Assembly (NCBI RefSeq): GCF_000455205.1
Contig: NZ_AUWQ01000046.1
Location: 1-63,953 of the forward strand
Source of the DNA: Mycobacterium sp. UM_CSW
Lineage (GTDB): Bacteria; Actinomycetota; Actinomycetes; Mycobacteriales; Mycobacteriaceae
DNA: 63,953 nt
Reading direction: 5' to 3'
The position numbers were made by a program, and so were the translations under genes. This document shows positions 1 to 63,953 of the stretch, piece by piece (within the stretch, counting starts at the first letter, position 1; the number at the start of each line of letters is the position of its first letter). The notes under the pieces were generated by a model, which saw only the letters and a program-made list of their open reading frames with translations, was not told where the DNA came from and ran no database searches.

Positions 1-421
1 GGGCACCCCGCCCGACGCGCCGGCCGACCCCGGCACCCCGCCGCCACCGCCGAACGTGACGGTGAACATCCCGCCGGTGGTGGTGCCCGTGCCCATACCC
101 GTTCCGGTGCCGTCGGACCATGATGGCGATCACCCGAGTGGCGGCGGCCAGCAGCAGGGCGGTGGTCAGCAGCAAGGTGGCGGTCAGCAGCAGGGCGGTG
201 GTCAGCAGCAAGGGGGCGGCCAGCAGCAGGGCGGCGGTCAGCAGCAGGGTGGTGGCAAGCAGCAAGGTGGCGGCCACGGACCGATCGAGTGCCTGGCCTG
301 CCAGCAGCATCCGATCCAGCAGCAACCGATTCACCCGCAGCCGATTCAGCAGCAGCCGGTCCACCCGCAGCCGGTCCAGCAACAGCCGCTCCACCCGCAG
401 GTGATCCCGGGCAAGAAGTGA
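1..421 (+). CDS. C-terminal part of a Gly/Gln/Pro-rich repeat protein (5' end outside the window)
   Basis: The frame is open from the first bases and ends with TGA at 419-421, so this is the tail of a longer protein. A GTG at 56 is in frame, but proline-rich sequence continues upstream, so it is probably internal. The tail has three parts: a Val/Pro segment alternating V and P, six GGGQQQ units plus one GGGKQQ, then a Gln/His/Pro part built from QQQP and HPQP words. No enzyme motif is present. Such low-complexity tails occur on secreted or wall-associated mycobacterial proteins, but the N-terminal domain is missing, so no function is offered. Confidence 0.6.
   Translation, partial: GTPPDAPADPGTPPPPPNVTVNIPPVVVPVPIPVPVPSDHDGDHPSGGGQQQGGGQQQGGGQQQGGGQQQGGGQQQGGGQQQGGGKQQGGGHGPIECLACQQHPIQQQPIHPQPIQQQPVHPQPVQQQPLHPQVIPGKK
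140..265 (+). repeat. 18-bp in-frame tandem repeat encoding GGGQQQ
   Basis: Seven consecutive 18-bp units encode GGGQQQ six times and GGGKQQ once. The units differ mainly at third positions, so the array has diverged at DNA level while keeping the peptide. Copy number could vary between strains. Confidence 0.85.
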
Positions 422-432
422 CGGTGGGGCGT

Positions 433-468
433 AGGGCGAGGCCGGAGGTGAGCCGGTCTCGCCCTTTC
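433..468. terminator. Stem-loop between convergent genes, probable bidirectional terminator
   Basis: AGGGCGAG (433-440) and CTCGCCCT (458-465) form a perfect 8-bp stem, with an inner CCGG/CCGG pairing, followed by a short T-run (TTTCGCTT). It lies 12 nt after the stop of the plus-strand repeat protein and before the end of the minus-strand gene at 484, as expected for a shared terminator. Confidence 0.6.
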
Positions 469-483
469 GCTTGCCGCGAATGG

Positions 484-966
484 CTAGCGGGCTCGGAGCG
501 CGCGGTGGGCGTGCGGCCAGAACGGCATGCCGGCCACGACGGTCGCGCCGGTGGCGATGACCCCGACCGCGACGTCGACGCTCTCGCGGCCCTCCCGCGC
601 CCAATAAACGTCCTTGAGGTCCAGCAGCAGGGCCAGCTCGTCGACGATCATCGCGTTCGCGGCACCATAGGCGACCGCCGCCGCGGGGTGTCGTCGCTGC
701 CTTTCGGTCCCGCGCAGACCCACGCCGGCCACCGTCGCCAGCATCGCAATACCGATGTTGTAGTGGTGAAAGTGCTTGCCGCCCAAGTTCATACCGCCAC
801 CCGCCGGTCCGTGGCCGGCACGGATCCAGTGGGTGAGCCCGCGCAGTCCGGCGAACGTGAGCGTGAACGACGACCAGGCCAGAACCGTGGCCTGCTCACC
901 GGGTTCCAGCCGCTCGTCCCATTGGCGGCGTAACCGCGCCCATCGTGATGGCGCCGCGTCAACCAT
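484..966 (-). CDS. Hypothetical integral membrane protein
   Basis: A 160-aa protein starting MVDAAPSRW. The ATG at 966 overlaps the stop of the upstream methyltransferase (TGATG), which indicates translational coupling; an in-frame start at 990 would overlap that gene further. It has a basic N-terminus and several hydrophobic stretches, compatible with about four membrane segments, plus a His-rich patch (KHFHHYN) near the middle. I do not recognise the family. The His cluster could bind metal or heme, but that is inference. Confidence 0.7.
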   Translation of the reverse strand: MVDAAPSRWARLRRQWDERLEPGEQATVLAWSSFTLTFAGLRGLTHWIRAGHGPAGGGMNLGGKHFHHYNIGIAMLATVAGVGLRGTERQRRHPAAAVAYGAANAMIVDELALLLDLKDVYWAREGRESVDVAVGVIATGATVVAGMPFWPHAHRALRAR

Positions 967-1529
967 CAGGCGCCCTTGACCGCCCGCCAACGCTGCCTGC
1001 CGCCGCGGACCTCGACCTCAACATCGCGAAAACCCGCCGCCCGCAAGCGATCCGGCAAGGTTTCCGGAGAAACCGTGTTGCACGTGTCGCGGAAGTGCAG
1101 GAGGCGGAACCGCAGCGACGTCACACTGTCGCTGCCGGCGAAGACGCCGCCGGGCCGGAGCACCCGGAACGCCTCGGCGAACAGCCGGTCCTGCAGCTCC
1201 GCGGTCGGCACGTGATGCAGCATCGTGAACGACACCACCGAGCTGAACTCGTTGTCCGGCAACCCGGTATCGGTGCCGTCGGCGTTGATGATGCGGGCCC
1301 GATCGCCGTAGAGCCGCTGCAGTCGCTGCGCCATCGGGGTGTCGATCTCCACCGAGGTCAGTCTCGGCGCCTTGTCGACCAGCACCCGCAGGATCGCGCC
1401 GTAACCGGGTCCGATCTCGAGCGTGTTATCGCCCAGCTCCACACCGGCCAGCGCCCACGGCAGCAGGTCGTCTTCCACCTGCTTCGCCCAGCGATCCGAG
1501 CTGCAAATCCGTCGGTGCGCGAGGTTCAT
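966..1529 (-). CDS. Class I SAM-dependent methyltransferase
   Basis: A 187-aa protein starting [11 protein letters not shown]. The Rossmann methyltransferase signature is clear: motif I LEIGPGYG near residue 35, an acidic loop (SVEID) about 20 residues later, then a motif IV/post-IV region with SFTMLHHV and VLRPGGVF. This is the UbiE/Methyltransf_11 type acting on small molecules or lipids. The frame stays open upstream to 1634, but that would run into dinX on the other strand, so the start at 1529, 40 nt from dinX, is preferred. It is coupled to the membrane protein downstream. Substrate unknown. Confidence 0.82.
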
Positions 1530-1569
1530 TGCCATAGCCAAAGACGTTATCCCAATAGCATTTGCAGTT

Positions 1570-2973
1570 GTGGAGTCCCGCTGGGTGCTGCACCTGGACA
1601 TGGACGCGTTTTTCGCCTCCGTCGAACAACTCACCCGACCGACCCTGCGGGGGCGGCCGGTGCTGGTCGGCGGCCTGGGCGGGCGGGGCGTCGTGGCCGG
1701 CGCCAGCTACGAGGCCCGCGTGTTCGGTGCGCGGTCGGCCATGCCTATGCATCAGGCCCGCCGGCTGATCGGCGTGACCGCCGTGGTGCTGCCGCCGCGC
1801 GGCGTGGTGTACGGGGTGGCGAGCCGCCGGGTCTTCGACACCGTGCGCCGGTTGATACCAGTCGTCGAGCAGCTGTCCGTCGACGAGGGTTTCGGGGAGC
1901 CGACGCAGCTCGCCGGGGCGACGGCCGACGACGTCGAGGCGTTCTGCGAGGAGTTGCGGCGGCGCATTCGCGACGAGACCGGCCTGGTCGCGTCGGTCGG
2001 TGCGGGCTCGGGCAAGCAGATCGCCAAGATCGCGTCCGGACTGGCCAAACCCGATGGCGTGCGGGTGGTCGGGCGCGCAGAGGAGCAAGCGCTGCTGGGC
2101 GGGTTGCCGGTGCGGCGGCTGTGGGGCATCGGCCCGGTCGCCGAGGAGAAGCTGAACCGGCTGGGCATCGAGACCATCGGGCAGCTGGCCGCGCTGACCG
2201 ACGCCGAGGTGGCCAACATCCTGGGCGCGACGGTCGGGCCGGCGCTGCACCGCCTGGCCCGCGGCATCGACGACCGCCCCGTCGCCGAGCGCGCGGTGGC
2301 CAAGCAGATCAGCGCCGAGTCCACCTTCGCCGCGGACCTGACCAGCCTCGAGCAGCTGCGCGACGCGATCGACCCCATCGCCGAGCACGCCCACCAGCGC
2401 CTGCTGCGCGACGGCCGCGGCGCGCGCACCGTCACGGTGAAGCTGAAGAAGTCCGACATGAGCACGCTGACCCGCTCGGCGACGTTGCCCTACGCGACCA
2501 CCGAGGCCGGCGCCCTTACCGCGGTGGCCCGCCGGCTGCTGCTAGACCCGCGCGAAATCGGGCCGATTCGCCTTCTCGGCGTGGGGTTTTCGGGATTGAG
2601 CGACGTCCGCCAGGAATCGCTGTTCCCCGACCTCGAATTGTCAGCGGAGACTTCCGACCAGCAGCACATCGAGACCGCGACCGAGGCCATGTTCGCGCCG
2701 GCGACGGAGGAGGCCTCGCCCTGGCGGATCGGCGACGATGTGGCGCACCGCGAATTCGGTCACGGCTGGGTGCAGGGCGCCGGCCATGGCGTGGTGACGG
2801 TGCGCTTCGAGACCCGCGGATCGGGCCCGGGGCAGGCGCGCACCTTTCCCGCCGACACCGCCGACCTCGCCGGCGCCAACCCGGTCGACTCGCTGGACTG
2901 GCCGGATTATCTCGGCGCGCTGCAGGCCGACGCGCTGCTAACCCCAACGGTCGATGACGTCGGCGACGGGTAG
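1570..2973 (+). CDS. dinX: Y-family DNA polymerase IV homologue DinX
   Basis: A 467-aa homologue of Mtb Rv1537. Y-family polymerases carry out error-prone translesion synthesis. Visible elements are the N-terminal [14 protein letters not shown] palm motif with the first metal-binding Asp, the [13 protein letters not shown] finger motif, the SVDEGF catalytic acidic pair and the [11 protein letters not shown] helix-hairpin region. The GTG at 1570 is chosen because Mtb DinX begins with the same [12 protein letters not shown]. The C-terminal extension ([18 protein letters not shown]) is the usual mycobacterial tail; I see no clear beta-clamp motif. The 3' end overlaps convergent ansA by 36 bp. 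Confidence 0.93.
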
Positions 2974-3897
2974 CCCCGCGGCCAGCGCGGCCATCATCAG
3001 CACCCGCGCCTGCGGCGGCCGCAGCCGCGGCACCATCACCGCGCCCGCGGTGGCCATGTCGTGGCCGGGACCGTAACTCGCGCCGACCCGCCCGCCCGGG
3101 ACCCGGGTGGACACCGCGATGTTCACTCCCTCGCGGCAGTGCCGGCGCACCCCGTCGACGACCGCCGCTCCCGCGTTGCCCGAACCAAGCGCCTCGAGCA
3201 CCACGCCCCGCGCGCCGGCGGCCACGCAGGCGTCCAGCGCCACCGAGTCGCTCCCGAGATATGCCGCCACGATGTCGACCCGGGGAGCGCCGGCGGCGTC
3301 GAGATCGCCCAGGTACGGGCGCGTCTTGGGCCCGGTCAGGGTCACGCCGCCGCGGTCCACCCTGCCGACCAGTTCGCCGGCGAACCCGCTGAGGTCCTCG
3401 GTGGCCACCTTGTGCATGCCCAGCGGTTGCAGCACCCGGCCGGCGAAACACACCAGCACCCCCAGGTCACGGGCGGCCGGGCTGGCCGCGACCGCAAGCG
3501 CGTCGCGCAGATTCGCGGGGCCGTCGGCGTCGGGGGCGTCGGCGCTGCGCATGGCGCCGGTGAGCACCACCGGGACGTTGCCCGCGTGGGTGAGATCCAG
3601 CCAGAGCGCGCTCTCTTCCATCGTGTCGGTGCCATGGGTGACGACCACACCGTCGGCGCCGCCGTCGATCGCGGCCCGCACGGCGATGCGGATGTTGTCC
3701 CAGTCGGCGGGCGTCAGCTCGGAGCTGTCGAGGGCCAGCAGGTCGACGACGTCCACGTCGAGACCCGACGTGAGGTCCGCCCCGCTGTACGCCGGTCGCC
3801 GCACCCCGCCGGCCCCTTTGCCGGTCGAGATCGTGCCGCCGGTGGCGATGACGGTGAGCCGGGCCGTCGAGGAAGTCACGGTGGCATCATCGCGCAT
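2938..3897 (-). CDS. ansA: L-asparaginase
   Basis: A 319-aa homologue of Mtb AnsA (Rv1538c), which hydrolyses L-asparagine to aspartate and ammonia and supports nitrogen assimilation and acid resistance. Both threonine signatures are present: ATGGTIS near the N-terminus and [10 protein letters not shown] about 80 residues later, with the C-terminal [13 protein letters not shown] region. The start MRDDATV at 3897 gives the family length. The frame runs open to 4410 upstream, but that lies over lspA and is a shadow. It is divergent from lspA with almost no intergenic space. Confidence 0.92.
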
Positions 3898-3922
3898 GTT
3901 CGGGTTGGGGGATGATGGTGAC

Positions 3923-4513
3923 GTGTCCGACGAACCAGCAGGACCGGCCCCGGAGGTGGCCGAACCCGAACCCGCACCCGCCAAGCCGCCGAGGCGGCTG
4001 CGCCTGCTGCTGTCGGTCGCGGCGGTGGTGCTGAGCCTGGACATCGTGACCAAGGTGCTGGCTGTCAAACTGCTGCCGCCCGGCCAGCCGGTGTCGATCA
4101 TCGGCGACACCGTGACGTGGACGTTGGTGCGCAATTCGGGTGCCGCGTTCTCGATGGCCACCGGATACACCTGGGTGCTGACGCTGATCGCGACGGGTGT
4201 GGTGGTTGGCATCTTCTGGATGGGGCGGCGGCTGGTGTCGCCGTGGTGGGCCGTCGGGCTCGGCATGATCCTCGGCGGCGCGATGGGCAACCTGGTTGAT
4301 CGGTTCTTCCGGTCGCCCGGGCCGCTGCGCGGCCATGTCGTGGATTTCCTGTCGGTCGGCTGGTGGCCGGTGTTCAACGTCGCCGACCCCTCCGTGGTCG
4401 GCGGGGCCATCCTGTTGGTGGTGCTGTCGGTTTTCGGCTACGACTTCGATGCCGTGGGCCGCCGAAAGCCCAACGGGGATGCCGTGGCCCGCCGCAAGGC
4501 CGATCAGCACTGA
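3923..4513 (+). CDS. lspA: Lipoprotein signal peptidase (signal peptidase II)
   Basis: A 196-aa inner-membrane aspartyl protease that removes signal peptides from prolipoproteins after diacylglyceryl modification. It has a Pro/Glu-rich cytosolic N-terminus and four membrane segments. Conserved blocks are [20 protein letters not shown] and [11 protein letters not shown], the latter two carrying the catalytic Asp pair. The GTG at 3923 aligns with the Mtb LspA start (MPDEP against VSDEP). An alternative ATG at 3896 would overlap the divergent ansA start. The stop overlaps the next gene's ATG (TGATG). Confidence 0.92.
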
Positions 4514-5439
4514 TGACCGAACGTTCGATGCCCGTCCCGGAGGGATTGGCGGGCATGCGTGTTGACGCCGGGCTGTCGCGGCTGTTGGGGCTGTCGCGGA
4601 CCGCGGCGGCGGCGCTGGCCGAGGACGGCGGCGTCGAATTGGACGGTGTGCAGGCCGGCAAGTCCGACCGCCTGACGAGCGGCGCCTGGCTACACGTGCG
4701 GCTGCCCGACGCGCCGGCGCCGCTGGAAAACACGCCCGTCGACATCGAGGGCATGACCATCCTGTATTCCGACGACGACATCGTCGCGGTCGACAAACCC
4801 GCGACGGTGGCCGCGCACGCGTCGGTCGGCTGGACCGGACCCACGGTGCTCGGCGGCCTGGCCGCCGCCGGTTACCGGATCACCACATCCGGCGTGCCGG
4901 AGCGCCAGGGCATCGTGCATCGTCTCGACGTCGGGACCTCCGGGGTGATGGTGGTGGCGCTCTCCGAGCGCGCCTACACGATGCTCAAGCGGGCGTTCAA
5001 GCAGCGCACCGTCGACAAGCGCTACCACGCGCTGGTGCAGGGCCACCCGGACCCGTCCAGCGGGACCATCGACGCGCCGATCGGGCGGCACCGCGGCGGC
5101 GAATGGAAATTCGCGGTCACCAAGGACGGCCGGCACAGCCTCACCCACTACGACACGCTGGAAGCCCACGTCGCCGCCAGCCTGCTCGACGTGCACCTGG
5201 AAACCGGACGCACGCATCAGATCCGGGTGCACTTCTCCGCGCTGCACCACCCCTGCTGCGGCGACCTCGTCTATGGCGCCGACCCGAAACTGGCGAAAAG
5301 GCTTGGGCTGGAACGGCAATGGCTGCACGCGCGTTCGCTGGCCTTCGCCCACCCGGCCGACGGCCGGCGAATCGAAATCGTCAGCCCCTACCCGCCGGAT
5401 CTGCAGCACGCGCTGGACGTGCTGCGCGACGAGGGCTGA
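4513..5439 (+). CDS. RluD-family pseudouridine synthase (Rv1540 homologue)
   Basis: A 308-aa RNA-modifying enzyme, the same length as Mtb Rv1540. An N-terminal S4-like RNA-binding region ([15 protein letters not shown]) precedes the RluA/RluD catalytic domain. The signature [12 protein letters not shown], holding the catalytic Asp, lies near residue 137, with the later [11 protein letters not shown] block. It probably isomerises uridines in 23S rRNA. It is translationally coupled to lspA (TGATG at 4511-4515). Confidence 0.9.
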
Positions 5440-5452
5440 TCAGTTCGTCGAC

Positions 5453-5501
5453 CCTGTAATTTTGCAGGCCGTCTCTCGCACTTCTTCTGCAGATTTACAG
5501 G
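5453..5501. terminator. Imperfect 15-bp inverted repeat between convergent genes
   Basis: CCTGTAATTTTGCAG (5453-5467) and CTGCAGATTTACAGG (5487-5501) pair at 13 of 15 positions around a 19-nt loop. It sits between the stop of the RluD homologue (5439) and the stop of the convergent methyltransferase (5520), and it is AT-rich for this genome. It could be a bidirectional terminator or a small dispersed palindromic element. Confidence 0.45.
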
Positions 5502-5519
5502 CTCGCGGATACCGATGGG

Positions 5520-6278
5520 TCAGCCGGGCTTGCGCGCCTCGACCAGCACCCGCGTCGGGTGCGCGACGAACCGCCCGTCGGCCTCGATCCGCTCGTGCAG
5601 TTCCCGCAGCCGGTCCCGATAGCGCTCGACGGTGAAGTCCGGCACCGTCCACACCACCTTGCGCAGAAAGTAGACGACGGCGCCGATGTCGAAGAACTCG
5701 GCGCGCAGCCGCTCCATGCGCACGTCGACGACCTCCAGCCCCGCGGCCTGCACCTGCGCGCGCACGGCGTCCGGGTGAAATTCGGCCCATTTCTCGGGCT
5801 GCGGTCCGATGAAGTACTCGACCAGCTCGCCCATGGTGGCGGGACCGATGTGCTGCGCGAAGTAGGTGCCGCCCGGCCGGAGCACCCGAAGAATCTCCTT
5901 CCACCACACGGAGATCGGGTGGCGGGTGGTCACCAGGTCGAACGCCTCGTCGGCGAACGGCAACGGCGGCTCGTCGCGCATCGCCACGAGCACCACCCCG
6001 AGCGGATGCAGGCGTTTGGTCGCCAGGGCCGCGTTGGGCGGCCAGGTCTCGATCGCCGCCATGGTCGGCGGGAACGGCCCCGCCCCGGCCAACACCTCGC
6101 CCCCTCCGGTGTGGATGTCCAGAGCGGCCGACACCGTCGCCAAGCGGCCGCTCAACAGCCGCTGGAAGCCCCAGGACGGTCGTTCCTCGGTCGCGCGGCC
6201 GTCGAGCCAGGAGAAGTCCCAGCCGTCAACGTTGACCGAGTCGGCTTCGGCCACCAGATCTTCGAATGTGCGGGGCAT
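5520..6278 (-). CDS. SAM-dependent methyltransferase-like protein
   Basis: A 252-aa protein starting MPRTFEDLVAEAD; in-frame codons upstream to 6299 are less likely. It has a Methyltransf_11 layout: a degenerate motif I (DIHTGGGEVLAG), a central PFADEAFDLVTTRHP and the post-motif EILRVLRPGGTYF. The motif I loop is TGGGE rather than the usual G-x-G-x-G, which is common in this mycobacterial subfamily. It occupies the place of lprI in the Mtb rluD-lprI-glbN order. It lies 51 nt downstream of glbN on the same strand and may be co-transcribed. Substrate unknown. Confidence 0.78.
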   Translation of the reverse strand: MPRTFEDLVAEADSVNVDGWDFSWLDGRATEERPSWGFQRLLSGRLATVSAALDIHTGGGEVLAGAGPFPPTMAAIETWPPNAALATKRLHPLGVVLVAMRDEPPLPFADEAFDLVTTRHPISVWWKEILRVLRPGGTYFAQHIGPATMGELVEYFIGPQPEKWAEFHPDAVRAQVQAAGLEVVDVRMERLRAEFFDIGAVVYFLRKVVWTVPDFTVERYRDRLRELHERIEADGRFVAHPTRVLVEARKPG

Positions 6279-6329
6279 GCATTGCATTCTCACCGACACG
6301 TCGATCGGGTGCCATCGCCCTCCAGACGC

Positions 6330-6734
6330 TCAAACCTTGGTGGTTTCCCCCGACGCGATCTCGGGCGCCAGCGGCGCGATGGCGCTGAGGATTTCGGTGA
6401 CCGTCACGGCGGGAACCCCCGCGGCGGCGAGCGCGTCGGCCAGGTGCCCGGCCACCAGGTTGAAGTGATGCATGGTGATGCCGCGGCCCTGGTGCACCTG
6501 TTTCATCGGCGCTCCGGTGTACGGCTCTGGGCCGCCGAGCGCGGCCGCGAAGAACTCGGCCTGTTTGCCCTTGAGGCGGTTCATGTTGGTCCCGGTGAAA
6601 AAGCCTGCCAGTTGGTTGTCGGCGAGCACGCGAACGTAGAAGTCCTCGACGACCGCTTCGATGGCCTCGTGTCCGCCGATCCGGTCGTAGATGGTGTGCG
6701 GCTCCGGTTTGCGGAAGTGCGCCAGCATTTTCAT
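6330..6734 (-). CDS. glbN: Truncated hemoglobin N (group I)
   Basis: A 134-aa 2-on-2 hemoglobin, the homologue of Mtb Rv1542c (136 aa), which oxidises nitric oxide to nitrate and protects respiration. Visible residues are the B10 tyrosine in [10 protein letters not shown], the E-helix KGKQAEFF with the distal Gln, and the proximal-histidine region [14 protein letters not shown]. The short N-terminal pre-A segment ([12 protein letters not shown]) is retained; an internal ATG two codons in is a possible alternative start. In Mtb glbN is followed by lprI; here a methyltransferase takes that place. Confidence 0.95.
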
Positions 6735-6906
6735 AACGCCGATTGGAACATTTGGGCATTGCCCGTCAGTTAGTCCGTGGTCACACCCGGATTACCCTGT
6801 GTAACAAGCCGATTGCCCTCGGATGGCCGTGGTGTGGCCGCCCGGGTGAGCTGCCGGACCGGAGTTCACATGGCGGCAATCCGCCTCTGCCGGCCGGCCG
6901 ATGCCC

Positions 6907-6912
6907 TAGGTT
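6907..6912 (+). promoter_or_regulatory. Predicted -10 element of a leaderless transcript
   Basis: TAGGTT matches the mycobacterial SigA -10 pattern TANNNT. It ends 7 nt before an ATG at 6919, the spacing expected when transcription begins at the A of the start codon. No Shine-Dalgarno sequence precedes that ATG, which fits a leaderless message. Confidence 0.4.
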
Positions 6913-6918
6913 GGTTTT

Positions 6919-6960
6919 ATGACCCACGTCACATTGCCCCTCAGGAGCGACAGCCGATGA
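6919..6960 (+). CDS. Putative 13-aa leaderless small ORF coupled to the Rv1543 homologue
   Basis: This ORF encodes MTHVTLPLRSDSR and ends with TGA at 6958-6960, overlapping the ATG of the next gene at 6957-6959 (ATGA). A TANNNT -10 box lies 7 nt upstream. A GGAG-like sequence for the downstream gene lies inside the small ORF. The arrangement suggests that ribosomes terminating here re-initiate on the reductase gene. No peptide function is claimed. Confidence 0.4.
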   Translation: MTHVTLPLRSDSR

Positions 6961-7976
6961 ATCTGCTTGGCGACTTGACCCACATGGTGGAAAAGCCGTT
7001 TGCGGCGGTCTCCAACATCATCAACACCCCCAACTCGGCGGGGCGATATCGACCGTTCTACTTACGGAACCTGCTGGACGCGGTGCAGGGCCGCACGCTG
7101 CGCGACGCCGTGGAGGGCTGCACCGTCCTCATCACGGGAGGGTCGTCGGGTATCGGCGCCGCCGCCGCCAAGAAGATCGCGGAAGCGGGCGGCGTGGTGG
7201 TGCTGGTGGCCCGAACCCGGGAGAACCTCGAGAAGGTCGCCTCGGAGATCGAAGGCGAGGGCGGCACCGCCCACATCTACCCGTGCGACCTGACCGACAT
7301 GGACGCCATCGCCACGATGGCCGATCAGGTGCTCGACGACCTCGGCGGCGTCGACATCCTCATCAACAACGCGGGGCGCTCGATCCGGCGATCGCTGGAG
7401 CTGTCGTACGACCGCATCCACGACTACCAGCGGACCATGCAACTGAACTACCTCGGCGCGGTCCAGCTCATCCTCAAGTTCATCCCGGGCATGCGGGAGC
7501 GCGGCTTCGGCCAGATCATCAACGTTTCCTCGGTCGGCGTGCAGACCCGCGCGCCGCGCTTCGGCGCCTACATCGCCAGCAAGGCCGCCCTCGACAGCCT
7601 GTGCGACGCGCTGCAGGCCGAAGTGGTCAACGACGACGTCAAGTTCACCACCGTGCACATGGCGCTGGTGCGCACGCCGATGATCAGCCCGACCACGATG
7701 TACGACAAGTTCCCGGCGCTGACGCCCGACCAGGCGGCCGGTGTGATCACGGACGCGATCGTGCACCGCCCCCGCCGCGCTAGCTCGCCGTTCGGGCAGT
7801 TCGCCGCCGTCGTCGACGCCGTCAACCCCGCGGTGATGGACCGCGTCCGCAACCGCGCGTTCGCCATGTTCAAAGACTCCGACGCGGCCAAGGGCGGCGA
7901 ATCATCCAGCGACGCAGAGCCTTTCGATAAGCGGAGCGAGACGTTTGTCCGCGCGACCCGAGGGATACATTGGTGA
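6957..7976 (+). CDS. Short-chain dehydrogenase, possible fatty acyl-CoA reductase (Rv1543 homologue)
   Basis: A 339-aa SDR close in length to Mtb Rv1543 (341 aa). A 50-residue N-terminal extension (MNLLGDLTHMVEKPF) precedes the Rossmann fold. Family motifs are TGGSSGIGAAAAKK for NADP(H) binding, NNAGRS, and the catalytic YIASK. Rv1543 is annotated as a possible fatty acyl-CoA reductase; the N-terminal extension may associate with membrane or partners, which is inference. It is 4 nt from the next SDR, so the two form an operon. Confidence 0.88.
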   Translation: MNLLGDLTHMVEKPFAAVSNIINTPNSAGRYRPFYLRNLLDAVQGRTLRDAVEGCTVLITGGSSGIGAAAAKKIAEAGGVVVLVARTRENLEKVASEIEGEGGTAHIYPCDLTDMDAIATMADQVLDDLGGVDILINNAGRSIRRSLELSYDRIHDYQRTMQLNYLGAVQLILKFIPGMRERGFGQIINVSSVGVQTRAPRFGAYIASKAALDSLCDALQAEVVNDDVKFTTVHMALVRTPMISPTTMYDKFPALTPDQAAGVITDAIVHRPRRASSPFGQFAAVVDAVNPAVMDRVRNRAFAMFKDSDAAKGGESSSDAEPFDKRSETFVRATRGIHW

Positions 7977-7980
7977 AACC

Positions 7981-8784
7981 ATGAGCCTTCCGAAACCCGA
8001 CACCGACACCACCGTCGTCATCACCGGCGCCTCTTCCGGCATCGGCGCCGAACTGGCCCGCGGCCTGGCCCGCCGCGGCTTCCCGCTGTTGCTGGTCGCG
8101 CGGCGCCGCGACCGCCTCGACGACCTCGCCAACGAGGTGGGCCAGGAATACTCCGTGGCCGTCGAGGTCCTGCCGCTGGACCTCAGCGACGCCAAGGGTC
8201 GCGCGAAGCTGGCGGACCGGCTCCGCACCGAGCCGATCGCCGGCCTGTGCAACAGCGCCGGTTTCGGCACCAGCGGCATCTTCCACGAATTGCCGCTCGA
8301 GCGTGAAAGCGAAGAGGTGACCCTCAACTCGCTCGCCCTGATGGAGCTCACCCACGCCGCGCTGCCGGGCATGGTGGAGCGCGGCGCGGGCGCCGTGTTG
8401 AACATCGCCTCGATCGCCGGGTTCCAGCCGCTGCCGTACATGGCGGTGTACTCGGCCACCAAGGCGTTCGTGCAGACGTTTTCCGAAGCCATTCACGAGG
8501 AGCTGCACGGGACGGGGGTGTCGGTGACCGTCCTGTGTCCGGGCCCAGTGCCCACCGAGTGGGCCGAGATCGCCAACGCCGAGCGGTTCAGCATCCCGGT
8601 GGCGCAGGTCTCGCCGCACGACGTCGCCGAGGCGGCGATCGGCGGGATGCTGGCCGGCAAGCGCAGCGTGGTGCCGGGCATCGTGCCCAAGGTCGTCAGC
8701 ACCGGCGGCCGGTTCGTGCCGCGGACATTGCTGCTGCCCGGGCTGCGGATCGGGAACCGATTCCGCGGCGGGCCCAGCCACTAG
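7981..8784 (+). CDS. Short-chain dehydrogenase/reductase (Rv1544 homologue)
   Basis: A 267-aa protein, the same length as Mtb Rv1544, annotated there as a possible ketoacyl reductase. It has the cofactor motif TGASSGIG near residue 14, a CNSAGFG segment in place of NNAG, and the catalytic YSATK. It probably acts on lipid-derived carbonyl groups with NADP(H). The ATG at 7981 follows the preceding stop by 4 nt; the frame extends back to 7945, but that would overlap the upstream gene. No membrane segments are obvious. Confidence 0.88.
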   Translation: MSLPKPDTDTTVVITGASSGIGAELARGLARRGFPLLLVARRRDRLDDLANEVGQEYSVAVEVLPLDLSDAKGRAKLADRLRTEPIAGLCNSAGFGTSGIFHELPLERESEEVTLNSLALMELTHAALPGMVERGAGAVLNIASIAGFQPLPYMAVYSATKAFVQTFSEAIHEELHGTGVSVTVLCPGPVPTEWAEIANAERFSIPVAQVSPHDVAEAAIGGMLAGKRSVVPGIVPKVVSTGGRFVPRTLLLPGLRIGNRFRGGPSH

Positions 8785-8803
8785 TACGTTCCGATCGCCG
8801 AGT

Positions 8804-8849
8804 GTCACGCCAGCGTGACATTGAGCGCCGAGCGTCACGCCAGCGTGGC
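8804..8849. repeat. Two palindromes (GTCACGC-CA-GCGTGAC type) spaced 30 bp apart
   Basis: GTCACGC-CA-GCGTGAC at 8804-8819 is a perfect inverted repeat. At 8834-8849 the same sequence recurs as GTCACGC-CA-GCGTGGC with one mismatch. The flanking GCCGAG word is also repeated, so the whole is a 30-bp direct repeat carrying palindromes. It lies in the 88-bp gap before the SRPBCC gene and could be an operator pair or a small dispersed repeat. Confidence 0.7.
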
Positions 8850-8872
8850 GGTCGAGGTCATAGGAGAGAAAC

Positions 8873-9304
8873 GTGGCCGCCGTTGAGATGACCGCCGACA
8901 TGCCGATGGCCCCGCAGGAGATGTGGGACCACGTGTCGGACCTGTCGGAGCTGGGGGAATGGCTGGTGCTTCACGAGGGCTGGCGCAGCGAGCTGCCCGA
9001 CGAGATCACCGAGGGCACCCAGATCGTCGGCGTCGCGCGTTCCAAAGGTCTGCGCAACCGGGTGACCTGGACGGTGACCAAGTGGGATCCGCCGCACGAG
9101 GTGGCGATGTCGGGATCGGGCAAGGGCGGGGCGAAATACGCCGTCACGCTCTCCGTGCGGCCCGCCGGGGGCGGGTCGACGCTGGGCCTGTGTCTCGAGC
9201 TGGGCGGGCGCGCGTTGTTCGGCCCGGTGGGCTCGGCCGCGGCCCGCGCGGTCAAGGGAGACGTGCAGAAGTCGCTGAAGCAGTTTCTCGATCTGTACGG
9301 GTAG
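8873..9304 (+). CDS. SRPBCC (START-like) family protein, Rv1546 homologue
   Basis: A 143-aa protein, the same length as Mtb Rv1546. It starts at a GTG preceded by a purine-rich AGGAGAG. The sequence follows the polyketide-cyclase/dehydrase lipid-binding fold: an N-terminal strand ([11 protein letters not shown]), helices with [13 protein letters not shown], alternating beta strands and a long C-terminal helix ([15 protein letters not shown]). Related mycobacterial proteins (Rv0910 type) have been called antitoxins, but no toxin gene is adjacent here. Its 3' end overlaps the convergent mmpL by 53 bp. Confidence 0.85.
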
Positions 9305-12188
9305 GCATCACCGCGGTGTCGTCGTCGTCCCACAGCAGCAGCTGACGCACCGAGGCGCGCGACCCGTAGGGCTGCAGCATCGTGCTGGCCGGGCGCGGGC
9401 GCACCCGTTGGGGCCACCAGAACCAGCGTCCGAGAAGCGTTGCGACGGAGGGCGTCATGAAGGAACGCACGATCAGCGTGTCGAACAACAAACCAAGGCC
9501 GATGGTCGTCCCGATTTGGCCGAGCACCTGAAAACCGCTGAACACGAATGCGCACATGGTGACCGCGAAGACCAGCCCGGCCGAGGTGACCACCGAACCG
9601 GAACCGGCCATCGAGCGAATGATGCCGGTCTTGAGACCGGCGTGGATCTCCTCCTTGAACCGGGAGATCAACAGCAGGTTGTAGTCGGATCCGACCGCCA
9701 ACAGCAGGATCACCGCCAGCGCCAGCACGACCCAATAAAGCTTGATGCCGAACAGGTACTGCCACACCAGCACCGACAACCCGAACGAGGCCCCCAGCGA
9801 AAGGGCCACCGTCCCAACGATGACGAGCGCCGCGACCAGGCTGCGCGTGATGATCAGCATGATCAGCAGGATGAGCGCCAGCGCGGCGAATCCCACGATG
9901 AACAGGTCGTACTTGGCGCCGTCCTGGATGTCCTTGTATGTCGCGGCCGTGCCGCCGACATAGATCTTGGCGTCAGCCATCGGCGTGCCCTTCAGGGCCT
10001 CGTGCGCGGCGTTGACGATCGGGTCGATGTGTGAGATGCCTTGCGGCGTAGCGGGATCACCGTCATGGGTGACGATCAGCCGGGCCGCCTTGCCGTCGGG
10101 GCTGAGGAACAGTTTCAGCCCTCGCTTGAAGTCGGGGTTGTTGAACACCTCGGGCGGCAGGTAGAAGCTGTCGTCGTTCTTCGCGGTGTCGAAGGCCTGG
10201 CCCAGCGCCGTCGCGTTGTCGATCGCGGCCTGCGTCTGCGCGTTGATGCCGGCCTGGGTGGCGTGGCTCGCCAGCGCCAGCTCACGGTTGGTCTCCTGGC
10301 TGTCGATCTGCGGCGGTATCAGCGCCACCAGTTTCGGCTGCAGCGCGTCGAGCTTGTCCAGGGTGGCCGTGAGGTTCTCAAACTTCTCGGTGAGCTGGTC
10401 GACGCCGTCGAGCGCGTCCAGGACCGAGCGGATGGCCCAGCAGGCGGGGATGTCGAAGCAATGCCTCTCCCAATAGAAATAGCTGCGGATCGGCCGGAAG
10501 AAGTCGTCGAAGTTCGCGATCTTGTCCCGCAGGTCCCGGATCGTGTCGACGGTGTCGTGAAAGCTCTGCGTCTCGCTGTGGGTGGCGTCGGCCAGCTGCT
10601 GCTGCAGGGCGTACTGCTGCTTGAGGATGTTGATCGTCTTCGCCAACTCGCCGGCCTGCTTGAGCAGGTCGTCCGCTCGATCCCGTTGGTAGGTCAGGTT
10701 TTCCTGCTGGGCGGCGCTCTGATTGCTGATCACGAACGCGAGCGAGCTGTGAATCAGCGGGGTTCCCAACGGCCGGGTGATGGTCTGCACCTGCGCGACG
10801 CCGGGGACATGGAACACCGCCTTGGCCACCCGGTCCAGGATCAGCATGTCGGCCGGGTTGCGCATGTCGTGATCCGTTTCGACCATGAGCAATTCGGGCT
10901 CCAGGCGGGCGCGGGAGAAGTGCCGCTCGGCCGCGGTGTAACCGATGTTGGCCGGGGCGCTGGCGGGCATATACGGCCGGGTGTCATAGCTCGTCTTGTA
11001 TCCGGGCAGGGCCAGCAGGCCCACCAGGGCGAGGGCGCATGCGGCGGTGAGCATGGGGGCGGGCCAGCGCACGATGGCGGTGCCGATCCGCCGCCAACCG
11101 CGGGTCCGCATCACGCGCTTCGGATCGAACATACCCAGCGCGGAGCCCAGGGTGAGCACCGCCGGGCCCAGCGTGAGCGAGGCGAAAAGCGCGACGAGGA
11201 TGCCGAGAGCGGCTGGGATGCCCAGGCTTTGGAAGTAGGGCAGTCGGGTGAAGCTCAGACAGAAGACCGCGCCGGCGACGGTCAGCCCCGAGCCCAGGAC
11301 GATATGGGCCGTTCCGCGGTACATGGTGTGGTAGGCGGTTTCCTTGTCCTCGCCGGTCCCGCGCGCCTCCTGATAGCGGCCGACGAAAAATATCGCGTAG
11401 TCGGTCCCGGCGGCGATCACCAGCAACGTGAGGAGGTTCGTCGCGTACGTGGACAACCCGATGATCCCGGCGTTGCCCAGGAAGGCGACGATTCCCCGGG
11501 CCGCGGACATTTCGATGAGGACGGTGAAAAGCACGAGCAGCATCGTGAAGAAGGAACGGTAGACGAACAGCAACATCACCGCGATCACCCCTACGGTGAT
11601 CGCCGTGACCTTCGCGGTGCCCTTGCTGCCGACGTCGAACTGATCGGAGATCAGCGGCGCAGCGCCGGTCACATAGACCTTGATGCCGGGCGGGGGCTGC
11701 ATGTGCTCGACGATGTCGCGGACTGCGCCGACGCCCTCGTTGGCCAACGCCGAGCCCTGGTTGCCCGCCAGGAACAGCTGGACGTAAGCCGCCTTGCCGT
11801 CGTTGCTCTGCGACCCCGCCGCGGTCAGGGTGTCGCCCCAGAAGTCCTGAACGTGCTCGACGTGCTTCTTGTCCTGCTCGAGCTTGCGGATCATCGCGTC
11901 GTAGAACTTGTGCGCGTCCGCGCCGAGCGGCTTGTCGCCTTCCAGGACGATCATCGCCTGGCTGTCGGTGTCGAATTCCTGAAACTTCTGGCCGATGCGC
12001 TTGATCGCCTTCAACGACGGAGCGTCGGGGGAGTTCAGCGCCACATTGTGGGTCTTTCCCACATCTTCCAGCTGCGGCACCGCGATGTTGGTGATCGCGG
12101 CGAGCGCGATCCAGAACAGCAGGATCGGCAGCGCGAGCCGGCGGATGATATGCGGCACGCGGGGCCGCTTCTCTTCGTAGTTGCTCAT
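9252..12188 (-). CDS. MmpL-family RND lipid/siderophore transporter
   Basis: A 978-aa inner-membrane transporter of the MmpL4/MmpL5 type. Two halves each carry a membrane segment, a periplasmic porter domain and five further membrane segments. The proton-relay Asp-Tyr pairs are visible as [12 protein letters not shown] in the first half and [12 protein letters not shown] in the second. The second porter domain includes a long coiled-coil region between about residues 490 and 680 and the conserved [18 protein letters not shown]. The start overlaps the mmpS stop by 4 nt. An upstream TetR gene suggests induction by a substrate or drug. Mtb has no mmpL at this place. Confidence 0.93.
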
Positions 12189-12613
12189 CCCGACTTATCC
12201 AGGCAGAAGGTGTAGGCGTCGACTTGGTTCACTGTGCGTTCGTCCTTTACCTCACCGTTGACGGTGATCCGGCAGCCGAGGGTGTCCCCGGTGCCCTGCG
12301 CCACCACGTTGCCGATCACTGCGGGCTCGGTCGAGGTGATGGTGTACGACCAGGGGAGTGGCGCGTTCTTGACTTGCTGCGGTTGAGCGTTGACGTCGAG
12401 ATAGTTGATGGTCGCCACGGCGCCCGGCGCGCCGAAGACCTCGAGGACCACCTTTTTGGGGTTGAACGGGACGATTTCTTGGGCCAGGCCGCTGTTGGCG
12501 GAGACGTTGGAGTGGGAGCCGAAGATTCCGTGCAGGCGGTAGATGGCGAACCCCGTCAGCGCGACGACGAGCACCGCGACCAGCGGAATCCATCCCCGTC
12601 TGACGAGGGACAT
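12185..12613 (-). CDS. MmpS-family accessory membrane protein
   Basis: A 142-aa protein with one N-terminal membrane segment (residues about 6-24) and a periplasmic beta-rich domain, the standard MmpS layout. The family core is visible: [30 protein letters not shown], and a conserved Cys pair (GCRITVNG and FCLDKSG). MmpS proteins assist their cognate MmpL in export. The ATG at 12613 follows a GAAGGGG ribosome site; a GTG at 12631 is less likely. The stop overlaps the mmpL ATG by 4 nt, so the pair is coupled. Confidence 0.92.
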
Positions 12614-12705
12614 GATCGAAATCCCCTTCACCCCTAGGACATTCGATACGCGGGCGCGACGGTCACGCGGCTCCTGCGAGCGTGGCCGTCGGATATGACC
12701 CTACG

Positions 12706-12719
12706 GTACTGACCAGTAC
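12706..12719. promoter_or_regulatory. Probable TetR operator: GTACTG-AC-CAGTAC
   Basis: A perfect 6-bp inverted repeat with a 2-bp centre lies in the 136-bp gap between the TetR stop (12750) and the mmpS start (12613), 93 nt upstream of mmpS. Its size and position fit an operator for the adjacent TetR-family protein controlling mmpS-mmpL. Confidence 0.6.
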
Positions 12720-12749
12720 TGCACAAGAGACGTGACCGTACACTTTGTA

Positions 12750-13358
12750 TCAATTTTCCTGATATCCCCCGGACCGGGTGAGGCCCGGCAGGATGAAGCC
12801 GTCAACCAGGGCTTGCACCGTGTGACGGTCGGGCGCCTGCCCGGGGATGATCGAGCGGAATATCAGGTATCCGGGCAACAGGTCCCACAGCTCGTCGGCG
12901 ACCGCGCCCTCGCGGATCTCGCCGCGGTCGATCGCCTGACGCAGCACGTGCTGCAGCAGGGCCTTGCGCTGATCGAGGAACTGGTGCTGCAAGGCGTCCG
13001 CGAGGGCGGGATGGCGCGACGCCTCGACGAGCACCGCGCGGATGGTGCTGGCGAGCTGGGGGCCCTGCTGACAGATCTTGTCCCCGATATGCAGCAAGTC
13101 GCCGCGCAACGTGCCGGTCTCCGGCGGCACCGCGATCTGGCAGATGCCCTCGATGAATGCGGCCAACACCAATTCAGCCTTCGAGGGCCAGCGCCGGTAC
13201 ACCGTTGCCTTGCTGGCCCGGGCCTCGCTGGCCACGGCGTCCACCGTCAACCCGTCATAGCCGTGCTCCTGCAAGAGCCGCAAGGTCACCGCCAGCAGTT
13301 CGGCCTCTCGCGGCGACCACGGTGACGACACCACGTACGGGTCTGCAATCTGGGTCAT
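12750..13358 (-). CDS. TetR/AcrR-family regulator of the adjacent mmpS-mmpL unit
   Basis: A 202-aa protein with the N-terminal helix-turn-helix at about residues 15-62 (ELLAVTLRLLQEHGYDGLTV, then ASKATVYRRWPSKAEL). A ligand-binding domain follows, with IRAVLVEASRHPAL and LPGYLIFRSIIPG, as in the TetR_C subgroup with a membrane-damage or drug sensor role. It is on the same strand as, and directly upstream of, mmpS. It is divergent from dnaE1, which is 100 bp away. Confidence 0.9.
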   Translation of the reverse strand: MTQIADPYVVSSPWSPREAELLAVTLRLLQEHGYDGLTVDAVASEARASKATVYRRWPSKAELVLAAFIEGICQIAVPPETGTLRGDLLHIGDKICQQGPQLASTIRAVLVEASRHPALADALQHQFLDQRKALLQHVLRQAIDRGEIREGAVADELWDLLPGYLIFRSIIPGQAPDRHTVQALVDGFILPGLTRSGGYQEN

Positions 13359-13443
13359 AGCGCCACCTTAGATCCGCCCCGCCCAAACAGCGGAGTAAGA
13401 GACACACGACGCGACACGCCGGGGAAGCGTCGGTGGTCGGTCA

Positions 13444-13449
13444 TACACT
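13444..13449 (+). promoter_or_regulatory. Predicted -10 element for dnaE1
   Basis: TACACT fits TANNNT and ends 10 nt before the dnaE1 ATG, which predicts a start site within 2-4 nt of the codon and a nearly leaderless message. No ribosome site is visible before the ATG. No convincing -35 was found. Confidence 0.35.
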
Positions 13450-13458
13450 GGCGTCCCT

Positions 13459-16400
13459 ATGAGCGGTTCATTTTCCGGGTCCTTCGTGCACCTGCATAAC
13501 CACACCGAGTACTCGATGCTGGACGGTGCCGCGAAGATCGCGCCGATGCTCGCCGAGGTCGAGCGGCTGCAGATGCCCGCGGTCGGGATGACCGACCACG
13601 GCAACATGTTTGGCGCCAGCGAGTTCTACAACGAGGCGACCAAGGCCGGGATAAAGCCCATCATCGGCGTCGAGGCGTACATCGCGCCCGGTTCTCGCTT
13701 CGACACCCGCCGCGTCACCTGGGGCGATCCCAGCCAGAAGGCCGACGACGTCTCCGGCAGCGGCTCCTACACGCACCTGACCATGCTGGCCGAGAACGCC
13801 GCCGGCCTGCGCAACCTGTTCAAGCTGTCCTCGCTGGCCTCCTTCGAGGGTCAGTTGAGCAAATGGTCGCGCATGGACGCCGAGCTGATCGCCGAACACG
13901 CCGAGGGCATCATCATCACCACCGGCTGCCCGTCCGGGGAGGTGCAGACGCGGTTACGCCTGGGACACGACCGCGAGGCGCTGGAGTCGGCTGCGCGGTG
14001 GCGCGAGATCGTCGGGCCGGACAACTACTTCCTCGAGCTGATGGACCACGGGCTGACCATCGAGCGACGGGTCCGCGAGGGCCTGCTCGAGATCGGCCGG
14101 ACGCTCAACATTCGCCCGCTGGCCACCAACGACTGCCACTACGTCACCCGCGACGCCGCCCACAACCACGAGGCGCTGCTGTGCGTGCAGACGGGCAAGA
14201 CGCTGTCGGATCCCAACCGGTTCAAATTCGACGGCGACGGCTACTACCTCAAGTCGGCCGCCGAGATGCGCCAGATCTGGGACGACGAGGTGCCCGGCGC
14301 CTGCGACTCGACGCTGTTGATCGCCGAGCGGGTGCAGTCCTACGACGAGGTGTGGACGCCGCGCGACCGGATGCCGGTCTTCCCGGTGCCCGACGGGCAC
14401 GACCAGGCGTCCTGGCTGCGCCACGAGGTGGACGCCGGGCTGGCCCGGCGGTTTCCCACGGGCCCGCCCGAGGGCTACGAGCAGCGGGCGGCCTACGAGA
14501 TCGGGGTCATCTGCGACAAGGGTTTCCCGTCGTACTTCCTGATCGTCGCCGACCTGATCAACTACGCGCGGTCGGTGGGCATCCGGGTCGGGCCCGGCCG
14601 CGGTTCGGCCGCCGGATCCCTGGTGGCCTACGCGCTGGGCATCACCGACATCGACCCGATCCCGCACGGGCTGCTGTTCGAGCGGTTCCTCAACCCCGAG
14701 CGCACGTCGATGCCCGACATCGACATCGACTTCGACGACCGTCGCCGTGGTGAGATGGTGCGCTACGCCGCCGACAAGTGGGGCTCGGACCGGGTGGCCC
14801 AGGTCATCACCTTCGGTACCATCAAAACCAAAGCGGCGCTGAAGGATTCGGCGCGGATCCACTACGGCCAGCCGGGCTTCGCCATCGCTGACCGGATCAC
14901 CAAGGCGCTGCCGCCGGCGATCATGGCCAAGGACATCCCGCTGTCGGGCATCACCGACCCGAACCACGAGCGCTACAAGGAGGCCGCCGAGGTCCGCGGG
15001 CTGATCGAAACCGACCCCGACGTCCGCACCATCTACCAGACCGCGCGCGGCCTGGAGGGCCTGATCCGTAACGCGGGCGTGCACGCCTGCGCGGTGATCA
15101 TGAGCAGCGAGCCGCTGACGGAGGCGATCCCGCTGTGGAAGCGGCCGCAGGACGGCGCCATCATCACCGGATGGGACTACCCGTCCTGCGAGGCCATCGG
15201 TCTGCTGAAGATGGACTTCCTGGGGCTGCGCAACCTGACGATCATCGGCGACGCGATCGAGAACATCAAGGCCAACAAGGGAATTGACCTCGACCTGGAG
15301 TCCGTGCCGTTGGACGACAAGGCCACCTACGAGCTGCTGGGCCGCGGCGACACGCTCGGGGTGTTCCAGCTCGACGGCGGGCCCATGCGCGACCTGCTGC
15401 GCCGCATGCAACCGACCGGCTTCGAAGACGTCGTCGCCGTCATCGCGCTGTACCGGCCGGGCCCGATGGGCATGAACGCCCACAACGACTACGCCGACCG
15501 CAAGAACGGGCGCCAGGCGATCAAACCCATCCACCCCGAGCTCGAGGAACCGCTGCGCGAGATCCTCGCCGAGACCTACGGCCTGATCGTGTATCAGGAG
15601 CAGATCATGCGCATCGCGCAGAAGGTGGCCAGCTACTCGCTCGCCCGAGCCGACATCCTGCGCAAGGCGATGGGCAAGAAGAAGCGCGAGGTCCTGGAGA
15701 AGGAGTTCGAGGGTTTCTCCGACGGCATGAAGGCCAACGGCTTCTCCGCGGGGGCCATCAAGGCGTTGTGGGACACCATCCTTCCGTTCGCCGACTATGC
15801 TTTCAACAAGTCGCACGCCGCAGGCTACGGCATGGTCTCCTACTGGACGGCCTACCTCAAAGCCAACTATCCCGCCGAGTACATGGCCGGGCTATTGACG
15901 TCGGTCGGCGACGACAAGGACAAGGCGGCCGTCTACCTCGCCGACTGCCGCAAGCTGGGCATCACGGTGCTGCCGCCGGACGTCAACGAGTCCGGGCTGA
16001 ACTTTGCGTCGGTGGGCGCCGACATCCGCTACGGGCTGGGCGCGGTGCGCAACGTCGGCGCCAACGTGGTGAGCTCGTTGATCAGCACCCGCGGCGAGAA
16101 GGGCAAGTTCACCGACTTCTCGGACTACCTCAACAAGATCGACGTCTCGGCGTGCAACAAGAAGGTCACCGAGTCGCTGATCAAGGCCGGCGCGTTCGAT
16201 TCGCTCGGCCACGCCCGCAAGGGCCTGTTCCTGGTCCACACCGACGCCGTCGACTCCGTGCTGGGCACCAAGAAGGCCGAGGCGATGGGCCAGTTCGACC
16301 TGTTCGGCGGTGGCGAGGCCGGCACCACCGACTCGGTGTTCACCATCAAGGTGCCCGACGACGAGTGGGAGGACAAGCACAAGCTTGCCCTGGAGCGGGA

Positions 16401-17004
16401 GATGCTGGGGCTGTACGTGTCCGGGCATCCGCTCAACCGGGTCGCGCACCTGCTGGCCGCGCAGGTCGACACCGCGATCCCGGCGATCCTCGACGGCGAC
16501 GTCCCCAACGACACCCAGGTGCGGGTGGGCGGCATCCTGGCTTCGGTGAACCGGCGGGTCAACAAGAACGGAATGCCCTGGGCCTCGGCGCAATTGGAGG
16601 ATCTCACCGGTGGCATCGAGGTGATGTTCTTCCCGCACGCGTACTCCACGTTCGGCGCCGAGATCGTCGACGACGCCGTGGTGTTGATCAACGCCAAGGT
16701 CGCGATCCGCGACGACCGGATCGCGCTGATCGCCAACGAGCTTGTGGTGCCGGACTTTTCCAACGCCCAGCCGGACCGGCCGCTGGCGGTCAGCATGCCG
16801 ACGCGCCAGTGCACCTTCGACAAGGTCAGCGCGCTCAAGCAGGTGCTGGCCCGTCACCCCGGCACGTCGCAGGTGCACCTGCGGCTGATCAGCGGGGACC
16901 GGATCACCACGCTCGAGCTGGACGCCTCGCTGCGGGTGACGCCGTCGCCGGCCCTGATGGGCGACCTCAAGGAGCTGCTGGGTCCGGGCTGCCTGGGCGT
17001 TTAG
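13459..17004 (+). CDS. dnaE1: DNA polymerase III alpha subunit (replicative)
   Basis: An 1181-aa replicative polymerase close to the 1184 aa of Mtb DnaE1 (Rv1547). The N-terminal PHP domain keeps its metal ligands (HNHTEYS near residue 13, TDHGNM near 45), consistent with the proofreading activity known for mycobacterial DnaE1. The polymerase core has [11 protein letters not shown] near residue 379 and the catalytic triad segment PDIDIDFDD near 420. Helix-hairpin-helix and C-terminal OB-fold regions follow ([14 protein letters not shown] near 1015). A clamp-binding-like QFDLFGG lies near residue 946. Confidence 0.97.
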
Positions 17005-17013
17005 CGGCGATCG

Positions 17014-17089
17014 CAAGCGCGGCGAAGCCGGGCGAAGCGGGTCGCCGCCATCGATCAAGCGCGGCCGAGCCGGGCGAAGCGGTCGCCGC
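17014..17089. repeat. Tandem pair of 34-35 bp GC-rich hairpin repeats downstream of dnaE1
   Basis: Two near-identical units follow the dnaE1 stop, at 17014-17048 and 17056-17089, each beginning CAAGCGCGGC and ending GTCGCCGC with GCCGGGCGAAGCGG between. In unit 1 the ends GCGGCGA and TCGCCGC can form a 7-bp stem. The pair may act as a terminator or be a dispersed palindromic repeat. The rest of the 17005-17184 gap shows no ORF. Confidence 0.7.
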
Positions 17090-17184
17090 GGTGGAGCATT
17101 TCGACTAGGGCCATTCGTGCCGCGAAGCCCTATTGTTAGCGAATCGGGTGGGTGTACTGGTGTACTCGAGAACTAGGGGCCCGA

Positions 17185-20100
17185 ATGGCGGCGGCAGCAT
17201 CCACGTGTGCGACGTGCGAAATCGAACTTCGCGAGGGAGCCCGTTTCTGCGACAGCTGCGGTTCGCCGATAACGCCGCAGCAATCCGCGGAGTACAAGCA
17301 GGTGACGGTGTTATTCGCCGACGTGGTGGGTTCGATGGACATCGCAGAGGCCGTCGGTGCCGAGCGCTTGCGCGAGATCATGGCGGACCTGTTCGACCGC
17401 TGCGCCGCGATAGTTGACCGTTATGCCGGAACCGTGGACAAATTCACCGGCGACGGCATCATGGCCGTTTTCGGGGCACCGATCGCGCTGGAGGATCACG
17501 CATTGTGCTCCTGCCTGGCAGCCCTGGACATTCAGGACGCGGTGCAGGAGCTGGCCGGGCAGGTGCAGAGCAGAGACGGTATCCACCTTCAATTGCGGGT
17601 CGGGCTGAACTCGGGTGAGGTTATTGCCGGCGATGTCGGCTCGAACCCATGGAATTACACGGCCGTCGGTCTTCAGGTCGGCATGGCCCAGCGGATGGAA
17701 TCGGTGGCGCCGCCCGGCGGAGTCATGCTCAGCGAGTCGACCGCGCGCCTCGTCGACGAAGTCGCCGCGCTTGGCACCCCCGAAAACGTTGTCCTCAAGG
17801 GCGTGGAGGACCCGGTGGTCGCGTGGCCGTTGCTGTCCATGCGGACGGGGCGCTTTCATTACAGCCGGCGGGTGTCGAAGCTGGTTGGGCGCAGTTGGGA
17901 GCTCGCCACCTTGACGGCGTTGCTTGATCGGTCGGTGGCGGGCCGTGGCTGTGTGGTGGGCGTGGTCGGTCCCGTCGGGATCGGCAAGAGCCGCGTTGTC
18001 GACGAGATTGTGGCCGTAGCGATACCGCGTTTGATTCGGGTTTTCTCGACGTACTGCGAATCCCACACCGGCGAAGTCCCCTTCTTGGTGGTGGAGCGGC
18101 TGATGCGGGCGGCGTTCGGGGTGGAAGACATGAGTGACCACCAGGCCAGGGCGCTTCTGCGCGAGAGAGTGCCCGCCGCCGATCACGCCGATCAGGTGCT
18201 CCTCGAGGACACACTGGGAATCCGCGACCCCGACGACGAACTGCCCGATATCGCCCCCGACGCCCGGCGGCGGCGTCTGACGGCGCTGGTCTGCGATGCG
18301 GCCCTCGCCAGCACGGCTCCCACCGTCTATGTCATCGAAGACGCTCACTGGATCGATCCGTCCAGCGAATCACTGTTGGCCGACTTCATCAGTGTCGTCC
18401 CTCGGACCCATTCGTTGGTGCTGATCACCTATCGTCCCGAGTACACCGGCGCGCTGAGTCAGCTGGCCGGCGCACAGAAGATTTCCCTTACGCCGCTTAG
18501 TTTTTCGGACACCAAAGCGCTGGTCGCCCAGCTGCTGGGTACCGACCCGTCGGTTGCCGGGCTGGTCGAGCGGATCGCCGAGCGCGCGGCCGGCAACCCG
18601 TTTTTCGTCGAGGAAATCGTGCGCGACTTGACCGATCGAAATGTGCTCCAAGGCGCCCCCGGCGCATACCTGAACGCAAGTGGATCAACCGATGTCGCCG
18701 TCCCGGCCACGCTTCAGGCAGCCATTGCCGCGCGCATCGACCGGCTCGACGGCGCGACCAAAGCGACATTGAACGCGGCGGCGGTGATCGGTGTCCGCTT
18801 CCGCGCCGACCTGCTGGCTGCGCTGGCGGATTGCTCGACGTTGGACAACCTGGTGCACGCCCAGCTCGTCGAGCAGGTGAATTTCACGCCGGTCGCGGAG
18901 TACGCATTCCGCCAGCCGCTCATCCAGACCGTGGCCTATCGATCACAGCTCAAGGCTGGTCGCGCAGCGCTGCATACGCGGCTGGCGGCGGCGCTTGCGG
19001 AGCGCGACCCAGTATCGGCGGACGAGAACGCGGCGCTGATCGCTGAACATCTGGAGGCGGCCGGTGACCTCGCGGCAGCGTTCGGGTGGCACATGCGGGC
19101 CGGGACGTGGTTGACGCGACGCGACATCCGTGCCGCGCGCATGAGCTGGCAACGCGCGTGTCATGTTGCCGACCGGCTGCCGGGCGACCAGCCGGGGCGC
19201 GCCGCAATGCAAATCGCGCCGCGCGCGCTGCTTAGCCTCAGCGCTTGGCGGTTCGGCGGCCGCGTGGACGACACCGTCTTCGACGAACTGCACGAGCTGG
19301 CGACCGCCGCCGATGACAAAGCCTCGCTCGCCATGGGTATGGCCGGACAGATCATGGCACTCAACACCTACGGCCGCTACCGCCAAGCCGCGGCAATGGT
19401 GACGGAATTTGTGAATCTTCTTGATTCGCTGGGCGATCCGGTTCTCTCCGTCACCTTGCGGCCAGGCGCCCTCACCGCGAAGTTCGGGGCCGGCGAGCTC
19501 GCCGAGGTGGTGCGTTTGGCCGACAGGATCATCGACGAGGCCCGCGCGGATCCGCAGAACGACGACACTCTCTTCGGGTCGTCCTCGAGAATCGCCACAA
19601 TGATGCGCGCTGCCGCCCGGATGTGCTGGGGCGCCCCGCATTGGCGGCAGGATGTCGACCATGCGGTCGCTCTGGGTGACGAGATCGAACCCGGTACGCG
19701 TTCGATAATGCTGCTGCACATCTACGGCATCGGGGTAGTAAACGGGCTCCTGGTTCCCGACGCGGCGATGCTGCGCGAATCGGAACAAGCCCTTCGTGCT
19801 GCCGAAGAGAGGGGAGACCAATTCGCGTTGGCGTGGGCCAGGTTTCTGCGCGGCCTCATCCTGGTGCAACTCGACGACGCGCACCGCGCCCAAGGTTTCG
19901 ATCTGCTTGCCCAATCGCAGGTGACCGGCTCACAGGACCGGCTCAACCAGGCGGCTCTGCAGCAGCTCAAGGTCGAGCGCGCCAAGGAGCAATCGCGTGC
20001 CGGTGACCTCGATAATGCGATAGCGCAGCTGCGGGCGGTTGTCGAGGCGCACTCCGCAACCGACCCGACGACGTTCCACGCGGCCGCCACTGCCGCTTTC

Positions 20101-20364
20101 GTGGAAACCCTGCTGCAACGCGGCCGGCCAGAGGATCTGGATGGGGCTGCCGGAGCGGTGGAGCGGCTGGCCGCCCTGCCGACCGAGCCCGGATTTGTAT
20201 TGTTCGACGTTGCGCTGCTGCGGTTGCATGCATTGCTGGCGCGGGCTCGCGGTGAAGACGCCGCGTATCACGACTTCGCCGAGCGCTATCACGCGACGTC
20301 AACATCATTTGGCTTCGAAGGACACATGGCGGCGGCGCAGGTACTACTGGAGCAAAACGCGTAG
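17185..20364 (+). CDS. Zinc-ribbon / class III cyclase-homology / AAA ATPase regulatory protein
   Basis: A 1059-aa multidomain protein. Residues about 8-27 form a double CxxC zinc ribbon (CATCEIE and FCDSCG). Residues about 38-215 are a class III nucleotidyl cyclase domain with metal-binding Asps in LFADVVGS and KFTGDGIMAVF. Residues about 235-500 are a STAND-type AAA ATPase with Walker A GPVGIGKS near 262 and Walker B VIEDAHW near 383. The remainder is helical, TPR-like repeats. In the cyclase domain the usual transition-state segment VNxAxR reads VGMAQR, so the Asn is Gly and activity may be weak or lost. The ATG at 17185 follows a purine-rich AGGGG. Target unknown. Confidence 0.85.
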   Translation: MAAAASTCATCEIELREGARFCDSCGSPITPQQSAEYKQVTVLFADVVGSMDIAEAVGAERLREIMADLFDRCAAIVDRYAGTVDKFTGDGIMAVFGAPIALEDHALCSCLAALDIQDAVQELAGQVQSRDGIHLQLRVGLNSGEVIAGDVGSNPWNYTAVGLQVGMAQRMESVAPPGGVMLSESTARLVDEVAALGTPENVVLKGVEDPVVAWPLLSMRTGRFHYSRRVSKLVGRSWELATLTALLDRSVAGRGCVVGVVGPVGIGKSRVVDEIVAVAIPRLIRVFSTYCESHTGEVPFLVVERLMRAAFGVEDMSDHQARALLRERVPAADHADQVLLEDTLGIRDPDDELPDIAPDARRRRLTALVCDAALASTAPTVYVIEDAHWIDPSSESLLADFISVVPRTHSLVLITYRPEYTGALSQLAGAQKISLTPLSFSDTKALVAQLLGTDPSVAGLVERIAERAAGNPFFVEEIVRDLTDRNVLQGAPGAYLNASGSTDVAVPATLQAAIAARIDRLDGATKATLNAAAVIGVRFRADLLAALADCSTLDNLVHAQLVEQVNFTPVAEYAFRQPLIQTVAYRSQLKAGRAALHTRLAAALAERDPVSADENAALIAEHLEAAGDLAAAFGWHMRAGTWLTRRDIRAARMSWQRACHVADRLPGDQPGRAAMQIAPRALLSLSAWRFGGRVDDTVFDELHELATAADDKASLAMGMAGQIMALNTYGRYRQAAAMVTEFVNLLDSLGDPVLSVTLRPGALTAKFGAGELAEVVRLADRIIDEARADPQNDDTLFGSSSRIATMMRAAARMCWGAPHWRQDVDHAVALGDEIEPGTRSIMLLHIYGIGVVNGLLVPDAAMLRESEQALRAAEERGDQFALAWARFLRGLILVQLDDAHRAQGFDLLAQSQVTGSQDRLNQAALQQLKVERAKEQSRAGDLDNAIAQLRAVVEAHSATDPTTFHAAATAAFVETLLQRGRPEDLDGAAGAVERLAALPTEPGFVLFDVALLRLHALLARARGEDAAYHDFAERYHATSTSFGFEGHMAAAQVLLEQNA

Positions 20365-20393
20365 TTGCAAAGACGCGCCCCGCGCGCGAGGTG

Positions 20394-21341
20394 CTAGGCC
20401 GGCAGCTGCTGCGCCGCCTGGTGGTCGTGGGTCGGGATGATCGTCACCGCGTGCCGCGCCAGGTGCAGCCGGTGCAGCGTCCGGAAGGTCTGATCGCGGT
20501 CCACGTCGACCAAAGCCCCTGGATAGCTGGACTTTTGGCGGACCTTCTCGATCTGCAGCCGGTGCCAGGCGGCGTCGCCGGCGATCAAGATCCATCCGCG
20601 GGCGGTGTGGGCGAGCACCCCGACGCTGCCCGGGGTGTGCCCGGCCAGGTCCACCAGCAGGACGGAGCCGTCGCCGAAGAGGTCGTGGCTTGCGGTGAAG
20701 GTCAGCACCGCCGGACCGTCCAGGTCGTATTCGGTGAGGCGCCGATCGCGCAGGGAATCGCGGACACCGCCCACGGGCGCCACCGGGCCGGCGCCGACCC
20801 ACTCGTTTTCCTTGCGGTGCAACAGCACTGGCAGCTCGGGCAGGTCCAGCAGCCCCGACACGTGATCCCAATGCGCGTGGGTGGGCAGCGCGAAATCCAA
20901 CCGCGGCGTTTCCGGCAGCCGCGCCAACGCCGCGACGGTTGGAATGGTGTCCGCGGGGGGCCGGACCACGCCACGCAGCACGGCGGGTAGTTGGGCGATC
21001 GCCCGCTGATCGACGTCGGTGCACACGGCGGGGTCGACGATGAACGTGGCCTCCGGGTGCGTGACGATGAACGACGTCAGCGAGTTCTCCACGCGCGCAG
21101 GGCGGAACGTGCCCTCGACGATGGTGGCCGTCGGCACCGAGCGGGGCACCTGCGGCAGCGCGGTCACCGCGACGGTGCCGCGGGGATCGGGCAGTCCCGC
21201 GTCGGTGATGCTGCGGATGAGACGCCCGTCCAGCCGCCGCGGCCACACCAGACCGCGAACGAGTCCGGTTGCCGCGCTGCAGCATTCGAGGACGGTGGGG
21301 GAGCGGACGGGGTCGGGCAGTCCGGCCTTGGTGGCGGTCAT
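20394..21341 (-). CDS. Metallo-beta-lactamase-fold hydrolase
   Basis: A 315-aa protein starting MTATKAGL at 21341; the frame continues upstream but overlaps the next gene. The MBL signature THAHWDH supplies the HxHxDH metal ligands at about residue 160. Later ligands lie in LAGHTPGS and LIAGDAAW, and PTHDH gives the final His. A 60-residue N-terminal extension precedes the hydrolase domain. The family includes lactonases, glyoxalase II types and sulfatases, so the substrate cannot be named. The ATG overlaps the stop of the PPOX gene by 4 nt, making a two-gene operon divergent from a MerR regulator. Confidence 0.85.
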   Translation of the reverse strand: MTATKAGLPDPVRSPTVLECCSAATGLVRGLVWPRRLDGRLIRSITDAGLPDPRGTVAVTALPQVPRSVPTATIVEGTFRPARVENSLTSFIVTHPEATFIVDPAVCTDVDQRAIAQLPAVLRGVVRPPADTIPTVAALARLPETPRLDFALPTHAHWDHVSGLLDLPELPVLLHRKENEWVGAGPVAPVGGVRDSLRDRRLTEYDLDGPAVLTFTASHDLFGDGSVLLVDLAGHTPGSVGVLAHTARGWILIAGDAAWHRLQIEKVRQKSSYPGALVDVDRDQTFRTLHRLHLARHAVTIIPTHDHQAAQQLPA

Positions 21342-21784
21342 GGCAGCTCCACCCGCACGATCGCGCTGTCGGCCCAGACGCGACGGTCGCGGGCGCGCCG
21401 CAGCTTTTCGCCGACGCACAGGTCCCCGTGGACGTTGGTCACGCCCGGAACCTTGATCAGCGGGACGATGTTCCATTGCCAGCCATAGCGCCGGTGCAGC
21501 AGGCGGTTGGCCCGCTCGGCGTCGGCGCCGGACAGGATCGTCGCTCGGCCGGCCAGCGTCGTGGCGCCCGGGCGCACCCGTCCCCGGTAGTCGCAGGCGG
21601 CCAGTTCGACATCGCGACGCGCCGCCAGCCGCCTGGTCTTCGGCCCCACCTTGGTCCGGAACACCAGCGCGTCGCCGTCGAGGACGAACCAGATCGGGGT
21701 GTCGACCGGGGTGCCGTCGCGGCGGAAGGACCGGAGCAGGGCGTAGCGGGCGCGGCTCAGCTCGTCGAGCGTGGGAGTATGCAT
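21338..21784 (-). CDS. PPOX-class flavin/F420-binding protein
   Basis: A 148-aa protein starting MHTPTLDEL. It resembles the Rv1155/Rv2074 split-barrel family that uses F420H2 or FMN: PVDTPIWFVLDGDALVFRT, then KTRRLAARRDVELAACDYRGR. A TTG start at 21796 is possible, but the ATG at 21784 is preferred. It is the first gene of the minus-strand operon with the MBL-fold hydrolase and faces a MerR gene across a 59-bp gap that holds a palindrome. A redox role responding to the MerR signal is inferred. Confidence 0.82.
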   Translation of the reverse strand: MHTPTLDELSRARYALLRSFRRDGTPVDTPIWFVLDGDALVFRTKVGPKTRRLAARRDVELAACDYRGRVRPGATTLAGRATILSGADAERANRLLHRRYGWQWNIVPLIKVPGVTNVHGDLCVGEKLRRARDRRVWADSAIVRVELP

Positions 21785-21798
21785 GCTCCCAGTCAACG

Positions 21799-21818
21799 AC
21801 TTAGAGTTAGCTCGAAGT
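21799..21818. promoter_or_regulatory. MerR-type operator between divergent genes
   Basis: ACTTAGAG and CTCGAAGT form a 7-of-8 inverted repeat around a 4-bp TTAG centre, the usual size for MerR-family dyads. On the minus strand a TTGACT (complement of 21816-21821) overlaps one end and could be the -35 of the PPOX-MBL operon. A further AGCTCGAG copy follows at 21821-21828. Confidence 0.55.
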
Positions 21819-21843
21819 CAAGCTCGAGTTTTCGGGAGGCGCC

Positions 21844-22245
21844 ATGGCCCCAACCCTGACGATCGGGGAGGTGGCGCGCCGGGCGGGGGTGGCGGCCACC
21901 ACGCTGCGTTACTACGAGCAGATCGGATTGGTGTCGGCGCCGGCGCGGCTGGGCGGCCAGCGCCGTTACGACGATTCGGTGCTCGCCCGCCTCGAGGTGA
22001 TCCGCCTGTGCAAATCGGCCGGCTTCGCGCTGGAGGAGATCCAGCTGCTGTTCGCCGACGACGCGCCCGGACGCCCCGCCAGCCGGGCCCTGGCCGAGGC
22101 AAAGCTGGCCGAGATCGACGCGCAGCTCGAGTCGCTGGCCCGGGCGCGGGCCGTCATCGAATGGGGGATGCGCTGCACGTGCCCGTCGATCGACGCCTGC
22201 ACCTGTGGGATTCACACCGCGCAGGCGGTCCCTTACGCGATCTAG
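21844..22245 (+). CDS. MerR-family regulator with a C-terminal cysteine cluster
   Basis: A 133-aa protein with the winged-helix start LTIGEVARRAGVAATTLRYYE and dimerisation helix (ALAEAKLAEIDAQLESLA). The C-terminus holds four cysteines in MRCTCPSIDACTCGIH, arranged C-x-C-x5-C-x-C. Metal-sensing MerR proteins and SoxR also use C-terminal cysteines, but the spacing differs from the SoxR 2Fe-2S motif, so a metal or thiol sensor is more likely. GGGAGG precedes the ATG. It is divergent from the PPOX-MBL operon and 16 nt before a VOC gene. Confidence 0.9.
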   Translation: MAPTLTIGEVARRAGVAATTLRYYEQIGLVSAPARLGGQRRYDDSVLARLEVIRLCKSAGFALEEIQLLFADDAPGRPASRALAEAKLAEIDAQLESLARARAVIEWGMRCTCPSIDACTCGIHTAQAVPYAI

Positions 22246-22261
22246 GACTCGAGGAGCAGCA

Positions 22262-22741
22262 ATGACCCAACCGCAGCCGATCGCCGTGCAGAACTTCTCG
22301 CATATCTGCATCGGCGTCTCCGACATCGAGGCCTCCGTGGCGTTCTACACCGCGGTGCTCGGCATGGATGTCGTGTTCGACGTCGAGTTGGCAGGCGCCG
22401 GACTGGACTCGGTGACCGGCGGCGCGGCGCAGCAGGGCCGCATGGTCGGCGGTCTGATCGGCGCCGCGATGGTCGAGCTGCTGTCGTTGGGCGCGGTGCC
22501 GGAGACCCCGAGCGGCCCGCACCTGGGCTATACCAACATGTCGTTCCGGGTCGACGATCTCGACGCCACCTACGACTCCGTCCGCCGCCACCACCCCGGC
22601 GTGCGCGCCGAGGCGCCCGTCGACATCGGTGGCGTGCGGATGTTCTTCATCTACGATCCCGACGGCACCCCGATCGAACTGCTCGAATTGCCCGGCGGCG
22701 CCTCGACCACGGTGCAGCTGTGGCGCCCCGATGCCGGGTGA
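22262..22741 (+). CDS. VOC/glyoxalase superfamily protein
   Basis: A 159-aa protein with two beta-alpha-beta-beta-beta modules. Module 1 opens NFSHICIGVSDIEASVAFYT and carries the first His; module 2 ends FFIYDPDGTPIELLEL with the typical Glu ligand. The family covers glyoxalase I, extradiol dioxygenases, fosfomycin-type resistance proteins and epimerases, so the reaction is not assigned. A GAGGAG ribosome site precedes the ATG. It is probably co-transcribed with merR, which points to a detoxification role, as inference. Confidence 0.85.
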   Translation: MTQPQPIAVQNFSHICIGVSDIEASVAFYTAVLGMDVVFDVELAGAGLDSVTGGAAQQGRMVGGLIGAAMVELLSLGAVPETPSGPHLGYTNMSFRVDDLDATYDSVRRHHPGVRAEAPVDIGGVRMFFIYDPDGTPIELLELPGGASTTVQLWRPDAG

Positions 22742-22814
22742 TGTGTTCCGCGCCACAACACACGGACGTACGCTCACCAAGGGCTGTGCTGATCCGGCGG
22801 CAAGGAGAACGGAA

Positions 22815-24641
22815 ATGACGACAACCGAACGTCCGGCAACGTTGTGCGAGGCGTTCCAGCGCACCGCGTCGATCGAGCCGGACGCCGTCGCGCTGCGGAC
22901 TCCCGGCGGCACCCAGACGCTGACGTGGCGCGAGCTCGCGGAGCAGGTGCGCAAGGTCGCCGCCGGCCTGGCGGGCCTCGGGGTGGGGCGGGGTGACACG
23001 GTGTCGCTGATGATGGCCAACCGGATCGAGTTCTACCCGTTGGAGATCGGCGCCCAACACGTTGGTGCCGTTTCGTTTTCGGTTTACAACACGCTGCCCG
23101 CCGAGCAGCTGACCTACCTGTTCGAGAACGCCGGCACCAAGGTCGCGATCTGCGAGGAGCAGTACGTCGACCGCATTCGCGCCAGCGGCGCGTCCATCGA
23201 GCACATCGTCTGCATCGACGGCTCGCCGCCGGGCACCATCTCGGTCGACGACCTCTATGCCGCCGCAAGCGACGACTTCGACTTCGAATCCACCTGGCGG
23301 GCGGTCAAACCCGACGACGTGGTCACGCTCATCTACACGTCCGGGACCACCGGAAACCCCAAGGGCGTGGAGATGACCCACGCCAATCTGCTGTTCGAGG
23401 CGTTCGCCCTCGACTCCGTGCTGCCGGCCGAGTTCGGTGACCGGGTCACGTCGTTCCTGCCGACGGCGCACATCGCCGACCGGGTGCAGGGTCTCTACAG
23501 CCTGGAGGTGTTCGGCTCCCAGGTGACCACCGTCGCGGACGCGCGTGCCATCGCCGCCGCGCTGCCCGACGTGCGGCCCAACGTGTGGGGGGCGGTGCCC
23601 CGGGTGTGGGAAAAGCTCAAGGCCGCAATCGAATTCGCCGTGACTCATGAGACGGACGAGGTCAAGCGGCAGGCGCTGCAGTGGGCGATGTCGGTGGCCG
23701 CCCGGCGAGCCGCAGCCCTGGTGGCCGGCGAGGAGATGTCGGAGGAGCTGGCCGGCGAGTGGGCCAAGGCCGACGAACTGGTGTTGTCGAAGCTGCGGGA
23801 GCGACTCGGCTTCGGCGAACTGCGCTGGGCGGTCTCCGGTGCGGCGCCGATTCCCATCGAGACGCTGGCCTTCTTCCTCAGCATCGGCATCCCGATCGCC
23901 GAGGTCTGGGGCATGTCGGAGCTGAGTTGCGTGGCGACCGTGAGCCATCCGGCCGAAGCTCGCCTCGGCACCGTCGGCAAGTTGCTGCCCGGCCTGGAGG
24001 GCAAGATCGCCGACGACGGCGAGTTGCTGGTCCGCGGTCCGCTGGTGATGAAGGGTTACCGCAAGGAACCCGCCAAGACCGCCGAGGCGATCGACGAGGA
24101 CGGCTGGCTGCACACCGGCGACATCTTCGAGGCCGACGCCGAGGGCTATCTGCGGGTGGTGGACCGCAAGAAGGAGCTGATCATCAACGCGGCCGGAAAG
24201 AACATGTCGCCGGCCAACATTGAGAACACGGTGCTGGCCGCCTGCCCGATGGTCGGCGTGATGATCACGATCGGGGACGGCCGGCCGTACAACGCCGCGC
24301 TGATGGTGTTCGACGCCGACTCGGTCGGCCCCTTCGCGGTCCAGCACGGGCTGGCGGATGCGTCTCCGTCCGCGTTGGCGAGCCACCCGGACGTCATCGC
24401 GCAGATCGCCGCGGGTGTCGCCGAGGGCAACGCCAAACTGTCTCGGGTCGAGCAGATCAAGCGCTTCCGGGTATTGCCCACCGTGTGGGAGCCGGGCGGG
24501 GACGAGATCACGCTCACGATGAAGCTCAAGCGCAAGCCGATCATGGCGAAGTACGCGGCCGAGATCGAGGAACTGTATTCTCCCGACCTTCATCCCGACG
24601 TCCACGAGCCTGCCGAAGCCGCGACGGTGCAGCCGGCGTGA
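22815..24641 (+). CDS. fadD11: Long-chain fatty acyl-CoA/AMP ligase FadD11
   Basis: A 608-aa adenylate-forming enzyme that activates fatty acids through acyl-AMP. The P-loop YTSGTTGNPKG lies near residue 175, the A5 region WGMSE near 370, then GWLHTGDIFE and VDRKKELIINAAGKNMSP, with the catalytic Lys near the C-terminus. In Mtb the equivalent is split into fadD11.1 and fadD11 (Rv1549/Rv1550); here it is one intact gene. AAGGAG precedes the ATG. The stop overlaps the possible GTG start of plsB1, so the activated acyl chain may feed PlsB1. Confidence 0.92.
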   Translation: MTTTERPATLCEAFQRTASIEPDAVALRTPGGTQTLTWRELAEQVRKVAAGLAGLGVGRGDTVSLMMANRIEFYPLEIGAQHVGAVSFSVYNTLPAEQLTYLFENAGTKVAICEEQYVDRIRASGASIEHIVCIDGSPPGTISVDDLYAAASDDFDFESTWRAVKPDDVVTLIYTSGTTGNPKGVEMTHANLLFEAFALDSVLPAEFGDRVTSFLPTAHIADRVQGLYSLEVFGSQVTTVADARAIAAALPDVRPNVWGAVPRVWEKLKAAIEFAVTHETDEVKRQALQWAMSVAARRAAALVAGEEMSEELAGEWAKADELVLSKLRERLGFGELRWAVSGAAPIPIETLAFFLSIGIPIAEVWGMSELSCVATVSHPAEARLGTVGKLLPGLEGKIADDGELLVRGPLVMKGYRKEPAKTAEAIDEDGWLHTGDIFEADAEGYLRVVDRKKELIINAAGKNMSPANIENTVLAACPMVGVMITIGDGRPYNAALMVFDADSVGPFAVQHGLADASPSALASHPDVIAQIAAGVAEGNAKLSRVEQIKRFRVLPTVWEPGGDEITLTMKLKRKPIMAKYAAEIEELYSPDLHPDVHEPAEAATVQPA

Positions 24642-24655
24642 ACGGGGGACCGGTG

Positions 24656-26545
24656 ATGTCGGCGCGCGAAATGGGTCGTACGGGGGTGCGAAAGCTGCTG
24701 CAGCGCACCGGGATTGTCGATGAGTCGACGACGCCGTTGCCGACCGATCCCGACGAGGTGGTCGAGCTGTTGGCGGCCCCGTGGTACAACGAGCGGCTGG
24801 CCAAGCTGGCCGAAGAGCTCGGGCGCGATCGCGACGACGTGCGCGCCGAGGCGGCCGGCTACCTGCGCGAGATGGCGCCGTCGCTGGACGAGCGGGCGGT
24901 CAGGGCCTGGCGGAGCTTCAGTTGCTGGCTGATGCGGGCCTACGACATCCTCGTCGACGAGGATCAGATCGCCCAGCTGCGCAAGCTGGACCGCAAAGCG
25001 ACTCTGGCGTTTGCCTTTTCGCATCGCTCCTACCTGGACGGGCTGCTGCTGCCCGAGTCGATCCAGGCCAACCGGCTCTCGCCCGCGCTCACCTTCGGCG
25101 GCGCGAACCTGAACTTCTTCCCGATGGGCGCCTGGGCCAAGCGCACGGGCACGATCTTCATCCGCCGTCAAACCAAGGACATTCCGGTGTACCGGTTCGT
25201 GTTGCGCGCCTACGCCGCCCAGCTGGTGCAAAACCACGCCAACCTCACCTGGTCGATCGAGGGGGGCCGCACCCGGACCGGCAAGCTGCGCCCACCCGTG
25301 TACGGCATCCTGCGCTACATCAGCGATGCCGTCGACGAAATCGACGGCCCCGAGGTGTATTTGGTGCCGACCTCGATCGTCTACGACCAGTTGCACGAGG
25401 TGGAGGCGATGACCGCCGAAGCCTACGGTGCGACGAAACGGCCGGAGGACTTCCGGTTCCTGGTCCGGCTGGCGCGACAGCAGGGCGAGCGGCTCGGGCG
25501 CGCCTACCTGGACTTCGGCGAACCGCTGCCGCTGCGCAAGCGCCTGGAGGAGTTGCGCGCTTTGGATACCTCGGCATCCGGCAGCGGCACCGAAATCGAG
25601 CGGATCGCACTGGACGTCGAGCACCGGATCAACCGCGCGACGCCCGTCACCCCCACCGCGGTGGTCAGCCTCGCGCTGCTGGGCGCGGACCGATCGTTGT
25701 CCATCAGCGAGGTGCTGGCCACCGTGCGTCCGCTGGCGAGCTACATTGCCGCGCGGAACTGGACGGTGGCCGGCGCCGCCGACCTGACGAACCGCTCGAC
25801 GATCCGCTGGACGCTGCACCAGCTCGTCGCCTCGGGCGTGGTGAGCGTCTACGACGCCGGCACGGAACCCGTCTGGGGCATCGGAGCCGACCAGCACCTG
25901 GTCGCGGCGTTCTACCGCAACACCGCCATTCACATCCTGGTCGATCGCGCCATCGCCGAGACGGCACTGCTCGCCGCGGTCGAAGACGCCGAGAATTCCG
26001 TGGACCGCCTGGTTCTACCGACGACCGTGCGCGACGAGGCGCTGCGCCTGCGCGAGCTGCTGAAGTTCGAGTTCTTGTTCTCCGCGCGGGCCCAGTTCGA
26101 GAAGGAACTGGCCGGCGAGGTGCGCCTGATCGGGCGGGTGGAGGACACCAGCAAGGCCGCCCCCGCGGCAGACGTGCGGGGGCTCCTGGAAAAGGCCGAC
26201 CTGCTGCTGGCGCACCTGGTGCTGCGCCCGTTCCTGGACGCCTACCACATCGTCGCCGACCGGCTGGCCGCCTACGACGACGAATCTTTTGACGAGGACA
26301 CGTTTCTCACCGAATGTCTAGAGGTGGGCAAGCAGTGGGAGCTGCAGCGCCGAATCGCCAACGCCGAGTCGCGGTCGATGGAGCTGTTCAAGACCGCGCT
26401 GCGGCTGGCGCGGCACCGCGAGTTGGTGGACGCGTTCGAGGACCCCCAACTCGCCCAGCGACGGCGCGAGTTCGCCGACGAGATCGCCACCGCCATCAGG
26501 CGCGTCAACACCATCGCGGAGCTGGCCCGGACGGCGGCGAACTAG
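24656..26545 (+). CDS. plsB1: Glycerol-3-phosphate acyltransferase
   Basis: A 629-aa homologue of Mtb PlsB1 (Rv1551, 621 aa). It acylates glycerol-3-phosphate as the first step of phospholipid and triacylglycerol synthesis. Acyltransferase block I is SHRSYLDG near residue 122 (HX4D), block II has GTIFIRR, block III is EGGRTRTGKLRPP and block IV YLVPTSIVYD. The start MSAREMGR at 24656 matches the Mtb N-terminus; a GTG at 24638 overlaps the fadD11 stop. Confidence 0.93.
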   Translation: MSAREMGRTGVRKLLQRTGIVDESTTPLPTDPDEVVELLAAPWYNERLAKLAEELGRDRDDVRAEAAGYLREMAPSLDERAVRAWRSFSCWLMRAYDILVDEDQIAQLRKLDRKATLAFAFSHRSYLDGLLLPESIQANRLSPALTFGGANLNFFPMGAWAKRTGTIFIRRQTKDIPVYRFVLRAYAAQLVQNHANLTWSIEGGRTRTGKLRPPVYGILRYISDAVDEIDGPEVYLVPTSIVYDQLHEVEAMTAEAYGATKRPEDFRFLVRLARQQGERLGRAYLDFGEPLPLRKRLEELRALDTSASGSGTEIERIALDVEHRINRATPVTPTAVVSLALLGADRSLSISEVLATVRPLASYIAARNWTVAGAADLTNRSTIRWTLHQLVASGVVSVYDAGTEPVWGIGADQHLVAAFYRNTAIHILVDRAIAETALLAAVEDAENSVDRLVLPTTVRDEALRLRELLKFEFLFSARAQFEKELAGEVRLIGRVEDTSKAAPAADVRGLLEKADLLLAHLVLRPFLDAYHIVADRLAAYDDESFDEDTFLTECLEVGKQWELQRRIANAESRSMELFKTALRLARHRELVDAFEDPQLAQRRREFADEIATAIRRVNTIAELARTAAN

Positions 26546-26596
26546 CCACGGGTGACCGGCGGGAGATCTAGCCCCGAAGATCGCACCACAGGTGCC

Positions 26597-28036
26597 TCAG
26601 TAGGCAGGAGTGCCGGCCGCGCTCGCCTGCCGAACAGGTGCCTCGGCCGACGGCCCCGACCAGGCGATGTACCCGTCGGGTCGCACCAACACGGCCGGAC
26701 CCTGGTCGGCCCGCTCGGCCTGCAGTGTGCCGGGTGCCTCGACCGGCGCGGCACCGTGTTCGCGCACCAAGACAAATCCCCCCGTGCGTAGCAACTGGGT
26801 CAACCGTCCCTCGACCAGGGGTATCTGGGTGGCCCGCGTGCCGACCAGTCCGCGCCGGCCGTAACGCAGCGTCGTGCCGGCAAAACTGCCCGCCACCAGG
26901 TCTCGCACCGCAGGGATCCGAAGCAGGCTGGGAGCCAACAGGTTACGCAGCATCCGGGCCGGCCGCGGATGCAGCGTAGCGGCGCGGGCCATCAATCCGG
27001 ACTGGAACAGCACGCGTTTGCCGATCGGGTGCCGCTCGTCGTGGTAGGAGTCCAGCAATCGGTCGTCGGCGCCACCGAGCACGGCATCCAACTTCCAGGC
27101 CAGATTGGCGGCGTCCTGGATGCCGGTGTTCATGCCCTGGCCGCCCATCGGGGAGTGCACGTGCGCGGCGTCACCGGCCAAGAACACTCGGCCGTGCCGG
27201 TACTGCTCGACTTGTCTTTCGTCGCAATGGAATCGGGACTTCCAGCTGATATCGATCACACCGAAGTCGGTGCGCATGGCCCGGGTGAGGATGTCGACGA
27301 TCTCGCCGTCGTCGACGGGTTCACGGTCAGGCACCTGGTGGTCGCGGTCCCACACCATCGCCCGATACCACGAGCCGTCCGCTTCGTGGCGGTCGTAGGG
27401 CGCCAGGAACCCCAGGACGTCCCCGGTGGCTCCCACCGTCAACCCTCCGTCGGAGGGTCCGTCGGCGAGCTTGACGTCGGCCAGCACGATCGACATCAGC
27501 ACCGTCTTGCCGGGAAAATCGGCGCCCAGCAACGCTCGGACGCTGCTGTGGGCGCCGTCGGCGCCGATCACATACCGCGACCGCCAGGTCTGCTGATGCG
27601 CGGGATCGCCGTCGTCCTTCGGCCGGGCGGTGACGGTGACGCCATCGGCATCCTGGCCGAGCGCGATCACCTCGATGCCGCGGCGGATGTCGGCGCCCTC
27701 GCCCGCCGCGTAGCGGTGCAGCGCCGCGTCGACGTTGGTCTGCGGGGTCACCAACACGAACGGGTACGGAGAGTCGAGGTGGGTCAGGTCGATGCGGGCC
27801 CCGGCGAACAGTTTCACGCCCGGCGCGCGGTGCCCGAGCGCCAACAGGTCGTCGGCCAGCCCCCGGGCGTCGAGGACCTCGAGGGTGCGGGCCATGGTGG
27901 CGAACGCGCGACTCGACGGGTTTTCGGTGGGCCAGCGTTCCAGCACCACGACAGATCGCCCGGCGCGGGCCAGGTCGCCGGCGGCGGTCAGCCCCGTTGG
28001 GCCCGCGCCAACCACCAGCACGTCGACCGTGCTCAT
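26597..28036 (-). CDS. FAD-dependent aromatic-ring monooxygenase (PheA/TfdB, FAD_binding_3 type)
   Basis: A 479-aa flavoprotein hydroxylase. Motifs are GAGPTGLTAAGDLARAG near the N-terminus for FAD, the middle DGAHS motif (GADGAHSSVR), and GDAAHVHSPMGGQGMN near residue 280, which contacts the flavin ribityl chain. The family hydroxylates aromatic or polyketide substrates and includes rifampicin monooxygenases; no specific substrate is claimed. The start overlaps the stop of the 135-aa gene by 4 nt. The operon diverges from a TetR gene with paired operators, typical of an inducible catabolic or resistance function. It stands where Mtb has frdABCD. Confidence 0.9.
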   Translation of the reverse strand: MSTVDVLVVGAGPTGLTAAGDLARAGRSVVVLERWPTENPSSRAFATMARTLEVLDARGLADDLLALGHRAPGVKLFAGARIDLTHLDSPYPFVLVTPQTNVDAALHRYAAGEGADIRRGIEVIALGQDADGVTVTARPKDDGDPAHQQTWRSRYVIGADGAHSSVRALLGADFPGKTVLMSIVLADVKLADGPSDGGLTVGATGDVLGFLAPYDRHEADGSWYRAMVWDRDHQVPDREPVDDGEIVDILTRAMRTDFGVIDISWKSRFHCDERQVEQYRHGRVFLAGDAAHVHSPMGGQGMNTGIQDAANLAWKLDAVLGGADDRLLDSYHDERHPIGKRVLFQSGLMARAATLHPRPARMLRNLLAPSLLRIPAVRDLVAGSFAGTTLRYGRRGLVGTRATQIPLVEGRLTQLLRTGGFVLVREHGAAPVEAPGTLQAERADQGPAVLVRPDGYIAWSGPSAEAPVRQASAAGTPAY

Positions 28037-28440
28037 CGGGCCGCTCCCTCCGGCTCGGGGAACCAGCGGCGAATGTCGCCGGGCGTGGACACCGCCGCGC
28101 GGTTGAAGACGAAGCGACAGCCGGGCTGCGTCGCATGCGCGGCGTTGACGATCGACTCGAACAGCAGGGTGTTGCCGGGCACAAGGCGAATCCCGGCTCC
28201 GACCAGTACCGCGTCGTAGGCCTTGGCCTCCAGCCATTGGCGGGCCTTGTCGGCGCCCGCCGTTCCGAAGTCGATCAGGCAGTTGTCCACGTCATAGCCG
28301 GCGGCGCGCAGGCCCGCGACGTTGTCGTCGTTGGCCGCCCGCAGCGACTCCCTGGACAGCCCCGGGAATTGGGCGAAATCCGGTGACGAGCAGTCGATCA
28401 CCTCGGGATCGAGTCCGATCTGGATGACGGTGACGGTCAT
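28033..28440 (-). CDS. Conserved hypothetical protein, first gene of the monooxygenase operon
   Basis: A 135-aa soluble protein of alternating strands and helices (MTVTVIQIGLDP, then YDAVLVGAGIRLVPG), suggesting a small alpha/beta Rossmann-like fold. I do not recognise the family. It has no signal peptide. Its stop overlaps the monooxygenase ATG, and it is first in an operon whose promoter holds the TCAACAGTTGTTGA palindromes. A binding or accessory role for the monooxygenase substrate is only inference. Confidence 0.75.
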   Translation of the reverse strand: MTVTVIQIGLDPEVIDCSSPDFAQFPGLSRESLRAANDDNVAGLRAAGYDVDNCLIDFGTAGADKARQWLEAKAYDAVLVGAGIRLVPGNTLLFESIVNAAHATQPGCRFVFNRAAVSTPGDIRRWFPEPEGAAR

Positions 28441-28460
28441 GGCGGGGCCTCCTCGACGAT

Positions 28461-28476
28461 TTCAACAGTTGTTGAA
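28461..28476. promoter_or_regulatory. Palindromic operator 1, TTCAACAGTTGTTGAA
   Basis: A perfect inverted repeat TTCAACA-GT-TGTTGAA, 20 nt upstream of the first gene of the monooxygenase operon. The same core recurs 44 bp away, next to the TetR start. Confidence 0.8.
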
Positions 28477-28505
28477 CTCGACGGTAGGCCCCGGTGCTGG
28501 CCGTG

Positions 28506-28520
28506 TCAACAGTTGTTGAA
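28506..28520. promoter_or_regulatory. Palindromic operator 2, TCAACAGTTGTTGAA
   Basis: The second copy of the 14-bp core lies 13 nt before the TetR ATG at 28534. Two identical palindromes, one beside each divergent start, are the expected layout for TetR repression of both transcripts. Confidence 0.8.
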
Positions 28521-28533
28521 TACAATTTCGCCC

Positions 28534-29091
28534 ATGCCCGCCAAGACCCGTGACGGGAAGGCCACCCGCGCGACGATCCAGCGCGTCGCGCGCGGCCAGT
28601 TCTCCGCCCACGGCTTCGAACGCACCACCATCCGCTCGATCGCGTCGGAGGCCGGCGTCGATCCCGCCCTGGTCATGCATTACTTCGGCAGCAAGGCGGA
28701 CCTGTTCGCCGCCGTTTCCCGGCTCGAAGTCACCTTTCCCGATCTCTCGGGCGTCGCGCCCGAGCGGATGGCGGATGCCCTGGTGCCGCTGTTCGTCAGG
28801 GTGTGGGACCCGCACGGGTCTTTCCTGCCGCTGCTGCGCGCGGCCGCGACCAACCGGGCCGCCGCCGACGCGCTGCTCGAGGTGTTCGTCGAGCAGGTGG
28901 CTCCGGCGCTGGCGGTCGTCACACCCGACCGCGCCGCCGAGCGGGCCGCGCTGGTGGGCTCCCAGGTGCTGGGAATTGCGATGGCCCGCAACGTCGTTGG
29001 GGTGCCGGCGCTGGTGGATATGGACGACGCGACGCTGACCGAATGGGTGCGCCCGGTGCTCGCGCGCTATCTCACGGGCCCGGCGCCCTAG
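28534..29091 (+). CDS. TetR-family regulator, probably of the divergent monooxygenase operon
   Basis: A 185-aa protein. The helix-turn-helix is at about residues 8-50: ATIQRVARGQFSAHGFERTT, then SIASEAGVDPALVMHYFGSK. A TetR_C ligand domain follows. It starts at ATG 28534; a TTG at 28513 lies inside the operator and is rejected. The twin palindromes in the 93-bp divergent gap are its likely binding sites. Confidence 0.9.
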   Translation: MPAKTRDGKATRATIQRVARGQFSAHGFERTTIRSIASEAGVDPALVMHYFGSKADLFAAVSRLEVTFPDLSGVAPERMADALVPLFVRVWDPHGSFLPLLRAAATNRAAADALLEVFVEQVAPALAVVTPDRAAERAALVGSQVLGIAMARNVVGVPALVDMDDATLTEWVRPVLARYLTGPAP

Positions 29092-29105
29092 CGGGGAACG
29101 CCGCC

Positions 29106-29111
29106 TAGAGT
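29106..29111 (+). promoter_or_regulatory. Predicted -10 for a leaderless transcript of the Ddn-like gene
   Basis: TAGAGT fits TANNNT and ends 8 nt before the ATG at 29119. No ribosome-binding sequence lies between. Confidence 0.35.
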
Positions 29112-29118
29112 AGTTGAC

Positions 29119-29556
29119 ATGCCACTTTCAGGTGAATACGCACCCAGCCCGCTCGATTGGTCCCGCGAACAAGCCGACAAATACGCCGAATCCGGCGGGA
29201 CCGAAGGCACCGAGCTCAAGGGCAAGCCCGTCATCCTGCTGACCACCGTCGGGGCCAAGACCGGCAAGATCCGCAAGACCCCGCTGATGCGCGTCGAGCA
29301 CAACGGCGAGTACGCCGTCGTCGCCTCGCTCGGCGGGGCCCCGAAGCACCCCGTCTGGTACTACAACATCAAGAAGAACCCGCGCGTCGAGCTGCAGGAC
29401 GGGACCGTCACCCGCGATTACGACGCCCGCGAGGTGTTCGGCGACGAGAAGGCCACCTGGTGGGAGCGTGCCGTGCAGGCGTGGCCGGACTACGCCGAGT
29501 ACCAGAAGAAGACCGACCGCCAGATCCCGGTGTTCGTGCTGAGCCCAGTCGGCTGA
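29119..29556 (+). CDS. Deazaflavin (F420)-dependent nitroreductase-family protein (Rv1558 homologue)
   Basis: A 145-aa split beta-barrel protein of the Ddn family, close to Mtb Rv1558 (148 aa). Recognisable blocks are [38 protein letters not shown] and the C-terminal IPVFVLSPV. Such proteins use F420H2 to reduce quinones or nitro compounds and some act in oxidative-stress defence. It lies 23 nt before ilvA, as in Mtb. Confidence 0.92.
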
Positions 29557-29579
29557 ACGCGGCATGGGACCATTGATCG

Positions 29580-30860
29580 GTGTCCGCTGAACTGAGCCAG
29601 ACCCCGCGTGAGTCGCCGCTGTGCGCGGCAGACATCGATGCGGCGGCCCAGCGGATCGCCCCCGTGGTCACGCCCACCCCGCTGCAGCTGAGCGATCGGC
29701 TGTCGGCGATCACCGGCGCGCAGGTCTTCCTCAAGCGCGAAGACCTGCAGGTGGTGCGCTCCTACAAGCTGCGCGGCGCGTACAACCTGCTGGTGCAGCT
29801 CTCCGAGGAGGAGCTGGCCGCGGGCGTCGTGTGCTCGTCGGCGGGCAACCACGCGCAGGGCTTCGCCTACGCCTGCCGCGCGCTCGGCGTGCACGGCCGC
29901 GTCTACGTGCCGGCCAAGACGCCCAAACAAAAGCGCGACCGGATTCGCTACCACGGCGGGGACTTCATCGAGCTGATCGTGGGCGGGTCGACCTACGACC
30001 TCGCGGCCGAGGCGGCGCTCGACGACGTCCAACGCACCGGCGCCACGCTGGTGCCGCCCTACGACGACCCGCGCACCATGGCCGGGCAGGGCACCATCGC
30101 GCTCGAGCTGCTCGACCAACTCGAGGCAGAGCCGGACCTGGTCGTCGTCCCGGTGGGCGGCGGCGGCTGCATCTCCGGCATCACCACCTACCTGGCCGAA
30201 CGGACGACGAACACCGCGGTGCTCGGCGTCGAGCCCGCCGGCGCAGCGGCGATGATGGCGGCGCTGGCCGCCGGTGAGCCGGTGACGCTCGACCACGTCG
30301 ACCAGTTCGTCGACGGCGCCGCGGTGAAACGGGCCGGGACGCTGACCTACGCGGCGCTGGCCGCCGCCGGCGACATGGTGTCGATCACCACGGTCGACGA
30401 GGGCGCGGTGTGCACCGCGATGCTGGACCTTTATCAGAACGAGGGCATCATCGCCGAGCCGGCGGGCGCGTTGGCGGTCGCCGGGCTGCTGGAGGCGAAC
30501 GTCGAGCCCGGGTCCACGGTGGTGTGCCTCATCTCGGGCGGCAACAACGACGTGTCGCGCTACGGCGAGGTGCTGGAGCGCTCGCTGGTGCACCTCGGTC
30601 TCAAGCACTACTTCCTGGTGGACTTCCCGCAGGAGCCGGGCGCCCTGCGCCGTTTCCTCGACGAGGTGCTCGGGCCCAACGACGACATCACCCTGTTCGA
30701 GTACGTGAAGCGCAACAACCGGGAAACCGGTGAGGCGCTGGTCGGGATCGAGCTGGGCTCGGCCGCGGGCCTGGACGGGCTGATGGCACGGATGCGGGCG
30801 ACCGAAATTCACGTCGAGGCCCTCGAGCCCGGTTCGCCGGCCTACCGCTACCTCCTGTAG
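29580..30860 (+). CDS. ilvA: Threonine dehydratase (biosynthetic)
   Basis: A 426-aa PLP enzyme, the homologue of Mtb IlvA (Rv1559, 429 aa). It converts threonine to 2-oxobutanoate and commits carbon to isoleucine. The PLP lysine is in VRSYKLRGAYN near residue 63, the substrate loop SSAGNHAQGFA near 88 and the phosphate-binding VGGGGCISG near 194. The C-terminal ACT-like domain (YFLVDFPQEPGALRRFL near 343) carries feedback regulation by isoleucine. The GTG at 29580 aligns with the Mtb N-terminus. Confidence 0.96.
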   Translation: MSAELSQTPRESPLCAADIDAAAQRIAPVVTPTPLQLSDRLSAITGAQVFLKREDLQVVRSYKLRGAYNLLVQLSEEELAAGVVCSSAGNHAQGFAYACRALGVHGRVYVPAKTPKQKRDRIRYHGGDFIELIVGGSTYDLAAEAALDDVQRTGATLVPPYDDPRTMAGQGTIALELLDQLEAEPDLVVVPVGGGGCISGITTYLAERTTNTAVLGVEPAGAAAMMAALAAGEPVTLDHVDQFVDGAAVKRAGTLTYAALAAAGDMVSITTVDEGAVCTAMLDLYQNEGIIAEPAGALAVAGLLEANVEPGSTVVCLISGGNNDVSRYGEVLERSLVHLGLKHYFLVDFPQEPGALRRFLDEVLGPNDDITLFEYVKRNNRETGEALVGIELGSAAGLDGLMARMRATEIHVEALEPGSPAYRYLL

Positions 30861-30869
30861 CCGGGGAAC

Positions 30870-31748
30870 ATGGGTCAACCCGGCTTCGGCGTGGTCAGCG
30901 CCGGCACCGTGGTGTTCCTGGTACTGCTGGCGGGGGCGGCGATCTGGGTCGGTAGGAGCGGGCTTGCGTTGCGTCGGCTCTGGGCGCGGCTGTCCGGCGC
31001 CCCGGCGATCCGCCGGGCGCTGACCTGGGCACGCGACAGGATCGGTGCGCGGGGATGGCCGTTGGCGCGCCGGTTGCCGGCCGACGAGGTCGCCGGTGTC
31101 GCGCTGCTCCTGGGCTTGGTCGTGGTGGCGGCGGTGGCGGTGGGCTTCACCGAGGTGCTCGACGACGTGCTGGAGGGCGACGGCATCGTCGGAATCGACC
31201 GACCGGCGGCGCACTGGCTCGCGACCCACCGCGATCTGTGGCTCACCACGGCGCTGCGCGTGGTCACCGCCGGAGGCGACCCGCTTTTCCTTACCGCGCT
31301 GGCCCTATCGATTTCCGTCGTCGCCGGTTGGCGATGCAGGTCGTGGCGGCCCGTGGTGCTCGCTCTGGTGGGAGGCGGTGGGATGGCACTGGTGCTCTTC
31401 ACCGCCAAGGCGTTGGTGGGCCGGCAGCGACCACCCCTGCCATTCGCGGCGGTCGCCGCGGACGGCTATTCCTTTCCCTCCGGGCACGCCACCGGAACCG
31501 CGGCGATCATGGTCATCTCCGCCTGGATGATCGCCCGCTGGCTGATCACCGGGTGGACGGGGCGGGTGATCGTCTGGGCGGTGGCGATCGGCTCGGCGCT
31601 GGTGATCGGGTATTCGCGCGTTTATCTGGGCGTGCATTACGTCAGCGATGTGCTGGCCGGCTGGCTGCTGGGCCTCGCCTGGGCGGGCATCGTCATGCTG
31701 GTCGGTTCTTGGTGGACCGACGAGCGGCGGGTGGCGCCCTCAGGTTAG
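30870..31748 (+). CDS. PAP2-family phosphatase, membrane-bound
   Basis: A 292-aa membrane protein with a long amino-terminal region of two hydrophobic segments. The PAP2 catalytic motifs are KALVGRQRPP, PSGHATG and SRVYLGVHYVSDV (KX6RP, PSGH, SRX5HX3D). Substrates in the family include phosphatidic acid, undecaprenyl pyrophosphate and decaprenyl-phosphoribose phosphate; which applies is unknown. It starts 9 nt after ilvA and overlaps the convergent PNPOx-like gene by 9 bp. This gene is not part of the Mtb ilvA neighbourhood. Confidence 0.88.
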   Translation: MGQPGFGVVSAGTVVFLVLLAGAAIWVGRSGLALRRLWARLSGAPAIRRALTWARDRIGARGWPLARRLPADEVAGVALLLGLVVVAAVAVGFTEVLDDVLEGDGIVGIDRPAAHWLATHRDLWLTTALRVVTAGGDPLFLTALALSISVVAGWRCRSWRPVVLALVGGGGMALVLFTAKALVGRQRPPLPFAAVAADGYSFPSGHATGTAAIMVISAWMIARWLITGWTGRVIVWAVAIGSALVIGYSRVYLGVHYVSDVLAGWLLGLAWAGIVMLVGSWWTDERRVAPSG

Positions 31749-32390
31749 GTAGGCCGGCACGGGGGTGCCGGGTTCCAGGTCGTCGGCCGGCACCGGCGCT
31801 CCCGCCGTCAGGCTCAGCGGCACCACGCCGGCCCAGTGCGGCAACACACTGTCCTCCGGATCGTCGACCGGGCCGCCGGCGCGCACCTTGGCCGAGACCT
31901 CGGCCAGGTCCAGCGCGAGCACCCCGGTCGCGGCGAGTTCGCGCGCGTTGGGATTGCGGCAGTCGTCGGCGCGCCCGGGCCGGATGTGGTCGAGCAGGCT
32001 GCGCAGCGCGCGCAGCTTCTCCGCGGGATCGTCGACCACCTGAGCGGCGCCCAGCACGACCACCGAGCGGAAGTTCACCGAATGGTGCATGGCCGATCGG
32101 GCCAGCACCAGCCCGTCGACGAGCGTGACGGTGACGCAGACCGGCAGGCCATCGGGTGCCGCCTTGGCGGCCAGCAGCGGGCCGCCGCCGGTGGAACCGT
32201 GCAGGTAGAGGGTCTCGCCGAGGCGGGCGTGCGTCGTCGGCAACACCACCGGCCCACCGGCGCCCTGGTAGCCGAGGTGACAGACCAAGGCCTCGTCCAG
32301 GATCGCGTGGACGGTGGGCCGGTCGTAGCGCGCGCGTTCGCGGTAGCGGGTGGGCGTGGTTCGGGCCGTCGGGCGGTATGCGGTGTCCAC
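31740..32390 (-). CDS. Pyridoxamine 5'-phosphate oxidase-like FMN-binding protein
   Basis: A 216-aa split-barrel flavoprotein of the PF12900/Nim-like group. Blocks are DEALVCHLGYQ, VVLPTTHARLGETLYLHGST and HHSVNFRSVVVLGAAQ. It is divergently paired with a MocR regulator that senses PLP-type ligands, across a 40-bp gap containing repeated AGTACA words. It may be the main target of that regulator. True PNPOx activity is not certain for this group. Confidence 0.83.
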   Translation of the reverse strand: MDTAYRPTARTTPTRYRERARYDRPTVHAILDEALVCHLGYQGAGGPVVLPTTHARLGETLYLHGSTGGGPLLAAKAAPDGLPVCVTVTLVDGLVLARSAMHHSVNFRSVVVLGAAQVVDDPAEKLRALRSLLDHIRPGRADDCRNPNARELAATGVLALDLAEVSAKVRAGGPVDDPEDSVLPHWAGVVPLSLTAGAPVPADDLEPGTPVPAYLT

Positions 32391-32408
32391 TGGATTGCCT
32401 TTGATTTC

Positions 32409-32441
32409 GTACTAGTACATAATTATTCTCGTGCCAGTACA
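32409..32441. promoter_or_regulatory. MocR-type operator: palindrome and direct repeat
   Basis: GTACTAGTAC (32409-32418) is a perfect palindrome. C-N-AGTACA appears at 32412-32419 and again at 32434-32441, 22 bp apart, about two helical turns. Direct repeats with this spacing are typical MocR/PdxR binding sites. The second copy overlaps the first codons of the regulator, suggesting autoregulation. Confidence 0.5.
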
Positions 32442-33744
32442 ATATACGGGGACGGGCGCGGAATCCATAGCCGCCAACGTCGAGGAGGCCATCTCCCACG
32501 GCGCGCTGGCGCCCGGGGACGCGCTGCCGCCGATCCGCGACCTGGCGGGCCGACTCGGCGTGAACCCCAACACCGTGGCCGCGGCCTACCGCCTGCTGCG
32601 CGATCGCGGCGCCATCGAGACCGCGGGGCGGCGCGGCACCCGGGTGCGGCACCGCCCCGCGACGACGCCCCGTTCGCTGCTGGGGCTCGACATCCCGGCC
32701 GGCGTGCGCGACCTGTCGAGCGGGAACCCCGACCCGGCGTTGCTGCCGATCGCCTCCGCGCGGGTCCCGCGCCCCAGGCCCTTGGTCTACGGTGAGCCGG
32801 CGATGTCGCCCGCGTTGGTCGATCACGCCCAGGCGGCGTTCGCCGCGGACGGCGTCCCGGCCGATCACCTGGCGGTGACGAGCGGCGCGCTGGACGGCAT
32901 CGAGCGCGCGTTGACCGCGCACCTGCGCCCGGGTGACCGGGTCGCCGTGGAGGAACCGGGATGGGCCAACCTGTTGGATCTGCTTGCCGCCCTTGGTCTT
33001 TCGGCGGAGCCGGTGCGGGTCGACGACGACGGCCCGCTGGTCGCCGACCTGGCCCGGGCGCTCGGGCGCGGGGTGCGGGCGGTGGTCGTCACCACCCGCG
33101 CGCACAACCCGACCGGTGCGGCGCTGTCCGCGGACCGCGCGGACGCGCTGCGCGGATTGCTGGCCGCGCGCGCCGACGAGGTGCTGCTCATCGAGGACGA
33201 CCACTGCGCGGGCATCGCCGGGGCGCCCCTGCACACGCTGGCCGGATCGACCGGCCACTGGGCGTTCGTGCGATCGGCGTCCAAGGCCTACGGTCCGGAC
33301 CTGCGCGTCGCCGTCCTGGCCGGGGATCACCGCACCGTCGAGCGCGTGCACGGCCGCCTGCGTCTCGGCCCCGGCTGGGTGAGCCACCTGTTGCAGGATC
33401 TCGCCGTCCGCCTGTGGTCCGATGACGCGGCAGCGCGCCTCGTCGGCGAGGCCGAGAAGCAGTACGTCGCCAACCGGACGCGACTTCGCACCGCGCTGGC
33501 CGAGCGCGGTGTCGTCGCCCACGGGCGCTCCGGGCTCAACGTGTGGGTCCCGGTGCCCGACGAGACGGTGGCGATCACCCGGCTGCTCGGCGCGGGTTGG
33601 GCCGCGGCGCCGGGGGCGCGGTTCCGGATTCGCACCCCACCCGGGATCCGGGTCACCGTCGCCGATTTGGGCGCGCGCGAGATCGAGCCGCTGGCCGACG
33701 CGATCGCCGAGGCGGTGCTGGCTACCGGCCGTCCGAGCGTGTAG
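32431..33744 (+). CDS. MocR/GabR-type regulator (GntR DNA-binding fused to PLP aminotransferase fold)
   Basis: A 437-aa fusion. Residues about 1-75 are a GntR winged helix (LPPIRDLAGRLGVNPNTVAAAYRLL). Residues about 90-430 have the fold-type I aminotransferase scaffold with the PLP Lys in RSASKAYGPDLR near 284 and the Asp-bearing LLIEDDHCAG. Such proteins bind PLP and control genes of PLP or amino-acid metabolism. The start is a GTG at 32431. Its 3' end overlaps convergent mug by 23 bp. Confidence 0.9.
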   Translation: MPVQYTGTGAESIAANVEEAISHGALAPGDALPPIRDLAGRLGVNPNTVAAAYRLLRDRGAIETAGRRGTRVRHRPATTPRSLLGLDIPAGVRDLSSGNPDPALLPIASARVPRPRPLVYGEPAMSPALVDHAQAAFAADGVPADHLAVTSGALDGIERALTAHLRPGDRVAVEEPGWANLLDLLAALGLSAEPVRVDDDGPLVADLARALGRGVRAVVVTTRAHNPTGAALSADRADALRGLLAARADEVLLIEDDHCAGIAGAPLHTLAGSTGHWAFVRSASKAYGPDLRVAVLAGDHRTVERVHGRLRLGPGWVSHLLQDLAVRLWSDDAAARLVGEAEKQYVANRTRLRTALAERGVVAHGRSGLNVWVPVPDETVAITRLLGAGWAAAPGARFRIRTPPGIRVTVADLGAREIEPLADAIAEAVLATGRPSV

Positions 33745-34327
33745 GGATGCCGGCGGCGCGGGCGGCCTCGCCGTAGGCGGCCGCGAGGTTCGGCAGCGAC
33801 GCGTGGGCGTTGCGCCCGCTCGGATTGGGGAGGACCCACAGCTCGGTTCCGGGGTAAGGCGACACTTGGATGCCGGTCCTCGCCAGGCGGTCGCCGAAGG
33901 CGTCGCGGTAGGCAGTGACCCCCAGGACCGCGACCACCCGGGGAGAGTACTCGCGGACGGTTTTGTCCAGCCTGTTCCTGCCCTCGATGAACTCGGCGAC
34001 AGTGAGTTCGTCCGCGCTCGCGGTCGCCCGCTCGACAAGGCTGGTGATGCCGATTCCGAGGTCCAACAAATAGTTCCGGTCGGCGGGTGTAAACCCGGCC
34101 GAGGCGTCGATCAGATGATCGGTAACGCCGGCGCGGAACAGCGCCGGCCAGAACCGATTGCCCCGGGGAGCGAAATGGGCTTGCACGGCAACGCTTCTCA
34201 GGCCCGGGTTGATCCCGACGAACAGCAGCCGGACCCGGTCGGATATCAAATCCGGCAGGGTCTCACCGGCGAACCGCTTCAGCTGCTCACGGGTGAACGG
34301 GGCCTTGTCGGGCGGGGCGTCATCCAC
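33722..34327 (-). CDS. mug: G/U mismatch-specific DNA glycosylase (Mug/TDG family)
   Basis: A 201-aa base-excision repair enzyme removing uracil or damaged pyrimidines opposite guanine. The family motif GINPGLRS (catalytic Asn) lies near residue 30 and the second motif NPSGRNA near 172. The start is taken at GTG 34327 (VDDAPPDKAPF), which gives a normal family length; the frame runs open further upstream with atypical arginine-rich sequence and is rejected. Confidence 0.88.
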   Translation of the reverse strand: MDDAPPDKAPFTREQLKRFAGETLPDLISDRVRLLFVGINPGLRSVAVQAHFAPRGNRFWPALFRAGVTDHLIDASAGFTPADRNYLLDLGIGITSLVERATASADELTVAEFIEGRNRLDKTVREYSPRVVAVLGVTAYRDAFGDRLARTGIQVSPYPGTELWVLPNPSGRNAHASLPNLAAAYGEAARAAGIPTRSDGR

Positions 34328-34383
34328 AACGCAGTATTGCAGCCCCTGCGCCGACAGGTCACATTGCAGTGCGCACCGCCCGC

Positions 34384-34917
34384 TCAGACCGCGAGCAACC
34401 GCTCGAAGAATTCGCGGTAGTGCATCAGCGCCACCCGCAGGTCTTCGGTGGAAGCTTCCTCGCCGCGAGCCCACTGTTCTTCGAGCCTGGAGCGGGCGTG
34501 CGCGAAGCCACTGGTGAGCTGGTCGACCAGATCCGAGACCAGCACGTCGGCCTTCTGCACACAGTCCCTGGGATCGTCGACGAACGCCGCCTGCACGCCC
34601 GCCCACCGCGCCCGCAGGTCCGCGAGTTCGTCATCGGCGAAGAGGTTTTCCTCCGCTGAGGACTCACGCTGCGCCTCGGATGTGTGGGCAACGCCCGCGG
34701 CGGTTTCGCGGCCGCGTCCCGCCTCGGCGCCGACATTCGGGGATCCGCCCGACATCCCCGACGGCGTGCCGGTCGACGGTTGTGACGGTTGCGTCGAAGC
34801 CGTCGGCGGGTCGTTCGACACCGGCGACGCCGAGCCCTGGCTCGCCGATGGCGTTGGAACACCAGCGGGTTCGTCGAACGTCTGAGTCGTCTCGGTCGGG
34901 TGTTCGTGCGTGGTCAT
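34384..34917 (-). CDS. Hypothetical protein with disordered N-terminus, paralogue of the upstream gene
   Basis: A 177-aa protein. Residues 1-90 are Thr/Ser/Pro/Glu-rich and probably disordered. Residues 95-177 share a domain with the next gene upstream: RWAGVQAAFVDDPRDCVQKA here against RWQQVQTTFVDDPATAVGVA there, both ending in HYRxFFE/HYRALFE and LL. I do not know the family name. It has no membrane segment. The start overlaps the upstream stop by 4 nt. Confidence 0.75.
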   Translation of the reverse strand: MTTHEHPTETTQTFDEPAGVPTPSASQGSASPVSNDPPTASTQPSQPSTGTPSGMSGGSPNVGAEAGRGRETAAGVAHTSEAQRESSAEENLFADDELADLRARWAGVQAAFVDDPRDCVQKADVLVSDLVDQLTSGFAHARSRLEEQWARGEEASTEDLRVALMHYREFFERLLAV

Positions 34918-35489
34918 GCGCTTCTCTCCCTTGATGTGTCGTTGTCTGCTGTCTCCCCGAGCAACTTCTCAAACAGCGCCCGGTAGTGGACGAAGGCCTC
35001 CCGCTGCTGCTCGGTGCTCACGTCACCGCGCTGCTGCGCGAGGTGAATGCCATGCGCGGCGCGGTAGTAGTCGACGATTTGCGGGTGGTCGACCGAAATG
35101 TCGGCCGCCCGCTGATCGAAATCATCGATCGGGTAACCCCGTTCGCACATGACCTCCGTTACCAGACGGTCGGCGACGCCGACTGCCGTCGCCGGATCGT
35201 CGACGAACGTGGTCTGCACCTGCTGCCAGCGGACGTTGAAATCCGATCGGGCCGCCGGCTTCAGGGGAACGATGTTGAGTTTCTCTCGCTTTCGTTCGCG
35301 GGCGATCAGTTCCTTCTCGGCGGCCTGTTTGTCTCCGGCCTGCGACACCAGGCGCTCGTATTCTGAGCCGTAGTGCTGCCTGAGTCGCTGCGATTTCCGA
35401 CGTCTGTTCCCCACGATCGCCGCGACAACCACCACGGCGACCACGACGACGACACAGGCAGCGATCAAAATCCATTGCCAGATGGGCAT
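34914..35489 (-). CDS. Membrane-anchored paralogue of the downstream hypothetical protein
   Basis: A 191-aa protein. One N-terminal hydrophobic helix (residues 5-27, IAACVVVVVAVVVVAAIVG) is followed by a basic stop-transfer NRRRK and a charged, helical cytoplasmic part. The shared domain (residues about 85-185) contains VRWQQVQTTFVDDP and FVHYRALFEKLLGE. Together with the soluble copy it may form a membrane-linked complex; this is inference. GGAG precedes the ATG. Confidence 0.78.
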   Translation of the reverse strand: MPIWQWILIAACVVVVVAVVVVAAIVGNRRRKSQRLRQHYGSEYERLVSQAGDKQAAEKELIARERKREKLNIVPLKPAARSDFNVRWQQVQTTFVDDPATAVGVADRLVTEVMCERGYPIDDFDQRAADISVDHPQIVDYYRAAHGIHLAQQRGDVSTEQQREAFVHYRALFEKLLGETADNDTSRERSA

Positions 35490-35576
35490 TTCGCGCTCCT
35501 CTCGTACTCATGTCGAATAACCCGGGCGCCGCCGGGGCAAACGCGAATCCGCGGCGGACCCTGCCCGTAGGTTTCG

Positions 35577-35732
35577 CTAGAAGTAGTGCCGGCGGCCGGC
35601 GACGGCGTGTCCGGTATGACCGACGATCGCCAGGATGGCGCCGATGACCAGCAGGACGATTCCGATGGTCCACAGGATGGAAATCTTGAGCAGGAATCCC
35701 GCGACGAGCAGGACGATGCCGAGAATGATCAT
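35577..35732 (-). CDS. Small hydrophobic membrane protein (51 aa)
   Basis: The minus strand from 35732 reads MIILGIVLLVAGFLLKISIL, a second hydrophobic stretch, then HTGHAVAGRRHYF and TAG. Two membrane segments with a short His/Arg tail fit the small 'hydrophobic protein' families common in mycobacteria. A GAGAGG site precedes the ATG. An antisense ORF on the plus strand (35586-35774) encodes acidic low-complexity sequence and is its shadow. It probably heads the operon of the two paralogues. Confidence 0.8.
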   Translation of the reverse strand: MIILGIVLLVAGFLLKISILWTIGIVLLVIGAILAIVGHTGHAVAGRRHYF

Positions 35733-35785
35733 GACGAAACCTCTCTTTATGAAGGCTGTTTCCCCCGACGCTGAGTCCAGTCGAC

Positions 35786-35816
35786 CACCCCTAAGGGCGG
35801 TAGCAATACACCCCTA
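35786..35816. promoter_or_regulatory. Direct repeat CACCCCTA, 23 bp apart
   Basis: CACCCCTA occurs at 35786-35793 and 35809-35816 in the 103-bp gap between the divergent 51-aa membrane protein and the NarL-type regulator. It may be an autoregulatory site. A TANNNT box, TAATGT (35823-35828), ends 8 nt before the regulator's ATG, suggesting a leaderless start. Confidence 0.4.
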
Positions 35817-35835
35817 GGTAGGTAATGTTCGGGGC

Positions 35836-36486
35836 ATGCCCATCACGGTTGCGCTCGTCGACGACTACGACGTCGTCGTCAAGGGCGTGGCCAACATGCT
35901 CGAGCCCTACCGCGACCGCGTCGTGATCGCGGAGCTCGACTCCACCATGCCCGTCGAGGACACCGTCGACATCGTCCTGTACGACTCGTTTGCCCAGCCG
36001 GAATCAGACCACGAGGAGATCGCCGTCCTGGTGGCCAATCCCCGGGCGCACCGAGTTGTGGTCTACACCTGGAACTTTCACCCAGATCTCGTCGAGAGCG
36101 CGCGGCGACAGGGCGCGCACGGGTACCTGTCCAAGACGCTGCCCGCGCGCGAGCTGGTCGCCGCGCTGGAGGCGGTGCATTCCGGCGAGGAGGTGATCAG
36201 CGACGTGGCCTTGCGCGCCCGCAGCGCACCCGGCCTGGACTGGCCCGGACGCGGCGAGGGGCTCAGCGACCGGGAGGCGGAGATTCTGGCGCTGATCACC
36301 CAGGGAAAGAGCAATGCCGACGTCGCGCGGTTGACCTACCTGAGTCCCAACACCGTGAAGTCCTACATTCGGACGATCTACCGCAAGCTAGGCGTCGCCA
36401 GCCGCACCCAGGCGGTGCTGTGGGGCGTCGACCACGGGTTCACGCCGGATCATCACCGCATCGAGCATTGGCGCGGCGGGCCCTAG
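35836..36486 (+). CDS. NarL/FixJ-type response regulator with LuxR DNA-binding domain
   Basis: A 216-aa protein. The receiver domain (1-120) has the acidic pair in [10 protein letters not shown], a phosphoacceptor Asp in DIVLYDSF near residue 52 and the conserved Lys in GYLSKTLPA. The LuxR helix-turn-helix (150-205) reads [21 protein letters not shown], then [17 protein letters not shown]. No histidine kinase gene is adjacent, so it is an orphan. The divergent 51-aa gene and paralogue pair are candidate targets. Its stop overlaps the convergent methyltransferase stop by 4 bp. Confidence 0.9.
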
Positions 36487-37385
36487 GCCAGGGTCGCCGT
36501 CAGGTAGCCCGAATTGCGGCCGAAGGGGCTCAGCTCGTCGTTGGGCAACTCGAACCCGTTGGCGGCGTAGCACTGTTCGGTGGTGCGGATGTCCACCCGC
36601 CAACCGTGCCCGGCGAGGTATTCCGCGGCGGTGTTGCGCTCGCCGGTGTAGAACAACTCGGCCAGGTTGATGTTGGAGCCGATGCGGCGCGACCGCTCGG
36701 TCAGCCGTTGCGCCCAGTCCGAGGGGACGTTGCGCATGTCCAGGTGTTCGGTCGCGATCCGGCTGCCGGGTGCGGAGAGCGCGGCGATGTTGTCGAACAG
36801 GCGGTCCTGGGCGTCGGGCGGCAGGTAGGGGAGCAGGCCTTCGGCGCTCCATGCCGTCGGCCGTGCGGTGTCCAGCCCGGCTGCCACCAGCGCCGCCGGC
36901 CAGTCGTCGCGCAGGTCGATGGCGACGGTGCGGCGCTGCGCGGCCGGTTCGGCGCCCAGGCCAGCCAGGGTGCGCGTCTTGAAGTCGATGACCGCGGGTT
37001 GGTCGATCTCGTAGACCACCGTGTCGGCCGGCCAGTTCAGCCGGTAGGCCCGGGTGTCCAGGCCGGACGCCAGGATGACGGCCTGCCTGATGCCTGAGCC
37101 GGTCGCCTGGGTGAAGAAGTCGTCGAAGAAGCGGGTGCGCACGGCGATCTGCTCTTTCATGGTCCGGCGGCTCAGCACCGGATCGTCCTCCGCGGGCCCG
37201 ATCTCGCCGTCGATCAGCTTGACGAAGGTGTCGATGCCGACCGCCCGCACCAGCGGGTCCGCCCACGGGTCGTCGAGCAGCGGATCCGGGCCCTGGGACG
37301 CCATGGCGCGCGATGCGGCGACGGCCGTCGCGGTCGCGCCGACGCTGGACGCCAGATCCCAGGTGTCGTTTTCGGTGCGGGTCAT
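36483..37385 (-). CDS. SAM-dependent methyltransferase, TIGR00027 family
   Basis: A 300-aa protein of the large mycobacterial family also seen as Rv0830 and relatives. Diagnostics are the N-terminal [19 protein letters not shown], the motif I region [16 protein letters not shown], and the late [16 protein letters not shown] and [11 protein letters not shown] segments. The start is MTRTENDTW at 37385; an in-frame GTG at 37403 is less likely. Substrates of this family are not established. Confidence 0.9.
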
Positions 37386-37460
37386 CCGCGAACCTCTTTC
37401 CACGCAGTCGTTACTTAGGCCGTTTAAGCGATATCCCGACTATACGCACGGTCCGATGTG

Positions 37461-37466
37461 TACGCT
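37461..37466 (+). promoter_or_regulatory. Predicted -10 for leaderless vapB11
   Basis: TACGCT fits TANNNT and ends 7 nt before the vapB ATG at 37473, so transcription probably begins at the start codon. Leaderless antitoxin messages are common in mycobacteria. Confidence 0.45.
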
Positions 37467-37472
37467 TGGTGT

Positions 37473-37682
37473 ATGTCACGCACCAATATCGACATCGACG
37501 ACGAGCTCGCCGCCGAGGTGATGCGGAGGTTCGGCCTCTCTACCAAAAAAGCCGCCGTTGACCTCGCTCTGCGACGGCTGGTGGGTCTGCCCTTGACCCG
37601 CGAATTCCTGCTGGGGCTCGAAGGAGTCGGCTGGGATGGCGACCTCGATGACTTGCGAAGCGAACGGCCCGCCACGTTCTGA
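37473..37682 (+). CDS. vapB11: Type II antitoxin VapB11
   Basis: A 69-aa antitoxin with an N-terminal ribbon-helix-helix ([20 protein letters not shown]) and the C-terminal toxin-binding part ending [14 protein letters not shown]. It sits between ilvA and treZ, the same relative place as Mtb Rv1560. The ATG at 37473 is chosen over an in-frame GTG at 37458. Its stop overlaps the vapC ATG (TGATG), as in coupled TA pairs. Confidence 0.9.
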
Positions 37683-38086
37683 TGATCCTCGTTGACACGT
37701 CGGCCTGGATCGAATACTTCCGCGCTACCGGCTCGGCCGCCGCGACCGAAGTGCGCCGACTGATCTCCGACGAAGAGCGTCAAATCGCGATGTGCGAGCC
37801 CATCGCGATGGAGATCCTGAGCGGAGCGACCAACGACGACGCCTACGTGATGCTCGAGCGGCTCGTGAACGGCTTGCCCTCGTTGGGCGTGGACAACGCG
37901 ATCGATTTTCGGGCCGCCGCCAACATCTATCGCGCGGCCCGGCGCGCAGGGAAAACGATTCGGAGCATCAACGACTGCCTCATCGCGTCGGTCGCGATCC
38001 GCCATGGTGCCCGCATCGTCCACCGCGACGCAGACTTCGACGTCATCGCGCGAATGACCAACCTAAAGGTGACATCGCTGCGCTGA
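37682..38086 (+). CDS. vapC11: Type II toxin VapC11 (PIN-domain ribonuclease)
   Basis: A 134-aa PIN-domain RNase, the same length as Mtb VapC11 (Rv1561), which cleaves tRNA. The acidic active site is complete: Asp5 (MILVDTSAW), Glu44 (PIAMEILSGA), Asp98 (SINDCLIA) and Asp116/Asp118 (HRDADFD). The gene appears intact and paired with its antitoxin. It is convergent with treZ, 6 bp away. Confidence 0.93.
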   Translation: MILVDTSAWIEYFRATGSAAATEVRRLISDEERQIAMCEPIAMEILSGATNDDAYVMLERLVNGLPSLGVDNAIDFRAAANIYRAARRAGKTIRSINDCLIASVAIRHGARIVHRDADFDVIARMTNLKVTSLR

Positions 38087-38092
38087 GAGCGG

Positions 38093-39826
38093 TCAGCTCT
38101 GCTCGCGCACCGAGAGCACGGCGAACGAATGCGCGGGCAGCTTGGCGCTGTCGGCGTCGACCTTCGGCTCGCCCCAGGCGAGCACGAGCTCGCCGGTCAC
38201 CGGCACGGTCACCGGCTCGGCGCCCAGGTTGCAGGCGATGCGTAATCCGCCGCGGTGCAGCGTGATCCAGCGCTCGGCCTCGTCGTATTCGACGACGAGG
38301 TGCTGCAGCCACGGGTCGGCCATGTCGGCGTCGGCGCGCCGCAGCGCGATCAGATCCCGATAAATGCCGAGCAGGCGGGCGTGCTCACCGGCGCCGACCT
38401 CGCCCCAATCCAGCTTTGAGCGTTGAAATGTCTCCGGGTCCTGCGGATCGGGGATGTCGTCGGCGTTCCAGCCGTGTTCGGCGAACTCGGCCTTGCGTCC
38501 CTCGGCCGTGGCCCGCGCCAGCTCCGGTTCGGGATGCGAGCTGAAGAATTGGAACGGTGTCGACGCGCCCCATTCCTCGCCCATGAAAAGCATTGCGGTG
38601 TAGGGCGATCCGAGGACCAGCGCGGCCTTGATTGCCAGCTGGCCGGGGCTCAGGTTCTGGGAGGGGCGATCGCCGAGCGCCCGGTTGCCGACCTGATCAT
38701 GCGTGCAGGTGTAGGTGACCAGCCGGGTGGCCGGGATGGTCGCGGTGTCCAGCGGTCGCCCGTGGCGGCGGCGCCGGAACGACGAGTAGGTGCCGGCGTG
38801 GAAGTAACCGCGCCGCAACGTCTCCGCCAGGGTGGCGAGTGAACCGAAATCGGCGTAGTAGCCCTGCCGCTCCCCGGACACGGCGGTGTGGATGGCGTGG
38901 TGGATGTCGTCGGCCCACTGCGCGGTCAGCCCGTAGCCGTTGCGATCGCGCGGGGTGATCAACCGCGGGTCGTTGAGGTCGCTTTCGGCGACGAGCGACA
39001 ACGGGCGGCCCAGTTGGCTTGACAGCGCGTCGGTTTCCGTGGCTAGTTCCTCGAGGATATGGATGGCCGTGGTGTCCACCAGCGCGTGGACGGCGTCGAG
39101 CCGCAGGCCGTCGGCGTGGAAGTCGCGCATCCAGCGCAGCGCGCAGCCGATGATGTAGCGGCGCACCTCGTCGGAGTCGGCGTCGGCGATGTTGATGCCC
39201 TCGCCCCACGGGTTGCTCGCCGACGACAGGTAGGGGCCGAAGCGCGGCAGGTAGTTCCCCGACGGGCCGAGATGGTTGAACACCGCGTCGATCAGCACCC
39301 CCAGCCCGCGCGAGTGGCAGGCGTCGACGAACCGGACCAGGCCGTCGGGTCCGCCGTAGGGCTCATGCACGCTGTACCACAGCACGCCGTCGTACCCCCA
39401 GCCGTGGGTGCCGGCGAAGGAGTTGACCGGCATCAGCTCGACGAAGTCGACCCCGAGATCGACCAAGTAGCCCAGCTTTTCGAGGGCCGAATCGAAGGTG
39501 CCGCCGGCGGTGAACGTACCGACGTGCATCTCGTAGATCACCGCCCCTTCGACCGACCGGCCGGCCCAGCCGTCGTCGGTCCAGGCGGCGTCGGCGGGGT
39601 CCCACAGCTGCGAGCGTTCGTGCACCCCGTCGGGCTGGCGGGGCGAGCGGGGGTCGGGCAGCACCGTGGGGTCGTCGTCGAGCAGGTACCCGTAACGCGC
39701 CCCCCGCGACGCATCGACGTCCGCGTGCCACCAGCCGTCGTCGGACGGTGTCATCGGGTGCACGGCGCCATCGACGTCGAGGCGCACCCGCGCGGGTTTG
39801 GGCGCCCAGACCCGGAATTCAGTCAT
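38093..39826 (-). CDS. treZ: Malto-oligosyltrehalose trehalohydrolase
   Basis: A 577-aa GH13 enzyme, the Mtb Rv1562c homologue. It cleaves trehalose from maltooligosyl-trehalose, the last step of the TreY-TreZ route from glycogen. An N-terminal immunoglobulin-like domain (FRVWAPKPARVRL) precedes the TIM barrel. Catalytic regions are DGLRLDAVHALVD (nucleophile Asp), LVAESDLNDP (acid Glu) and TCTHDQVGN. The ATG overlaps the treY 3' end by 8 bp. Confidence 0.95.
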   Translation of the reverse strand: MTEFRVWAPKPARVRLDVDGAVHPMTPSDDGWWHADVDASRGARYGYLLDDDPTVLPDPRSPRQPDGVHERSQLWDPADAAWTDDGWAGRSVEGAVIYEMHVGTFTAGGTFDSALEKLGYLVDLGVDFVELMPVNSFAGTHGWGYDGVLWYSVHEPYGGPDGLVRFVDACHSRGLGVLIDAVFNHLGPSGNYLPRFGPYLSSASNPWGEGINIADADSDEVRRYIIGCALRWMRDFHADGLRLDAVHALVDTTAIHILEELATETDALSSQLGRPLSLVAESDLNDPRLITPRDRNGYGLTAQWADDIHHAIHTAVSGERQGYYADFGSLATLAETLRRGYFHAGTYSSFRRRRHGRPLDTATIPATRLVTYTCTHDQVGNRALGDRPSQNLSPGQLAIKAALVLGSPYTAMLFMGEEWGASTPFQFFSSHPEPELARATAEGRKAEFAEHGWNADDIPDPQDPETFQRSKLDWGEVGAGEHARLLGIYRDLIALRRADADMADPWLQHLVVEYDEAERWITLHRGGLRIACNLGAEPVTVPVTGELVLAWGEPKVDADSAKLPAHSFAVLSVREQS

Positions 39827-42119
39827 GCCGGCGTTCCAACAGGACGACGGGCAGGTCCGAGAACAACTGGGCGGCCGACGTCGCCCCGCTGGCCACGGCG
39901 CCGGACATGGCGTCGGTCCAGGTGCCCTCGGGCAGCGGCACCACGGTGTTGCCCCAGCCCTTTTCGGCCAGCCGGACTGTCCAGCGGGTCACCGCGACCA
40001 GAACGTCGTCGCCGCGGCGAAACGCCACCACGTGGTCGGCGGCATCGCCTTCGGCGAGCACCGGCCGATGGGCCCCCCGCAGGAACGTCTCCGGGCGGGC
40101 GCGGCGGACCCGAAGCGCCGTGGCGACGACGCGAATCTTCGGATGCTGCAGGTCTTTCAGGGCGGCGCGGCGGGCGGCATAGTCGACGGCGCGCCGGTTG
40201 TCGGGGTCGACCAGGCTGTCGTCCCACAACTCGGTGCCCTGGTAGACGTCCGGTGTCCCGGGCACGGTGAGCGCGAGCAGCTTCTGGCCGAGCGCGTCAC
40301 TTGCGGCGTGCGGATTGAGTTGGGCCACAAGCTCGGTCAACTGACCGGCCACCGGGCCGTCGAGGATAGTGTCCAGCCAGCGGTGTACCGCGTCCTCAAA
40401 GGCGGTGTCTGGGTCGTTCCACGAGGTGTGCCAGGCCGCCTCCCGGATGGCCTTCTCGGCGTAGGCGTGCAGCCGGGCGCGCAGTTCCCCGGTCACCTGG
40501 CCGCTGACCGGCCACACCCCGAAGATGTTCTGCCACAGGAACTGTCCGGTCGCGGGATCGGGCGAGGGCGCCTGGACCTCCCAGCGGGCCAGGAACTCGG
40601 TCCACAGTGACGGCACCTGGGACAGCACGCCGATGCGGGCCCGCACGTCCTCGCCGCGCTTGGTGTCATGGGTGGTCAGCGTCGTCATCGTGTGCGGCCA
40701 CAACCGGGCGCGGTCGGCGGCGCTCTGCTGAAACTCCGCCAGGCCGACGCCGAAGCGGTGCGGTTCGCCGCCCACCTCGTTGAGCGAGACCAGCCGGGCG
40801 TCGCGGTAGAACAGGCAGTCCTCGACGGCCTTGGCGGTCACCGCGCCGCAGAGCTGCTGCAGCCGGGTCGCGGGCTCGCCGCCCTCGGCCAATGCGGCCG
40901 CCAGCACCTGCAGCGCGGGCCCCAATTGCGGTGACTGGGCCTGGGTTTCGGCCAACGCCGTGGGCAGCAGGGCGACCAGGCTGGGGTAGTCGCTGCGGTA
41001 GACGCCGATGTGGGTGAGCAGCGCGGCGATCGCGTCGGGCAGCAGCGGGTGATCGGTGCCCGCCGTCGCCGCGACCGCCCGTCGCAGCCGGGCCAGCTCG
41101 CTGCCCAGGGTCTGGGTGGCGGCGCGAACCTTCAGCTCGGCGAGCAGCGCGGGCATGGCGCCGTAATCCACCCCCGCCGAGTCGACGAGCGCGGTGAGCG
41201 CCTCCTCCCCGGCCGGGTCGACGAAGACGCCGCCCACCTGCCGGAGCACGTCGTAGCCGGTGGTGCCGGCGACCGGAAGCGTCGGCTCGAGGGCCTCGTC
41301 GACGGCGAGGATCTTCTCGATGACGATCCACGCGTCGGGCCCGAGCAGCTCGCGCAGTCGGGCCAAATACCCGCAGGGATCGGACAATCCGTCGGGGTGG
41401 TCGATGCGCACGCCGTCGACGAGTCCCTCGTCGAACCAGCGGGCGATTTCGGCGTGGCTGGCGTCGAACACCTCGCGGTCCTCTTGCCGCAGCCCGGCCA
41501 GCGAGGTGATCGAGAAGAAGCGCCGGTAGCCGGTGACCCCGTTGCGCCAGCCCACCAACCGGTAGTGCTGGCGGTCGTGAACCTGCGGGCCGCTGCCCTC
41601 CGCGGTGCCCGGGGCGATGGGCAGCGCCAGATCGCCGAGCCGCAGCCGGTCGCCGTCGACCTTCAGGTCGGCCGCGTCGTCGTCGGAACCCAGTATTGGC
41701 AGCACAATTCGGCCGTCGTCGTCGAGGTCCCAGTCGATGTCGAAGAACGCCGCGTACTGCGAGCCCCTGCCGTGCCGCAGTACGTCCCACCACCACGCGT
41801 TCTGCTCGGGGTCGTCGATGCCGACGTGGTTGGGCACGATGTCGACGATCAGGCCCATGCCGCGCGACCGGGCAGCCGCGGACAGCCGGGCCAGGCCGTC
41901 GGCGCCGCCCAGCTCCGGTGCGACCGTGGTGGGATCGGTGACGTCGTAGCCGTGGTTCGACCCCCGGGCGGCGGTCAGCACCGGAGAGAGGTAGAGATGC
42001 GTTACGCCGAGTTCGTCGAGGTAATCCAGCAGGTTCTCGGCGTCGGCGAAGGTGAACGCGAACCCGCTGGACTCACCACGCAACTGCAGCCGGTAGGTGG
42101 ACAGGACGGGAAAGGTCAT
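39819..42119 (-). CDS. treY: Maltooligosyl trehalose synthase
   Basis: A 766-aa GH13 enzyme, the Mtb Rv1563c homologue. It converts the reducing-end alpha-1,4 bond of a glucan into an alpha,alpha-1,1 trehalose bond. Signatures are the N-terminal STYRLQLR, VDIVPNHVGI, DGVRIDHPDGLSDP (nucleophile Asp), IEKILAVDEAL (catalytic Glu) and TTHDTKRGEDVRAR. It sits 3 bp downstream of treX and overlaps treZ, so all three are one operon. Confidence 0.95.
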   Translation of the reverse strand: MTFPVLSTYRLQLRGESSGFAFTFADAENLLDYLDELGVTHLYLSPVLTAARGSNHGYDVTDPTTVAPELGGADGLARLSAAARSRGMGLIVDIVPNHVGIDDPEQNAWWWDVLRHGRGSQYAAFFDIDWDLDDDGRIVLPILGSDDDAADLKVDGDRLRLGDLALPIAPGTAEGSGPQVHDRQHYRLVGWRNGVTGYRRFFSITSLAGLRQEDREVFDASHAEIARWFDEGLVDGVRIDHPDGLSDPCGYLARLRELLGPDAWIVIEKILAVDEALEPTLPVAGTTGYDVLRQVGGVFVDPAGEEALTALVDSAGVDYGAMPALLAELKVRAATQTLGSELARLRRAVAATAGTDHPLLPDAIAALLTHIGVYRSDYPSLVALLPTALAETQAQSPQLGPALQVLAAALAEGGEPATRLQQLCGAVTAKAVEDCLFYRDARLVSLNEVGGEPHRFGVGLAEFQQSAADRARLWPHTMTTLTTHDTKRGEDVRARIGVLSQVPSLWTEFLARWEVQAPSPDPATGQFLWQNIFGVWPVSGQVTGELRARLHAYAEKAIREAAWHTSWNDPDTAFEDAVHRWLDTILDGPVAGQLTELVAQLNPHAASDALGQKLLALTVPGTPDVYQGTELWDDSLVDPDNRRAVDYAARRAALKDLQHPKIRVVATALRVRRARPETFLRGAHRPVLAEGDAADHVVAFRRGDDVLVAVTRWTVRLAEKGWGNTVVPLPEGTWTDAMSGAVASGATSAAQLFSDLPVVLLERRHD

Positions 42120-42122
42120 GCG

Positions 42123-44336
42123 TCACAGGGTCTTACGAAGGATCAGCAGCGAACGTGAGGGCAGCGAGACCTTCTCTTCGGCGCTGACCACCTGATCCGC
42201 CTCACCGGCGGGATGATTGGTGTCCAGCTCCACGGTCCACTCCTGGGCATAGTCCTCGGGCGGCATCACGAACTCGACCCGGTCTTCGCCGGCGTTGAAG
42301 CACAACAGGAACGAGTCGTCGACCACGCGCTCGCCGCGGGCGTTGGGTGCGGTGATGGCGTCGCCGTTGAGGAACACCGCCACGCACTTGTGAATGCTCT
42401 CGCCCCAGTCCTCGTGCGTCATCTCGCGGCTACTCGGATTCAGCCAGGCGATGTCGCGTACCTCGTCGCCGCTTCGGATCGGCTCGCCCTCGAAGAACCG
42501 GCGCCGGCGAAACACCGGATGGTTCTTGCGCAGGGTGGTCACCTTGCGCGCGAACGCCAGCAGATCCGCGTTCTTTTCGACCAATGACCAGTCCATCCAA
42601 GACAATTCGGAGTCCTGGCAGTAGACGTTGTTGTTGCCGCTCTGTGTGCGGCCGAACTCGTCGCCGTGCGCGATCATCGGCGTGCCCTGGCTGACCAGCA
42701 ACGTGGCCCAGAAGTTGCGCATTTGGCGGCCGCGCAGCTCCAGGATCTCGGGGTCGTCGGTGGGACCTTCGACGCCGCAGTTCCACGACCGGTTGTGGCT
42801 TTCGCCGTCGCGGTTGTCCTCGCCGTTGGCCATGTTGTGCTTCTCGTTGTAGGAGACCAGGTCGTTGAGCGTGAACCCGTCGTGGGCGGTGACGAAGTTG
42901 ATGCTGGCGCTGGGGCGCCGGCCGGTCACCTCATAGAGGTCCGACGACCCGGTCAGCCGGGAGGCGAACTCGCCCAGGGTCGCGGGTTCGCCCCGCCAGT
43001 AGTCGCGCACAGTATCGCGATACTTCCCGTTCCACTCGGTCCACAAACCCGGGAAATTTCCGACCTGGTAGCCCCCCTCGCCGACGTCCCACGGCTCGGC
43101 GATTAATTTGACCTGGCTGATCACCGGATCCTGCTGCACCAGGTCGAAAAACGCGCTCAGCCGGTCGACGTCGTGCAGCTCGCGGGCCAGCGTGGCGGCC
43201 AGGTCGAAGCGGAACCCGTCGACGTGCATCTCGAGTACCCAGTAGCGCAGCGAGTCCATGATCAGCTGCAGCACGTGCGGGTGACGGGGGTTCAGGCTGT
43301 TGCCGGTGCCGGTGTAGTCCTTGTACAACCGCAGGTCCGTGTCGACGAGCCGGTAGTAGGCAGCGTTGTCGATGCCGCGGAAGTTGATCGTGGGGCCGAG
43401 GTGATTGCCCTCGGCGGTGTGGTTGTACACCACGTCGAGGATGACCTCGATGCCGGCCTCGTGGAAGCTGCGCACCATGGACTTGAACTCGGCGACGCTG
43501 GCGGTGCGGTTGGCCGCGTACTGGTTGTGCGGGGCGAAAAAGCCAAAGGTGTTGTAGCCCCAGTAGTTTCGCAGCCCCAGGTCCAGAAGTCGCGAGTCGT
43601 GCATGAACTGGTGAACGGGCATCAGCTCGATGGCGGTGACGTTGAGCGACTTGAGGTGGTCGATGACCACCGGGTGGGCCAGCCCGGCGTAGGTGCCCCG
43701 AAGCTGCTCGGGGACGCCGGGATGGGTCTGCGTCATGCCCTTGACGTGGGCCTCGTAGATGACGGTCTCGTGGTATGGGGTGAGCGGGGCCCGGTCGGAG
43801 CCCCAGTCGAAGAACGGGTTGCTCACCACGCTGGTCATGGTGTGGCCGAGCGAGTCCACCATGGGCGGAGTACCGGGATCGAGCCCGTCGGCGTTCGGGC
43901 CGTCTGGGTCGACGGCCTTGAGGTCGTAGGAGAACAGTGCCTGCCCGAATTGGAAATCGCCGTGAAAGGCCTTGCCGTACGGGTCCAACAGCAGCTTGCT
44001 GGGGTCACACCGGTGCCCGGCCGCCGGGTCGAAGGGCCCGTACACCCGAAAGCCATAGCGCTGGCCCGGGACGATGTTCGGCAGATAGGCGTGCCAGACG
44101 AACCCGTCGACCTCATCCAGCGGGATGCGCGACTCGCTGCCGTCGCCGTCGATCAGGCACAGCTCGACCTTGTCGGCGATCTCGGAGAACAGCGAAAAGT
44201 TCGTGCCCGCCCCGTCATAGGAGGCGCCGAGCGGGTAAGGATTTCCCGGCCAAACGGTGGCCAGTCTTGGTTGGGCCGTGCCGGCATCGCGTGCGGCGGC
44301 GGCTTTGCCCGAGCCTGGTTTCTTCGTAGGCATCAT
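42123..44336 (-). CDS. treX: Glycogen debranching enzyme TreX (isoamylase type)
   Basis: A 737-aa GH13 isoamylase, the Mtb Rv1564c homologue (721 aa). It hydrolyses alpha-1,6 branches of glycogen to supply linear chains to TreY. It has an N-terminal CBM48-like domain (GASYDGAGTNFSLFSE), then VVYNHTAEG, DGFRFDLAATL (nucleophile), AEPWDVGEGGYQVGNFP (acid) and FVTAHDGFTLNDLV. Two adjacent ATG codons at the start (44336 and 44333) make the exact start uncertain. Confidence 0.95.
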   Translation of the reverse strand: MMPTKKPGSGKAAAARDAGTAQPRLATVWPGNPYPLGASYDGAGTNFSLFSEIADKVELCLIDGDGSESRIPLDEVDGFVWHAYLPNIVPGQRYGFRVYGPFDPAAGHRCDPSKLLLDPYGKAFHGDFQFGQALFSYDLKAVDPDGPNADGLDPGTPPMVDSLGHTMTSVVSNPFFDWGSDRAPLTPYHETVIYEAHVKGMTQTHPGVPEQLRGTYAGLAHPVVIDHLKSLNVTAIELMPVHQFMHDSRLLDLGLRNYWGYNTFGFFAPHNQYAANRTASVAEFKSMVRSFHEAGIEVILDVVYNHTAEGNHLGPTINFRGIDNAAYYRLVDTDLRLYKDYTGTGNSLNPRHPHVLQLIMDSLRYWVLEMHVDGFRFDLAATLARELHDVDRLSAFFDLVQQDPVISQVKLIAEPWDVGEGGYQVGNFPGLWTEWNGKYRDTVRDYWRGEPATLGEFASRLTGSSDLYEVTGRRPSASINFVTAHDGFTLNDLVSYNEKHNMANGEDNRDGESHNRSWNCGVEGPTDDPEILELRGRQMRNFWATLLVSQGTPMIAHGDEFGRTQSGNNNVYCQDSELSWMDWSLVEKNADLLAFARKVTTLRKNHPVFRRRRFFEGEPIRSGDEVRDIAWLNPSSREMTHEDWGESIHKCVAVFLNGDAITAPNARGERVVDDSFLLCFNAGEDRVEFVMPPEDYAQEWTVELDTNHPAGEADQVVSAEEKVSLPSRSLLILRKTL

Positions 44337-44346
44337 CTGACCTTAT

Positions 44347-44362
44347 CCGCGCCCGGGCGCGG
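44347..44362. repeat. 16-bp perfect palindrome CCGCGCCCGGGCGCGG
   Basis: Lies in the 33-bp gap between the acyltransferase stop (44370) and the treX start (44336). It could be a terminator-like stem or a binding site affecting treX expression relative to the upstream gene. Confidence 0.5.
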
Positions 44363-44369
44363 CGGCCTG

Positions 44370-46526
44370 TCACCACCAACCGGTGCCGGCCCCGATCTGG
44401 CGGCCCAGCTCGTTGGTCATCGTCCGCACGTAGGTGGGCGACAGGTGGTGCGCGCCGTGGTAGATCAGCACGTTTCCCTCGACGGGGCGGCAGACGTCGG
44501 CGCGGCAGATCGCGTCCGACATGTCGAGGACCTTCAGCAACGGGAATTGTGTGACGAAGTCGAGCGTCTGGTTGCGATCGGCCAGCACGTCGGAGCGCTT
44601 GACCGCGCACGAATCGGGGCTGCCGCCCTTCTTGGCCAGGCAGTCCGCCGGGTCGAACGGCTTGCCGTTCTTGACCAGCCACGGGGTGTCTCGCATGCCG
44701 AGGATGGGAATGTTGTTGTCCGACAACGTTTGCCAGATGCCGATGTAGGTCGCCGGCATCACGTCGCCGGCCTTGATGTTCCACGGGCGGGTCGTCGTGG
44801 TGAACACGTAGTCGGGACGGTCGGTGACCAGCTTGGTCATCGTCCGCTGGACCCACTCCCGGCACTGCATGTACGGGGCGTTGTTGCCCATGATCAGCGG
44901 GACTTCCTCGGTGGACAACGGGCAGCCCATCTTCAGATAGGTGACCACCTTGAAGTGGTGCAGCTGGCCCAGCAGGTCCAGCGCGGGCAGCCAGTGCTCC
45001 GCGTGCGACCCGCCGGCCAGGGCGATGCTGCGGGTGGCCTCGACGTCGCCGTAGGTGCAGTTGACCAGCGCGGGGTTGACGAAGTCGCTGATGCAGCCGT
45101 CCCGGGTCGAGATCGGCAGGTCGTCCTTGACCTCCAGCACGCTGGGTCGCATCGGCAGCGCCGGGACCCGCGCGTGCTCGGTGAGGGCGCGCGCGCCCGG
45201 GTAGTCCTGCGGGTTGAGGACGCTGAGCTCCTTGCCCGCGGCGCGCAACACCGTGACGTGCTGACGCCAGGTGAACGACGTCGCCGTGAGCGTGACGGCG
45301 AGCAGCACCACCATCGATCCCAGCGCCATCGTCGGCCTGCGCAGGCGCAGCGACCAGGGGACCGGGGGGATCCTCGGCTCGGTCGCCGGGGACGCGCTGG
45401 ATGTCCGGTAACGCAGCGGATCCTCGACGAGCCGGGTGGTCAGGTAGGCCAGCGCCCCGGAGACCAGCAGGACCGCAGCGCCGTCGACGAAGCCGGCGTG
45501 GCGGTGGCCGCTGTAGGACAGCCAGAAGATGAGCAGCGGCCAGTGCCACAGGTACAGCGAGTAGGCCATCGCGCCCAGCGCCACCAGCGGTCCCGCCGCC
45601 AGGATCCGGTTGGGCAGCGGCATCCGGTTATGCGCGCCGGCCGGTAGGTTCGCCCCGGCCAGGATCATCAGCATGGTGGCCCCGACCGGGACCAGCGCCC
45701 AGGGGCCGGGGAATTCCTTGACGCCGTCGATGAGAGCGCCGCACGACACGATCGCCGCCAGCGCGGCCGTGGCGAGGGCGGTGCGCAGCCACATCGGCCA
45801 CCGGACGTAGGGCACGACGGCGCCGACGAGCGCGCCCAGCAGCAACTCCCAGGCCCGCGCGAAGCTGTTGTAGTAGGCCAGCGCCTGGTTGTCCTGATGG
45901 GCGACGGTGGCATAGACGAACGAGGCCAGCGTCAGCACCCCGAGCAGCAGCAGGAACCCGGTCCGCAGGTGCGGGCCGAGCGGGCGGCGCAGCAGGAATG
46001 CGCAGCCGGCGACCAGCAGCAGGAAGGCGACGTAGAACTGGCCCTGCACCGACATCGACCAGATGTGCTGCAGCGGGGTGACGGCCTCACCCGCGCGCAG
46101 GTAGTCCGCCGCCGAGTTGGCCAGCTCCCAGTTCTGGTAGTAGCCGAGGCTGGCCAGGCTCTGGTCGGCGAACGTCTCCCAGCGGGTTTCGGGCTGCACC
46201 AGGACGGTCAGCAGTCCGCAGCCGGCCAGGACCACCACCAGGGCGGGCAGCAGGCGGCGGATCAGCCGGGTCACCTCGGAAAGCGGCGACAGCGGGACAT
46301 CGGGGTTGAGCGCGGCGCGCAGGATCTTCCCGCCGAAGAAGAACCCGGACAACGCGAGAAAAACGTCCACCCCGCCGGAGACCCGCCCGAACCAGACGTG
46401 GAACACGGCGACGAGCGCGATCGCGATCCCGCGCAGCCCGTCGAGGTCGTAGCGGTAGAACCCGGCCGCACGCGCCGGCACCGGTGCGGCGGCAACCGGT
46501 GGACGAGGCGGCGACAGGGTCTGCAT
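44370..46526 (-). CDS. Membrane acyltransferase-3 with C-terminal SGNH-like domain (Rv1565c homologue)
   Basis: A 718-aa protein. Residues about 25-400 form an acyltransferase-3 domain with about ten membrane segments (YRYDLDGLRGIAIALVAVFH). The C-terminal third is an extracytoplasmic SGNH-type domain, as in O-acetyltransferases acting on cell-wall or glycan substrates. The SGNH block I reads GGSHAEHW rather than GDSHA, and the final block reads HGAHHLSPTY, with Gly where a D-x-x-H Asp is expected, so catalysis may be altered. The ATG at 46526 is used; a TTG at 46532 is rejected. It lies upstream of the tre operon. Confidence 0.88.
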   Translation of the reverse strand: MQTLSPPRPPVAAAPVPARAAGFYRYDLDGLRGIAIALVAVFHVWFGRVSGGVDVFLALSGFFFGGKILRAALNPDVPLSPLSEVTRLIRRLLPALVVVLAGCGLLTVLVQPETRWETFADQSLASLGYYQNWELANSAADYLRAGEAVTPLQHIWSMSVQGQFYVAFLLLVAGCAFLLRRPLGPHLRTGFLLLLGVLTLASFVYATVAHQDNQALAYYNSFARAWELLLGALVGAVVPYVRWPMWLRTALATAALAAIVSCGALIDGVKEFPGPWALVPVGATMLMILAGANLPAGAHNRMPLPNRILAAGPLVALGAMAYSLYLWHWPLLIFWLSYSGHRHAGFVDGAAVLLVSGALAYLTTRLVEDPLRYRTSSASPATEPRIPPVPWSLRLRRPTMALGSMVVLLAVTLTATSFTWRQHVTVLRAAGKELSVLNPQDYPGARALTEHARVPALPMRPSVLEVKDDLPISTRDGCISDFVNPALVNCTYGDVEATRSIALAGGSHAEHWLPALDLLGQLHHFKVVTYLKMGCPLSTEEVPLIMGNNAPYMQCREWVQRTMTKLVTDRPDYVFTTTTRPWNIKAGDVMPATYIGIWQTLSDNNIPILGMRDTPWLVKNGKPFDPADCLAKKGGSPDSCAVKRSDVLADRNQTLDFVTQFPLLKVLDMSDAICRADVCRPVEGNVLIYHGAHHLSPTYVRTMTNELGRQIGAGTGWW

Positions 46527-46645
46527 GGTCAACCGCCAACTTAACCGAAAACCGCCACCCGCTCCTGGCGGCCGGCCTTCCGGCGAGCCTGTTCAGGGGA
46601 GCAAGTGGCGGGTGTTCGGCGGGGCGAAACGGCCCCGGCTGAGGG

Positions 46646-47392
46646 CTACCGCGTGATGCCGTAGGGCGACTGCTGCACCGGCGCCTGCTGCGGCTGCTGC
46701 AGCAGGGGCAGCTGCTGCACGGGCGCCTGCTGGACCGGGGCCTGCTGCAGCGGTGCCTGTTGGGTCGGGACTTGCTGGACCGGTGCTTGCTGCAGCGGTG
46801 CCTGTTGGGTCGGGACCTGCTGGACCGGCGCCTGCTGCAGGGGTGCCTGTTGGGTGGGGACCTGCTGCAGCGGTGCCTGCTGGAACGGCGTCTGCTGGAC
46901 CCCGAGAACCCGGACCAGGTAGGGCGTCATCCCATTGGCGCGCACCGGCGACACCTGGACCACGTCGCCCACCTCGAGCATCTGGTTGTTGCCGAGGTAC
47001 ATCGCGACGCTCTGGGTGCCCTCGGGGCCGTAGAAGATCAGGTCGCCGCGTTGCGCCTGCTGCGGCAGCACCTTCTGGCCCAGCCGGTACATCTCACCGG
47101 AGGAACGCGGCAGCTTGATCCCGGCGCCGGCGTAGGCGTACTGCATCAGGCCCGAGGCGTCGAAACCGACGGTCATGGCGCCGGTGCCCTTGCCGCGGGT
47201 GGGGCCGGTGACGCCGCCGCCGGCCCAGGAAAACGGCACGCCGCGTTGCGAAAGACCGCGCATGACGACGATGTCGGCGGCCTGCTGGTAGTCCATCGAC
47301 CGGGTGCCGGGGTCGGCCGTCGCGATGCTGGCGGTGGCCAACGGGGCCACCAGCATCGCGAGACCGATCGCGAAAGCGGAGATGCGTTTCAT
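46646..47392 (-). CDS. ripD: RipD-like NlpC/P60 peptidoglycan-binding protein with Gln/Pro repeat tail
   Basis: A 248-aa secreted protein homologous to Mtb RipD (Rv1566c, about 230 aa). A signal peptide ([20 protein letters not shown], cleaved near ATAD) precedes an NlpC/P60 domain at about residues 35-165. The usual D-C-S-G catalytic motif reads DASG ([10 protein letters not shown]), so the cysteine is Ala, in line with RipD being non-hydrolytic and binding peptidoglycan. The last 83 residues are Gln/Pro repeats. The start at 47392 gives a clean signal peptide; the longer frame to 47557 is 5' leader. Confidence 0.92.
46703..46897 (-). repeat. 15-bp tandem repeat encoding QQ(A/V/T)P(L/V/T) pentapeptides in ripD
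   Basis: Thirteen consecutive pentapeptides such as [10 protein letters not shown] and QQVPT are encoded here, with a 45-bp higher-order unit [15 protein letters not shown] repeated. Array length probably varies among strains. Confidence 0.85.
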
Positions 47393-47784
47393 GGGGTTCC
47401 CACCTTCTTGGGTCCTGGGCCTCCGTCGCGGTGACTTCGCGCGGCGGCCGCTAGTGCAGGCGGTGAAGGCCTCCCCGTCGGGGCCCTGCGCCGCTGCATG
47501 ACGCTTGGCGATGAACCCGGTCGGCCTGCCGGAATTCACACCAGTCACTACAGACACTTTTACAACAGAAGTGGCCGGCGGAAAACGCCTGGTGAGGTTC
47601 GGAAAGGATTATTTGTCGTAACGTGACCGGACGGTGACTGGCCGCCCCAATCGCGTGCGCCCCGTTGTGATTTGGGTCTCAGTCGTGCGCCACTGACCCG
47701 GTCGCGCCGAAGTCGACGTCAGCGCGACGCACACTCGCACTTTTCCGCGCTGCCGTCGATCTGGGTGGAAACGGCGCGCCCGGC
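47393..47784. other. 392-bp gap: ripD leader and promoter region
   Basis: This stretch holds the upstream region of ripD on the minus strand. A GGTGGG-like ribosome site lies just before the ATG, and a GC-rich leader of about 160 nt contains small GGCC/GGCC stems. Further up is a paired GTCAC motif (separate entry). No additional gene is convincing; the open frame to 47557 has no signal-peptide or codon support. Confidence 0.5.
47623..47638 (-). promoter_or_regulatory. Candidate MtrA box upstream of ripD
   Basis: Read on the minus strand there are two GTCAC words whose starts are 11 bp apart (47638-47634 and 47627-47623). The response regulator MtrA binds direct repeats of GTCAC/GTAAC-like words with about this spacing upstream of cell-wall hydrolase genes. 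It lies about 230 nt upstream of the ripD ATG. Confidence 0.35.
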
Positions 47785-48246
47785 TCAGAGCCAGTAGCGC
47801 TCGCTGAAGGTGGTCAGGATGAAGCCGGCCGCCGAGGCGACCATGAGCAGGACGAGCGACAGGACCGGCCAGAAGGACATGTACCAGCCCTTCAGGAGGG
47901 AAACGAACGGGCCGATTCCGGCCGCGGCGATCGCCGCGCCGATGCCGCCCCACACAACCGGGTGAATGTAGTAGTCGATCCCGAACGGGACGGGTCCGCA
48001 GTCCTCGCCCTGGCAGACCTTCCCGAGGTAGCCGAAGAGCCGCGCCGGCCAGTTCGTCGCCGTGGCGAGGACCAGGAGCAGCACCAGCAGCGTGACCGTG
48101 CAGATGACGTCCCAGGCCGCGATCCGCAGGCGAAGCACCCGGGGCGGCTCGTGGTCGCGCTGGTCGGGGCGCTCGGGCGCCGGCGGGGCGGCGATGTGGT
48201 CACCCGGGTTGGGGTCGTCGGTCTGGTGCCGCGAAGCCATGGCCAT
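47785..48246 (-). CDS. Hypothetical membrane protein (Rv1567c position)
   Basis: A 153-aa protein with a hydrophilic Pro/Asp/Arg N-terminus (residues 1-40) and three hydrophobic segments (about 44-62, 90-112, 122-145). A short loop holds two cysteines ([11 protein letters not shown]) that could form a disulfide outside the membrane. It occupies the place of Mtb Rv1567c, a 94-aa membrane protein, but is longer. Start at 48246 or two codons later. Divergent from bioA; function unknown. Confidence 0.75.
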
Positions 48247-48303
48247 AGATGGTCCCCGATGGCCGCGAATTGTGCGAACCGGCTGCCTCTACGCTCGATC
48301 TCT

Positions 48304-49608
48304 ATGCCTGCGGCGAGGGCCGGGCTGACGCCCGAGGAGATCAGCGCGATCGACGCGGCGCACCTGTGGCATCCCTACAGCACCATTGGCCGGGAGGCGA
48401 TGGCGCCCGTCGTGGCCGTCGCCGCCCGGGGCACCCGGCTGACGCTGATCCGCGACGGCGAGCCCGTCGAGGCGCTCGACGCGATGAGCTCCTGGTGGAC
48501 CGCGATCCACGGGCACGGGCACCCGGACCTGGACGCCGCGCTCGCCGCGCAGCTGGCCACGATGAACCACGTCATGTTCGGCGGGCTGACCCACGAGCCC
48601 GCGGCCCGGCTGGCGCGGCTGCTGGTGGAGATCACGCCGGCGGGGTTGGAGACGGTGTTCTTCAGCGACTCGGGGTCGGTGTCGGTGGAGGTGGCGGTCA
48701 AGATGGCGCTGCAATACTGGCGCAGCCGCGGCCGGCCCGCCAAGCACCGGCTGATGACCTGGCGCGGCGGCTACCACGGCGACACCTTCACCCCGATGAG
48801 CATCTGCGACCCCGACGGCGGCATGCACTCGCTGTGGACCGACATCCTGGCGCGACAGGTGTTCGCCCCCCAGGTGCCCGGCGACTACGACGCCGCCTAC
48901 AGTGCGGCGTTCGAGGCACAGCTTGCAGAGCACGCCGACGAACTGGCGGCCGTCGTCGTCGAGCCGGTGGTACAGGGTGCGGGTGGGATGCGCTTTCACG
49001 ATCCGCGCTACCTGACCGATCTTCGGGACATGTGCCGGCGGCACGACGTGCTGCTGATCTTCGACGAGATCGCCACCGGCTTCGGGCGCACCGGCGAGCT
49101 GTTCGCCGCCGACCACGCCGGAGTGAGCCCGGACATCATGTGCGTCGGCAAGGCGCTGACCGGCGGGTACGTCAGCCTGGCCGCCACGCTGTGCAGCACC
49201 GACATTGCGGAAACCATCAGCTCGGGGGAGGCCGGCGCGCTGATGCACGGGCCCACGTTCATGGCCAATCCGCTGGCCTGCGCGGTGTCGGTGGCCAGCG
49301 TCGAGCTGCTGCTCGCCCAGGACTGGCGATCCAGGGTGGGGGAGATATCCGCGGGACTGGTGGACGGACTGCGACCGGCCCGCGAGCTGCCCGGTGTGGC
49401 CGACGTGCGGGTGTGCGGCGCGATCGGCGTCATCGAATGCGACCGGCCGGTCGACCTGGCCGTCGCCACCCCGGCGGCGCTGGACCACGGCGTGTGGCTG
49501 CGCCCGTTCCGCAACCTGATCTACGCGATGCCGCCGTACGTGAGCTCCGGCGAGGAGATCGCGCAGATCACGTCGGCGATGGTCGAGGTTGCGCGGGTGG
49601 TGGGCTGA
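48304..49608 (+). CDS. bioA: Adenosylmethionine-8-amino-7-oxononanoate aminotransferase
   Basis: A 434-aa PLP enzyme of biotin synthesis, the Mtb Rv1568 homologue (437 aa). It converts KAPA to DAPA using SAM as amino donor. Visible features are the N-terminal HLWHPYS, the substrate region [23 protein letters not shown], the Asp of [15 protein letters not shown] and the PLP Lys in VGKALTGGY near residue 282. A TACGCT box ends 9 nt before the ATG, suggesting a nearly leaderless start. In Mtb bioF1 and bioD follow; here they do not. Confidence 0.95.
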
Positions 49609-49706
49609 ACCGGTCGCGGTCACTCAGCGAATTCTCAGTAGATTCTTCGAAGCCGGTTAGCTCGGCTCAAAGGGTCCTCAAAGTCGCAGGCCGCAGGATC
49701 TACCTC

Positions 49707-50177
49707 ATGATGAGTCAGTCGCTCTGCGCCAAGTTGATCGACCGCTACGTACGCACCTGCGGCCTGCAGTTCCTCAAGGGCGAGCACGACGGCGAATACT
49801 TCTGTGTCGCCAACGCCGATGCCAGGCGGCTGCACATCCACCTCGAGATCTCACGGTCGTTCGGCGACATGTTGATCATCGGGATCGCTCCGGCGGGCTC
49901 CTTCCGCGCCGCCGACCGCCCCTGGCTCACCCGGTTAGCTGACACGTGGAACAAGCAGAACCGCAAAGTCACCGCGATCGTGCACGGTTGCTCGGACCCG
50001 CAACGCGTCGGCCTCGTGGCCCGCAGGTCCCGGTGGATCCAGGACAGCATCTCGTTCGAGGAGTTCGCTTCCTTCGTAGACCGCACCATCGCCGACGCCG
50101 TCGACCTGTTTGCTGAGGCGACCGTGGTTGTCGAGTTGACCTCGACGGCGCAGCCGATGCTGCGCGACGCCAGCTGA
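49707..50177 (+). CDS. YbjN/type III chaperone-like small protein
   Basis: A 156-aa protein with two adjacent ATG starts (49707, 49710). The sequence FLKGEHDGEYFCVANADARR and LHIHLEISRSFGDMLIIGIA, then a region with RLADTWNKQNRKVTAIVHG, fits the alpha/beta YbjN fold, which resembles type III secretion chaperones. The homology call is from pattern only. It follows bioA by 98 nt and precedes a PE gene, so a link to type VII secretion is possible but unproven. Confidence 0.6.
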   Translation: MMSQSLCAKLIDRYVRTCGLQFLKGEHDGEYFCVANADARRLHIHLEISRSFGDMLIIGIAPAGSFRAADRPWLTRLADTWNKQNRKVTAIVHGCSDPQRVGLVARRSRWIQDSISFEEFASFVDRTIADAVDLFAEATVVVELTSTAQPMLRDAS

Positions 50178-50534
50178 GATTTCTGACGCGCACGGCCGGG
50201 CGCGACGCCGCCGCCGTCCCGCCAGTGTGGGCCCGACCGCCGACGATGAAGTTGTGGCTGATCGAAGCCAACCGGGACGGTTTCCGGGGCGACTCTAACC
50301 GCGCGTCCCGGTAGGAGCGCAACGACCCGGAGGACCGCATGCTTTTCGGCCTGTGCGCACCATGTTCGAAAGCCGCCTAGCAGCGGGTATGCGGCGCCGC
50401 CAAGTTTTGTTGATCGCGATTCCCGGAAGCGCCCGCGCGCCGTTGTACTTGTGTGTAATCTCCGTGACGGGCGTGACCCAGTCATCCTTCGTGCTTTGCC
50501 GCTGGGTCCGTTGGTGACCGGCTGGAGGATAGAT
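50178..50534. other. 357-bp gap upstream of the PE gene
   Basis: No gene is supported here. It contains a perfect 9-bp inverted repeat, ACCGGGACG (50271-50279) with CGTCCCGGT (50304-50312), around a 24-nt loop. The PE ribosome site GGAGG lies just before the ATG. The promoter of the PE gene is probably in the AT-richer part near 50400-50470. Confidence 0.5.
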
Positions 50535-51071
50535 ATGTCGTATGTGATGGCGTCGCCGGAGTTGATGGCGGCAGCAGCGGCGGATGTGGCTGGTATCGGT
50601 TCGACGCTCCGCGCGGCACACCTGGCGGCGGCGGCCCCGACCGTCGGGGTGATACCGGCGGCTGCCGACGAGGTGTCGGCGGCCGTCGCCCAGGTGTTCT
50701 CCCAGGCCGCCCAGAGCTTCCAGGGGCTGGTCGGGAAGGCGTCGGCGTTCGGTCAGCAGTTCGCGCAGCAGTTGACCGCGGGCGGCGGCGCCTATGCGGC
50801 CGCCGAGGCCGTCAATGCCGCGTCCGTGTCCGCCGATTCGAGCTCGATTATTCAACAGCTCATCGACGCGCCGAGCGGGTTCCTCGCAGCGTTTAACAAC
50901 CTCTATAACAGCACGACGGGCGTTTTGAAATTCTTCTTGAGCTTCCTCGAGCTACCGGTCTATATCGCATATGAGGGACTGGTTTTGACGTATTTGACGC
51001 TGGCCGGATTGATCGCCTTGGAGCAAACCTTGGCCAAATTCCTTACCGGCGCACCGATCCCGATTCCGTAA
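50535..51071 (+). CDS. PE-family protein
   Basis: A 178-aa protein. Residues 1-100 are a typical PE domain: MSYVMASPELMAAAAADVAG, two amphipathic helices and the type VII secretion signal Y87-x3-E91 in AYAAAEAVN. The C-terminal 80 residues are hydrophobic and not of the PGRS type. No PPE or ESX gene is adjacent. It is convergent with the mmpL pair, 24 bp away. PE proteins accompany the mmpS-mmpL export units of the glycopeptidolipid loci, so an accessory surface role in lipid export is plausible. Confidence 0.9.
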   Translation: MSYVMASPELMAAAAADVAGIGSTLRAAHLAAAAPTVGVIPAAADEVSAAVAQVFSQAAQSFQGLVGKASAFGQQFAQQLTAGGGAYAAAEAVNAASVSADSSSIIQQLIDAPSGFLAAFNNLYNSTTGVLKFFLSFLELPVYIAYEGLVLTYLTLAGLIALEQTLAKFLTGAPIPIP

Positions 51072-51095
51072 TTTTCCCGCGCTATTGCCTTCGGC

Positions 51096-54011
51096 CTAGA
51101 CCGTCAGCCGGGGGAGTTCGACCGTGGCCGGGTCGTCGTCGCTGCGCTCCTCGTGCAGCAGCAGGGACCGCACCAGCGCGCGTGGGCCCTCGGAGCGAAG
51201 CATGTAGCTGGCCGGGCGCGGCCGGACCGTCTGGGGCCACCAGAACCACCTTCCGAGCAGCGCTGCGATCGACGGTGTCATGAACGAACGCACGACCAAC
51301 GTGTCGAACAACAGGCCCAGGCCGATCGTGGTCCCCAGCTGGCCGATGACGAGCAAATCGCTGAATATCATCGAGGCCATGGTGAAGGCGAATACCAGGC
51401 CCGCGTTCGTCACGACCTTTCCGGTGCCACCCATGGCGCGGATGATGCCGGTGTTTATCCCGGCGGCTATTTCCTCTTTCATGCGGGCCACCAGCAGCAA
51501 GTTGTAGTCGGATCCCACCGCCAACAGGACGATCACCGACATCGGGAGCACCATCCAGTGCAATTTGATGCCCAGAACGTACTGCCACACCAAAACGGAC
51601 AGCCCGAACGATGCGCCCAGTGAAAGCACCACCGTCCCCACGATCACCAAGGCGGCGACAAAACTTCGCGTCAACGCCAGCATGATGACGAAAATAAGGC
51701 AGAGCGCACCGACGAGCGCGATCCACAAATCGTATTTCGAGCCGTCGTCGAAGTCCTTGTAGGTCGCCGCGGCGCCGGCGATGGAAATCTTGGCACTCTC
51801 CAGCGGAGTCGTCTTGAGCGCCTCTTCGGCCGCCGTCCTGATCGGATTGATTCGCGCTATGCCCTCGGGCGTCGCGGGATCGCCACGGTGGGAAATGATG
51901 AACCGGGCCGCCTTCCCGTCCGGGGACACGAAGGAGCTCATCGCGCGCTGGAAGTCGGCGTTTTGGAAGACATCGGGCGGCAGGAAGAAGGAGTCGTCAT
52001 TCTTGGCGGCGTCGAACGCCTGCCCCATGGTGGTCGCGTTCCGGCTAGCTTCGTCCAGCTGACCGAACAGCCCGGACGTGGTGCTGTGGTTCGTCAACAG
52101 CGTCACGCGCGTGGCTTCCGCGATCGCGATCAGTGGCGGCGTCAGCAGGAGCAGCTGTGCCGCCAGCTCGTCCGCCTTCTCCGCATCCTTAACGACCATG
52201 TGCAATCTGTCGCTGAGCGCATCGACGCTGTCGAACAGCTGAAATATCGACCTCAACGCAAAGCAGATGGGGATGTCGTAGCAGTGCTTCTCCCAGTAGA
52301 AGTAGCTCCGAATCGGCCTGAAGAAGTCGTCGAAATCCGCCACGTGGCCTTCCAGCTCGTCCACGATGGATTCCATCTCTTTCGCCACGCCTACCGTTTC
52401 ATGGGCGACGGCGGTGAGCTGCTTCTGCAATTCGTACAGGTGCTTCAATATTGCGATCTGTTTGGCAAGCGAGTCGGCCTCGGTGAGCATGTCGTTCATG
52501 CGGGCCTTCATGAATTGCATGTTTTGCATCATGGACGAATTTTGGAGGCTGATCAGGAACGGTATCGACGTGTGTTCGATCGGCGTTCCCTCGGGCCTGG
52601 TTATGCCCTGCACCCGAGAAATTCCCGGAACGCGGAATATCGCCTTGGCTATTTTGTGCAGCACCAAAAAGTCCGCCGGATTGCGCATGTCGTGGTCCGC
52701 TTCGATCATCAGAATGTCCGGCAGCATTCGCGATTGCGAGAAATGGCGGTCGGCGGCGGCAAACCCCAAATTAGCGGGAAGGTCTTTAGGCAGATATGGC
52801 CGGTCGTCGTAGCTTGTTTTGTAGCCCGGAAGCGTCACCAGGCCGACCAGGGCGACCGCCAACGTCGTGACGAGGATGGGCGCGGGCCAGCGGACAATCG
52901 CGGTGCCGAACCCCCGCCATCGTTTTTGCGCGAGCCTGCGCTTGGGGTCACACAGCCCGAACCGGCTCCCGGTGGTCAGGACCGCCGGGACCAGCGTGAC
53001 CGCGACGGCGACCGCGACGAGCATGCCCACCGCGCAGGGCACGCCGATCGTCTGGAAAATCGGCATCCGAGTGAAGCTCAGGCACAGCATCGCGCCGGCG
53101 ATCGTCAAACCGGAGCCCAGGACGACGGGAGCGACGCCGCGGTAGGTGGTGTAGTACGCGGTTTCGGGATCCTCACCGGCCTGGCGGGCCTCCTGATAGC
53201 GACCGAAGAAGAAGATTCCGTAGTCGGTCCCGGCCGCCATCGACAGCGTCACCAGCAGGTTGATGGCGAACGTCGAGAGCACAACCATGTTGTGATCGCC
53301 GAGGAATGCGATGATCCCTCGGGCCGTGCCCACTTCGACGCCCACCCCGATCACCACCAGGATCACGGTGGTGACCGACCGGTAGACCAGCAGCAGGACC
53401 ACGAAGATGATCGCCCCGGCTATCAGGGTCATCTTCAGCAGCGAGTCGTTGCCACTGCGCACCATGTCCGGGATGAGCGCCGCCGGGCCGGTGAGATGGG
53501 CCTCGACACCGGGCGGGGGCGGCGTCTGCTTGATGATCTGGCGGACCGCGGTCACGGATTCCTGCGCCAGGGTGGTGCCCTGATTGCCGGCCAGGTTCAG
53601 CTGCACGTACGCGGCCTTGCCGTCGGCACTTTCCACGCCCGTCGCCGTGAGGCGATCTCCCCACAGGTCCTGCACGTGTTCGACGTGCCGGGGGTCGTTT
53701 CTCAACTCGCGGACCAGTTCCCGGTAGTACGTGCGCGCGTCGTTCCCGAGCGGCTGCTTCCCCTCCAGCACGATCATCGCGAAGCTGTCCGAATCGGACT
53801 CCTTGAAGGCCTTGCCCATGCTCGTCATGGCCCGCACCGACGGTGCATCCTGCGGTGCCAGGGGTACGGAGTGCTCTTCGCCGACCCGCTCCAAGGGAGG
53901 CACCCCGAACGTCACAAGCGCCGTCAAGGCCACCCACGCCAGGATGACGACGAGGGAAATCCGGCGGATCGTCCGCGCAAAGAACGGTGGCCGTTGAACT
54001 TCGGTGCTCAT
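51096..54011 (-). CDS. MmpL-family transporter, second of a tandem pair
   Basis: A 971-aa RND transporter starting [10 protein letters not shown]. It has 11-12 membrane segments and two porter domains. The proton-relay Asp-Tyr pairs are [16 protein letters not shown] and [33 protein letters not shown] is conserved. Upstream is another mmpL, separated by 144 bp without a gene (54012-54155). Two MmpL proteins downstream of one MmpS resemble the mmpS4-mmpL4a-mmpL4b set that exports glycopeptidolipids, where both MmpL are needed. Confidence 0.93.
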
Positions 54012-54155
54012 GTGGCCTTCACCGTGCGGCCGGTGGACGCGCACGGACCGGGCGCCTCGAAGCGGCAGCCAGCGCTTCCAGTATCGCCTGGTGCCACGAT
54101 GCTCCCCACGGTTGCCGGTCTCGTCCTGAACTGGAAATGCGCCACTTGATCGCCG

Positions 54156-57023
54156 CTATCTCAGCAGTAAGGCACGCACCAACGGACGGGGTCCCGCGGG
54201 CCGCAGCATGGTGCTCGCGGGCCGGGGGCGAACCTGTTGCGGCCACCAGAACCAGCGGCCCAGCAGCGCGGCGATGGACGGCGTCATGAACGCGCGCACC
54301 ACCAGCGTGTCGAACAGCAACCCCAGGCCGATCGTCGTGCCCACCTGCCCGATGGTGCGCAGGTCGCTGACGAGCATGGACCCCATGGTGAACGCGAACA
54401 CCAGCCCCGCGTTCGTCACGACCTTGCCGGTGCCGCCCATGGCGCGAATGATGCCGGTGTTTATGCCTGCGCCAATTTCCTCTTTCATGCGGGCCACCAG
54501 CAGCAAGTTATAGTCGGAGCCCACCGCCAAAAGGACGATCACCGACATCACAAGCACTGACCAATGTATTTGTATGCCGAGCAAGTTCTGCCAGGCGAAT
54601 ACGGAGAGCCCGAAGGAAGCGCCGAGCGACAGCAATACCGTACCGACGATGACCAGGGCGGCGATGAAACTCCGCGTCATGATCAGCATGACGATGAAAA
54701 TCAGGCAGAGCGCGGCGATTCCCGCGATCATGAGGTCGATTGTCGATGCCCGCACCTGGTCCCGCACCGACGCCGCCGTGCCGGATAGGTAAATCTTCGA
54801 GTCTTCCAGCGGAGTTCCCTTGAGCGCCTCCTCGGCGGCGCTCTTGATCGCGTCCACCCGCGAAAGGCCGTCGGACGACGAGGGGTCGCCCTTCTGCAGG
54901 ATGAGCATGCGGACGTCCTTGCCGTCCGGCGACACGAAGATGTTCATGATTCGCTGGAAGTCTTTGTTCTTCAACGTTTCCGGCGGCAGGTAGAAGGAAT
55001 CGTCGTTCTGGGCGGTATCGAACGCCCTCCCCATGGCGGTCGAGTTGTTGCTGTTGTCGCCCATGTTGCCGAGTACGCCGGACATGGTGCTGTGCATGGT
55101 GAGCAGCATGGTCCGCGATTCCTGCATGATCGCGATCGTCGCCGGCAGCTGGGCCAGGATCTGCGGCAGCAGCGCGTCGACCTGATCGAGGTCCGCCACC
55201 AGCAGGATCAGCTTGTCGCTCACCGCGTCGACGCCGTCGAGCGAATCAAAGATGCTTCTGATCGCGAAGCAAATCGGAATGTCGTAGCAGTGCTTTTCCC
55301 AATAGAAGTAACTGCGGAGCGGCCTGAAGAAATCTTCGAAATCGGCGATGTGATCGCGAAGTTCGCTCGTGAGGGCCTGCATTTCGTGCGTGTTGGCGAC
55401 GACGTCATGCGTGGTGGCGACCAGTTCCTTCATCACCTCGTACATGCGCTGCGTGATGTTGATCGCTTCGCTGATCAGGTCGGCCTGCTTGAGCAGGTCG
55501 TTCATGCGCGCCCGCTGAAAAGTGAGGAATTGCTGCTGCCCGGCGGCTTGCATGCTGAGCAAGTACGGGATCGTCGTGTGCTTGATCGGGGTTCCCTCGG
55601 GCCGCGTCACGGCCTGCACCGACGAAATCCCCGGCACGGCCAGGACGGCCTTGGCCAGTTTATCCAGCACCAGAAAATCGGCCGAATCGCGAAGGTCATG
55701 ATTGGCCTCGACCAACAGAATTTCGGGTGCCATCATTGCCGACGGGGGGAAATGCCGCGCCGCGGCCTCGTACCCCAAATTGCCGGGGATATCTTTGGGG
55801 ATGAACTTCTGGTCGTTGTAGCTGGGGTTGTAGCCCGGCAGCGTCAACAGCCCGATAAGCGTCACCGCAAGTGCCGCGGCGAGGATGGGTGCAGGCCAGC
55901 GAACGATCGCCGTGCCCACCCGTCGCCATACGCGATAGCTGATTCTCCTTTTGGGTTCGAACAATCCGAACCGGCTTCCGACCGTCAGAACCGCCGGGAT
56001 CAGCGTGATGGCGACCGCGACGGCGACCACAACGGCCACCGCGCACGGGACGGCCAGCACGTAGAACGAGGGCAGCCGCGTAAAGACCAGGCAGTAGAGT
56101 GCTCCGGCGATCGTCAAACCCGAGGCTACGACGACCTTGGTGACCCCGTGGTACGTGGTGTAGAAAGCCGACTCTCGGTCGCTGCCGGCCTGACGCGCCT
56201 CCTGATACCGCCCAATGAAAAATATCCCGTAGTCGGTTCCGGCCGCGATTACGAGGGATACCAGCAGGTTTACGGCGAGGGTGCTAAGCCCGATGATCCC
56301 GTGATAGCCGATAAATGCGACAACTCCCCGGGCAACCATTAATTCAATGCCGACCACGACCAACAACAGAACCACGGTGATGACCGAACGGTAGACGATA
56401 AGCAGCGTAAAGAAGATCACCGCGATACTTACCAGCGTAATTGTCGCAACAGTTCTATCGCCACTGTGGCTCATGTCCGAAATGATCGCCGCGGGCCCGG
56501 TGACAAACGCTTTGACCCCTTGCGGCGCCGGCGTCCGCGCGACGATGTGCTGAACGGCTTCGATCGATTCGTTGCCCGCGCTGATAATCACCAGAACATA
56601 TGCGGCCTTACCATCGGCGCTTTGCGCGGCCTGTCTGGTTAATTCATCGCCCCAGAAATCGTTGACATGTACTACATGCTTCGGATCGTCTTTTAACTGA
56701 GAAATCAGTCGATCGTAATATCGGTGGGCGTCGTCGCCGAGGGGTTGCTGGCCCTCCAATACGATCGTCGCCACACTAGTTGAACCCGATTGACCAGATT
56801 GGTCGGCCGCCTTGAAGTCTTCGTTCAGCCGTTGTGACGCCGTGGCGGACGGCGCGTTAGTGAGCGTCGGGGAAACCGAATGCTGGTTCTCGACCTGCTC
56901 CAGCGGCGGGACGAAGAAATTCAACACCGCGATGATCGCCAACCACCCCAGAATTATGGCGACCGAAAATCGACGGATCGTCCGCGCCACCAAAGGCCGA
57001 CCGGTCTGCAGCTGGTTGGTCAT
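54156..57023 (-). CDS. MmpL-family transporter, first of a tandem pair
   Basis: A 955-aa RND transporter starting [11 protein letters not shown]. Motifs [16 protein letters not shown] and [15 protein letters not shown] carry the proton-relay residues, and [18 protein letters not shown] marks the second porter domain. The ATG overlaps the mmpS stop by 4 nt. Part of the gene is AT-rich for this genome: 56401-56460 is 28 of 60 G+C, against 37 of 60 at 43201-43260 in treX. This suggests a different origin or relaxed codon choice. Confidence 0.93.
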
Positions 57024-57589
57024 GAGCCCTTCAGCATGCAGGACGTAAAGGCGCTCACCTCGTTGGTGACCTTCTCGGATTTGACCACTCCGTCGAGGAG
57101 GATGCGGCAACCGATGCTGTCGGTATCACCCTGCGCCGCAACACTTCCGATGCCCGTGGCCGCCGTGACCGCGAATTCCAGCGACCACGGCAGGGTCGCC
57201 GCGTCAATATGCTGCGGAGTACCGGTGTCGTCGTAGTAGCTGATCAGTGCCACGGTCCCCGGTGGTCCGAAGACTTCGTACCTCAGGTGCTGGGGGTTGT
57301 AGGGCTTGTTGTCGACTCTGGTGTCGGCATACGAGAGGCGCTTTTCGGAGCCGAAGAGGCCGTGCAAGCGCGACACGGTGAATCCGCCGACGGCGATCAC
57401 GGCCACGATAACCAGCGGGATCCAAAGCCGCCGCAGGCCTCGGAAGATCGCGGGCCCCGTGTTGCGACGACTCTTTTTAGGTGCGCCTTGGACCGGAGGC
57501 GTCAATGGCGGCGGGCCGGCATCTTGCCCGCTCTCGACGGCGATATCGGACCGCGCCGGCTCAACATCGCGCACACTGCCCCAGACCAC
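57020..57589 (-). CDS. MmpS-family accessory protein with extended N-terminus
   Basis: A 189-aa protein. A 50-residue Pro/Ser/Arg cytosolic extension precedes one membrane segment ([20 protein letters not shown]) and the MmpS periplasmic domain. Core motifs are [38 protein letters not shown] and the C-terminal SCMLKGS. The GTG at 57589 is uncertain; a GTG at 57574 is possible. It is coupled to the following mmpL. Confidence 0.88.
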
Positions 57590-57714
57590 CGCACCACCCT
57601 AACCGACACGAGTTGAATTACGGATGCAAACCTAATGGAGTCCAACAGCGCCTGACCAGGATTTAAGGAACTTCTCAGCATGGCTTCCGCGAAGCTGGCG
57701 CAGGGAACGATTCG

Positions 57715-59127
57715 TTACTCGATCTCACCGGTCAGGCCGAACTCCGCGAGCGCCCGCGCGGCCAGTTCGCGCAGTGCGGGCTTGGTGTTCTCGGCGCCCG
57801 GGTGGTAGGCCACGACGGTGAGGTAAATCGTGCCGATGCCCGGCGTGCGGCACGACACCACCTGCATATGGCCGCCCGTTCGCTCAAGCTGCTGACGCGT
57901 TGCGCGCTGCCTCGTTCCACGGGCCCAGGCGTATTCGCATTGGGTGCCGTCCGCACAGCTGACCACCGAGCCCGCGTCGCCGAGGTTGGAAAAGATCACC
58001 GGCATGTCGGGGTCGTTGAGCTGCGTCTCGACGCCCCGTTTCCATGTCCGCTTGGGGGTGAAGGGCGACAGGGCAGCCAATTGCGAAGATTCGTCCGGTT
58101 TACTCTGCAGAGCCTTGAGTGCCTGCTTGATGCCGGCTCGCGCGTCGCGCAGATCCGTGGTCAACCCGGTCGGGTCGAGACTGACCCGGGCAAACGACAC
58201 CGCGAGCGCACGGGTATCACCCTCGGTGCGGTCGGTCAGAACGATTTGTAGAGTCACGGCGCCGTCAGACGCCCGTCGGCGCCCCAGGTGCTCCCCGAGT
58301 TTGGCGGCCAACGCGGCGGCCAGCGTGGTGCTCGTTCCACCTAGCGACTTCGCGCGCGCATCCCACTGATCCAGGTCGACGACGATCGCGATGCCCGGCA
58401 CGATGACCGGGTCCGCGCCGTCGTCGACACGGCGCGCGACGGCCCGTGGTGCCGGCGACGATGGGGCCACGTCGCGCCGCTGACGGCGACTCAGTTTTGC
58501 CAACGCGACCAGCGCCCGAGCAACCTCGGGTGCGTCTCGAGCTGTTTGACCGAGATCCTGCGCCAGCGCGCGCAGCCGGGTCCGCGAGCGTGGCGGCGGG
58601 TAGCCGAGATCGCGGTTGGTGCCCAGGATCGCGTCGGCGACCGCGACCAGACCTCCGACGCCGTCAATGATGTAGTGAGAGACCACCCACGTGACCGCCG
58701 TCGAGCCGTCCGTCAGGGGAAGCACGCTGAGATGCCAGCCGGGTCCCGCTTCTGGGTCAACGGGAACCTGCGAGCGTTCGTCCGCCCAGTCGCTGAGATC
58801 GGCGCGTGGGCGGGCGCGGTCGGCGAAATGTATCGCCGCCGGCCCGCGATCGAGAACCCACCGATGCCGGCCGAACGGCAGCGGCGACCGCTCGATAAGC
58901 CGTCCGGACAACCCGTAACCAAAATTGTGGTGAAACCGTTTCAGCCCGTCGAAGTCGATATCGTGCTCGTAGACCCACACGACCTGCATGACTTCCGTCT
59001 GGCCGATGGCGCGCTGTCCGGCAACGAAGCCTTGGTCCACCAATGCCAGCAGATTGTCCGGCCGGCCTTCGCCGTTGGACGCGTATTCGTTAGAGGATGC
59101 GCGGGCGCGGCGTATCCGGATTGGCAC
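57715..59127 (-). CDS. WS/DGAT- or PapA-like acyltransferase, copy 1
   Basis: A 470-aa protein of the condensation/WS-DGAT superfamily. The active-site motif HHxxxDG reads SHYIIDG near residue 150, keeping the catalytic His and Asp-Gly but not the first His. Other blocks are MQVVWVYEHDIDFDGL and VIFSNLGDAGSVV, then GHMQVVSCRTPGIG. The GTG at 59127 follows AGGAGG; an in-frame ATG at 59199 is a leader shared with copy 2. Acyl transfer to an alcohol or sugar is inferred. It shares most of its sequence plan with copy 2. Confidence 0.85.
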   Translation of the reverse strand: MPIRIRRARASSNEYASNGEGRPDNLLALVDQGFVAGQRAIGQTEVMQVVWVYEHDIDFDGLKRFHHNFGYGLSGRLIERSPLPFGRHRWVLDRGPAAIHFADRARPRADLSDWADERSQVPVDPEAGPGWHLSVLPLTDGSTAVTWVVSHYIIDGVGGLVAVADAILGTNRDLGYPPPRSRTRLRALAQDLGQTARDAPEVARALVALAKLSRRQRRDVAPSSPAPRAVARRVDDGADPVIVPGIAIVVDLDQWDARAKSLGGTSTTLAAALAAKLGEHLGRRRASDGAVTLQIVLTDRTEGDTRALAVSFARVSLDPTGLTTDLRDARAGIKQALKALQSKPDESSQLAALSPFTPKRTWKRGVETQLNDPDMPVIFSNLGDAGSVVSCADGTQCEYAWARGTRQRATRQQLERTGGHMQVVSCRTPGIGTIYLTVVAYHPGAENTKPALRELAARALAEFGLTGEIE

Positions 59128-59180
59128 TGATTGGCCTCCTAAGACTCCAACATTCGCCCGTGACGCCTCGCGGGCATTCC

Positions 59181-59206
59181 TGCGGTCGAGCCGATTCATC
59201 ACAGCA
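59181..59206 (-). repeat. Leader repeat upstream of acyltransferase copy 1
   Basis: TGCGGTCGAGCCGATTCATC continues to ACAGCAG here and matches 60818-60843 upstream of copy 2 with one difference. Similarity continues to about 59306, so the upstream region was duplicated with the gene. On the minus strand it contains ATGAATCGG at 59199, in frame with copy 1. Confidence 0.75.
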
Positions 59207-59325
59207 GATTGGCATCGGGTGCTTCGGCTCGGCCGAGCGTTTAGCCAAAACTTAACCGGGTTCGGGGGCGCCTCGTGGCTGAAATGCACTCTGCGGCAGC
59301 CAAATCGCCGTCGGGGAAGGACCCG

Positions 59326-60717
59326 TTATTCGATCTCGCCAGTCAGGTCGAACTCGGCCAGCGAGCGCGCCGCCGTCCCACGCAAAGCGGGCTTCGTGTT
59401 CTCGGCGCCGGGATGGTAAGCGAGCACGTGGATGAAAATCTTGCCGATTCCCGGCGAGCGGAGAGAAAGCAGTTGCAATTGCCCGCCTGTTCGCTCCAGC
59501 GTTTGTCGGGTTACGTGCTGCCTGATCCCTCGTGCGTAGGCGTACTCGCAGTGGGTGCCATCGAGGTAGCCGACCACCGAGCCGACGTCGCCGAGGTTAG
59601 AACAAACTACGGGGCGATCGGGGTCGGCGAGCGCCGCGTCGACTCCCCGTCGCCACGTCCGTTTCGGCGTGAACGGGGCAAGCGGAGCCAGCAGCGCTGA
59701 CTCTGCCGGCGTTTCCCGCAACGTCTTCAGTGCCTGGTTGATGGCGGCGCGGGCGTCACGCAGATCGGTCGTTACCAGCGTCGGGTCGATGCTGACGCGG
59801 GCAAAGGACACTGCGATCGCGCGCGTGTCGCGAGGCGCGCGTTCGCTTATGGGCAGTTGCAGCGTGACGGCGCCGTCACCCGGACGTCGGCGCCCCATGC
59901 GCTCCCCGAGTTTCGCGGCGAGCCCCGCGGCCAGCGTGTTACTCGTGCCGCCAAGAGCCTTGGCCCGGGCGTCCCAATGGTCCAGTTCGATGCCGATCGT
60001 GATGCCGGGCACGACGACGGGATCGTCGCCGCTGCCTCCGCCAAGGGCGATGGGTCGCGGTGACGGCGAGCGGGCGGCTTCGCGCCGTTGCCGACGCATC
60101 AGTTTGGTAAACGCGACAAGCGCCCGGGCGGCCTCAGGTGCGTCCCGGACCGTTCGGCCGGCATCCTGAACCAGCGCACGCAGTCGAGTGCGAGAACGCG
60201 GCGGCGAGTACCCCAGCTCGCGCTTGTCGCCCCAGAGCGCTTCAACTATCGCGCTCAACAGCCCGATGCCGTCGACCAAATAGTGGGATGCCACCAGGGT
60301 GACCGCGGTCGAGCCGTCCGTCAGTGGGAGGACAGCGAGATGCCAGCCGGGGCCCGACTCCGGATCAACGGGCACTTGCGAGCGTTCATCAGCCCAGTCG
60401 CTGAGTTCAGCGCGTGGACGGGCGCACTCAGCGACATCGATGCCCGGCGACCCGCCATCCAAGACCCACCGATGCCGGCCGAACGGCAGCGGCGAACGCT
60501 CGATCAGCCGCCCAAACAACCCGTAACGAAAATTGTCGTGGAAACGCCTGAGCCCATCGAAGTCGATGGCGTGCTCATAAACCCACACGACCTGCATGAC
60601 TTCCTCCAGGCCGGCGGCATGCTGGCCGGCAAAGAAGCCTTGGTCCACGAACGCCAGCCGATCGTCCGGCCGCGCATCACCGTTGGATGGGCGTGCGGGA
60701 CGTACCCGGACTCGCAC
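59326..60717 (-). CDS. WS/DGAT- or PapA-like acyltransferase, copy 2
   Basis: A 463-aa paralogue of the downstream gene with the same domain plan. The active-site motif reads SHYLVDG near residue 145. Shared blocks include MQVVWVYEHAIDFDGL, FGRHRWVLDGG, WHLAVLPLTDGSTAV and PVVCSNLGDVGSVV. The GTG at 60717 follows a GGAGG site and aligns with the copy 1 GTG, supporting both starts. The two copies are separated by 198 bp and are probably one transcript. Divergence suggests different acyl donors or acceptors. Confidence 0.85.
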   Translation of the reverse strand: MRVRVRPARPSNGDARPDDRLAFVDQGFFAGQHAAGLEEVMQVVWVYEHAIDFDGLRRFHDNFRYGLFGRLIERSPLPFGRHRWVLDGGSPGIDVAECARPRAELSDWADERSQVPVDPESGPGWHLAVLPLTDGSTAVTLVASHYLVDGIGLLSAIVEALWGDKRELGYSPPRSRTRLRALVQDAGRTVRDAPEAARALVAFTKLMRRQRREAARSPSPRPIALGGGSGDDPVVVPGITIGIELDHWDARAKALGGTSNTLAAGLAAKLGERMGRRRPGDGAVTLQLPISERAPRDTRAIAVSFARVSIDPTLVTTDLRDARAAINQALKTLRETPAESALLAPLAPFTPKRTWRRGVDAALADPDRPVVCSNLGDVGSVVGYLDGTHCEYAYARGIRQHVTRQTLERTGGQLQLLSLRSPGIGKIFIHVLAYHPGAENTKPALRGTAARSLAEFDLTGEIE

Positions 60718-60775
60718 TAATCAGCCTCCACTGGCACACGATTCGCCGGTAACGCCTGGTGGTGCGTACACCCGA

Positions 60776-60835
60776 TCACAGGGGGACGACGCCGCGAATG
60801 GCGGCGTAGGCGTCAATGCGGTCGAACCGATTCAT
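60776..60835 (-). CDS. Putative 19-aa leader ORF upstream of acyltransferase copy 2
   Basis: ATG at 60835 encodes MNRFDRIDAYAAIRGVVPL, then TGA at 60776-60778, 58 nt before the copy 2 GTG. The corresponding MNRLDRR in copy 1 is in frame with the enzyme and has no stop. The first codons are conserved between copies. It may be a translated leader or an ancestral N-terminus cut off by mutation. Confidence 0.35.
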   Translation of the reverse strand: MNRFDRIDAYAAIRGVVPL

Positions 60836-60843
60836 CACAGCAG
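60818..60843 (-). repeat. Leader repeat upstream of acyltransferase copy 2
   Basis: Matches 59181-59206 with one difference. The flanking words also recur, such as CTCGGCCG with AAC/GACTT, and GGCTGAAA with GCA and TCTG, so the duplicated unit reaches about 60980. Confidence 0.75.
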
Positions 60844-61140
60844 ACTAGCCTCGGTGCATCCGCTCGGCCGTGCATTCGGCTAAGACTTGACCGTTGACCA
60901 ATTCCGGTCGGGTTTCATTCCGTGTTGCGTTGACGCCCACGACGGAATTGGCTGAAACGCAGTCTGTGGGAGGCCAATACCCCCTGTAGCCGGCGGCATT
61001 GGCGGGCCCTTTCAAAACTTCGGATTGGCGGTTGATCGCACCGGTGTCGGGGTTATGCTGCTGGGCGGCTGAGCTGGGCACCGGGTCTGCCGCTTTCATT
61101 TCGCAGAACGCGCACGGGAAGTGAAGGACCAGGATTACGC

Positions 61141-62409
61141 ATGAAATTTGTGCTGGCGTTCTATGGGACTCGCGGCGATGTCGAGCCCGGCGTCGCGCTC
61201 GGCCGTGAGTTGCGACGCCGCGGGCACGACGTGTGCATGGCGGTCCCGCCCGACCTGGTCAGCTTCGCCGAGGCAGCGGGGCTCACGGCGACCGACTACG
61301 GGCCGGATATCCAGACGTGGCTGGAATCGACGCGCAACTTCTGGACGTATTTCTTCCGGAACTTCTGGCGGATTCGGGATGTGCGCGCATACCTGCGGGA
61401 ATCTCGGGAGCCCGGCACGCGGCATTGGGCCGAGATGAGCAAGATGCTGACCTCGCTGACGGACGGGTCCGACCTGCTGTTGACCGGCATGAGCTACCAG
61501 GAGCTCGCCGCCAACGTCGCTGAGTATCGCGGCATTCCGCTGGCCACGCTGCTTTGGTTCCCGATACGCGTCAACGGCCGCCTGGTTCCGACGCTGCCGC
61601 CCCCGGTCATCCGGTCGGCGATGAGGGTCTACGACTGGCTGGTTTGGCGTGGCGTCAAAAAGGTCGAGGAGGCACAGCGTCAGGAATTGGGCCTACCGAA
61701 GGCCACCGGCTCCGGGTCGGCGCGGATCGCCGAACGAGGATCGCTGGAAATCCAGGCATATGACGAAGTGTGCTTTCCCGGGCTGGCCGCCGAATGGGCG
61801 AAATTCGACCGTCAGCGGCCCTTTGTCGGCACGCTGACGCTGGAATCACCGACGGATGCCGACGATGAGGTTGCCTCGTGGATCGCCGCGGGGGAACCGC
61901 CGATTTTTTTCGGATTCGGCAGCATTCCCGTCGAATCCGCGGCCGAGACGATCGCCATGATCGGTAGGGCATGTGCGCGGTTGGGTGAACGAGCGCTGGT
62001 TTGCGCCGCCGCGACCGATTTCGGCGACGTCCCGCATTTCGACCACGTCAAAGTGGTGGGCGCGATGAATTACGCGGCAATCTTTCCGGCTTGCCGCGCG
62101 GTCGTTCACCACGGTGGTGCGGGCACCACGGCCGCGGGCCTGCGCGCCGGAGTCCCGACGCTGATCCTCTGGATGGCGGACGTTCAGCTGATCTGGGGAG
62201 CCGCGGTGAAACGGCTCAAGGTTGGCACCGCAAGGCGCTTTTCGACCGCTACCGAGAAATCACTGGTCGAGGACCTGCGGACCATCCTCGCCCCGCAATA
62301 CGTCACCCGGGCCCGTGAGATCGCCGCTCGGATGACCAAACCCGCCGAAAGCGTTGCGGCCGCGGCGAATTTTGTGGAAGACTTCGCCCGCCTCAACCGA
62401 GTTGGGTGA
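61141..62409 (+). CDS. GT1-family glycosyltransferase (UGT/Rv1524 type)
   Basis: A 422-aa enzyme with the GT-B fold. The N-terminal acceptor domain begins MKFVLAFYGTRGDVEPGVAL, typical of glycolipid and macrolide transferases. The C-terminal donor domain has VHHGGAGTTAAGLRAGVPT near residue 320, the nucleotide-sugar signature. It resembles Mtb Rv1524/Rv1526c and the GtfA/GtfB enzymes that glycosylate glycopeptidolipids. It is divergent from the acyltransferase pair and probably glycosylates the same lipid. A weak GAAGGA site lies 5' of the ATG. Confidence 0.9.
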   Translation: MKFVLAFYGTRGDVEPGVALGRELRRRGHDVCMAVPPDLVSFAEAAGLTATDYGPDIQTWLESTRNFWTYFFRNFWRIRDVRAYLRESREPGTRHWAEMSKMLTSLTDGSDLLLTGMSYQELAANVAEYRGIPLATLLWFPIRVNGRLVPTLPPPVIRSAMRVYDWLVWRGVKKVEEAQRQELGLPKATGSGSARIAERGSLEIQAYDEVCFPGLAAEWAKFDRQRPFVGTLTLESPTDADDEVASWIAAGEPPIFFGFGSIPVESAAETIAMIGRACARLGERALVCAAATDFGDVPHFDHVKVVGAMNYAAIFPACRAVVHHGGAGTTAAGLRAGVPTLILWMADVQLIWGAAVKRLKVGTARRFSTATEKSLVEDLRTILAPQYVTRAREIAARMTKPAESVAAAANFVEDFARLNRVG

Positions 62410-62443
62410 ATCAGGTTCGCGCACAGGCAGTTTCAGTCCCAGG

Positions 62444-63953
62444 TCAGGTGGCGAAATGCGCCTGGTTCACGTGTTCGGCCACCCGCAAGGCGTTGGCCGC
62501 CACCGTCAGGCTGGGATTCAACCCGGCGCTGGATGGAAAAAACGAGGCGTCCACCACGTAGAGGTTGTCCACCTCGTGCGCCCGGTTCTGTGGGTTGAGA
62601 GCGCTGGTTTTGGGATCGGTGCCGAAGCGGCACGTGCCGCAGACATGGCCCAGGGTGGAGTTGTTTGCGCCGGTTCGCAGTGTGAGGGTGCGATACGGCT
62701 TCAACACCTCTTTTATCTTCCGAATGAACACTGAGCGGCGGTCGACCTCGCTGGGGTGCAAACGGTATTGAAGCCGCAGCCGCTGGCGCCCATCCTCGCC
62801 GGGCCGGTCGCTTGGCAGGACACGGTTGTCCAGATACGGCAGGTCCTCCATGATCGGGGCCAGCACCAGCCCGCCATTGAAGAAGCGATCATAGATGGGC
62901 CGCACCGCCGGGCTGATCAGGCGCAGTGCCTTCGGCTGCCATCCGGGCTGGTTGGTGAACATATCCATCGACGCCAAATTCGCCATCGCGCCCGCCGACT
63001 GCACGGTGCCGTACTTCTGCCCGTCGGAGAAATAGAAATCGTTGAACCCGATTTCCTTGTTCTCGGCGGTGATCCTGCAGCCGGGTTGCGGCCAGACCTC
63101 GATCCAATCCATCAGATGGCGCATCAGGTTGCGCCCCACCACATCTGAGCCGTTGGCCAGCCCACTCGGCCAGTCACCGGAGCGGGAGTTGAGTAACAAG
63201 ACCGGGGTGGCCAGCGCGCCGGCGGCCAGCACCACGACCTTGCCTTTCAACGCCAGCATGTCGGAGCCATGCTGGGCGATCACCTGCTGCACCCGGGTGC
63301 GATCGGCCTCGAGGCGCACGACTCGGCACTGGTCCAGCAGGTGCGCCCCGTGCTCGGTAACGGCGGGCAGCACGCCGTTTCGGCCCGCGTCGTTCTTGCA
63401 GGACCGCTCGCAGAGATGGGCCTGACAGGTGGGACAGCCGTCGGTGTAGTCGCAGGCCATCGGCAGGTGGTAGGGGTGCAAGCCGCGCCCTGCCAGGTAG
63501 TTGACCAGTGGCTGATTGTCGGGCGAAAACGGCGGGGCCGCAGGCAAACCCACGTCGGCGGCCTCGGGGCGCAGGGGGTCGGGCGCGCCGCGGACCCCCA
63601 GCAGTTTTTCGGCCTCGGCGTACCACGGACTCAGCTCGTCATAGGTGATGGGCCAGGCCTCGGGCACGGTGGACTCCCCGGGGTCGCGGAAGTTTTGCCG
63701 CGGGGTGAAGTCCTGGGCGAAGAATCGCTCGCAGACCATGCCGTACAGGGCGGAGGACCCGCCGGTGCCGCTGCCGATGAACGGCACGAACCGTTTCGGG
63801 CGCCGCCCGCTGATGTCTTCGATCTCGTCAGTGGAGCGCCCGGCCCGGGCTAACGCGTCGTAGTAGGCCTCCGCCGAACGGGCGGCGCGCGGTTCGGCGA
63901 GTTCGGGCATGGCGGCGCGAATCGTTCCGGGGGTGCCGGGCAGTGTGGAGCGG
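62444..63953 (-). CDS. GMC-family oxidoreductase, N-terminus beyond the window
   Basis: The frame stays open through the window end, so the FAD-binding GxGxxG is missing and the ATG at 63910 is probably internal. Visible parts are the GMC block GSGTGGSSALYGM, a cysteine cluster (C-x5-C-x2-C-x4-C-x3-C in CDYTDGCPTCQAHLCERSC), DVVGRNLMRHL, and the C-terminal NLYVVDASFFPSSAGLNPSL, TVAANALR. The family oxidises alcohols or sterols to aldehydes or ketones. The cysteines may bind a metal or form disulfides. It is convergent with the glycosyltransferase, 34 bp away. Confidence 0.85.
   Translation of the reverse strand, partial: RSTLPGTPGTIRAAMPELAEPRAARSAEAYYDALARAGRSTDEIEDISGRRPKRFVPFIGSGTGGSSALYGMVCERFFAQDFTPRQNFRDPGESTVPEAWPITYDELSPWYAEAEKLLGVRGAPDPLRPEAADVGLPAAPPFSPDNQPLVNYLAGRGLHPYHLPMACDYTDGCPTCQAHLCERSCKNDAGRNGVLPAVTEHGAHLLDQCRVVRLEADRTRVQQVIAQHGSDMLALKGKVVVLAAGALATPVLLLNSRSGDWPSGLANGSDVVGRNLMRHLMDWIEVWPQPGCRITAENKEIGFNDFYFSDGQKYGTVQSAGAMANLASMDMFTNQPGWQPKALRLISPAVRPIYDRFFNGGLVLAPIMEDLPYLDNRVLPSDRPGEDGRQRLRLQYRLHPSEVDRRSVFIRKIKEVLKPYRTLTLRTGANNSTLGHVCGTCRFGTDPKTSALNPQNRAHEVDNLYVVDASFFPSSAGLNPSLTVAANALRVAEHVNQAHFAT

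What the first reader, a model, noticed from the sequence alone, without database searches (positions are those of the whole stretch)
49700..63953. Candidate undescribed glycolipid synthesis and export locus after bioA
In Mtb bioA is followed by bioF1 and bioD. Here it is followed by a YbjN-like protein, a lone PE protein, mmpS-mmpL-mmpL, two PapA/WS-DGAT-like acyltransferases, a GT1 glycosyltransferase and a GMC oxidoreductase. The set has the parts to acylate, glycosylate, oxidise and export a lipid. It resembles the export unit of glycopeptidolipids (one MmpS, two MmpL, a PE) but has no NRPS or PKS in the window.
Basis: partly seen in the sequence, partly recalled or inferred. Interest (0 to 1): 0.82.

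Follow-up and report, generated by a model that had tools for sequence, protein, structure and literature searches.

The report
Export end of glycopeptidolipid gene cluster
The genes beside bioA are the first 14 kb of a roughly 90-kb cluster that probably builds, decorates and exports a glycopeptidolipid-type surface lipid; the peptide and polyketide synthases looked missing only because the sequence contig ends there.

Summary
The gene list is right, and the set is linked and conserved. Its reading as a glycolipid locus without an NRPS or PKS is an assembly-edge effect. The window is a whole contig (C46) and stops inside the GMC gene. In M. paraense, and in a 5-Mb contig of another genome (G134, which lacks the free PapA-like genes), this left end runs on into about 90 kb of sugar, FAAL-PKS, PKS, MbtH and NRPS genes. 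Contigs C112 and C58 of the window's own genome are collinear with that. The cluster sits between bioA and bioF1. The MmpL pair falls with the MmpL4a/MmpL4b-type pairs of other glycopeptidolipid (GPL) loci. The synthase is not the classical one: a one-module NRPS (C-A-T-E) and a three-module NRPS ending E-C-T, with no reductase motif. Adenylation codes suggest Ser-Thr-Leu-Thr, epimerised at positions 1 and 4. An ICMT-like methyltransferase beside the NRPS suggests a methyl ester. PapA-like acyltransferases, one fused to a FAAL-PKS, probably acylate the glycan. This is a new variant of a known kind, close in module layout to clusters predicted to make the M. xenopi-type serine GPL. No product has been shown; the listings of my paper searches held no description of this cluster.

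The parts
47962..49608 (+). bioA (open frame; the true start lies inside it). Left border of the cluster, not part of it
   Evidence: Aminotran_3 1e-113; the G134 orthologue passes the NCBIfam bioA cut-off
49707..50177 (+). YbjN-like small protein, conserved at this place
   Evidence: five orthologues, 59-94% identical to the window copy; weak YbjN match
50535..51071 (+). PE-domain protein (start inferred inside ORF 50451-51071)
   Evidence: Pfam PE 1.9e-28
51096..54044 (-). MmpL, second of the pair (mmpL4b-type)
   Evidence: MMPL 2.7e-221; in the tree it falls with the b copies of the other GPL-type loci
54156..57110 (-). MmpL, first of the pair (mmpL4a-type)
   Evidence: MMPL 2.7e-206; in the tree it falls with the a copies
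57020..57589 (-). MmpS (mmpS4-type by position)
   Evidence: Mycobact_memb 1.5e-55
57715..59289 (-). PapA-like acyltransferase B, orthologous to the single copy at this place in relatives
   Evidence: tree; 88-89% identical in L042 and L075
59326..60717 (-). PapA-like acyltransferase A, an extra, older paralogue
   Evidence: 71% identical to B; groups with the M. palustre copy at 87/91
61141..62409 (+). GT1-type glycosyltransferase
   Evidence: EryCIII-like_C and Glyco_transf_28
62444..63953 (-). GMC oxidoreductase, cut by the contig end
   Evidence: GMC_oxred_N and GMC_oxred_C; open to the edge

Best explanation
Window 49700-63953 is the export and tailoring end of a roughly 90-kb GPL-type cluster that occupies the junction between bioA and bioF1. 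Inferred working: a fatty acyl chain, probably extended by the bimodular PKS, is joined by the first condensation domain of NRPS1 to residue 1. NRPS1 and NRPS2 build a tetrapeptide, best guess Ser-Thr-Leu-Thr with residues 1 and 4 epimerised. The terminal C-T and the ICMT-like methyltransferase take the place of the alaninol-forming reductase of classical GPLs and leave a carboxyl methyl ester. GT1 enzymes build a glycan on the hydroxy residues, probably with a uronic acid made by the UDP-sugar dehydrogenase and epimerase. GMC and GFO/IDH/MocA oxidoreductases, acting in pairs, probably invert sugar hydroxyls. AT3-SGNH enzymes acetylate; the free and PKS-fused PapA-like enzymes add longer acyl groups to the glycan. 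MmpS and the MmpL pair move the lipid across the inner membrane. Shown: gene content, order, linkage, domain order, MmpL grouping. Inferred: every chemical step, and the exact product.
For: The contig is the whole window. M. paraense G017:C49 carries bioA and the set through NRPS2 on one contig. 21 of 21 genes called on own C58 and 5 of 7 on C112 match it in the same order at 82-97%; the other two C112 genes lie in a stretch that aligns as DNA at 84%. In L042 the window's right end and C112's left end lie about 4.5 kb apart in the same orientation. G134 has bioA, the cluster and then bioB on one contig. Domains: AMP ligase, carrier, KS, AT, a second carrier match and a PapA-like domain at 1791-2233; PKS with 2 KS, 2 AT, 2 KR, 1 DH, 1 ER; MbtH; NRPS1 C-A-T-E, NRPS2 C-A-T-C-A-T-C-A-T-E-C-T. 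MmpL tree. A codes: DFWTLGAVY is module 6, and DFWSVGMVH module 7, of a GL8P-like synthase in G050; measured GL8Pb has Leu and Thr there (PMC11978893). ICMT-like gene next to the NRPS2 end in own, M. paraense, G134, G097, E787 and G060, and one called gene from it in G172; none in the fetched stretches of G164, G183, G050 and G065.
Against: No product, expression or mutant data. The residue-1 code (DVCSIALVH) has no directly measured match; Ser rests on likeness to predicted Ser-Ser-Phe-Thr synthases in genomes not named M. xenopi. In G186 that synthase has an epimerase in module 1, whereas the review gives residue 1 of M. xenopi GPL as L-Ser (PMC7261415). E-C-T ends also occur without an ICMT-like gene beside them: none in 60 kb of GA-0227b, and in G186 and G117 the ICMT-like genes lie away from the tetrapeptide synthase. 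The two MmpL groups have only 87/77 and 86/75 support. Direct joining of C46, C112 and C58 in the own genome was not seen, only inferred from relatives, and C112 begins in a repeat. G164 is called classical from its synthase architecture, not from a named species.
Confidence: 0.87

Rival explanations
1. A self-contained glycolipid locus: an acylated, glycosylated, oxidised lipid without a peptide core, made from precursors encoded elsewhere.
For: In the reported stretch 49700-63953 no NRPS or PKS is encoded.
Against: The contig ends inside the cluster; relatives show unbroken continuation into PKS and NRPS genes, and the own contigs C112 and C58 are collinear with them.
Confidence: 0.03
2. [quoted passage not shown]
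For: Same export trio type, MbtH, GT1s and DrrA-like gene as G164.
Against: The A-domain codes differ from those of G164; two rather than three epimerase motifs; no terminal reductase motif, where G164 has one. Own condensation-domain hits (16) lie only on C58, C2 and in four weak hits on C7, C23 and C33; C2 is presumably mycobactin and was not examined.
Confidence: 0.02
3. A trehalose-based lipid cluster (lipooligosaccharide or trehalose polyphleate type) that happens to lie beside an NRPS.
For: FAAL, PKS, PapA-like, MmpL and PE genes also mark those loci (recalled, not tested here).
Against: The MmpL pair falls with the GPL-type pairs and not with nine other MmpLs of this genome; NRPS, MbtH and GT1 genes lie in one conserved block.
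Confidence: 0.03
4. A GPL-type cluster that is present but silent or decayed in this strain.
For: No expression data; the genome is in 186 contigs.
Against: The called C58 and C112 frames have lengths close to their M. paraense counterparts and even identity, 82-97%, in 26 of 28.
Confidence: 0.08

Closest known systems
Serine-containing GPL of M. xenopi (Ser-Ser-Phe-allo-Thr; PMC7261415 passages)
   Same: Tetrapeptide with Thr last; clusters predicted to make this peptide (G186, GA-0227b) share the four-module layout with E in modules 1 and 4 and the terminal C-T; PapA-like genes lie nearby
   Different: Own codes predict Thr-Leu in place of Ser-Phe at positions 2 and 3; own cluster has an ICMT-like gene at the NRPS end, G186 and GA-0227b do not; large PKS and FAAL-PKS here, while the review gives M. 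xenopi's acyl chain as C12. Neither genome is named M. xenopi
Classical C-type GPL locus (mps1, mps2, mmpS4-mmpL4a-mmpL4b; PMC5996870 passages)
   Same: Export trio, MbtH, GT1s; NRPS1 is 60-66% identical to stretches of frames of the size of two-module mps1 (about 3.4-3.5 kaa)
   Different: No reductase motif, other A codes, one plus three modules, PapA-like and GMC enzymes
GL8P locus of M. abscessus (PMC11978893, sections 6 and 12)
   Same: NRPS, MbtH, MmpS and MmpL, and in the GL8P-like G050 a PapA-like gene, 56% identical; the GL8P glycan carries a putative hydroxylated lauric acid, an acyl group such as PapA-like enzymes could add
   Different: Octapeptide from hexa- and bimodular NRPS; no GMC gene of this family in G050 (best E 5.6e-7), no ICMT-like gene in its fetched 60 kb

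Membership tests
GPL-type cluster (broad) | NRPS with MbtH next to it | tested here: met
   (own C58)
GPL-type cluster (broad) | mmpS-mmpL-mmpL of the mmpL4a/4b type | tested here: met
   group support 86/75 and 87/77, not starred
GPL-type cluster (broad) | several GT1 genes and O-methyl or O-acyl tailoring genes | tested here: met
GPL-type cluster (broad) | product is an N-acylated, glycosylated peptide | not testable with these tools
   no lipid data
C-type GPL | A-domain order Phe-Thr-Ala-Ala(ol) | tested here: not met
   against G164
C-type GPL | terminal reductase domain | tested here: not met
   GATGFLG motif found in G164, absent here; the last domains are C-T; no reductase family among the Pfam matches of either NRPS
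M. xenopi-type serine GPL | four modules ending E-C-T | tested here: met
M. xenopi-type serine GPL | peptide Ser-Ser-Phe-Thr | tested here: not met
   own codes at positions 2 and 3 fit Thr and Leu
M. xenopi-type serine GPL | alkali-labile lipid | not testable with these tools
   needs the lipid
GL8P | eight modules | tested here: not met
   four A domains
Trehalose polyphleate or lipooligosaccharide locus | trehalose-loading gene set | not tested
   considered from recall only

The most novel reading that the evidence does not exclude
A distinct class of mycobacterial GPL: a methyl-esterified lipotetrapeptide (Ser-Thr-Leu-allo-Thr) released by a terminal C-T instead of a reductase, whose uronic-acid-bearing glycan is re-configured on the sugar by paired GMC and GFO/IDH enzymes and esterified with a polyketide chain by a FAAL-PKS that carries its own PapA-like transferase. 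The whole cluster was inserted as a block in the middle of the biotin operon.
Probability: 0.35. Interest if true: 0.65.

Novelty: new variant of a known kind. Interest (0 to 1): 0.5.

Why it matters
GPLs shape colony form, serotype and host contact in nontuberculous mycobacteria, but genes have mainly been tied to the classical type and, in 2025, to GL8P. The serine type of M. xenopi has a known structure; in the rows listed by my searches (long hit lists were cut) no gene cluster for it turned up. The comparison gives testable links from genes to structure for this wider group: E-C-T in place of a reductase, an ICMT-like enzyme for a methyl-ester end in the group that has one, PapA-like enzymes for acylated sugars, GMC/GFO pairs for altered sugars. 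It also shows how a contig edge can make a synthase cluster look like something else.

Tried and rejected
Looked for the missing synthase first in the own genome: 16 condensation-domain hits, on C58 (7), C2 (5) and four weak ones on C7, C23 and C33. Considered a recent tandem duplication of the PapA-like pair; rejected, since A and B fall in different branches. Considered that PapA-like proteins mark this cluster alone; rejected, since 159 of 198 sampled genomes have some relative at E<=0.001. Considered the GMC gene as mark of the tetrapeptide type; rejected: 51 of 198 genomes have a copy at 70% identity or more (my tally from the rows), and some, such as G036 and G080, have it on one contig with an mps1-sized NRPS frame. 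GMC-GFO pairing is incomplete: 20 of 29 called GMC genes have a GFO gene within two genes; 4 of the 9 failures lie at a locus edge; two of the 29 are the same gene seen twice (L060 in G017, L062 in E787). A general rule that E-C-T goes with an ICMT-like neighbour was tested and does not hold. Position 4 of some codes in relatives differs between because the motif was changed; the own codes do not. Sequence search for a solved PapA-like relative gave nothing significant. Promoter and tRNA scans gave nothing useful. A paper search for M. simiae GPLs with glucuronic acid found none.
Full report
What is in the window. The window is the whole of contig C46 of a 6.39-Mb Mycobacterium genome in 186 contigs. 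From bioA rightwards: bioA (+), a YbjN-like protein (+), PE (+), mmpL (-), mmpL (-), mmpS (-), two PapA/WS-DGAT-like proteins (-), a GT1 (+) and a GMC oxidoreductase (-) that runs off the contig.

Conservation. A scan of the species-genome collection with short peptide patterns from acyltransferase A gave 38 loci. Four (L042, L043, L060 M. paraense, L075) carry bioA, ybjN, PE, mmpL, mmpL, mmpS, pap, gtf and gmc in this order; a fifth (L062/L112, M. sp. E787) does too, with three PE genes and more gtf genes. M. palustre (L039) has gmc-gtf-pap-mmpS-mmpL-mmpL-PE-PE, but the fetched stretch ended before bioA could be seen. The other loci carry parts of the set, often pap with gtf or gmc.

Where the synthase is. 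In M. paraense (G017:C49) the block continues on the same contig past NRPS2: DrrA-like gene, GT1, FAAL-PKS, AT3-SGNH, GMC, GFO/IDH, hydrolase, UDP-sugar dehydrogenase, epimerase, further AT3-SGNH and GT1 genes and an epimerase, a TylF-type methyltransferase, two GT1s, PKS, sulfotransferase, methyltransferase, MbtH, NRPS1, NRPS2, ICMT-like gene (domain names on the own copies; the FAAL label for the AMP ligase is inferred). All 21 genes called on own C58 and 5 of 7 on C112 match this stretch in the same order at 82-97%. The other two C112 genes have no good counterpart among the M. paraense gene calls, but the DNA there aligns at 84%. M. paraense has a few genes in between that C58 and C112 lack. 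In L042 the window's right end and C112's left end lie about 4.5 kb apart in the same orientation; M. paraense gives much the same distance. C112 begins in about eight copies of a 201-base repeat, so the exact gap is unsure. The window and C112 both end in a GMC gene, the two copies 82% identical. Such repeats probably broke the assembly (inference).

Place in the genome. G134 has bioA, cluster, two PE-domain genes, bioB, BsaP and an L-aspartate-oxidase-like gene on one 5-Mb contig; bioA to bioB is 91 kb. In G097 the right end also lies beside bioB. In E787 the right end is NRPS2, ICMT-like, PE-like and then bioF. In the own genome and M. paraense bioF lies 0.8-0.9 kb from a contig end. In G164, whose classical-looking synthase lies about 41 kb away, the called bioA and bioF frames are 6 bases apart. 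So the cluster occupies the bioA-bioF1 junction. No bioF was found in G134 or G097 (best E about 1e-5; completeness 94 and 97%).

Export unit. In a tree of 49 MmpL proteins the window pair falls into two groups that hold the a and b copies of the other GPL-type loci, those of G164 and of the GL8P-like G050 included (support 86/75 and 87/77, so moderate). Nine other MmpLs of the own genome fall outside both; further own MmpLs were not in the tree. In M. abscessus mmpS4-mmpL4a-mmpL4b is required for GPL transport (PMC5996870 passages).

Synthase. NRPS1 (1521 aa) is C-A-T-E. NRPS2 (4211 aa) is C-A-T-C-A-T-C-A-T-E-C-T (Pfam counts; order and the E/C distinction from motifs). Codes (nine positions, taken out by motif; the position scheme is recalled): DVCSIALVH, DFWSVGMVH, DFWTLGAVY, DFWSVGMVH. 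G164: DFWTVAGVC, DYWSVGMVH, DVWCFAAIY, DVWSVAAIY, with three epimerases and a reductase motif, which fits Phe-Thr-Ala-alaninol. G050's synthase gives codes that can be read along GL8P, with DFWTLGAVY as module 6 and DFWSVGMVH as module 7. GL8Pb is TAFIYLTT by structure although prediction gave Thr at position 6 (PMC11978893 section 12), so DFWTLGAVY is best read as Leu. G050 is unnamed, so this is an inference. G186 and GA-0227b give DVWSVAMVH, then DVCSVAMVH or DVWSVAMVH, a Phe-type code and a Thr code, ending E-C-T, which fits Ser-Ser-Phe-Thr of M. xenopi (PMC7261415 passages); hence Ser for residue 1 here. Against it: an epimerase motif in module 1 of both where L-Ser is reported.

Tailoring. 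The ICMT-like gene lies next to the NRPS2 end in own, M. paraense, G134, G097, E787 and G060, and one called gene from it in G172. It was not found in 80 kb of G164 or in 60 kb each of G183, G050, G065 and GA-0227b; in G186 and G117 it lies away from the tetrapeptide synthase. So it goes with this branch, not with every E-C-T synthase; carboxyl methylation is inferred from the family. Residues 1791-2233 of the FAAL-PKS are a PapA-like domain, 46% identical to acyltransferase A; the same fusion is in M. paraense, G134, G097 and a second own protein on C13. In the fetched stretches G134 and G097 have the fusion but no free PapA-like gene, and E787 has two free genes and no FAAL-PKS call. G050 has one free gene, and GL8P carries a putative hydroxylated lauric acid on rhamnose. 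Together this suggests acylation of the glycan. GMC genes at 70% identity or more occur in 51 of 198 genomes, and no listed row lies between 40 and 69%. In 32 of the 51 an NRPS1-like row lies on the same contig, always within 65 kb; for 19 none was listed, the own genome included; the table was cut, so 32 is a lower bound. GMC and GFO/IDH genes are near neighbours in 20 of 29 cases.

How widespread. In the listed rows NRPS1 relatives at 75% identity or more over most of the protein are in 7 of 198 sampled genomes, own included (G134 89, G017 88, G097 79, G165 79, G148 76, G058 75 but cut by a contig end); more distant one-plus-three-module sets occur in others, for example G172.

Literature. 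I read the abstract, sections 6 and 12 and passages of PMC11978893, and passages of PMC5996870 and PMC7261415; other papers were seen as search listings only. The rows listed by searches held no paper that by title or abstract start describes this cluster. The supplementary Data S1 of PMC11978893, which lists predicted second loci across species, could not be read and may include relatives.

Verdict. Observation confirmed; interpretation partly right; a new variant of the GPL kind with a predicted but unproven product.

Noticed in passing
L122 (own C112) 1-1582: About eight copies of a 201-base repeat, probably part of a PE_PGRS-like gene between the GMC gene and the DrrA-like gene; a 1157-aa frame lies there in L042.
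   Followed up: partly
G134 and G097: No bioF found although bioA is kept in G134; the cluster may have replaced bioF there, or the draft genomes miss it. bioD was not searched.
   Followed up: partly
own C13 53653 (L123): A second long protein with a C-terminal PapA-like domain (3224 aa), outside this cluster.
   Followed up: no
own C33 (L118) and C23 (L120, L121): Further loci with PapA-like, MmpL and, on C23, GT1 genes, possibly other surface lipids.
   Followed up: no
own C58 36665-49300: The last NRPS module is C-T without an A domain; how its carrier domain is loaded or used is unknown. Shared with G186, G117, G060, G172 and GA-0227b.
   Followed up: partly
window 9252-12631: A second mmpS-mmpL pair, not of the GPL-pair type in the tree.
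   Followed up: partly
window 17152-20364: Adenylate/guanylate cyclase domain joined to an AAA ATPase domain, 1070 aa.
   Followed up: no
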